This document shows, one piece after another, positions 1 through 64,000 of a stretch of 64,000 nucleotides of DNA. The number at the start of each line of letters is the position of its first letter. Position 1 is the stretch's first letter. The stretch comes from Salminus brasiliensis (taxonomy: Eukaryota > Chordata > Actinopteri > Characiformes > Bryconidae). A program made the position numbers and the translations under genes. The DNA is taken from NCBI RefSeq assembly GCF_030463535.1, contig NC_132901.1, positions 289,621 through 353,620 on the forward strand. Reading direction: 5' to 3'. The notes below the pieces were generated by a model that searched no databases, had not been told where the DNA came from, and saw nothing but the letters and a program-made list of their open reading frames with translations.

Positions 1-185
1 AAAGAAATACATAAGTAAACAATATTATTTTGCATACTAGGATCCATGTTTCACACATGTAGAAGCAACTTATAACTCTTATTATAAAAGAGAACATTCG
101 ATGCATTAGTAAACAGTCTAAAATAGTCTTTATAAAATGTAATTCATAGAAACTTTATTGTCTCTTCAGAAAGATACCACATACA

Positions 186-600
186 TTTACATTTACATTT
201 AAGGCATTTAGCAGAAGCTCTTCTCCAGAGTGCTTTGCTATTTACCCAAGAAAAACCTCAGCTAGTTTAAATAGACTAAAATTCAAAGCTCCTCTAATCT
301 TAGACTCTACTAAACACAAGTCAGTATGGAGACCATAGTACTCTTCTCTTCGCCTGAGTCCTCTCAGAAGAGGAGGGGCTTCAGTCTGGGTTTGAGGACA
401 GCGAGCGTTGGACTCTGCTGTTCGGACACCCAGAGGAAGTTCGTTCCACCACTTCGGTGCAGGACAGTAAAAAGTCTGGACGCTCGTCTTCCGTGGATCC
501 TAAAGGATGGCGGGTCGAGCCAGTCTTGGCTTTGTAGGTCAGAGTCAGGGGGTTGAATCTGATGACCTGGGCAGCTACAGGAAGCCATATGTTAGATCTT
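186..600. repeat. Interspersed repeat remnant, copy 1
   Basis: It begins with the fish-repeat motif 'acatttacatttaaggcatt' followed by a 'gcagaagctcttctccagag' core. It continues into a GC-richer stretch that is open on both strands for about 75 codons. No conserved protein domain is visible in either short frame, so I treat it as transposon-derived. The family assignment is from general familiarity with fish repeats and is uncertain. Confidence 0.5.
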
Positions 601-2803
601 CATAGGAGGTGTGCAAGGAAACACTGTGAAAAAATAATATAAAAATGAATTAAAATCAGGGCAAGATCTCAAGATTTGTCTATCCAGAGCACATTGTCGT
701 TGTCCTTAGGATGATTTTCTCTGGGAAATGTTAGTCTGATGTTCTGCACCTGATTCTAATTCTATATATTTAAATGTGTAATAAATGTGTGAGGGGGTGG
801 GAGGGGTGGTGGTGGTTAAAGCTGTTTCTTCAGTTGTGTAAGTTTAGTGATCACGTGAAGATCATGAGTTACAGATAAGGGTTTCATGGGTCTGTCCTCT
901 TTCTTTCACATGCAGTGTGGCAGTGTGCTGTGCCTGTAGTTGGGTTTAGGTGCATTAGTGCAATGCTCAGCAGTTAGACCAGTCTGTGCTGCACTTTCTG
1001 TTCTGTTTGTTTGGTAGAACATCTACATTAGTAGACACATTCACTCACTCACTTCTCCATTTCTGCTAGCAATGTCTAAATATATTATTGTTAATGTCTT
1101 ATTTTGTCAAAATAATGTTTCTTAAAATTGTAATTTAATGAGTAAAACTAACTATAGCAATAGCACAAAAATATGTTTTCTAAAAACCTCAATTTAATTT
1201 AGTATCTCAAAATATAGGCTTATTTCATTATATAGCTTATTAATCACTTAATCATCTGTTTAATTTAATATCTCAAAACACTCTTTACTGTTTCAGACAA
1301 AGGTTTAAGCTTATTAGGATCTCAAAATAGTTACCTAGCATTTTCAACATTGTATATTGGAATGAGTTATTTTCAATATTCAGACTATTTGTTTTCACAA
1401 ATATGATTTATCACCTGAAAATAATTTGTTTTTATTTGGTTTTGGTTTTATTTGCTTCACCTGCTCAACTGACATTTAATTTAATGTCTTAAATTCTAGC
1501 TTACTTTTAATAAAAGTCTATTTCCACAAAGCCGAAGCAAAAAAGCATGTCAGACTTATAATGTTTAATCTCAGCAACTTTCTGTTCCGTTATTTTCTCT
1601 TAGAACCTCAGTCTTCAGTTTACAAAATAAGTTCTTTGCCTTTTAACTAAATCACAAAGAGCAGTTTTATTAAACTATAGTTTATAGTACTGCACACAAA
1701 CTAAAGAAAGTAATGAATTCAATGTGCCCTATTCAGGAAAACATGGCTTAACGTCCCCTGCTAATAATACCCCACTTGGCTGCTTTTAGAAGCAACCCTG
1801 GATTCATTAAATTATGTATTTATAACAAATACAGTACAGCTAAGTACAGTACAGAACAGCAAAGTAGTTACAGCAATTTAGAATACAAAATTACCACTTT
1901 AAGTAAATTATTTTCTTGTTAAATGAACAAATCACTTTTTACAGTGTATTACAAGAAATGTTTTCTCTAAAATGTGGCTTTCACAATTAGAATTAAGTAT
2001 CATAAAATACTGGCTTATTTTCTGGCTTATTCCCATTTCCAACAGATTAAACTATTTTTAAAATGATTTATTTAATACAATTTATGTTTCTAAATATAGT
2101 GGGCTATTTTGTCTTTACTTAGAACCTCTAGATAATTATATATTTGCTTGATATTTTGATGTAAATTAAAATAACATTATATCACATTTTTATTCTACAT
2201 ATTTTTACTTTGTCAAAATAAGGCATTGCAGTATGTTCATTATTTACCTTCCCATAAAATAATTTACTTATATATCTTCTATATAAAATAATAGACGTAT
2301 ATATCTTCCATGTAAAATTATATGTTTATATTTTTATGCTTGTATTCTCCTCTCTGTAAGGACATGGCCAGCCGTGCTCAAAGCCCTGACCAAAGAGATA
2401 CTGTGCCCTAGTGGCTCAGCTGGAAGCAAAACTGAATCAGCAACTTTTTAAAGTTCTTTTCAGATCATGCTATTTCCTGCCATATCTCCCAGTGGTTCAT
2501 TGTCCCATAAATCAGCAGATTTCTGCTCTCACTGTTGGGGCACTGCTGTTGTCCCTGTTTACCCTTCAGAGGGCCTTTCAGTGGGTTTAACTGTTTTGGT
2601 AATAGTGGACTAATGCAGTAAAGGCACTGTGAGTAATGAAATATTCATTAGTATTTCTTAGGGATGAATATATTAGGCAGCGAGTGAACAGTCAGTTCCT
2701 AAAAATGATAAAGGTGTTGAAGCAGGGAACAGGGTTATGGGCACCTAAGGCTTATTAATGCATTTGGAGGTCCCACCTCAGGACCCACTTGCAGGATGGT
2801 CTT
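601..2803. other. AT-rich intergenic DNA, copy 1
   Basis: No gene, RNA or recognisable transposon is seen. The stretch is AT-rich, with many short 'aatttaat' and 'tctcaaaata' runs. It is the distal upstream flank of MABP-1. Confidence 0.6.
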
Positions 2804-2899
2804 CACTCTTAAAAATGAAGTGCAAATAGTTCTTTGAGTGAATCCATAGAAGAACCACTTCTGGTTTCCGAAGAAACAAGATTTTCATTTTTTAGGGTG
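2804..2899. mobile_element. MITE-like element, internally deleted copy
   Basis: The ends form an approximately 16-bp imperfect terminal inverted repeat (CACTCTTAAAAATGAA against the complement of TTCATTTTTTAGGGTG). This copy is 96 bp. The duplicate at 33,601 is 151 bp and has 55 bp of extra internal sequence, so this copy has probably lost its centre. Confidence 0.65.
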
Positions 2900-3011
2900 A
2901 TGGTGTGAAAGGATTTGACCAAAGTTAGAAGATAAAGAGTTGATCACTTCACAAAACCAGTGTACAGTTTATCTTCATCTCCAACAATGGAGTGTTTCAA
3001 ATGATCAGCAG

Positions 3012-3077
3012 CCAATTGGTCAACAAAGTGGGTATGACTGGAAAGTCCCAGACACACCCTCAGTGGGTTATATATAA
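3012..3077 (+). promoter_or_regulatory. MABP-1 core promoter (CCAAT, kappaB-like, TATA)
   Basis: A CCAAT box lies at 3,012-3,016. GGAAAGTCCC at 3,040-3,049 is the exact complement of the classical NF-kappaB decamer GGGACTTTCC. TATATATAA lies at 3,069-3,077. Transcription would start near 3,100, giving a non-coding exon 1 that ends at the donor after 3,167 (tttgaag/gtagaa). The compact arrangement suggests inflammation-inducible expression. That is an inference from motifs only. Confidence 0.6.
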
Positions 3078-3398
3078 TGCTGGAGTTTAGGGTGGTTCAC
3101 GTAATTCTTCCAACCGGAGCGTTCATATACACCAGTCGTGTGTCTGAGGACAACACCTGCTTTGAAGGTAGAATTTTATTTTTCTCAATCCTCTGTAAAT
3201 TTCGGTGTTGGAGATTCAGTGTTGGCTGTTCTGAGTAGGGTTTGGTGTGAAGCTGAGGTTCATTGTAGGGAAACTAACCAGCTCTGATTTCTTCATCTTC
3301 ATGAATTAGCTTCATAAAAGCTGATGTTTTGGAAATAATGTTTATATTCTGTGTTCTCATATTTCACATTTCAGTCAACGGCTCCACTCAAACCTGAA

Positions 3399-4292
3399 AT
3401 GGCTGACGATCAACCCATCACAAACCTTGGTGTGTCCACCTCCTCTGATGAAGGAGATATTCTGAGAGCTCAAGGTTTCAATGTCATCAACGCTAACCTG
3501 AACTCCAAGACTTCAGGACCAAAAGTGTGTCTTTGGTACAAGAAGGAGTGTGGTATGAAGCCAATCACCAGGATCCAGTTCTCATTTACGTCTGATATGA
3601 AGTCTGGTTTGATCAGTGCTGGGTTTGAACAGATATCAAGGGATCTGAATGCTGGGACCTCTGGAGATCACATCTTTCTTTGGTACCTGTGTGGTGAGAA
3701 AGAAGATGACATTCCCATTGTGGACATGAAGGTGACCCTCAACGTGAATGAGGAACCAGAGCTCTTGAAGGATGGCTATGAGCAGCTAGGTTGCGACCTG
3801 AACCGCGGTGCTGGGGGAGACTGGGTCTACCTGTGGGTAAAGCGGAAGGAGCCAACCTACATCTATGAGATCACCGCGACCGACAACAGCAGCCGCGACA
3901 AATCACTTTACGAGCAAGGGTACACTTGTGTGGATGAAAGCACCAACCGGTATGCCAAGGGAAATCCCATCTTCCTCTGGTACCGCCGCTCAAAAGACAA
4001 GAGCAAAGCCCTGAGTAATCTGGATGTTTCCTTAAACCCTCAGAGTGAGTTTAACCTGCAGCAGAAAGGCTACACTAAGGTCATTACAAACCTTAACAAA
4101 GGAAGCGGTGGGGCTGACGTTTATGTGTGGAGCCTAAAAGATGGGTGTCAGAAGATCCAAGGCATTAATCTGCTGGTCAACCCTAAAGCAATGATAGAAT
4201 ACGAGAAGGCTGGTGTGGAAGTCATTGACAAGGATCTAAATGAGGGCAACATTGGGAAACATCCGATCAACATTGCATACTATGCTGCATAA
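3399..4292 (+). CDS. MABP-like beta-prism repeat protein, copy 1
   Basis: Predicted intracellular protein of 297 aa with no signal peptide or membrane segment. I chose ATG 3,399 (MADDQ) because an acceptor ends at 3,374 (catttcag) after a 207-bp intron. The frame is open further upstream only through the intron. The protein has six repeats of about 48-50 aa (roughly residues 7-50, 55-98, 105-150, 155-198, 205-247, 253-296). Each has a GY/GF, then a DLN-G-x-x-G turn, then an aromatic strand such as IFLWY. This pattern resembles the MABP domain (MVB12, DENN proteins, the perforin-2 P2 domain), a three-fold beta-prism, so six repeats suggest two domains. Repeat 4 has lost the DLN turn. The family assignment is by motif, and the biochemical role is unknown. 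Membrane or lipid binding is possible. Confidence 0.8.
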   Translation: MADDQPITNLGVSTSSDEGDILRAQGFNVINANLNSKTSGPKVCLWYKKECGMKPITRIQFSFTSDMKSGLISAGFEQISRDLNAGTSGDHIFLWYLCGEKEDDIPIVDMKVTLNVNEEPELLKDGYEQLGCDLNRGAGGDWVYLWVKRKEPTYIYEITATDNSSRDKSLYEQGYTCVDESTNRYAKGNPIFLWYRRSKDKSKALSNLDVSLNPQSEFNLQQKGYTKVITNLNKGSGGADVYVWSLKDGCQKIQGINLLVNPKAMIEYEKAGVEVIDKDLNEGNIGKHPINIAYYAA

Positions 4293-4335
4293 CAGCATCG
4301 TCGAAGATTCAGGTTATTGGCCACAGTTTGATTTC

Positions 4336-4379
4336 TGTAGGTGATGTATATATATATATATATATATACATCACCTACA
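4336..4379. repeat. TA-core perfect palindrome in MABP-1 3' UTR
   Basis: TGTAGGTGATG and its complement CATCACCTACA flank a (TA)n core, making a 44-bp perfect hairpin about 45 bp after the stop codon. It could fold in the mRNA or extrude as a cruciform in DNA. The duplicate is 8 bp longer. Confidence 0.85.
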
Positions 4380-4516
4380 TATAGAAAATGAATAATACTC
4401 TATCAGTGCAATCAGTAATAATGGAATTTGTTCATAATTCTCAATGTCTACTAAAATCTGATTCTGTTATACTCTAATAGCTGTAATTCTAACTGTGTTT
4501 GATCCAGCTCCTCTAA

Positions 4517-4522
4517 AATAAA
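4517..4522 (+). terminator. Polyadenylation signal, MABP-1
   Basis: AATAAA about 225 bp after the stop codon, followed within 40 bp by a GT/T-rich stretch (gattgtcttttgagtctctttg). This is the likely 3' end of the transcript. Confidence 0.6.
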
Positions 4523-4730
4523 GCCAGATTTGACAGCAGAAAACGATTGTCTTTTGAGTCTCTTTGTTGAAAAATGTATGTGAGCTCATTTGCTTTCAAT
4601 TTTTACTCAGTTTAAATCCAAATCAGATATCAAGTTTACTGCACAACTATTAGCTTCTTGTAACCTTTATTAAGATTGCCAATTGCCAATTACAATACAG
4701 TTTTTCTACCATCTATCAATACTAAAAAAG

Positions 4731-5026
4731 TAAAAGGTAAAGGTGCACGTATTTGTCACTGTACAGTGTGGACTGTACAGCGAAATGTGTCCTCCACATT
4801 TAACCCATCTGGTAGTGAACACACACTCACACACACACATGTGATAGGGGCAGTGAGTACACACACACCCAGAGCGGTGGGCAGCCAACTCCAGCGCCCG
4901 GGGAGCAGAGAGGGTAAAGGGCCTTGCTCAAGGGCCCAACAGTGGCAGCTTGCCGAGCCCGGGAATCGAACCCACAACCCTGTTATCGATAACCCGGCGC
5001 TCTAACCGCTGAGCCACCACTGCCCC
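4731..5026 (-). mobile_element. tRNA-derived SINE, copy 1
   Basis: Read on the minus strand it opens with GGGGCAGTGGTGGCTCAGCG, which contains an A-box-like TGGCTCAGCGG. A perfect B-box core, GGTTCGATTCCC, follows. Then come a tRNA-unrelated body, a CA/GT stretch and a tail ending in CTTTACCTTTTA. The same head appears at 63,921. It is a dispersed element, not a functional tRNA gene. Confidence 0.85.
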
Positions 5027-5339
5027 ACACTACTGCTGCTAATACATATTCCAAATATTTGTGAACATCCCTTCTATTAAATGCATTTAATTACTTCAAG
5101 TTGCACCCATTGCTGATATTCCCTGTAGAAAAGTACATTCTGACTTCAGTAACACTCTGAATGCAATCAAATCCATGCCCCTCCAAAACATAGTAGAAAG
5201 CCTTCTTCCCTGGACAGTAGAGACAGTAACTTAAAAAGCACAATAAACTCTTTTTAGTACTCTTGATTTGATAAGCGCATGGCATTTTTTAAAACTAAAA
5301 ACACAGTGTTTTGTGTTTAATGGATCTCTAAGAAAAAAA

Positions 5340-6020
5340 ATGGATTAACGATAAAATTGAGGTACACTAAGGTAAAATGGGGGTAAACTGATGTAAAACT
5401 GAGGCACAACTCAAAGTGATGTAAAACTGAGGTAGAATGGGATAAACAGATGTAATACTAAGGGAAACTGAGGTAAAACAGGTAAAAATGGAGTAAACTG
5501 ATGTAAGTCTGAGGTAAAAATTGAGTAAACTGAGGTACAACTGAGGTAAAAATGGAGTAAACTGATGTAAGTCTGAGGTAAAAATTGAGTAAACTGAGGT
5601 ACAACTGAGGTAAAAATGGAGTAAACTGAGGTACAACGGAGGTAAAATGGAGTAAACTGATGTCAAATCAGGTAAAATGATGTAAAATGAGACAAACACC
5701 TGAGAAAGGCTCTTCACAAGACAATGTGAAGATTTGATGAGTTTGAACTCATTCTGTGGCTAAAGTTAGGTAAAATGGAATAAACTGATGTAAAACTGAG
5801 GTAAAAATGGAGTAAACTGATGAAAAACTGAGGTAAAATAGGGTTAACAGATGTAAAACTAAGGTAAAACTGAGGTAAAATGGAGTACACTGATGTAAAA
5901 CTGAGGTAAAAATGGAGTGAAGTGAAGCACAACTGAGGTAAAATGGAGTAAACTGATGTAAAACTATGGTACAAATGGAGTAAACTGATGTAAAACTGAG
6001 GTAAAATGATGTCAGATGTC
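5340..6020. repeat. Degenerate 30-bp minisatellite, copy 1
   Basis: Diverged units of the type 'gaggtaaaaatggagtaaac' plus 'tgatgtaaaact' are tandemly arranged. They are the reverse complement of the large array at 21,885-24,080. A non-repeat spacer (about 5,700-5,768) is duplicated at 6,027-6,093. The long minus-strand frames here are products of the repeat, not genes. Confidence 0.85.
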
Positions 6021-6093
6021 ATACACCTGTGAAAGGCTTTCACAAGACAATGTGAAGATTTGATGAGTTTGAACTCATTCTGTGGCTAAAGTT

Positions 6094-6712
6094 AGATAGC
6101 ACTAGCTAGCTTTCTTGGCGTTTGATAAGCTAGCTGACTTAGAAGTTGGTAAGTGAATTTATTGTTAGCTTATTTTTGTTAGTTAATGGTGGTAGCCATC
6201 TCTTAATGCTGTTCTGCATTTTCTTCTTTTAAAAGCAAAATATGTCTAGGTTTGTCGTAGGCTGTCACTCAGTTGATGCTAATTTGTTAAGTGAATGTGA
6301 AATGTAAACTGTTATAGCACACAAAAGTTATCTTGGGGCTCCCGGATTATTTGTTATTTTAGAATTTAATGTGCTTTAACAATTGTTAACGATAATATAA
6401 AGAATTTTAGAGTTAGAATGTGACTGTTTATGTCTTTTAACCCAGGACCTATGACCTTAAAGCAAGCCTAAATGCCTGTACTCTGTTCTTGTGATAAATA
6501 AATTAAAAAAAAATAAGAAATTGATAGGTAATAATGGTATTCCATGTTCCGCAGTAAAAGTTAATAGTGGAGTCGATGGTTCCGAGGTCGACCTACTTGA
6601 AGAGTTCTCCTGTTTCCACTCAGTCCATATGAGACTCCCACTCCTCACACTAACAGAACTCTGCTCTCCACTCACACACTGTATTCCACACTGTTAAAGT
6701 TCAACTTTTTAG
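6094..6712. other. Intergenic DNA, copy 1
   Basis: No gene is recognised. It contains repeated 'gctagc' and 'gttagc' words and AT-rich sequence between the minisatellite and the Tc1 remnant. The duplicate lies at 36,956-37,574. Confidence 0.5.
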
Positions 6713-7021
6713 TCACATGCGTCCCAAACTGTAAGGGGGTGGTCTGTCACGGCTCTGGTCTTTACGTCGATATGGAGAACTTTCGTTCCACAGACTAAAA
6801 GGGGGTCTGAGGTCATCTATATGTTTTAAAGCAGACGCAAGACGGGCCTTTGTGTGCTTTTTGGTCAGCAGGAATTCGCGCTTGCAACCCTCGTATGGAT
6901 GCCATTTTCGCCCAGTGTCTTTCTTGTTGTGGAATTGTGAACACTGACCTGAGGAAAGTGAGGCCTGCAGTTCTTTAGATGTTTGTCTGTTTTTTTTTTT
7001 GCTGTCTTTGATCAGTGACAT
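6713..7021 (-). pseudogene. Tc1-like transposase remnant, copy 1
   Basis: The minus strand encodes about 100 residues that look like a decayed Tc1/mariner transposase. A helix-turn-helix-like segment (RQTSKELQASL) is followed by LLTKKHTKARLASALKHIDD, the usual segment ahead of the catalytic 'FW..VLWSDE' motif. That motif survives only as FSLWNES. The catalytic DDE region is missing and no terminal repeats are evident, so it is inactive. The same insertion is seen at 37,575 and, inverted, near 19,900. Confidence 0.7.
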
Positions 7022-7079
7022 AAAAGAACTGTTTGAATTGGCAAAGAACCTTTATATCAAACATACCATCGTAATTATT

Positions 7080-7273
7080 CAACCATGACTGTCCTGCCTC
7101 TGTGATGTGGACTGCGAAACTCAGAGATCAGAGCAATGACAAGACACTTCCTGTCCCCTGTAACATCTGTGCAAATGACCTGCTCCAACTGCCAAGCATG
7201 AATTTACACTTTTTGCCTTATTTATTTATTGAACTTTGCTGGACTGCTCAACATCACGACAGCTCTACATAAG
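7080..7273 (+). promoter_or_regulatory. itln-A promoter and 5' non-coding exon
   Basis: This block is conserved with the inverted itln-B upstream region (about 19,480-19,680) although surrounding DNA has diverged. Shared words include ATGACAAGACACTTCCTGT, with an ETS-like TTCCTG, and ACTTTTTGCCTTATTTATTT, a TATA-like stretch. A non-coding exon probably ends at 7,273 (cataag/gtaggt). A second non-coding exon fits 7,695-7,774. Start sites are inferred only. Confidence 0.5.
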
Positions 7274-7505
7274 GTAGGTGTTCTTAGTAGTGCATACAAA
7301 CATCTGCATTAACTTTTAACGTTTACGCTAAACCAATAGTTGAATTGGTGGCTTATGAAAACGTAGCGCTGAATACCTCTGATATTTTTATATCTTATAT
7401 TATGAACAGTTTGCAGTGGTTGATGTTCTGTGTTCAGTTTATTGCAAAAACAATACTATTGAAATCTTTTGAAATTTTAGCACTATTTTTATCCATGAAT
7501 GCACA

Positions 7506-7620
7506 CTATATAGACAAAAGTATTCGGACATCTGCTTATTAATTGTCACCCCAACTTCCCCAACTCATCCCAAATAAACTGGACGAAGCACCATGCCAGA
7601 AAAGTACAGATGTATCAAGC
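7506..7620. mobile_element. Fragment of inverted-repeat element (CACTATAT family)
   Basis: Begins 'cactatatagacaaaagtat', a terminus shared with 24,386 and 56,698. Only one end and part of the interior are present. The duplicate lies at 38,368-38,482. Confidence 0.5.
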
Positions 7621-7866
7621 CTAGACACACACAACTGAGTAAACTAGATACTGTCTATATAACTTAACTCAATAGACTTCACTTTCTCGAACAGGACACT
7701 TACCATCAACGCCAACCCAATTGATCATTGAGACGAACATCACAGCTCACAGAAACACCACTGCAGCGCAGCAGGTAATATTCAACTGATGTCTTATAGA
7801 AAACTTTATACAGCTTGTAAAGATTAATTTCCAATTTCATCCTTTTTTGCAGACTTTTCTACAAGT

Positions 7867-11131
<3,265 letters not shown>

Positions 11132-12570
11132 GATCCAGATCACACCTTCAGCTTTCTCTCTCTCTCTCTTTCTCTATCGTTTATTTTACAGAACATACAG
11201 GAAGAGTCATTTCTTTGTGACTGAAACTCTTATGCATCACGTTAAAACTGATTGGTAATGACTGATTGGTCGGATTGGGTAATTCAGACATTGGCACATC
11301 CAGCTCTAGGTGGACCAGGAAGATCAGGGTCTTCTCCTGACTCAGCAGGTCAATATTTTGTGATAATTGAGAATATTCTAATGGAGATGGAGCAAATGTT
11401 CCTCAAATTATTGGATTAGATTCCCCACAGCCAATATGGAAGGTCCCCTGTGCTCCAGTGCTGACTGACTGAACCGACTCGTTAATGTTTGGGTAAAGGT
11501 TCTTCATTTGAAACATTATCATAGTTTTGATGTTAAATCAATAGAGCTAAAGGGAGGAAGGTCCCAATTTAAAACCCCAGCAAACAGTGGTAGGGTGAAA
11601 GTATGATTATATCGTCACTGTTATCTCTGAAACGGCAAATTTCAATGTAAACAGTCATCGTTTTAAAAATTACTATTGGTAACGCAATGTTTTCTGAGCA
11701 CATTTTAGTTTAATCCAATCCAATCCAAATCTAATGAGTTACAATTATAAAGAAATATCTTGCTTAGCTGGAGAATGTGGTCCTGGTACTATGGACTGTG
11801 GATGTGTTAAAAAGGTGATGGTACTGTGATTTCTTTTCTATATTAAATCATCTAAAATCAAATATAAAAGCATGTTAAAAAAAGACAAATCTGTCCTGTG
11901 TTTTGGTTTTTCATCTTTTGAGACACTTCAGCATTCATACCTTACACAAAACCTTCACATCTGGACACACTGAGGGTCTGACTGGAACATAGTTATAACA
12001 TTAATTTGGGGAAAATAGGAAATGATCAAAATGAGAATGAGAATCAGAATCCATCTTCTGTGAAAAAAACCTTTTAAAGGTGAATGTTTTTGTAAATGCA
12101 TAATAAAGGGTAGACGAATGAGCATTTCTAGATAAATAATATACAAACTGGCATTCACAATTCCAATTTCAACATGACAAGGGGTTTTAAGTAGTTTTTC
12201 AATGGGCATCAGACCAACAGAGGGCGCTGCAATTAAAAAAATTAGCACTTTTAACATCACAAATTAAAAAAACAACAACAAGAGTGATCACACCCTTCCA
12301 AGCAGTATCCTTACTAAACACCCCCTGTTAAATTAGTACCAAGCCTTACTCAACTCACATCAGTAAGAGTTTACACACTAATACTAATCAACAACTCTGC
12401 TGGGGTATAAAGCTAAACGCTTACCTTGGGACTGGCTTCACACTTTTTAATTACACAAGAGTAATTCACCATAAATACATAAAAACAGAAAATTGATTCA
12501 CAAAGCTTCACTAGCCAGCTAGCATTAGCATTAAACACTCTATAGCATCCTTTTAGCCCTCTTACTGGGA
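11132..12570. other. itln-A 3' flank
   Basis: It begins with a TC-rich stretch (ctctctctctctttctctat). Up to about 11,990 it matches the flank of itln-D (41,678-42,525) and, inverted, that of itln-C (24,770-25,058). No other gene is seen. Confidence 0.6.
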
Positions 12571-12574
12571 ATAC

Positions 12575-12990
12575 ACAATACGGACAAACGTATTGGAGCA
12601 CCCATTAACGATTTCTTCCCAAATTAAGGGTATTATCCTGTTTTGTTGGAGTAACTATGAGTTCTACGGTCCAGGAAAGGCACTGGAGCATTGCTGTGAG
12701 AATTTGATTGCACTCAAAATTAGCAAGAGCATTAGTGTGTTAGGATAGATCAGGATGTTGGATGACCACCATTTCAGCTCATTCCTCCATCCCTCCAACT
12801 CCCTAACTCATCACAGAGAACACGGTTCCACTGCTCTACAGCTCAGTGATGTTGACGTACCTCTTGGGTTGGAGTCATGCAGGTTCCTGGTCGACTGGTA
12901 CCATGTGAGCGTCATTGATGCGCCGAGAATAATTTCTGGTCGGTGGTGGTCCTGTGGTGGTTTCTTCAATTCCAGCCCCCGGAATACTTC
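12575..12990. mobile_element. Diverged CACTATAT-family element
   Basis: Starts 'caatacggacaaacgtattg' and shares interior words with 56,698-57,236 ('tgttggagtaact', 'ggagcattgctgtgag', 'aggatgttgg'). It runs on into a stretch, about 12,845-12,970, that is repeated at 13,935-14,055. Confidence 0.5.
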
Positions 12991-13934
12991 GTTTTGATAG
13001 ATTGAAATCTGGGCTGCATGAAAATATTTGCTGAAAAACAATTACATTAACCTTTAACCAAAGAAAGATGCTTAAGTTGCTAAAGTGGCTAATAAATCAA
13101 AACATTAGTAACATATTGAAGAAATATTACCATTCTAGCAGCAGGATGTTGATCTACCTCTCATGCTGGGACTGTTCCTGGTGGAGGATCGTTCAACACT
13201 GGCACAGAAGGTCTAAAAGAAAGTCTTACATTAGCACATATTTTTATGGCTAAACATCTCACTTTGCTTTTCTTTAACACATTAAGGTGCTTGATCACCT
13301 CCACTACAAATGTTATGTGCTTACATGTATCCCTAAACACATCTGAAGGTGCTTTGAGTTATTGCATCACAGTGCATTGACAAGACGAACTGGACACCAT
13401 CCACACTTGACCTTGCATCGTCCATTTACAACGATATATGAAAGATTTTCTTTCAACATTTCAAAGGTTTTTATTATTCAAAGAAATCAAAACTTGGCTA
13501 AACTGGTATATTTTGTTTTGTTTGTTGTTAGTGTAAGGAGGTGTTGTTCCCGGCTTTATACCACCAGGTGGCAGTATATGAGCTCCTCTATTCTCAGCTC
13601 TTTCCTGTGACTGCTCATCAAGAGAAGCACAGTATTGTGTTCTTTCATGAAGACGACATAATAACACATTGCCACCAGCTGATACACCACAGTTCTGAAG
13701 GAAGCTCAACTTCCTTGAAGATCCTTCTTCAGAGAACTGCCATTTTCGAGGGGTTCCTAGAGGTTCCATAAAGGGTTCGGCCAGTGCGATGAGCTAAGGC
13801 ACTCCAAAAGGCTTTCATTTTTACAGTGTAAAATCCTAAACTCACTTGCTTTACAATAAATGTACTGACAGGATACTAAATATCATATACAATATAATAT
13901 AAATATACAACTAACAACATCCTAGTGGTAAAAT

Positions 13935-14055
13935 TATGTTGACGTACCTTATGGGTTGGAGTCTTTCAAGTTCCTGGTCGACTGGTACCATGTGAGCATC
14001 ACTGATTTGCTGAGAATAGTTTCTGGTCAGTGGTGGTCCCGTGGTGGTTTCTTTG
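13935..14055. repeat. Second copy of a 120-bp interspersed repeat
   Basis: Direct repeat of about 12,848-12,968, sharing 'ttcctggtcgactggtacca' and 'agtggtggtccc' type words. The region 13,000-13,930 between them has no recognisable gene. Confidence 0.6.
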
Positions 14056-14059
14056 CACA

Positions 14060-15471
14060 TGGTCGGGTTAGACTGTCTATTTGTAACCTACAAGCTGCAT
14101 CTACAGTATATGGGCGGAATTTCTAGGTTCTAAATGGGTATAGAAGATAGAAAATCTGAAAGAGAGGAAGGGTCACACTGGTTGGCCTAGTGAAGAGTGA
14201 CCCAGTGATGGCAGGAAAAACATGACTTAAAAGGGGAACTTGGCTTGCCTGGACGGAGAATTCACTCATAGCACTCATTCATAGCATATACACACACTGG
14301 TACCACCAAATGATTCATTTGCATGATTTAATCGACATTTATAGCCACAAAGCAAAGACCGCAAAGTCAGAAATGCTCAGGATTAAACAAGATAGTAAAC
14401 AAGGACTGCTGCTATACAATGTTTATCATTACCAACTGTCCATGAAATAGTAGCAGGGAAAATATATCAGCAAATGCTGGCTGCATTTGCATATTAAGGA
14501 TAGGGCTGATCGATCCCTTTTGGAGTTGACCCCATAAGGATATTCCACACAATAATTTTCTTGACTCCAAAAGATGTATAAGTACATAAAACAGAGTGAC
14601 ATAGTAATCAGTACAATGTTGTAAAAGAATTAATACTCCATCATAATTGATGGTACGAATAGGTATCAAACTGGTATTAGTGGCCAGTGTTGACAACCCA
14701 TGGTTTTATTGACATCAGCAAAAATACTGCTCATAACATGCTTTTGTACAGTATCGAGAGATGGAAGTAATATAACTAAAAACAACAACAGCAAAAAAAA
14801 AAAACATCAGGGCAAGACTAAAGAACAAAGCTTGCAAGAAAATAGGGAAAGACCAGGGGCTGGATTCACAAAATCTTTCCTAAGAAAAAAAATATGAAGG
14901 ATCTTAAGATAAACTCTAGATTATCTGCAATTGTTTAAAAAAAATGTATGCTGTATTCCACAACTCATAATAAACAATAATGAGTTATACTGAAAAACGT
15001 ACTGCAGTAGAACAATTAATCAGTCACTTCAACCATCAACCATCATGTTCTGATCATCATCTGCAGCTGATGTTCTGCTCCTGACTCTAATTCTACACAT
15101 TTGAAGGAGTAATAAATGTGGGGGGGGGGGTGTTACTAAAATTTCTATTAATCCCATTTTATAAATGATGATTAAAGACATTTCTTCAGTTGTGTTGAGT
15201 TTAATTACATGACCTCTATCTCTCAGTAGTATCTCTCTTGTGTTGTAATTCTGTTACATAGCTGTATTTATACAAGCAAGGCTATTTGGCGAGGTAAGGT
15301 TTCTGGGGGGTAGATGTTTCAGCACTGACATTGATGTGATTGTACAAATGTATTTTCCACCTCGCCCAAGGTCAAATAAATCTAGACAGTGAACGGTTCT
15401 GTGTGGAATTGGGTCCTAACCTTCAATTCCCAAATACCCGGAATCTCACATAACAGTCCTAGTTATGGGTG
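14060..15471. other. Intergenic DNA between convergent itln-A and itln-B
   Basis: No gene is recognised. It contains A-rich runs near 14,790 and a poly-G run near 15,120. The short open frames have no domain signature. Confidence 0.5.
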
Positions 15472-19198
<3,727 letters not shown>

Positions 19199-19479
19199 CT
19201 CTCTGACGGAGTTACAGACCTGTAAACAAAGCATTAATTAAGCTACGACAACTAAACCAAAAAACATTACATTCATGCATGTAAATAATGCTAAAATAAG
19301 AATTTTTTACTTTGATTAGCACCAAACTGGATAAGTAATTAATTCATTTGAGAAATACAACACAAAACACCAGCCACTGCAAACTATCCTGAAATTGTGA
19401 AATATCAGAGGACCTGAACTGAAGACCCAGTTAATGCAGATGGTTTTTATGCGCCACTATGAACTCTGAACTTGCGTAG

Positions 19480-19680
19480 AGCTGTCCTGATGAAGCTCCA
19501 ACAAAGTTCAAATAAATAAGGCAAAAAGTGTGAACTCATGCTTGGCTGTTAAAGCTGACTAACGGCCCTGTTGCACAGATGTTACAGAAACAGGAAGTGT
19601 CTTGTCATTGTTCTGACCCCTGTGTCACACAGTCCACATTACAGAGGCAGAACGCTGATTGTATAATTACGATGGTACGT
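19480..19680 (-). promoter_or_regulatory. itln-B promoter block
   Basis: Inverted homologue of 7,080-7,273. The minus strand preserves ATGACAAGACACTTCCTGTT and ACTTTTTGCCTTATTTATTT. Conservation against a diverged background suggests a shared regulatory element of the A/B/D loci. Confidence 0.5.
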
Positions 19681-19869
19681 TTGATGTAAAAATTCTCTAT
19701 CAATGTAAAGGTTATCAACACGACTGTTTATGTCACTAATCAAAGATCTTTTGCAGCACATTTATTTTTGTACTTCATCAATGCTGCGAAAAAGTTTCTC
19801 AAATTCTTATTTTTTTATATTAGTCACATTTAAAGGTCTCAGAACATTCAAAGAACTTGTAGGTCTCGC

Positions 19870-20190
19870 TTGCCTTAGTTAAGGCCATTGTACACGACTC
19901 CACACTACGAAATGCATCTTGGGACAAATGAAAGATGCAAACCACTGCTGACCAAAAAAGAACACAAAGGCTTGTCTTTCATTAGCCAAAAAAACATCTA
20001 GATGACCCCCAATCCGACCCAGGATAATATTCTGTGGACTGGTGAGTCAAAGGTGGAACTTTTCAGAAGACATAGGTCATGTTACATAGCCTGTAAAGCT
20101 AACACTGCATTCCACCATTTAATAAGAACATCATACATGGTGGTGGTAGTGTCATGAATTGCTACCACCAGCACCGGGTGGTCCAAGCTG
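19870..20190 (+). pseudogene. Tc1-like transposase remnant, inverted copy
   Basis: Reading the plus strand gives KPLLTKKEHKGLSF, then after a stop NILWTGESKVELFRRH, then CKANTAFHHL, and in a shifted frame HGGGSVM. These follow the order of the Tc1 transposase core (LW.DE.K.ELF, then HGGG..MVWG). At least one stop and one frameshift make it dead. It covers more of the catalytic part than the copies at 6,713 and 37,575, which keep more of the N-terminal part. Confidence 0.75.
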
Positions 20191-20930
20191 AAAAACTCAG
20201 TAGTCAAATTTAAACAATGGGTGATTTAAGATTTCAATAAATGGTGTGCAGTGTGGGTTTGTTTGTGCTGTCTTTTTATATATATTCTATTAAAATTGGT
20301 TGAAATATCTGAAACATTTACATGTGACAAATGCAAAAACAGAATGAAATTGGACTATTAATTAGCCAAGCCAGTGTTATAATTGTGAAAATGTTACATT
20401 TTGTCTACAAGCCCCATACAAGTCCCAAGCCTAACTACAAGTACCATAATTACCTATCAATTACTTTAAGAATTGCTGCATAATTTCTAAGCTTGAACAT
20501 CTTTCAACTCTCTTTCTATCTCTGCTGCATCTAGAACCAACTGTGGGTTACAAAAGACAGCGATTTCAACACACTTCCGTGTCCTGAGCCTAATCACACT
20601 TACAATACAATAAAAGCACTAAACTGTAGCAATTCATTCATTTGAGAAATACAACACAAAACACCAACCATTGCAAGTTATTCTGAAATTCTGAAATATC
20701 AGAGGACCTGAACTGAAAACGGTAGATCTACTGTTCGTATTCAACCCTACGTTTTCATACGCCACCATTTCAACTACTGGTTCAATGGTAAACGTTAAAA
20801 GTTAATGCAGATGGTTTTTATGCGCCACTATGAACTCTTTCTATCTCTGCTGCATCTAGAACCATTACAACAGACGGCGATTTCAACACACTTCTGTGTC
20901 CTGAACCTTACAATACAATAAAAGCCAGGC

Positions 20931-21884
20931 TTCATGTTTCAGCTTGTTCAGATTTTTGTTAAACAATGTTGAAAACATTTCTTCATTTTTCTTTTAATTC
21001 AAGTACTTAACAATAAACACAAACATAATACTGTTACAGTTGCAATGGTGAATAAACATACTCACCAGCATGCCTGTGTTTTTCTCTTCAATTCGCTCTT
21101 CTTTCTTCTAACAAATCAGCCAGGCGGTCTTTCCTTTCCAAGGTGGAAAACCATGCCAACGCCCATGTCTTCGCTAAGCAAAATTGGGTTAGCTAGCTAA
21201 ACAGCTGATGCAGTGGTTTGGTCAAAATTTAACCAGGCAGATTGTTTTGTTTGTCAAATACAATCAGGAACCACAAACAGGGTTCTCTAATGAAGACAGG
21301 TGAAAGTGCTGAGAGAAAATATACTTTTTAAGGTTGATTTTAAATCAAGAAGAATGGTCACAGTGTTTCTGAGGAATGCCACTTAAATGCCTAATGGCAG
21401 TCTGGTTTTAGGGTCCGCCAGCAGACCACTATTAGTGGACGAGTCCCCCAGTAGACCAGTATTGGTGGACCTAAGAGTGCGAGAAGGTGTCTAGGGTTGC
21501 AGAAGCTAGAAATGGTAAAACGGGACAGTTGCAGAGCAGCTCATCACCTCCAGACTCTTCTAGTTATCAGATTCAGGAACCAGCGGATTTTCCTGTGCCC
21601 AGGACTGCAGGTCTGTCCATCGTCTGCCCCCTTGCCAAACTGCCGCTAAACACTCATCAGAAGGGAAAGCACCATAAACCATACTAAGCTAAGCAGAAAT
21701 AAGCTAAGCTCACTAAATTCACTTAGCTACTAGCTACCCCCTCAGTTAGCTTAGCAAATGCTACAGTAGCAAGTGCTATCTAACTTTAGCCACTGAATTA
21801 ATTTAAACTCACCAAATCTTCACTTTATATTGGGAAGAGCCTTTCACAGTGAGATGTTTGTCTCACCTGAGCTCATTTTACTTC
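20931..21884. other. Intergenic DNA before the large minisatellite
   Basis: No gene is seen. It contains a short direct repeat about the word 'accactattagtggacgag' / 'accagtattggtggacctaa' (21,424-21,475) and 'gctaagct' runs. The last 100 bp match 6,020-6,115 in inverted orientation. Confidence 0.5.
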
Positions 21885-24080
21885 AGGTGTATCTCATTTT
21901 TACCTTGGTTTACCTCAGTTTACCCATTTTTACCTCAGTTTTACCTCAGTTTACCCCATTTGATCTCTGTTTATCCCAGTTTACCCAATTGTGCCTCAGT
22001 TTAACCTCCGTTTACCCTATTGTACCTCAGTCTATCCCAGTTTACCCCATATTACCTCAGTTTATCACGGTTCACTCTATTTTACCCCAGTCTACCCCTT
22101 TTTACCTGTTTATCCGAGTTTACTCTATTTAACCTCAGTTTATCACAGTTTACTCCATTTTACCTCAGTCTACCTCATTTTTACCTCAGTTTATCCCAGT
22201 TTACACCATTTTACCTCAGTTTATCCCAGTTTACTCCATTTTACCTCAGTCTACCTCATTTTTACCTCAGTTTATCCGAGTTTACTCCATTTTACCTCAG
22301 TTTTACCTCAGTTTATCACAGTTTACTCCATTTTACCTCAGTCTACCTCATTTTTACCTCAGGTTATCCGAGTTTATCCCATTTTACCTCAGTTTATCCC
22401 AGTTTACTCCATTTTACCGCAGTTTATCCCAGTTTACTCCATTTTACCTCAGTTTATCACAGTTTACTCCATTTTACCTCAGTTTATCACAGTTTACTCC
22501 ATTTTACCCCAGTTTACTCCATTTTTACCTCAGTTTGTCACAGTTTACTCCATTTTTACCTCAGTTTGTCACAGTTTACTCCATTTTTACCTCAGTTTAT
22601 CACAGTTTACTCCATTTTACCTCAGTTTATCACAGTTTACTCCATTTTTACCTCAGTTTATCACAGTTTACTCCATTTTACCTCAGTTTATCACAGTTTA
22701 CTCCATTTTACCCCAGTTTACTCCATTTTTACCTCAGTTTATCACAGTTTACTCCATTTTTACCTCAGTTTATCACAGTTTACTCCATTTTACCTCAGTT
22801 TATCACAGTTTACTCCATTTTACCCCAGTTTACTCCATTTTTACCTCAGTTTATCACAGTTTACTCCATTTTTACCTCAGTTTATCACAGTTTACTCCAT
22901 TTTACCTCAGTTTATCACAGTTTACTCCATTTTACCCCAGTTTACTCCATTTTTACCTCAGTTTGTCACAGTTTACTCCATTTTACCTCAGTTTACTCCA
23001 TTTTTACTTCAGTTTGTCACAGTTTACTCCATTTTACCTCAGTTTATCCCAGTTTACTCCATTTTACCTCAGTCTACCTCATTTTTACCTCAGTTTATCC
23101 GAGTTTACTCCATTTTACCTCAGTTTTACCTCAGTTTATCACAGTTTACTCCATTTTACCTCAGTCTACCTCATTTTTACCTCAGGTTATCCGAGTTTAT
23201 CCCATTTTACCTCAGTTTATCCCAGTTTACTCCATTTTACCGCAGTTTATCCCAGTTTACTCCATTTTACCTCAGTTTATCACAGTTTACTCCATTTTAC
23301 CTCAGTTTATCACAGTTTACTCCATTTTACCCCAGTTTACTCCATTTTACCTCAGTTTATCACAGTTTACTCCATTTTACCTCAGTTTATCACAGTTTAC
23401 TCCATTTTTACCTCAGTTTATCACAGTTTACTCCATTTTACCTCAGTTTATCACAGTTTACTCCATTTTACCCCAGTTTACTCCATTTTTACCTCAGTTT
23501 GTCACAGTTTACTCCATTTTACCTCAGTTTGTCACAGTTTACTCCATTTTACCTCAGTTTATCACAGTTTACTCCATTTTTACTTCAGTTTGTCACAGTT
23601 TACTCCATTTTACCTCAGTTTATCACAGTTTACTCCATTTTACCCCAGTTTACTCCATTTTACCTCAGTTTATCACAGTTTACTCCATTTTACCTCAGTT
23701 TATCACAGTTTACTCCATTTTTACCTCAGTTTATCACAGTTTACTCCATTTTACCTCAGTTTATCACAGTTTACTCCATTTTACCCCAGTTTACTCCATT
23801 TTTACCTCAGTTTGTCACAGTTTACTCCATTTTACCTCAGTTTGTCACAGTTTACTCCATTTTTACTTCAGTTTGTCACAGTTTACTCCATTTTACCTCA
23901 GTTTGTCACAGTTTACTCCATTTTACCTCAGTTTACTCCATTTTTACTTCAGCTTATCTGAGTTTACTCCATTTTTACCTCAGTTTGTCACAGTTTACTC
24001 CATTTTTACCTCAGTTTATCACAGTTTACTCCATTTTACCTCAGTTTTACCTCAGTTTACGCAATTTGTACCTCAGTTTT
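21885..24080 (+). repeat. 2.2 kb minisatellite, 30-bp unit, open in three frames
   Basis: The consensus unit is 'cagtttatcacagtttactc' followed by 'cattttacct' (30 bp), with single-T indels and blocks of several units repeated as groups. Because 30 is a multiple of three and no plus-strand frame of the unit holds a stop, all three frames stay open for 517-699 codons. The translations (QFITVYSILP, SLSQFTPFYL, VYHSLLHFTS) are frame variants of one repeat. I see no promoter, splice context or homology for a gene. Confidence 0.95.
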
Positions 24081-24275
24081 ATCGTTAATCCAGTGTCTTC
24101 TCTCGATTATCCGTTATAAGCCTCTAATCGTCTATTTGGTTAAAAAAAAAAAGCCGCGCGCTTCTTAAAGCGACAGGCACCACTATAACGCTGTATTGGC
24201 TGAGAGTTAACAGCAGGCTGAGAGGCACGTGAACTTGTGCACGTTATAAGCGTTATTTCTTTAAACAACAGCAGC

Positions 24276-24322
<47 letters not shown>
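24276..24322. repeat. (AAT)n microsatellite
   Basis: About 15 uninterrupted AAT/ATA units. Confidence 0.9.
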
Positions 24323-24323
<1 letters not shown>

Positions 24324-24385
24324 CGTGGAGGCTGTACTGGCTCTCACTGAGTTGTTTTTCTGATTCAATATGGTGCTCTATTACA

Positions 24386-24560
24386 GCCATCACTATATGG
24401 ACAAAAGTATTGGGACACGTGCTCATTCAATGCTGGGGGGCTTTATACCCCTCTACTAGCCCACGCTTGGCATTAGGCAGCATGGTGCCGATAAGTTCAT
24501 GATGTTGATCTGCTCCAGAGAGTCCTATTCTATTGGCAGTACTTCTTCTCTACAGCTCAG
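24386..24560. mobile_element. CACTATAT-family element, internally deleted
   Basis: It starts CACTATATGGACAAAAGTAT and jumps to 'caatgctggggggctttata', omitting most of the interior seen in 56,698-57,236. It ends 'ggcagtacttcttctctaca'. It is non-coding. Confidence 0.7.
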
Positions 24561-25058
24561 CCTGGCAAAATCCACACCTCATTTTTGTTCTCATTGTTTT
24601 GAAGTGTGCATTAAATTCAGGTTGTTTGTGGGTGATGTTGGTTGAATGGGACGTTCAGAGAGCTGGCAGCGTCCTCTGCTGGTCTCAGTGAAACTTAGTC
24701 CTTTCTGGGGTTAAATTGCAAAAAGCTGTATATAGAGAAAAATGCTTGGTAATTTTATATAAATAAGTTTTTCAGGTTTTTTTGTGTGTCCAGATGTGTG
24801 AGGTATTAATGCTGAATTGTCTCAATACATAAATACAAAAATCAAGACAGATTTTTCTTTTTAACATGCTTATATATTGGCTTATACATGATCCAATATA
24901 GATGAAATCATAACAAGAAAAGGTGTTATGAGAAAGAAAAAGAAAAAAACATATAAGTAAGAGTTTCAGTCACAAAGAAATGACTCTTCCTGTATGTTCT
25001 GTAAAATAAACGATAGAGAAAGAGAGAGAGAGAGAAAGCTGAGGGTGTGATCTGGATC
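24561..25058. other. itln-C 3' flank
   Basis: From about 24,770 the sequence is the inverted counterpart of the itln-A and itln-D 3' flanks, including the GA-rich run at 25,015-25,036. No other gene is seen. Confidence 0.6.
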
Positions 25059-29110
<4,052 letters not shown>

Positions 29111-30797
29111 CTGTTAGAAAAGCATTCAACATATATACTTTATATACTCTATACTCTATATACTCCAGAATCTATATATTTTCTATACTCTGTAAACTCT
29201 ATACTCTATATTCTCTATAAATATAGGCTCTATATACTATATACTCTATATACACAACGCTGAGGTTATATACTTTATCAGTGTATCAGATTAAAAGGTT
29301 TATTAAGTTAAGTTGGTCATTTATTGGTGGACAGATTTGGTGGATAGTAATACTACTTGTAAAGGGGGGGGGGGGTGTAAAACTCTAATTGATTGCAATT
29401 ATAAAATCAGTCAATCAATCAATTATGTTTTTTTTTCCACTCAGAAGAACACTTGAGGTGACCCTCTTGCACTGCAGCAGAGCATTAACAATAATATGGG
29501 GCTGAAAGAAGGAAGGAAGAACTACTCAATCACCATTTGTGCTGATTATAGGAATTAGTCCTCTGTATTTAAGCCTGAACACACACAATGGTTACAATGA
29601 TGCGTGCAGCCAAACAGCGATTAAGGAGTTCCTCCTTTGACATCCTTCTTTCAGTCTCTATGATATCTAAAATGAGGGTCACCCCCAATGTGAAAATAAA
29701 GTTTAATTGATTGATTTGTTAATTGATTGCTTGATTTGGTGATCATATATTCAGCTTAAAGTAAAATTATGAACTCACAGACATATTAAAAATCATCAAG
29801 AAGAAAACCATCAAGATAATAGAAGATTAAGAAAGTATAAATTAAGTAAATTAAGTTTTAATTAAGTACATTAAAGTAATTAGCATTTAATTAATTAGTC
29901 AGAGAAACAATACAATAAATTAATAACAGAAAGAAATGAATAAACCAAATAAAATAAATAAAGGCTTAAAGGAGTAAATAAAGAGTTAGGAGATAAAAAA
30001 GTAACAATATGAAATATATATATATATAAACTTAATTGACTGTAAAGGTTTTGCAAAAAAGGAGACAAAAAAGGAGATAAAATATGTGTATATTTGTAGC
30101 CTATTAATTGATGTTTTAGCCTATCAATGCATATTTAAAAATCAGCTGTATGTGCACAATAACATGTTGTGGCCACCTATAGACATCCCTCTGCCACCCT
30201 TGGGCCACCCCACCCCTAGAACCAGCCTAAATAAAGAAATGTAATGACTAGAAAATGAGGCCAGTCGACTTCTTCTTAACTTTTAAGAAAGGGTTTTTTC
30301 AAGGGTTCCTTGGTAAATACAAGGAAAAATAAATAGTATTTTTTTTCTGTAGAATCATGATAACAATGTTTCAGTGTTTCTCGTTAAATGGTTCTTCTCT
30401 GCCATGGAAATCCTTTTGGGTGTAGTTTTAAAGACCTTTTCTCCAATAGCACCAAAGAATTCCAGTATTGTTGAAAGTTAAAGAACCTCATTTTCAATTC
30501 TACATAGAACCGTCAATAGAAAAGCACTCACCCTGAAGTTCTCCTGTATGCTGTAAATTAACGTAGCGTTTCCAGTTTTTATCAGATAACAAAGTCTGTC
30601 GGTTTTTAAAGACAGTGGAGAGGTTTTTGCTGTGGTCAGCGCAGTGGGTGGTCAGTATTTCAGCAGAAACCATCTGAGGAATGACCTCCAGAAATATCAC
30701 ACAAGTCAAAACCTGAACAGCACTGCAACATCCTGATTACAATGTCCATTACAGTGTGTTGTATAGTTTTGCGTTTTGGTAGTCATGACAATCAGAC
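29111..30797. other. itln-C upstream region
   Basis: It contains a 'ctctatatactctat' low-complexity stretch at 29,130-29,260, a poly-G run near 29,365, AT-rich DNA and 'ggttc' motif-rich sequence at 30,290-30,520. No gene is recognised. A 5' non-coding exon of itln-C must lie upstream, but I cannot place it. Confidence 0.5.
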
Positions 30798-30982
30798 AAA
30801 GAAATACATAAGTAAACAATATTATTTTGCATACTAGGATCCATGTTTCACACATGTAGAAGCAACTTATAACTCTTATTATAAAAGAGAACATTCGATG
30901 CATTAGTAAACAGTCTAAAATAGTCTTTATAAAATGTAATTCATAGAAACTTTATTGTCTCTTCAGAAAGATACCACATACA

Positions 30983-31397
30983 TTTACATTTACATTTAAG
31001 GCATTTAGCAGAAGCTCTTCTCCAGAGTGCTTTGCTATTTACCCAAGAAAAACCTCAGCTAGTTTAAATAGACTAAAATTCAAAGCTCCTCTAATCTTAG
31101 ACTCTACTAAACACAAGTCAGTATGGAGACCATAGTACTCTTCTCTTCGCCTGAGTCCTCTCAGAAGAGGAGGGGCTTCAGTCTGGGTTTGAGGACAGCG
31201 AGCGTTGGACTCTGCTGTTCGGACACCCAGAGGAAGTTCGTTCCACCACTTCGGTGCAGGACAGTAAAAAGTCTGGACGCTCGTCTTCCGTGGATCCTAA
31301 AGGATGGCGGGTCGAGCCAGTCTTGGCTTTGTAGGTCAGAGTCAGGGGGTTGAATCTGATGACCTGGGCAGCTACAGGAAGCCATATGTTAGATCTT
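30983..31397. repeat. Interspersed repeat remnant, copy 2
   Basis: Duplicate of the element at 186-600, carried with the segmental duplication. Both overlapping short reading frames are unchanged. Confidence 0.5.
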
Positions 31398-33600
31398 CAT
31401 AGGAGGTGTGCAAGGAAACACTGTGAAAAAATAATATAAAAATGAATTAAAATCAGGGCAAGATCTCAAGATTTGTCTATCCAGAGCACATTGTCGTTGT
31501 CCTTAGGATGATTTTCTCTGGGAAATGTTAGTCTGATGTTCTGCACCTGATTCTAATTCTATATATTTAAATGTGTAATAAATGTGTGAGGGGGTGGGAG
31601 GGGGGGTGGTGGTTAAAGCTGTTTCTTCAGTTGTGTAAGTTTAGTGATCACGTGAAGATCATGAGTTACAGATAAGGGTTTCATGGGTCTGTCCTCTTTC
31701 TTTCACGTGCAGTGTGGCAGTGTGCTGTGCCTGTAGTTGGGTTTAGGTGCATTAGTGCAATGCTCAGCAGTTAGACCAGTCTGTGCTGCACTTTCTGTTC
31801 TGTTTGTTTGGTAGAACATCTACATTAGTAGACACATTCACTCACTCACTTCTCCATTTCTGCTAGCAATGTCTAAATATATTATTGTTAATGTCTTATT
31901 TTGTCAAAATAATGTTTCTTAAAATTGTAATTTAATGAGTAAAACTAACTATAGCAATAGCACAAAAATATGTTTTCTAAAAACCTCAATTTAATTTAGT
32001 ATCTCAAAATATAGGCTTATTTCATTATATAGCTTATTAATCACTTAATCATCTGTTTAATTTAATATCTCAAAACACTCTTTACTGTTTCAGACAAAGG
32101 TTTAAGCTTATTAGGATCTCAAAATAGTTACCTAGCATTTTCAACATTGTATATTGGAATGAGTTATTTTCAATATTCAGACTATTTGTTTTCACAAATA
32201 TGATTTATCACCTGAAAATAATTTGTTTTTATTTGGTTTTGGTTTTATTTGCTTCACCTGCTCAACTGACATTTAATTTAATGTCTTAAATTCTAGCTTA
32301 CTTTTAATAAAAGTCTATTTCCACAAAGCCGAAGCAAAAAAGCATGTCAGACTTATAATGTTTAATCTCAGCAACTTTCTGTTCCGTTATTTTCTCTCAG
32401 AACCTCAGTCTTCAGTTTACAAAATAAGTTCTTTGCCTTTTAACTAAATCACAAAGAGCAGTTTTATTAAACTATAGTTTATAGTACTGCACACAAACTA
32501 AAGAAAGTAATGAATTCAATGTGCCCTATTCAGGAAAACATGGCTTAACGTCCCCTGCTAATAATACCCCACTTGGCTGCTTTTAGAAGCAACCCTGGAT
32601 TCATTAAATTATGTATTTATAACAAATACAGTACAGCTAAGTACAGTACAGTACAGCAAAGTAGTTACAGCAATTTAGAATACAAAATTACCACTTTAAG
32701 TAAATTATTTTCTTGTTAAATGAACAAATCACTTTTTACAGTGTATTACAAGAAATGTTTTCTCTAAAATGTGGCTTTCACAATTAGAATTCAGTATCAT
32801 AAAATACTGGCTTATTTTCTGGCTTATTCCCATTTCCAACAGATTAAACTATTTTTAAAATGATTTATTTAATACAATTTATGTTTCTAAATATAGTGGG
32901 CTATTTTGTCTTTACTTAGAACCTCTAGATAATTATATATTTGCTTGATATTTTGATGTAAATTAAAATAACATTATATCACATTTTTATTCTACATATT
33001 TTTACTTTGTCAAAATAAGGCATTGCAGCATGTTCATTATTTACCTTCCCATAAAATAATTTACTTATATATCTTCTATATAAAATAATAGACGTATATA
33101 TCTTCCATGTAAAATTATATGTTTATATTTTTATGCTTGTATTCTCCTCTCTGTAAGGACATGGCCAGCCGTGCTCAAAGCCCTGACCAAAGAGATACTG
33201 TGCCCTAGTGGCTCAGCTGGAAGCAAAACTGAATCAGCAACTTTTTAAAGTTCTTTTCAGATCATGCTATTTCCTGCCATATCTCCCAGTGGTTCATTGT
33301 CCCATAAATCAGCAGATTTCTGCTCTCACTGTCGGGGCACTGCTGTTGTCCCTGTTTACCCTTCAGAGGGCCTTTCAGTGGGTTTAACTGTTTTGGTAAT
33401 AGTGGACTAATGCAGTAAAGGCACTGTGAGTAATGAAATATTCATTAGTATTTCTTAGGGATGAATATATTAGGCAGCGAGTGAACAGTCAGTTCCTAAA
33501 AATGATAAAGGTGTTGAAGCAGGGAACAGGGTTATGGGCACCTAAGGCTTATTAATGCATTTGGAGGTCCCACCTCAGGACCCACTTGCAGGATGGTCTT
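31398..33600. other. AT-rich intergenic DNA, copy 2
   Basis: Duplicate of 601-2,803 with only scattered substitutions. No gene is seen. Confidence 0.6.
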
Positions 33601-33751
33601 CACTCTTAAAAATGAAGTGCAAATAGTTCTTTGAGTGAATCCATAGAAGAACCACTTCTGGTTTCCGAAGAAACATGTCTGTAATGGACATGTAAATGTT
33701 AGGAACCATTTCTACACAGTGGTGAGCAGAAGGTTTTCATTTTTTAGGGTG
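33601..33751. mobile_element. MITE-like element, longer copy
   Basis: Same element as 2,804-2,899, with the same roughly 16-bp terminal inverted repeats and the 55-bp internal part present. It lies about 140 bp upstream of the MABP-2 core promoter. Confidence 0.65.
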
Positions 33752-33863
33752 ATGGTGTGAAAGGATTTGACCAAAGTTAGAAGATAAAGAGTTGATCACT
33801 TCACAAAACCAGTGTACAGTTTATCTTCATCTCCAACAATGGAGTGTTTCAAATGATCAGCAG

Positions 33864-33929
33864 CCAATTGGTCAACAAAGTGGGTATGACTGGAAAGTCC
33901 CAGACACACCCTCAGTGGGTTATATATAA
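33864..33929 (+). promoter_or_regulatory. MABP-2 core promoter (CCAAT, kappaB-like, TATA)
   Basis: All three elements of the MABP-1 promoter are conserved: CCAAT at 33,864, GGAAAGTCCC at 33,892-33,901 and TATATATAA at 33,921-33,929. Both copies could therefore be co-regulated. Confidence 0.6.
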
Positions 33930-34250
33930 TGCTGGAGTTTAGGGTGGTTCACGTAATTCTTCCAACTGGAGCGTTCATATACACCAGTCGTGTGTCTGAG
34001 GACAACACCTGCTTTGAAGGTAGAATTTTATTTTTCTCAATCCTCTGTAAATTTCGGTGTTGGAGATTCAGTGTTGGCTGTTCTGAGTAGGGTTTGGTGT
34101 GAAGCTGAGGTTCATTGTAGGGAAACTAACCAGCTCTGATTTCTTCATCTTCATGAATTAGCTTCATAAAAGCTGATGTTTTGGAAATAATGTTTATATT
34201 CTGTGTTCTCATATTTCACATTTCAGTCAACGGCTCCACTCAAACCTGAA

Positions 34251-35144
34251 ATGGCTGACGATCAACCCATCACAAACCTTGGTGTGTCCACCTCCTCTGA
34301 TGAAGGAGATATTCTGAGAGCTCAAGGTTTCAATGTCATCAACGCTAACCTGAACTCCAAGACTTCAGGACCAAAAGTGTGTCTTTGGTACAAGAAGGAG
34401 TGTGGTATGAAGCCAATCACCAGGATCCAGTTCTCATTTACGTCTGATATGAAGTCTGGTTTGATCAGTGCTGGGTTTGAACAGATATCAAGGGATCTGA
34501 ATGCTGGGACCTCTGGAGATCACATCTTTCTTTGGTACCTGTGTGGTGAGAAAGAAGATGACATTCCCATTGTGGACATGAAGGTGACCCTCAACGTGAA
34601 TGAGGAACCAGAGCTCTTGAAGGATGGCTATGAGCAGCTAGGTTGCGACCTGAACCGCGGTGCTGGGGGAGACTGGGTCTACCTGTGGGTAAAGCGGAAG
34701 GAGCCAACCTACATCTATGAGATCACCGCGACCGACAACAGCAGCCGCGACAAATCACTTTACGAGCAAGGGTACACTTGTGTGGATGAAAGCACCAACC
34801 GGTATGCCAAGGGAAATCCCATCTTCCTCTGGTACCGCCGCTCAAAAGACAAGAGCAAAGCCCTGAGTAATCTGGATGTTTCCTTAAACCCTCAGAGTGA
34901 GTTTAACCTGCAGCAGAAAGGCTACACTAAGGTCATTACAAACCTTAACAAAGGAAGCGGTGGGGCTGACGTTTATGTGTGGAGCCTAAAAGATGGGTGT
35001 CAGAAGATCCAAGGCATTAATCTGCTGGTCAACCCTAAAGCAATGATAGAATACGAGAAGGCTGGTGTGGAAGTCATTGACAAGGATCTAAATGAGGGCA
35101 ACATTGGGAAACATCCGATCAACATTGCATACTATGCTGCATAA
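34251..35144 (+). CDS. MABP-like beta-prism repeat protein, copy 2
   Basis: The predicted 297-aa product is identical to that of the copy at 3,399-4,292, including the degenerate fourth repeat. The exon 1 donor (after 34,019), the acceptor (before 34,227) and the start codon are all preserved. It sits upstream of itln-D in the same relative position as copy 1 does to itln-A, so the pair was duplicated as a unit. Complete identity implies either very recent duplication, gene conversion or assembly redundancy. Which copy is expressed cannot be told from sequence. Confidence 0.8.
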   Translation: MADDQPITNLGVSTSSDEGDILRAQGFNVINANLNSKTSGPKVCLWYKKECGMKPITRIQFSFTSDMKSGLISAGFEQISRDLNAGTSGDHIFLWYLCGEKEDDIPIVDMKVTLNVNEEPELLKDGYEQLGCDLNRGAGGDWVYLWVKRKEPTYIYEITATDNSSRDKSLYEQGYTCVDESTNRYAKGNPIFLWYRRSKDKSKALSNLDVSLNPQSEFNLQQKGYTKVITNLNKGSGGADVYVWSLKDGCQKIQGINLLVNPKAMIEYEKAGVEVIDKDLNEGNIGKHPINIAYYAA

Positions 35145-35187
35145 CAGCATCGTCGAAGATTCAGGTTATTGGCCACAGTTTGATTTC

Positions 35188-35193
35188 TGTAGG

Positions 35194-35233
<40 letters not shown>

Positions 35234-35239
35234 CCTACA
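35188..35239. repeat. TA-core perfect palindrome in MABP-2 3' UTR
   Basis: Same hairpin as at 4,336-4,379, with the TA core expanded by 8 bp to give a 52-bp palindrome. The flanking arms are unchanged. Confidence 0.85.
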
Positions 35240-35376
35240 TATAGAAAATGAATAATACTCTATCAGTGCAATCAGTAATAATGGAATTTGTTCATAATTC
35301 TCAATGTCTACTAAAATCTGATTCTGTTATACTCTAATAGCTGTAATTCTAACTGTGTTTGATCCAGCTCCTCTAA

Positions 35377-35382
35377 AATAAA
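35377..35382 (+). terminator. Polyadenylation signal, MABP-2
   Basis: AATAAA in the same context as in copy 1, with the same downstream GT-rich stretch. Confidence 0.6.
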
Positions 35383-35592
35383 GCCAGATTTGACAGCAGA
35401 AAACGATTGTCTTTTGAGTCTCTTTGTTGAAAAATGTATGTGAGCTCTAAATTGCTTTCAATTTTTACTCAGTTTAAATCCAAATCAGATATCAAGTTTA
35501 CTGCACAACTATTAGCTTCTTGTAACCTTTATTAAGATTGCCAATTGCCAATTACAATACAGTTTTTCTACCATCTATCAATACTAAAAAAG

Positions 35593-35888
35593 TAAAAGGT
35601 AAAGGTGCACGTATTTGTCACTGTACAGTGTGGACTGTACAGCGAAATGTGTCCTCTGCATTTAACACATCCGGTAGTGAACACACACTCACACACACAT
35701 GTGTTAGGGGCAGTGAATACACACACACACCCAGAGCGGTGGGCAGCCAACTCCAGCGCCCGGGGAGCAGAGAGGGTAAAGGGCCTTGCTCAAGGACCCA
35801 ACAGTGGCAGCTTGCCGAGCCTGGGAATCGAACCCACAACCCTGTTATCGATAACCCGGCGCTCTAACCGCTGAGCCACCACTGCCCC
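35593..35888 (-). mobile_element. tRNA-derived SINE, copy 2
   Basis: Duplicate of the 4,731 SINE, with several substitutions clustered in the CA-rich middle. It was carried along by the segmental duplication rather than inserted independently, since the flanks match. Confidence 0.85.
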
Positions 35889-36201
35889 ACACTACTGCTG
35901 CTAATACATATTCCAAATATTTGTGAACATCCCTTCTATTAAATGCATTTAATTACTTCAAGTTGCACCCATTGCTGATATTCCCTGTAGAAAAGTACAT
36001 TCTGACTTCAGTAACACTCTGAATGCAATCAAATCCATGCCCCTCCAAAACATAGTAGAAAGCCTTCTTCCCTGGACAGTAGAGACAGTAACGTAAAAAG
36101 CACAATAAACTCTTTTTAGTACTCTTGATTTGATAAGCGCATGGCATTTTTTAAAACTAAAAACACAGTGTTTTGTGTTTAATGGATCTCTAAGAAAAAA
36201 A

Positions 36202-36882
36202 ATGGATTAACGATAAAATTGAGGTACACTAAGGTAAAATGGGGGTAAACTGATGTAAAACTGAGGCACAACTCAAAGTGATGTAAAACTGAGGTAGAAT
36301 GGGATAAACAGATGTAATACTAAGGGAAACTGAGGTAAAACAGGTAAAAATGGAGTAAACTGATGTAAGTCTGAGGTAAAAATTGAGTAAACTGAGGTAC
36401 AACTGAGGTAAAAATGGAGTAAACTGATGTAAGTCTGAGGTAAAAATTGAGTAAACTGAGGTACAACTGAGGTAAAAATGGAGTAAACTGAGGTACAACG
36501 GAGGTAAAATGGAGTAAACTGATGTCAAATCAGGTAAAATGATGTAAAATGAGACAAACACCTGAGAAAGGCTCTTCACAAGACAATGTGAAGATTTGAT
36601 GAGTTTGAACTCATTCTGTGGCTAAAGTTAGGTAAAATGGAATAAACTGATGTAAAACTGAGGTAAAAATGGAGTAAACTGATGAAAAACTGAGGTAAAA
36701 TAGGGTTAACAGATGTAAAACTAAGGTAAAACTGAGGTAAAATGGAGTACACTGATGTAAAACTGAGGTAAAAATGGAGTGAAGTGAAGCACAACTGAGG
36801 TAAAATGGAGTAAACTGATGTAAAACTATGGTACAAATGGAGTAAACTGATGTAAAACTGAGGTAAAATGATGTCAGATGTC
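36202..36882. repeat. Degenerate 30-bp minisatellite, copy 2
   Basis: Duplicate of 5,340-6,020, essentially unchanged. It shows no unit gain or loss that I can see, which is notable for a tandem repeat and fits a very recent duplication. Confidence 0.85.
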
Positions 36883-37574
36883 ATACACCTGTGAAAGGCT
36901 TTCACAAGACAATGTGAAGATTTGATGAGTTTGAACTCATTCTGTGGCTAAAGTTAGATAGCACTAGCTAGCTTTCTTGGCGTTTGATAAGCTAGCTGAC
37001 TTAGAAGTTGGTAAGTGAATTTATTGTTAGCTTATTTTTGTTAGTTAATGGTGGTAGCCATCTCTTAATGCTGTTCTGCATTTTCTTCTTTTAAAAGCAA
37101 AATATGTCTAGGTTTGTCGTAGGCTGTCACTCAGTTGATGCTAATTTGTTAAGTGAATGTGAAATGTAAACTGTTATAGCACACAAAAGTTATCTTGGGG
37201 CTCCCGGATTATTTGTTATTTTAGAATTTAATGTGCTTTAACAATTGTTAACGATAATATAAAGAATTTTAGAGTTAGAATGTGACTGTTTATGTCTTTT
37301 AACCCAGGACCTATGACCTTAAAGCAAGCCTAAATGCCTGTACTCTGTTCTTGTGATAAATAAATAAAAAAAAAATAAGAAATTGATAGGTAATAATGGT
37401 ATTCCATGTTCCGCAGTAAAAGTTAATAGTGGAGTCGATGGTTCCGAGGTCGACCTACTTGAAGAGTTCTCCTGTTTCCACTCAGTCCATATGAGACTCC
37501 CACTCCTCACACTAACAGAACTCTGCTCTCCACTCACACACTGTATTCCACACTGTTAAAGTTCAACTTTTTAG

Positions 37575-37883
37575 TCACATGCGTCCCAAACTGTAAGGGG
37601 GTGGTCTGTCACGGCTCTGGTCTTTACGTCGATATGGAGAACTTTCGTTCCACAGACTAAAAGGGGGTCTGAGGTCATCTATATGTTTTAAAGCAGACGC
37701 AAGACGGGCCTTTGTGTGCTTTTTGGTCAGCAGGAATGCGCGCTTGCAACCCTCGTATGGATGCCATTTTCGCCCAGTGTCTTTCTTGTTGTGGAATTGT
37801 GAACACTGACCTGAGGAAAGTGAGGCCTGCAGTTCTTTAGATGTTTGTCTGTTTTTTTTTTTGCTGTCTTTGATCAGTGACAT
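37575..37883 (-). pseudogene. Tc1-like transposase remnant, copy 2
   Basis: Duplicate of the 6,713 remnant with one clear residue change (REFLL to RAFLL). It is non-functional for the same reasons: no catalytic core and no intact ends. Confidence 0.7.
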
Positions 37884-37941
37884 AAAAGAACTGTTTGAAT
37901 TGGCAAAGAACCTTTATATCAAACATACCATCGTAATTATT

Positions 37942-38135
37942 CAACCATGACTGTCCTGCCTCTGTGATGTGGACTGCGAAACTCAGAGATCAGAGCAATG
38001 ACAAGACACTTCCTGTCCCCTGTAACATCTGTGCAAATGACCTGCTCCAACTGCCAAGCATGAATTTACACTTTTTGCCTTATTTATTTATTGAACTTTG
38101 CTGGACTGCTCAACATCACGACAGCTCTACATAAG
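37942..38135 (+). promoter_or_regulatory. itln-D promoter block
   Basis: Near-identical copy of the itln-A block at 7,080-7,273. The pseudogene therefore keeps an apparently intact promoter and may still be transcribed. Confidence 0.5.
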
Positions 38136-38367
38136 GTAGGTGTTCTTAGTAGTGCATACAAACATCTGCATTAACTTTTAACGTTTACGCTAAACCAATA
38201 GTTGAATTGGTGGCTTATGAAAACGTAGCGCTGAATACCTCTGATATTTTTATATCTTATATTATGAACAGTTTGCAGTGGTTGATGTTCTGTGTTCAGT
38301 TTATTGCAAAAACAATACTATTGAAATCTTTTGAAATTTTAGCACTATTTTTATCCATGAATGCACA

Positions 38368-38482
38368 CTATATAGACAAAAGTATTCGGACATCTGCTTA
38401 TTAATTGTCACCCCAACTTCCCCAACTCATCCCAAATAAACTGGACGAAGCACCATGCCAGAAAAGTACAGATGTATCAAGC
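38368..38482. mobile_element. Fragment of inverted-repeat element (CACTATAT family), copy 2
   Basis: Duplicate of the 7,506 fragment, carried with the segmental duplication. Confidence 0.5.
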
Positions 38483-38728
38483 CTAGACACACACAACTGA
38501 GTAAACTAGATACTGTCTATATAACTTAACTCAATAGACTTCACTTTCTCGAACAGGACACTTACCATCAACGCCAACCCAATTGATCATTGAGACGAAC
38601 ATCACAGCTCACAGAAACACCACTGCAGCGCAGCAGGTAATATTCAACTGATGTCTTATAGAAAACTTTATACAGCTTGTAAAGATTAATTTCCAATTTC
38701 ATCCTTTTTTGCAGACTTTTCTACAAGT

Positions 38729-41677
<2,949 letters not shown>

Positions 41678-44209
41678 GATCCAGATCACACCCTCAGCTT
41701 TCTCTCTCTCTCTCTTTCTCTATCGTTTATTTTACAGAACATACAGGAAGAGTCATTTCTTTGTGACTGAAACTCTTATGCATCAGATTGGGTAATTCAG
41801 ACACTGACACGTTCAGCTCTAGGTGGACCAGGAAGATCAGGGTCTTCTCCGGACTCGGCAGGTCAATTTACACTTCCTCAAATTATTGGATCAGATTCCC
41901 CACAGCCAATATGGAAGGTCCCCTGTGCTCCAGTGCTGACTGACTGTGAACCGACTCGTTAATGTTTGGGTAAAGGTTCTTCATTTGAAACATTTTCATA
42001 GTTTTGATGTTAAATCAATAGAGCTAAAGGGAGGAAGATCCCAGTTAAAAACCTCAGACAATTGCAAACCATGCAAGTTAGATCACACAAAAGAAGCACC
42101 ATTGCTACACTATGAAAGTCAGGGAAGGTACATTATTTACATTAGGGATTATATGCATTTTCAGGATAGCATTTAGCGCTCTAAGTTTAGACTCTAGAAC
42201 TTCAGAGTCTTCCAACAGTAGTTAAGAGTTTTCTGTTCACACTGCAGTTTAATCTACTTCCAAATCTAACGAGTTACAATTTCAAAGAAATGCTCTTGCT
42301 TAGCTGGAGAACGTGGCCTCATACTGTGGACTGTGGATAGACTGTGTCTAACAGGTGATGGTACTGTGATTTCTTTTCTTTTTGTGATTTATTCTATATT
42401 GAATCATCAAATATATAAGCATAGTAAAAAGAAAAATCGGTCTTTGTTTTCATCTTTTGAGACACTTAAGCATTAATACCTTACACAACACCTTCACATC
42501 TGGACACACTGAGGGTCTGACTGGTACGCAACCTTAAAATAAAATAGGGCAACAATTAAATAGTAAATCATCTTCTAAAAAAGTTTTTTACAGTGAATAT
42601 GTGAAAAAAAAAACACCTCGAGGATCCGTCTGATTGGTGGACCCATCTTGCTGGAAGCAAGCAATGGGGTCCACAGACCAATGGGTATCTACAGACGTCT
42701 CTGAGTCTGGATCTCATATTCCAGACTGTAAGACTAATTCTGAGGCCCAGAGGTGCCCCACAGTCCAGGACTACAAAATGTAGTCAGTATAATATTTACT
42801 CTCAGCAGTTTGGACATGGTCTCCAACACATAACTACCATGTGCATTGCAGAGCCCAAAGGGCATCTTATATTACTCAAATAGTCCAAGTCTATTTGAGT
42901 CTTAGGTTCTTTAGGATAAGCATTTCTGCCGTTGTTGTACACTGAGCTAATAATAAACCCACATCCTGATGCTTCAATCACTGGTTTGAAGAAACAAGAA
43001 CGCAAAAACACTTTTCTAGTGGTGCCACCAATTGAAGGAAGTGGTTTCAGTAGAGCTGAGCTCTCTGTAAAATCTTAGTACACTAAAAGTAACACTTCCA
43101 GAGAAAGAAATACTTATTAGGTCAACTAGGTACAATGCCCCCTTTAAGTATACTGACAAAAGGGTTGTTAGAGTCAGTGTAAAAAAAATAAAATAATAAT
43201 AATAAAAAGAAAAAAAAGAACAGTATAGGAAACCATCACCTGTTAAATATTCAACATCAAAGGCATGTAATTTAGTTTTCCAACAATGCGAATTGGTAAC
43301 AAAACAGATTAGATTTGGGAGTGGATTCAACTACATTGTGAAAGGAAAACTCTGTAGGGCTTTAGACATAAATAGGGAATGGTGGCACAGCTAAATCACT
43401 GTTGGAAGAGTAGTGAATACACTCTAAATGTAATTCTGAAAATGTAAACAATCACATGTACCTTCTATGACTTCTGTACAGTAGCAATGATGCTCCTTTT
43501 CCACCATGTTATCTATCTTAAATGGTTTGCTTTTAACTGAGGAAATGTTTCAAATGAAGAACTGTTACTGTTTAAACAAATCTTAGAACAGTTAGAAATC
43601 AGCCGCTGTTCCACCGTCCACTAAATCATTTACCAGAGGGACAGCTGACCATTATGGCCAGTATAGCATGGAAATAGAAAAAGGAAACACCTGTTAAACA
43701 TTCACAATCGAAGACATGTGGCCAAGTTAGCCAACTAAGCATATGGGTAACACAACATTTCGTCGTTATTATAACTCAATAGATTTGAGAATTTGGGGGG
43801 AAAAAAGTGAAACTGCCAACATGGCCAGGTATAATAAGAACAAATTCTGCCCTGCTGATACCTAGGCGCCGCCTTAGGGTGCACTCCATCCAATTAGTAC
43901 ACACTGTATCTTATGAGCAACTTACTTTTCGGTTATGGGATATAATAGCCTTTGGATAGGCTGCGAGGGTGTTTGTACTATGAAAGGCGTTATGAAGTGG
44001 TGCAGGTGCACTGTGGAACCATGCTAATATGGTCTACATATCCCAATATAAGGATATAATACGTCCATAAAGGTCATAATGTATTGGCAATATGTTGAAA
44101 CAGGTCTATACAGCTGTTTTTTTTACGGGTTATGTTATACTACAAACTCATGTTTATATAATCGATTATATAACTTGTTTTTCATGAGGATGCAGTTGCG
44201 AAACCACTG
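41678..44209. other. itln-D 3' flank and intergenic DNA
   Basis: It matches the itln-A flank to about 42,525 with several small deletions. After that no gene is recognised. Short frames at 42,802-43,330 have no domain signature. Confidence 0.5.
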
Positions 44210-44580
44210 GAATGAATGAGTGATAGTTAAAGGCTGTGCCTGGTGGGAGAAGTTGGCCCCCATCCCAGTCCACACACAGTTCTTCGTTCTGTTAAAGATA
44301 TAAAGGGACGGGATCCCCCTTTTCTGGGGAGAGACGGCTGAGTGGAACTGCAGGTCCAGCTCGGTGGCTTACTGAGACGTGCTTACCAGGATTGACGGGC
44401 TCTCCCGATCCAGTGAGTGGTGAGTAACGGCAAGTCCTAGTGTGAAACTAAAAGCGTTTTGCCAAGTTTGCTTTCGGTTTGTTTGTGCTGATTGTGAAAT
44501 AAAGGAACCTTTTATACGGAACATCTGGTGTGGAACCTGAGTTATTTGACGATCCTCCCTTTGGTTCAAAATTTCACACA
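44210..44580 (+). mobile_element. Possible solo-LTR-like sequence
   Basis: TATAAA (44,299-44,304) is followed about 200 bp later by AATAAA (44,498-44,503), with GC-richer sequence between and a downstream part ending near 'aaaatttcacaca'. The spacing of promoter and polyadenylation signals resembles the U3-R-U5 layout of an LTR. I cannot find a matching second LTR, coding region or clear target-site duplication, so the call is tentative. Confidence 0.3.
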
Positions 44581-44777
44581 ACACCAGGCCAGGCCATCAA
44601 GCTCAGCCCAAAAGCAGACCACAGGATAAAAGGAGACTTCTTTATATTTTTTAAGATTTGTTATATCTCTTGCATCTCTCAGTATTTATCAAATGAAGAA
44701 TATGTTTTTCCATTATTACATATTTCTTTTACAACTGCATCCCTGTAGTTTTATTTCATAGTTATTTGTTTATTGTT

Positions 44778-45080
44778 GTAAGTGGTAGCTCTAGGTCGAG
44801 GCCTACAATTGTACAGATGCATTATATTTTTTCCTTAAGACTGTCCGCCCACCGTGGTCAGCAATACTGTCCTATTCCCACACACATGCCTGTCCCCAAA
44901 CAGTAAACGTGGAAAAAATAAACAAGTGGACGTTGTAATCAGGCTGGTGCTGTGCTGTTTGGGGGCAGGCATGCGTGTGGGGACAGTGCTGACCACAGTG
45001 GACTGACAGTATTAGGAAAAAAAAAAAAAAACAAGCAACAGAAATTCAATGCATCTGTAAGTACAAGCCTTAAGACTTAC
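44778..45080. mobile_element. Foldback element with long inverted arms
   Basis: The left arm 44,841-44,903 (contains CACACACATGCCTGTCCCCA) pairs imperfectly with the right arm 44,954-45,009 (contains GGGGGCAGGCATGCGTGTGG). Pairing extends outward through TACAGATGCA and TGCATCTGTA to 'gtaagt' and 'acttac' at the ends. A 50-bp loop lies between. It is non-coding. Confidence 0.75.
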
Positions 45081-46601
45081 TTTACAGTATATAGGAGAAC
45101 CGCGGGGTGAGTGCAGTTCTACTGACTGTCCTTTCTGAATCAGTACTCTGGATCTCAGGTCGTTCTATGTAGTGCTGAAAATGGGGTTCTTTAACCAGTG
45201 AACCAACAGTGGATGTCTGGTGAACGGTAGAACCCCTTTCAAGAGTTCTTTAAATCCACACACAGGTTTTCATTGTAGAGAGGAACCATTTAACCAGAAA
45301 CATTTAAACATGCAATGGTTCTCATGGTTCTAGATAGAAACATTGGGCTTCAAATCAAAAGAAAATAACTATGTGGAATCTGTGTTTTATTAAATGAAGT
45401 GCGTTCAGATCAACACTTTTAAACTTCACTGGAAGATTAGAGGCATTAGAAGCTTAATGCTGGCTGTTATACTTTCGATATTATATTCTTCATTTAATAG
45501 ATGATGGAAACCTGTGTGAACGCTATCTGTGTTTATATATGATGCAAACTTCTTCCATAAGTTCCTATTCATTTGACTAGCCTATGGTCTCTCATATATG
45601 CATCATACAAAAGCCTGTAGACTAACCTAATTCGTTCATTTTAAATGAAGCACAGCAAATGCCAGGTTTCAAAAGTTTAGAGGTTCATGACTTATTACAG
45701 GTTATTTTTGTCGTTTTGCAACACCCTCGCACCAGTTGCAATGCGTCAAGTATAAACCTAGCTTAAACCTCCTGGGATGATGCTGAAATGACTGAGGGCT
45801 GTCAAATTCCTGATCTTTCAGCAAAAGCTGAAGCTTAAAGCTGATCTCGGTAGTAAACAGAGTAGGAAACCCTGTGCAGACAAATGGAAGTTGCTCTGAA
45901 TTATAGGCTGTATAAGGAAAACATCCAGTTTGGTTGTTAAGTGTAATTTCCTGTGACTTTATATTTTATGTTGTATGTATTATTTAACATTTTAGTTAGT
46001 ACTTTTTAATTACTTTCAAATTTTTATTAAAGACTAGTCATGCCAAATTTCAGTGCTATTTGGACATTTCACACACTTTACGCATGGTCTGAAGCAGGTG
46101 TACATTTTTTCAGACATACGAACATTTGAATCATTTGGAGTATTTATGAAAAAGGTGTTAAAAGAATTAGAATATGATCTTCATGCAAAAAAAACCATTG
46201 TTAGCTCAACATCAATCCTCAGCCTTTCTTTAAGATGCTTCAAATTAATTTACTCCTTATTTGGCAGCAACAATGTTTACAGAAATGTTGATGAAACTAC
46301 CTCCACCATGTTTGGAGGCTGTACTTTAGCCTGGCTAGCTCTCACTGTGAGCTGTTTATCTGATAAACTGGAGACATATTAAAGATGATGTTTCTATGTA
46401 AGCATAATAAAATGATCAAAAGCTTGTGTAACTAGATAATAAGTGCATGTTACAGTGTCATTTCGTTTTTGTTGCATTAAATAGATTGTTTTATATATAA
46501 AATGTTTATTTCAAAGTTGTATTTATTTCATTTATTGTTATATTGTCAGTTTATTTGTATAAATATTGACTGTGTACATACGTTGAATTCTGTATTAACA
46601 G
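45081..46601. other. itln-E upstream region
   Basis: It holds 'gaacc' motif-rich sequence at 45,170-45,350. There is an open frame at 46,053-46,382 with no recognisable domain. The AT-rich stretch just before 46,602 is the intron ahead of the first coding exon. Any non-coding first exon is unplaced. Confidence 0.5.
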
Positions 46602-50714
<4,113 letters not shown>

Positions 50715-52427
50715 GAGCCAGAACTAATCATCCTACATCAGTACCTGACCTCACCAATGCTTTCGCTCTCAGTAATCGAAATCAAATGCAATCAAATGTT
50801 TCAGATATAGACATCATATAAGCAAGTGTCCACATACATTTTTGTCTTATAGTGTAGTAGATTCCCAGACTGTTCTGGACTAGCTTTCTCATCTTGTAAG
50901 TCTTAATAGTGCACACTTTTTGCATTTTACCACTAGAGGTCAGAGTTGCAGTATAAACAATTCTAACACTTTGATGGTCCACTGTAGATGTTATGTAGGT
51001 GCTCGCCTTGTAGGCTATTAAATGTACATTAAAGGTGAAGATCAACAGGCCATTCCTCCAGACTTTTCTCATTCCACACTAGTGTTCTCTTATACAGTGC
51101 GCTATACATTTTGGACTTTATGGGTGTAATGCTTGGATTTTACCACTAGTGGTCAGAAGTGCAGTAGAATCAACAGGTATCAGCTGCTGAAACTCACTAG
51201 TATGGTCCTTCAAGACTCCTGAGATGCTTGTGATCAATATCAGTCTAACCTTAAGGCAGGGGATAGCTCAGACTGTGAGAAGACTTTATTCAGAGTCAGG
51301 TTCGTGTGAAACTGAGCTTCACTGTAGAGAACCTTAGCCACTCTGATTTCTTAACAGTGATGGTAAACGGTCGCCATGACTACAACACAGATACAGCCCA
51401 TAGATTATTTCCTATCCAAACCCACCAGTGCAGCTACACTTCTTCTAAGTCTTCTGAGTCTTATATGGAATGATGATGATGATGATGATGGTAAACTCAA
51501 CTAATGGAGTTTTTCTTTAGGGACTACTTTTTGTACTTTACCTTCTTTACCTACTTTGCTACTTTACTTTCCAAATGATTGAGTTGTATAAAGAACCATT
51601 GTCTGTAGTAAAGAACCTCGGAAGAACCCTTAAGAATCAACATTCCAAGCAAACAGCGTTCCACATAGCACTCAAATGGGGTTCTTTGCAATGACTGTTG
51701 AACCCGTCTTGGTGACAACCCAAGAACCATTTCTAAAACTTTCTATATAGAACCATCTATAAAATGTTATTCGCCAATCTAAAGAACCTTCTAGTCAGGC
51801 AAGAACCCTTGTAAATGTACTATTAGCCTAGAAGACCCTTCCCCAGGCAAAGAACCATTAAGCCTCCAAATGAGTTGTTAAGTTGTCCTGTTTTAATATA
51901 GAACTAAAGAACCCTTGAAGAACCTTCTTCATAAGATTGTCTCAGGCATTCATTAGGTGGAAGAACTTTCTGTGAGGGAGCTTTTAGAGCCACTGTGCAT
52001 GGTTCTTTGAAAGGGTCCCATTTTGGTTCTATATAGAACCCTTTTTTGAAAGGTTCTCTAACAGAACCATCTACAAAAGGATTTCTATTAATCTGACGAT
52101 CTGTCTAACGTGGCAAAGAACCATGTAAGCCTCTGCATGATGGAGTATAGAACCATTAAGAACCTTTTTAAGAGGTTCAGACATCTGGTTCCAAGCACCA
52201 TCCCTGCGAACAGTTCTGAACGGGGAAGTTTCTCTAGACCGGAAAACCCACCAAACCCACCAAACTTCTCTCTGAAAGAGGTTGACTAGGTCTTTTGGTG
52301 GTCTAGGCACTTTGAAATTTGCAAAGAATTTTGGAAACATGGGTGGAGTTGTCCTGTGAGTGCTGTATAATCAGTAAGAATGAGAGGAACCACCAAAGAA
52401 GATCCACTGGAGGAGGTTTGAAGCAGT
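50715..52427. other. Region between itln-E and the protocadherin 3' side
   Basis: 50,813-50,865 ends like a CACTATAT-family terminus (gtccacatacatttttgtct). 51,375-51,530 is inverted relative to itln-B intron 5. 51,580-52,150 is dense in 'agaacc' words forming diverged short repeats. No gene is recognised. Confidence 0.55.
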
Positions 52428-52433
52428 TTTAAT
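52428..52433 (-). terminator. Candidate polyadenylation signal for the protocadherin
   Basis: ATTAAA on the minus strand, preceded by a GC-rich zone that differs from the AT-rich DNA to its left. If used, the 3' UTR would be about 5.2 kb. This is weak evidence from composition only. Confidence 0.25.
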
Positions 52434-53287
52434 GTCAAAGTCAAACTTGTACAGGTAACATACCAAACCCTTTCAAACCGTTCCCAAGCCGACCAAGTCG
52501 ACTAACCGGAACCGGAGCGAGCAGGGAAGGCCGCCCGCTGCTCACGCCCCGTAGAAACCAAAAGAAGAAGTAACCAACGCCGGTCCGGTTTCCTCGTTAA
52601 GTGCAGGATTAAACACCGTTAGCATGCCGATCGGGGTTACAGTTCGCCGCCGTCTCTCTACAAGGTAGTAGTAGCATGGAGGGTGAGGAGCGGGTACGTG
52701 GTTCCAGTGTTCTTTGCTCTAGATAGATTAAAAAAAGCTCTGGGATGAGGGTTATGAGTCAGTCGCTATGTTATGGCACCCCGTTGCCGTTGGCCAGCAG
52801 TGAGCGAGTAGAAGGTCTGTAGGTAAACGTGCAGTAGAAAAAAGGAAAAGACGCAGTTCAATGTACAGAGTCTGCGTTCGGCCTCGCCCACCCCTGGTAC
52901 CCCCCCACCCCCCCACACCAAAACCCCGCCCCCAAACTGTACAGGAATAATTACACACTGCTCTAGAACAGCAGATTTAGCCTAAGATTTAGCCTCTGGC
53001 GACGGAACGCCGCCGCAGTGTTCCTTTAGGTTCCAGAAGGATCGGCTCCCTCGCGCGTTCCACCAGCTCCCGGATTCAGAAACCCTGGAAGTCCAGTCCC
53101 GCGTTCCCCCGCGTTCCCGGGCACGGCGGGTGGTGTGCCCGGGCCGCGAGGTCTGTTCTCGTGTGCCAGCTGGAGAACCTGGTGAGATTTTGGCATAGAT
53201 GGACTGGAGTCCACCGGCCCGTACAGGACCAAAGGCAGCTCCGTGTTCAGACAGGAGAGATGAGTTCACACCACAGGGGAACAGCGT

Positions 53288-53321
<34 letters not shown>

Positions 53322-53404
53322 ACACACACACACTTTAAACGTTCACAAGAGGGAGCGAGAGATGATCCTGACACTATGAGAAAGAGAGAGAGAGAGAGAG
53401 AGAG
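53288..53404. repeat. (AC)n and (AG)n microsatellites
   Basis: A CA run at 53,288-53,315 is followed by a broken CA run and a GA run at 53,383-53,404. The short frames across them are artefacts. Confidence 0.9.
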
Positions 53405-53616
53405 TAGGCTTGTGAACGCTGCTGCATCTCAGGTTACCTGAGTGTTAATGAGATGCGAGTTGGAGCAGGTATTTCTTTTTTTCGTGAAGGTGCTGAAACT
53501 ACATTTCCCACAATGCAACAGAACAGCGACACCAGTGTAGCCTCAACGATACTGAAGCGTTCGGCCTCGTCTGACACCAGGATCCACAGAGGACTTGAAC
53601 ACAGCGCGACCTTCGA

Positions 53617-53722
53617 CACACTCTCACACACTCTCACACACTCACACACACTCACACACACTCACACACACTCACACACACTCTCACACACTCACACACA
53701 CTCTCACACACTCACACTCAGC
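53617..53722. repeat. CACACT-type microsatellite
   Basis: Alternating 'actcacacac' and 'actctcacac' units cover about 105 bp. A shorter similar run lies at 53,833-53,873. Confidence 0.9.
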
Positions 53723-54639
53723 AGGACTGGTACAGAAAGGCTCATGAGATCGGCTAATCGTATTAAACCTGCATTGCTTCAGTGGATTTCTCTCCTTTGT
53801 GGAAAAGTTCCAGCTTCATTTGGGACTTTGTTACACACACACACACACTCACTCACACACACTCACTCACACACTTTTTTTAAGAGATTCCATCCCCAAG
53901 AAAAAAGAGAAGTTTTCTATTTTTATCAAAAACGTTAGCATTAGCTTTAAGTCATGCAGTGTTGTCTTTACAGAAATTTGGTTCACCTACGGTCTCTACG
54001 GAAAAGCCAGGATACGCTTCTGGCTCACTGGAGAGTATAGAAGGAGCTCGGACGTGGATTAATGCCCTGCAGCAGCGACTGTAGAGAGCATGGACGCCGG
54101 GGTTCCACGTTCCCTGTCCCGGAAGAAAATATGAATAACAACTGTCCGCCATGTTGTCGAATCTGCACCCGGAGTAGGCCTCTCTGCGCAGTAGAGACCA
54201 GAGGCGGAGCCAGATTCGGCCCCTCCTCTCGGACCAAGGCTTTGAATCGCTGCATTCCTAAGCGTAACCCCGCCTTCCCGCTATCTAGACAGTGTAGCAG
54301 AAGCCTAGGCTGTATATAAGAGTGGGCTGGACCACAGCGACCTTTGAAAAGTGAAGCCTACACTACATCTCTCTTGGGCGGTTTCCACTTTTAGCCCCGC
54401 CCCTTCCCATGTAAGTGAATGGAGCATTTCATTATTCAATTTCATTTAAAATCACACATCCATTTCAAGTGTTCTGTCAATTCCGCAAGCTCCGCCCACC
54501 TTAATACCAACCCCTCCCCACCCAGTGTTTTTTTTCTTCGCTATCAATTTATTAGGGGGTATTTAAAGGGGTGTGGCAATGAGGAGGTCAGCTAATGCCG
54601 ACCATCTGATATCGCCAGCTGTCGACTGACTGCACATGC

Positions 54640-54930
54640 TCATTGGGGGAACCTGGGTGGGTTCCGGGTGGGCATGGGCTCTAAGTGGGTTTTTGTACAA
54701 TGGGTTTTTCCCCAAAGTTATTGCCCACCTTAATTTCACATGGGTCCCATTTAGGTCCCATGTGCAGTGTACAACCCAAATGGGACCCATGTTTGACCCC
54801 TCCTGGTCCCATGACTGACCCTAGTGGGTAACTTATGTGGGGCCAACGTGGAACCCGAGGGCAAAACGTTCTGATTCCAAGTTGGGCAAAACATACAGGT
54901 CCAGTACAGGTCCAGTACAGGCCCCACATG
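54640..54930. repeat. Degenerate GGGTCCCAT repeat
   Basis: Palindromic words such as 'tgggtcccat' and 'tgggacccat' recur, with a short direct repeat 'aggtccagtacaggtccagt'. It looks like decayed satellite or transposon-derived DNA. Confidence 0.5.
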
Positions 54931-56697
54931 GATATGCTAGCTTGGCAGAGAGATGGGGAGGGGCTTTCCACTAAGAAACATGGGAGGGGTTTGGGCAGTC
55001 ACATGGTCTCTAAACAGAGTGAGGGTTTAAAAACGGAAAGATTTCTGGGGGGAAATAAAAAGAAATGGGCCAATATTAGCATAGCTGTCTTTAAAATATG
55101 AATATATGGGGAGGGGCGGAGCTACACATAATACTGCAAGCAGCCAGCAGAGGCGCTAGACCTGTGGTGGCGTCACTTCCGAGAGGCGTCGCGCCGTCCA
55201 TGTTTTCTACAGTCACCGCCCTGAAGAAGTATGATGCACTTAAACAGATGATTAGTTACTCGATTATGCTCCAGCGCTCTCGCGCGCTAGCTGAAGTTAT
55301 TAAGCAGGCAAAGATGCTACGGCTAATTTGTTTTACAAAGGCTAATATGCAGCAGAAGATGCGAAAGTCTGAGGAATCGCACGGGCACACACAAAGAGAG
55401 GTGTGCGTCACGCTTGCGAGAGGGGGTGAGGGTGCTGTTTGTGCGCGAGTGTGCTTTCACTCGAAGCGCGAGAGAAGAAAAAACGTGGCTGATGAAGAAG
55501 AAACTGCGAAAGCGCCTCATAGCTTGTCTTGTAGCTTGTTTTGTAGCTGAACAGTCGATGAGGAGGTTTCCCTTCGTAGTAAATCCGTAACAGTCAGAAT
55601 GATTTTAGCGCCCTCAAGTGGGACCTCCGGCAGCGCAGAGTCACGTCCGTTAGCCTGTTAGCGGAGAGAGATTCCGCGCGAGAAAAACGGCTGAAAAAAT
55701 AAAACGTTTCTTGTCTTTGTTTCGTCACTGCGGATTCGTTCATCTACGAGACGTGAACTCGCTTATATTCAAATTTGTAACTGATGATTGGTTAGCCGCT
55801 AAACAGTTAGCAAGTTTTAACTTCCTTCAGAACTGATGTCACTTTTTTACAGCCGTCTGACTGGCTGGATTCGGTCCCGTCGTAAAAAAAACCCCAAACA
55901 AACAAAGGAAAAAAAAAAAAACCCAAAACTTTACAACGTGAAGACTCTTCGTCTTCTCCTCTCCCACAGCGCCACCTGTCTGCAGGAGGTCAAACATGCA
56001 CGTATTTAAGAGTTGAAGACTCTTCCACGGTTCTCCGAGACGATTCGTTCCTGAATTCCACATTTTCCCTCGTTTAGCGTCCGGAGAAATGAGTGGATGA
56101 GGGGTTTGGATTTTGGCACAGCTGTTCTGAACAGGTGTGTGCTTGTCGTCTCCAGTGGTCACCGACTCTGGCGCTAATCCGGCCCACCTGATCCAGACGG
56201 GTTTTCAGAAGTGCTTCTTGATGTTTGGGGTGAAATTTGGCTCCTCACTGCAAAGAGAAGATCTCGGCGAGTGAAAGCATCGTGAACCTTTAACCCCTGA
56301 GGGCCTGTTTACGAGCCTACAGAGCAGCAGTCTACAACTACGTCTATTAATGACTAATACGTATTAATTATTATTATTTTATTGACATTCAGTTTTTACT
56401 AATCATTTATTAGTGCTAAAAGAACTAAAGCAGGGGTTAATTTTGTTCAGCTAATATCTCTTTATCTCATTATCAGACTGTTTTTATTTGTGTTATTTTA
56501 TCCAGGGTAAATAAATAAATGAATACATGAATAAATAAATCAAATAAATAAATATGTCCCTCGTCACTGTTGGACAAAAACCTTGTACGTCCAGAAATGT
56601 GGAGAAACAGGTTTTTGTGTAACACTGACTATATAACAGTACACCTCCTCTAATCAGTTATCAAACAGTTATTAATATATATATATATATGTGTACA

Positions 56698-57236
56698 ATT
56701 AATTGACAAAAGTATTGGGACACCTGCTCATTCCGTTTCTTCTGAAATCAAGGGCGTTAAAAGAGCTGATTCTGCTTCTGTTGGAGTAACTGTCTCTACT
56801 GTCCAGAGAAGAAGACTTTCTACTAGATTCTGGAGAAGGAGCATTGCTGTGAGGATCTGATTGATTGCATTCAGCCACAAGAGATTAGTGAGGCCAGGAT
56901 GTTGGGTCATCATCACCCCACCTCATCCCATCTAAAATGTACTGGATGGAGCTCCACCACCATCACTCCAGAGAACCCAGCTCTCCTCAATGCTGGGGGG
57001 CTTTATACCCCTCTAGTCCACGCCTGGCATTATTAGGCAGCATGGAGCCAATAAGGTCATGATGTTGATCTGCTTCAGAGAGTCCTATTCTATTGGCAGT
57101 ACTTCTTCTCTACAGGGACTAGACGAGCTGTGTGTGTGCATTTGCACATCTGTGTCAGCAGTGGGTGCAGCTTTAAGTAGCTGAATGCTGAATCAGAAGA
57201 GCTGTCCACAAACATTTGGACAAGTAGTGTATATAT
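56698..57236. mobile_element. CACTATAT-family element, near full length
   Basis: The left end 'attgacaaaagtattgggac' and the right end 'gtccacaaacatttggacaa' are imperfect terminal inverted repeats. The interior shares blocks with 12,575-12,990 and 24,386-24,560 but encodes nothing. It is a non-autonomous DNA transposon of unassigned superfamily, 539 bp long. Confidence 0.7.
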
Positions 57237-57653
57237 TAAATATGTAATCTATAGGGATTGTCTTCTTACGATAACAGCAGGATGAGAAACAGTGGATATG
57301 CAGCTGCACTCTAAACTGAAGGGTTCTGAGCAGTTGTGGTTCTATAGAGAACCCCTGGAGAACCCCCTGTCGTAAGAGTGTGTTCACTCGCCGAGATGAG
57401 GTCATGTTGGGAGGGACACAGGAACCATAATAGAGTCGTTTTGATCTTTAGCTGGATCAGGCGGGAGGTGAGACCTGCCAGATGGTCAGCACACGTCCAG
57501 GTCCAGGGTCGGTGACCACTGCTTTAGGGTGGTCCTGAAATTCAGCTGGAGTTCTTTAGGCCCAGGTGTGCGGCTGGTCACCTGAGGATTAGGGGTTAGG
57601 GGGTGGGGTGGTCAGAGATCACCCAGGGGCTCAAAGGTCACCTCGAGGGGGCG

Positions 57654-60600
57654 TCACAGGTACACCTCCCTGCGCGCCAGCGTGAGGCACGACGTGGTCT
57701 TGTAGTCTCCGCCCCCCGTGCGGGTGAGCGGGATGACCTCCGACCGCTGGTGCGGGTCGTCCTGCTCGTTGCCGCGGTGATGGTGGTGGTGGTGGCCGCC
57801 GAAGCCGGCGCTGCTGAAGGTGTCGTACGAGGCTGAGGTCATCTTGCGGTTCAGCAGGTTGCGGTTGTGGTCACCCATGTTGCGGTTGCGCAGCGCCCCC
57901 TGCTGGTCCACGTTGCTGAGAGAGCCGCGGGCGTCCTCGGCCCCGCCCCCGCCGCTGCCCTGGTCCGAGCCGTCGTCCTCTTCCACACCCTCCTCCTCCT
58001 CGATCTCCTCCGGCTCGCTGTCGTCCTCGTGGTTGTTGTTGTCGTCACCCGCTGAGGGGTCGCCGACCACCCGTTTCCGCGGCGACGGGCGGACGGGCAT
58101 CCAGCAGGCGTCCGAGTGGCCAAACTCCCCGCAGTCACGAGTGCACTTGCCGGTCAGGGCGACGTCAGGCAGGTGCCGCGGGTCTGAGAGAGAGAGAGAG
58201 AGAGAGAGAGAGATACATCAGCCTCTGTAAAGCTAAACCTCTGTCTATGTAAATTAGCTCTTTTCTGATTGGTCTCCCTGTATTGTGCAACCTTCTGAAA
58301 TCAGTCCAGGCTAAAACACTTATTGAAACAGCGGAATGGGTGGAGCTAAATTGCTGTAAGGCTGAGTGGGTGGGGCTAAAGTGCTTTAGGCTGATATTGA
58401 GAGAGAGACAGAAAGAAAGAGAGAGAGAGAGAGACAGATTCTCCCCTCTCCAGGTAAATTTGGACGCTACTTTGTCTCCCTCTAGTGGACAAATGTCCAT
58501 GGTGCGGTGCAGTTTGAACAGATCTGCTCCCATACAGCAGTGTTTATTTATACAGCAGTGCCTTCTAATGACATGTAACCATGGAAACGCAATAGATATC
58601 ATTCTTACACACATTTACAAAAATAGTTTACTAACCTTTTACTCTTCCAATAGTTTATTAACTATTTTTACACTGTTTCTAACTTTTTTTACCTACAAAA
58701 AAAAAGTGAATGGATGGACTAAACTGTTGTAGGCTGAATGGGTGGGGCTAAACTGCTGTAGGCTGGATAGGTGGGGCTAAACTGTTGTAGGCTGAATGGG
58801 TGGGGCTAAACTGTTGTAGGTTGAATGGGCGGGGCTAAACTGCTGTAGGCTGAATGGATGGGGCTAAACTGTTGTAGGTTGAATGGGCGGGGCTAAACTG
58901 TTGTAGGCTGGATAGGTGGGGCTAAACTGTTGTAGGCTGAATGGGTGGGGCTAAACTGTTGTAGGTTGAATGGGCGGGGCTAAACTGCTGTAGGCTGAAT
59001 GGTGGGGTTAAACTGTTGTAGGCTGAATGGGCAGGGCTACACTGCTGTAGGCTGAGTGGGTGGGGCTAAACTGTACAAACCATCATATGCTGTGTTTTGA
59101 AGACTGGTATGACGGACAACCAGGACCACACCAGTATAAACCAGTATCTGTTGTGGTTTAAATACATGGTACGCTTGTCAGTCAACATCAGACCAGAACA
59201 CACCAACTTACAATTGATGGAATTTATGTCGTTCAAACAAACAAACAAACAAACAAACGAATAAATAAATAAATAAATAAATAAGTAAGTAAGTAAGTAA
59301 ACAGGGCGTGGGAGAGGTGGAGGAGAAGCGGCTGCGGTGATGTAACTCCAGAAATACGACCTCCTCCTCCTCCCACTTTTCTTCCTGTTTTGTTGTTCTT
59401 CGTGGAATAACAGTCGTAAAGTGTGCCGTTTTTGGCAGCGCTCCAGGGGCAGGCCGTGTTTGGAGGTCCCCCGCGGGACCGCCGCTCAGGCTGGATGACG
59501 CGGAGCAGCGAGTGAAGCTATAAATAACTGCACTTTTATACCAGAGACACCTAAACGATCTGCCCGAGCCTCCCGACGGGAATCTGACCAGCAAAACACT
59601 TTCACTGCTGCGTAGATCACACCCCCAGCCCCCTACACCCCGCCCCCTCCGCTCCCACAAACCCCCGCCCCCACAGACCCCCAGTCTCCTATACCAGTTT
59701 TACACCCCGCCCCCTCACACCCCCTCTGCTCCCACACACCCCCAGCCTCCTAAACCAGTTTTACACCCCGCCCCCTCCGCTCCCACAAACCCCCGCCCCC
59801 TCCGCCCCACAGACCCCCAGCCTCCTACACCAGTTTTACACCCCGCCCCCACAGACCCCCAGCCTCCTACACCAGTTTTACACCCCGCCCCCACAGACCC
59901 CCAGCCTCCTACACCAGTTTTACACCCCGCCCCCTCACACCCCCAGCCTCCTAAACCAGTTTTAAACCCCGCCCCCTCTGCAGTCCGGGTTTGCAGGTGA
60001 GTCACACAGCACATCTTCAGGGTCCAACCAAGGCCTGAAATCTGACCCTCCAGCCTATGTAGTGGACTAGAGACTGTAAACACGGAGACGTTTAGGACTG
60101 AAGCAAAGCATGTTTCCTTGTACAGACAGACAGACAGACAGATAGACAGACAGACAGACAGGTAGATATAGACTTGCAGACAGACAGCTTTAGACAGATA
60201 GGCAAACAGACAAACAGACAGAAAGATAAAGACAGGCAGCCAGACAGAGAGACAGACAGTTAAATAGACAGCCAGACAAACAGATAGACAGAGAGAGACA
60301 GACAGATAGACAGAAAGACAAATAGACATCCAGACAGACAGCTATAGACAGATAGGCAGACAGGCAGACATAAAGATAGACAGACAGAGAGAGACAGACA
60401 GACAAACAGAGAGACATACATGCAGACAGACAGACAGCTATAGATAGATAGGCAGACAGGCAGACATAAAAATAGATGGACAGACAAACAGAGAGACATA
60501 CAGACAGACAGACAGACAGAAAGACTGACAGATAGACAGACAAACAGAGAGACAGGCAGATGGACAGACAGACAAACAGAGCGATATACAGACAGACAGA

Positions 60601-61281
60601 TAGATATAGACAGATAGGCAGACAGATAGATATAGACAGATGGGCAGACAGACAGACAGAGACAGCGAGACAGAGAGATAGACATAGACAGATGGGCAGA
60701 CAGACAGACAGAGAGACAGAGACAGCGAGACAGACAGACAGACAGAGACAGCGAGACAGACAGATAGATATAGACAGATAGGCAGACAGACAGACAGACA
60801 GACAGTGAGATAGACAGACAGATAGAGCTGTCACTGCCTACAGGACTGTACTGTGAACGGAGAGACATTTGGGACGGAACCAGCGCTGATGTGGTCATTC
60901 ACCCTACGCAGGGAACTAGAATCTGAGGCAGAGGGGCATTTGGGATTCAGCCAAAGCTTCAGCTCGTTACTGTGCTCTGTTTACTCACTGCTGATTGGAC
61001 ACTAATCCTGTTTGCTGTTTTGTTTGTCGACATGGCGGAACCAATCAGATTTGAATGGTTTTACAAGACCTTGATTGGCTTTTCTAAATCTGGGTATAAA
61101 CTCTTCCACTGTTTACCAGGAGGGTCCAGATCCCACCGCGGAGACCCACAGCAGAGGACAGCTGCACTGTGTTAGGGCTCAACTGCTGTAGGCTGAATAG
61201 GCGGGGCTAAGCTGCTATAGGCTGAATGGGTGGGGCTGGGAGTGAAGGGTGTCCCTTATCACACTTTAAATGTGTGTGTGT

Positions 61282-61315
<34 letters not shown>

Positions 61316-61520
61316 ACCCACCATTCTCCACGTGTTCCTCCTCCCCCACGCTGCCCTCTGGTGTCGTCCTCTCGTATCCGTCCTCCGGCAGCGGCAGGAC
61401 TCCGATCCTGGGCCCAGACGAGCTCTTACTGCTGGGGGTCTCGGAGTCCTCCACCCCGCTGTCGTAGCATCCAGGGTCCTGAGGCTGCGTCGCTACAGAG
61501 AACGTCACCCTCCGCAAGGG
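57654..61520 (-). CDS. pcdh7: Delta-1 protocadherin, 3' coding end (pcdh7-like)
   Basis: This is the cytoplasmic tail of a homophilic neural cell-adhesion protein. Exon 61,520-61,322 (199 bp) begins PLRRVTFSVATQPQDPGCYD. RRVTF is the CM3 motif that binds protein phosphatase 1 in delta-1 protocadherins. It splices (AATG/GTGGGT to CTCTCAG/AC) into the terminal exon 58,183-57,654, restoring E-N-D-P-R-H-L-P-D-V. The terminal exon has the CM-type block CTRDCGEFGHSDACWMP, an acidic stretch (SEPEEIEEEEGVEEDD), MGDHNRNLLNRK, SYDTFSSAGFGG, a six-His run, VIPLTRTGG and the C-terminus LARREVYL. From memory the ending suits PCDH7 better than PCDH1, which ends REIYL. The large extracellular exon lies beyond 64,000. 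The acidic, Gly-rich and His-rich insertions look lineage-specific. Confidence 0.82.
58725..59072 (-). repeat. 29-bp minisatellite in the protocadherin intron
   Basis: About 12 units of 'ggctgaatgggtggggctaa' plus 'actgttgta'. Single or double copies also occur at 58,335-58,395 and 61,170-61,235, on both sides of the array in the same intron. Confidence 0.9.
59625..59985. repeat. GC-rich minisatellite in the protocadherin intron
   Basis: Units contain 'caccagttttacaccccgcc' and 'cccacagacccccagcctcc'. Lengths vary from about 40 to 60 bp. The minus strand is rich in G-runs. Confidence 0.9.
60121..60826. repeat. (CAGA)n/(GATA)n tetranucleotide array
   Basis: About 700 bp of imperfect 'acagacag' and 'agatagat' units with embedded 'gataggcagaca'. 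The minus-strand frames rich in Cys-Leu-Ser-Val are products of the repeat and not proteins. Confidence 0.95.
60975..61140. repeat. Interspersed repeat shared with itln-E intron 5
   Basis: The stretch with 'actaatcctgtttgctgttt', 'ggaaccaatcagattt' and 'tctaaatctgggtataaa' matches 48,700-48,850 in the same orientation. It is probably one dispersed family. Confidence 0.6.
61273..61312. repeat. (GT)n microsatellite beside the RRVTF exon
   Basis: A GT run starting only about 10 bp downstream (minus strand) of the donor at 61,321. A CA run at 61,529-61,552 sits just upstream of the acceptor, so this exon is framed by microsatellites on both sides. Confidence 0.9.
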
Positions 61521-61656
61521 CTGCAACGCACACACACACACACACACACACACAGTCAGTAAACACAACTATAGAACCACACTGCGGAACCACACTGCAG
61601 AACCACAGACACTCTCACAGCAAACACACAAACCCTCGCTGGCCTCACCTCACTCA

Positions 61657-62970
61657 ATTAATCAGTCACTGTAAACAACAGAGTAAACAATCAGTAATCT
61701 AGTCTAAACAACAGAGTAAACAACAGCATAAACAATCAGTAATCCAGTCTAAACAACAGAGTAAACAACAGAGTAAACAATCAGTAATCCAGTCTAAACA
61801 ACAGAGTAAACAACAGAGTAAACAACAGCATAAACAATCAGTAATCCAGTCTAAACAACAGAGTAAACAACAGAGTAAACAATCAGTAATCCAGTCTAAA
61901 CAACAGAGTAAACAACAGCGTAAACAATCAGTAATCCAGTCTAAACAACAGCATGAACAATTAGTAATCCAGTCTAAACAACAGAGTAAACAACAGAGTA
62001 AACAATCAGTAATCCAGTCTAAACAACAGAGTAAACAACAGCATGAACAATTAGTAATCCAGTCTAAACAACAGAGTATACAACAGAGTAAACAATCAGT
62101 AATCCAGTCTAAACAACAGAGTAAACAATCAGTAATCCAGTCTAAACAACAGCATAAACAATCAGTAATCCAGTCTAAACAACAGCATAAACAATCAGTA
62201 ATCCAGTCTAAACAACAGAGTAAACAACAGAGTAAACAATCAGTAATCCAGTCTAAACAACAGAGTAAACAACAGAGTAAACAATCAGTAATCTAGTCTA
62301 AACAACAGAGTAAACAATCAGTAATCCAGTCTAAACAACAGCATAAACAATCAGTAATCCAGTCTAAACAACAGAGTAAACAACAGCGTAAACAATCAGT
62401 AATCTAGTCTAAACAACAGAGTAAACAACAGCATGAACAATTAGTAATCCAGTCTAAACAACAGAGTAAACAACAGAGTAAACAATCAGTAATCCAGTCT
62501 AAACAACAGAGTAAACAACAGAGTAAACAATCAGTAATCTAGTCTAAACAACAGAGTAAACAACAGCATGAACAATTAGTAATCCAGTCTAAACAACAGA
62601 GTAAACAACAGAGTAAACAATCAGTAATCCAGTCTAAACAACAGAGTAAACAATCAGTAATCCAGTCTAAACAACAGCATAAACAATCAGTAATCCAGTC
62701 TAAACAACAGCATAAACAATCAGTAATCCAGTCTAAACAACAGAGTAAACAACAGAGTAAACAATCAGTAATCCAGTCTAAACAACAGAGTAAACAACAG
62801 AGTAAACAATCAGTAATCCAGTCTAAACAACAACATAAACAATCAGTAATCCAGTCTAAACAAAAGAGTAAACAACAGAGTAAACAATCAGTAATCTAGT
62901 CTAAACAACAGCGTAAACAATCAGTAATCCAGTCTAAACAACAGCATAAACAACAGCATAAACAACAGCG
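61657..62970. repeat. 1.3 kb composite minisatellite
   Basis: Units are built from 'aacaatcagtaatccagtct' followed by 'aaacaacagagt' repeated one to three times. Variants 'cataaac', 'cgtaaac' and 'catgaac' recur in ordered blocks. It lies in the intron upstream of the RRVTF exon. Confidence 0.95.
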
Positions 62971-63148
62971 CAAACAACACTCAGCTCACAACACGTAGCG
63001 CTGAAACGAACATCACACCCGTCACTGACCAGCGCCTCCTACAGGCAGTTTAACCCCGTAAAGAACCCCCTTACTGCCCCCTGCTGGACGCACCACACCA
63101 CTTCTTTGACTGGGTTCCTGGGTTTCTTTTCTGTTCTGTTCAGCTCCC

Positions 63149-63150
<2 letters not shown>

Positions 63151-63197
<47 letters not shown>
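63151..63197. repeat. (GT)n microsatellite
   Basis: An uninterrupted run of about 23 GT units. Shorter GT runs follow at 63,296-63,330 and 63,385-63,423. Confidence 0.95.
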
Positions 63198-63199
<2 letters not shown>

Positions 63200-63877
63200 A
63201 TCTTGCAGTGTGTCCACTCTGTGCAGAGCTGATCGAATATTAATGGATTTTGACAGCAAACATAAAAACCATCCCTTTAATCTGCGACACACTCCTGTGT
63301 GTGTGTGTGTGTGTGTGAGTGTGTGTACACATGCAGCTGTCAGGACAAGCAGGTGTGCTTGAAAGCCTTGCTGCCTTTTTGTGAGAGTGTGTGTGTGAGT
63401 GTGTGTGTGTGTATGTGTGTGTGAGTGAGTGAGCTAATGAAAGGAAAACAGTCCTCACCTGACAGATCAAAGGAAATTAACAAGGTGTGATTAATCAGTC
63501 CGGCTGTGTTGAAATGGAATGCGCACATGACCAATAAATTATGCAAATCAGAATCAGATCTCTGCATCAGCAACCTCCTCCACCCAATCACACACCTCCC
63601 CCCCCCACACACACACTCTACCATTCTGCTCTACTCAGTGCATCATGAAATCTGAAAATTCCCACTATTCTATATGAATCATTACAGAATGACTCAGTGA
63701 ATCATGAGATCGCAAATTGCACCAGTGCTGTTGTTCAGCACATGATTCAGTTCATCTTCATTACTCAATGAATGATTCAACCTGATTCAATTATTTAAAA
63801 ACATTTTAATTTAAATCAAATTTCATTAGGAATTCTGAAACTTCCCCAATCTAGTCTGATCTACAGTATCCTTTATC

Positions 63878-63917
<40 letters not shown>

Positions 63918-63920
63918 AGG

Positions 63921-64000
63921 GGGGCAGTGGTGGCTCAGCGGTTAGAGCGCCGGGATATCGATAACAGGGTTGTGGGTTCGATTCCCGGGCTCGGCAAGCT
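63921..64000 (+). mobile_element. tRNA-derived SINE, copy 3, cut by window end
   Basis: The 5' head GGGGCAGTGGTGGCTCAGCG with B-box GGTTCGATTCCC matches the SINEs at 4,731 and 35,593 on the opposite strand. It follows a 35-bp poly-A run (63,881-63,915). The body continues past the window. Confidence 0.85.

Follow-up and report, generated by a model that had tools for sequence, protein, structure and literature searches.

Introduction

Beta-prisms of the MABP class are known as parts of pore-forming proteins and of ESCRT-I. Mpf2Ba1 has a solved C-terminal beta-prism (8b6u, 8b6v) built from three repeats of the form DLN-x-G-x-G-G. Within a single prism, the three DLN loops ligate Mg2+ on the three-fold axis, and in relatives the ion is Ca2+ (excerpts of PMC10344926). 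Lipid binding is described for the MABP domain of MPEG1, and a role as membrane adaptors has been suggested for MABP domains (excerpts of PMC7593815 and PMC8624791). A free-standing vertebrate form with tandem prisms would add an intracellular binding module to this set.

The locus described here encodes a protein that resembles the Mpf2Ba1 prism in its repeats and is predicted to consist of two three-repeat MABP-type beta-prism units. It lies on contig C28 of the Salminus brasiliensis genome (1.07 Gb, 103 contigs), in a stretch of 64,000 nucleotides (bases 289,621-353,620) that is called the window throughout. The reading that we prefer, and to which we give an even chance, is that the gene product is a leaderless, cytosolic tandem-prism binder of a ligand or membrane, that it belongs to a duplicating innate-immune family, and that it is inducible in inflammation from a kappaB promoter.

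Results

A predicted tandem beta-prism protein

The window protein (Table 1) consists of six aligned repeats of 46-53 aa each (about 49 aa), in which G26, N35 and G40, in first-repeat numbering, are invariant. The first-pass annotation had described a six-repeat protein with conserved motifs, and this description holds: the 297-aa frame is present, the repeats align, and the first half of the protein matches the second colinearly by BLASTP (E = 5e-11 over 135 columns). Shifted matches between the halves occur as well (E from 2e-12 to 2e-5), as expected for internal repeats. At the N-terminus (MADDQPITNL...), a signal peptide is not evident by eye.

Each domain contains three homologous segments with the G-aromatic ... 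D/N-L-N-x-G-x-x-G pattern. Among solved structures, the beta-prism of Mpf2Ba1 is the only confident sequence match, and the match falls on the prism part of that protein. Further, when 16 bacterial MABP segments were made into a profile, both halves of each of the six distinct fish paralogues scored above 600 shuffles. The earlier reading of the protein as an MABP-like beta-prism of two times three repeats is thus backed by both the sequence profile and the Mpf2Ba1 match. That no named vertebrate protein of this layout was known also agrees with the domain libraries, since neither Pfam nor NCBIfam has a model for the window protein. In particular, Pfam returned 0 families at E up to 10, with the curated PF10240 and PF22356 included; no Pfam family for a MACPF domain was found in the protein, its scan gave no match to the MVB12 model, and the NCBIfam search gave noise only. 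When five bacterial relatives were scanned, two had matches to PF22356, and in one of the two PF10240 matched as well; none of these matches reached the cut-off.

An AlphaFold prediction of the 297 aa had been proposed as a check, and it came out divided. The full-length model has a mean pLDDT of 63.5 (about 78 in the first half and about 49 in the second), and Foldseek, searched with this weak model, places 8b6u, 8b6v and 2qp2 at the top, with TM-scores of 0.21-0.25 among the best 50 of 154 matches. The best matches, again among those 50 of 154, are MACPF proteins that bear a beta-prism. As evidence on the fold, the model is informative only in part.

For the bacterial comparison, 30 loci were found; 20 were included in alignments A3/A4, 10 in A5 and 16 in A6. 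Ten loci (L013, L014, L019, L021, L026, L027, L029, L030, L032 and L034) were left out throughout because they are partial, redundant or have long inserts. A tblastn search of plasmids gave nine weak bacterial matches (best E = 1e-4), which served only as seeds; a tblastn search of phages gave no match to the window protein, and two pattern searches of viral contigs gave 4 and 42 matches, none of them confirmed. At the Nostoc plasmid locus L001 (1759-4158), a protein with an MABP-like N-terminal part is encoded directly 3′ of the gene for a hemopexin-repeat protein.

Table 1. Features of the tandem-prism locus, its second copy and the neighbouring intelectin exons, in window positions.
Feature	Position	Strand	Remark
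CCAAT box	3012-3016	+	
Exact kappaB decamer GGGACTTTCC	3040-3049	-	
TATA box TATATATAA	3069-3077	+	
Predicted 5′ leader exon	3100-3167	+	read from sequence; start guessed from TATA, ends GAAG/GTAGAA, without ATG
Predicted intron, GT...CAG	3168-3374	+	read from sequence
CDS of copy a, 297 aa, predicted tandem MABP-type beta-prism protein	3399-4292	+	uninterrupted frame, one coding exon
Predicted prism unit 1, residues 1-150, repeats 1-3	3399-3848	+	
Repeat 1 NLN triad, residues 33-35	3495-3503	+	
Repeat 2 DLN triad, residues 82-84	3642-3650	+	
Repeat 3 DLN triad, residues 133-135	3795-3803	+	
Predicted prism unit 2, residues 151-297, repeats 4-6	3849-4289	+	
Repeat 4 STN triad, residues 181-183	3939-3947	+	
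Repeat 5 NLN triad, residues 231-233	4089-4097	+	
Repeat 6 DLN triad, residues 279-281	4233-4241	+	
AATAAA polyadenylation signal	4517-4522	+	read from sequence
CCAAT-kappaB-TATA of copy b	33864-33929	+	
CDS of copy b	34251-35144	+	DNA-identical to copy a
Intelectin exons	8.2-11.1k	+	tandem and inverted
Intelectin exons	17-18.7k	-	tandem and inverted
Intelectin exons	25-28.6k	-	tandem and inverted
Intelectin exons	39-41.8k	+	tandem and inverted
Intelectin exons	47.4k	+	tandem and inverted

Two copies from one recent duplication

The gene is present twice in the window, as copies a and b of a duplication of about 31 kb. The 894-bp coding sequences are identical, and from the CCAAT box to the stop codon the copies differ by one SNP (3115/33967), located in the predicted leader exon. 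Positions 1-7972 are 99.4-99.8% identical to positions 30798-38834, the next 1.9 kb are about 93% identical, and copy b has a 55-bp insertion upstream of its promoter (33675-33729). The copies are a recent segmental duplication; the 55-bp indel and the divergence of several per cent past 8 kb indicate that it is not simply one locus assembled twice.

This origin limits what the second copy can say about the promoter. It had been noted that the promoter occurs in both copies, and it does recur in copy b, but the duplication is recent and the two occurrences count as one observation. The use of two copies as evidence of promoter conservation was rejected because the copies are identical, and paralogues elsewhere in the genome served instead as the independent test of the kappaB site.

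Self-alignment of the window also reveals long minisatellite-like arrays at 21872-24083, 26036-27918 and 49213-50489: one is pyrimidine-rich with long spurious ORFs, one has a spacing of about 59 bp and one a spacing of about 29 bp. The 59-bp unit is found again at 8996-9979, and a similar one at 39795-40734. Separately, a GC-richer region at 57654-58217 (minus strand) has an open frame that resembles a protocadherin cytoplasmic tail.

A family of related genes

Whole-genome tblastn gave 12 matches: two in the window, seven on C21, two on C20 and one on C14. Two of the seven C21 matches (36.5-37.3k) are parts of one broken gene, and one of the two C20 matches is a fragment, so that nine further copies or fragments lie outside the window on three other contigs. 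There are six distinct intact proteins with lengths from 283 to 297 aa and identities of 30-90%; the coding part of each is in one exon, and all six show a readable splice acceptor just 5′ of that exon. C21 contains four tandem units of about 9 kb, three of which have identical coding sequences; the remaining one (36k) is broken, by what is read as a frameshift.

Pairwise NG86 calculations for five pairs gave whole-gene omega values of 0.54-0.91, with three intervals that include 1 and two below 1. Four of the five pairs showed a higher omega in half 2 than in half 1, with intervals that overlap. Any case for positive selection was rejected: the bootstrap intervals of the highest whole-gene values, 0.82 and 0.91, and of the only two half-2 values above 1, 1.06 and 1.08, include 1. 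When the other paralogues are compared with the C28 gene, omega is 0.21-0.42, which is only a rough sign of constraint because dS is near saturation.

The Asn that closes the D/N-L-N triad is present in six of six repeats in the C28 and C21_54k proteins, in four of six in the 18k group, C20 and C21_74k, and in one of six in C14; among the bacterial segments, 12 of 16 keep all three triad Asn. Its loss in several paralogues means that the putative metal site is not a family constant.

A kappaB site specific to the locus

The first-pass annotation had also placed a CCAAT box, an exact kappaB decamer on the complement and a TATA box within 66 bp, and all three were located (3012-3077), with 19 bases between GGGACTTTCC and TATATATAA. 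The GGGACTTTCC decamer is expected 0.06 times per 64-kb window, and none of 100 shuffles had at least two; for the CCAAT-kappaB-TATA composite, the expectation from shuffles is 0.00 per window. Looser forms of the kappaB motif are not uncommon within the window: GGGRNWYYCC has nine matches vs 4.0 expected, and 6 of 100 shuffles reached at least nine. Further, there are 77 TATA-like heptamers on the plus strand, counted with 30798-42600 left out, and GGGACTTTCC lies at most 100 bp upstream of just two, the overlapping pair in this promoter. A palindromic kappaB-like GGGAAATCCC is found within the coding exon (3959-3968 and 34811-34820).

The kappaB site is specific to the C28 locus and is not conserved among the related genes. 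For eight other paralogous copies, the 2 kb preceding the ATG were scanned, and neither strand contains GGGACTTTCC, GGGRNNYYCC or GGRRNNYYCC. These copies (six on C21, one on C20 and one on C14) represent five distinct genes, as the near-identical 18k, 27k, 36k and 45k units on C21 are counted as one; the C20 fragment at 29018.9k was excluded from the promoter and selection counts, and the broken C21_36k gene counts towards the promoters alone. A motif this specific is expected to be absent by chance, and the significance of its absence is the lack of conservation. A kappaB site as a trait of the gene family was accordingly rejected, with 0 of 8 other copies having it.

Other parts of the promoter recur. 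A CCAAT or ATTGG box followed by TATA, 47-57 bp on from start to start, is present at C21_74k and C21_54k. Promoter sequences of the 18k group, 54k and 74k can be aligned to one another at 78-98%, and BLAST gave no alignment of any of them to the C28 promoter; where 54k has TATATAA, the 18k group has GCATATAA. For the C20 and C14 paralogues, no CCAAT-TATA promoter was recognised in the 2 kb scanned.

Overall, the kappaB site makes induction of the window gene plausible, and its non-conservation makes induction uncertain. The presence of the motif alone is no proof of a response, and because the other copies do not share it, inducibility may be nil or private to the window locus.

Intelectin, PYRIN and galectin neighbours

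In both copies, a same-strand intelectin exon lies about 4 kb 3′ of the coding sequence; the exon of copy b matches solved intelectins at E = 3e-41. Eight of the nine genome matches to the intelectin exon are at 264.7-337.3 kb of C28, five of them in the window, and like-oriented units are spaced about 31-33 kb apart. By tblastn, no PYD was found in the window, in the adjoining 35.6 kb on its left, or at C14 within about 25 kb 5′ and 14 kb 3′.

The paralogues on C20 and C21 have different neighbours. On the plus strand of C20, the first unit has the order PYD, MABP, PYD, galectin exons, PYD, and the second the order PYD, degenerate MABP, PYD, PYD. On the minus strand of C21, the order is MABP (74k), PYD (62k), MABP (54k, 45k, 36k broken, 27k and 18k), PYD (16k), galectin (14k) and PYD (8k). 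Pfam identified PYRIN in 7 of 7 exons tested (E from 1.2e-18 to 3.2e-9) and galectin in 3 of 3 (E from 6e-13 to 1.5e-7). The identical part order on the two contigs may itself be one duplication. Here, PYRIN exons adjoin galectin exons at L049 6714-7791, L054 4135-4329, L043 1355-1732 and L050 6995-7342 (C20, C21), and they are possible candidates for PYD-galectin genes.

PYRIN exons may also be joined to the prisms. One segment of about 120 bp, which in the C21_54k MABP gene spans TATA box and leader, has counterparts (84-89%) at six places. Every one of these is located 5′ of a PYD exon, and a fainter likeness (76-77% across some 95 bp) precedes the other PYD type. At C20 28975.9k and C21 62k, the PYD exons end with ACAG/GTAAGG in phase 1, and their predicted joins to the next MABP acceptor yield an open frame of 397 aa for C20 and one of 398 aa for C21 (62k + 54k). 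The phase-1 entry is open in four of the six distinct MABP exons; it is closed in the window gene and the 18k group. Judged by these splice phases, in-frame splicing to a PYRIN exon would be possible for the C20 and C21_54k paralogues and would create PYD-MABP-MABP proteins of 397-398 aa. At the intact C20 copy, the leader is upstream of PYD and none is found between PYD and MABP (10 kb searched), a placement that favours a joint PYD-MABP transcript there as a prediction. However, the C21_54k MABP gene has its own TATA leader between the PYD exon and MABP, and in the degenerate second C20 unit a leader of 91% identity directly precedes the MABP part; both count against a joint transcript.

Discussion

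According to the preferred reading, the product of the window gene is leaderless, probably cytosolic, and folded into two MABP-type beta-prisms. By analogy with Mpf2Ba1, the three D/N-L-N-type loops of each prism would converge on the three-fold axis to hold a divalent metal, and the tandem prisms may bind membrane lipid or glycan bivalently. The family is a duplicating one, on this reading lineage-specific and probably innate-immune, with kin on two contigs among PYRIN and galectin exons, a placement that makes innate sensing the likeliest setting; for some of these kin, in-frame splicing to a PYRIN exon would be possible. The first-pass annotation had seen in the gene a candidate immune effector, for which the intelectin neighbours and the PYRIN and galectin exons around the paralogues give indirect support only. 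The window form would have lost its PYD or never had one, and stands alone in an intelectin cluster under a locus-specific kappaB TATA promoter. Its product would then most likely be an inflammation-inducible, intracellular binder of damaged or microbial membranes or glycans.

A broader proposal, tentative and on balance doubtful, is that PYRIN coupled to lectin-like modules (PYD-MABP-MABP and PYD-galectin) constitutes a class of intracellular sensors in this fish, with the window gene as a detached, kappaB-controlled tuner or decoy that has no PYD. If true, PYD-MABP-MABP and PYD-galectin proteins would start inflammasomes by direct reading of membranes or glycans, and not through NACHT-LRR. 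The question raised is whether fish inflammasomes are started via lectin- or lipid-binding prisms joined to PYD.

A different role for the prisms, which we consider unlikely, is that of a constitutive trafficking adaptor: they would dock on endosomal membranes as MVB12 does in ESCRT-I, with no immune role, and the kappaB site and the neighbours would be accidental. MABP domains are discussed as membrane adaptors (excerpts of PMC8624791 and PMC7593815), MVB12B of ESCRT-I carries one (excerpts of PMC10344926), and the MVB12 Pfam model gives a weak match, short of the cut-off, to one bacterial relative (E = 0.0017). The N-terminus without an evident signal peptide, as judged by eye, and the unconserved kappaB site agree with such a role. 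However, the window protein has no Pfam domain hit, and the six repeats fill the 297 aa and leave no room for a UMA or ESCRT-binding region. Tandem and broken copies with 30-90% identity in one genome are unlike a housekeeping adaptor, and PYRIN and galectin exons adjoin the paralogues on two contigs.

Improbable, too, is descent of the window gene from a PYD-MABP receptor, as a stand-alone remnant that lost its PYD exon and kept the prism protein as a ligand decoy vs its PYD-bearing paralogues. The phase-1 entry fits the PYD donor in four of the six distinct paralogues, though not in the window gene or the 18k group, the TATA-leader segment is common to MABP and PYD genes, and the intact C20 paralogue has its leader only upstream of the PYD exon in the 10 kb searched. 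The joins are splice predictions, though, and the opposite direction, with a prism exon captured later by PYD genes, would also be possible; the leader just before the MABP part of the degenerate second C20 unit, and the C14 gene, likewise without a PYD neighbour within about 25 kb 5′ and 14 kb 3′, both count against descent from a receptor. Finally, that the gene is a recent duplicate of no functional weight, or a duplicate made by the assembly, is very unlikely: the 31-kb repeat with identical coding sequences, the flanks in 1-7972 that differ by about 0.2-0.6%, and one broken and one degenerate paralogue would fit it, but the frame is intact with both halves recognisable vs the bacterial segments, omega is low vs the other paralogues (0.21-0.42, with dS near saturation), and the copies differ by the 55-bp indel and by several per cent past 8 kb.

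Comparison with known systems

Among the ranked matches listed from open-licence PMC full text, none was seen to describe a tandem-MABP, PYD-MABP or PYD-galectin gene of fish, and the titles and abstract openings of the MABP-domain papers listed there showed no such fish gene family.

NLRs and ASC are PYRIN-domain proteins. The paralogues described here adjoin PYRIN exons, two of them with a compatible splice phase, whereas the window gene is without a PYD. The stand-alone bacterial MABP-like proteins have a length of about 145 aa, where three repeats fill the protein and form one predicted prism, in contrast to two in the fish protein; their identities to it in alignment A5 are 28% for L007 (Azospirillum), 27% for L016 (Photobacterium) and 25% for L012 (Cupriavidus). 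We know of no function for these bacterial proteins.

The Gig1-like genes of Atlantic salmon have a small first exon and a large coding exon, are present in three tandem copies and have a neighbour annotated as NLRP3-like (excerpts of PMC12247413). Gig1-like proteins are 222-240 aa long (same excerpts), and their likeness to the fish tandem-MABP proteins is by description only, as a lead. The MABP domains of MPEG1/perforin-2 and MVB12B belong to the same beta-prism class and bind membranes (excerpts of PMC7593815 and PMC10344926), but they are parts of larger proteins, with MACPF and in ESCRT-I respectively, and gave no sequence match to the fish protein in the search made here. Mpf2Ba1 has one prism and a MACPF pore-forming domain, whereas the fish protein is predicted to have two prisms and no MACPF.
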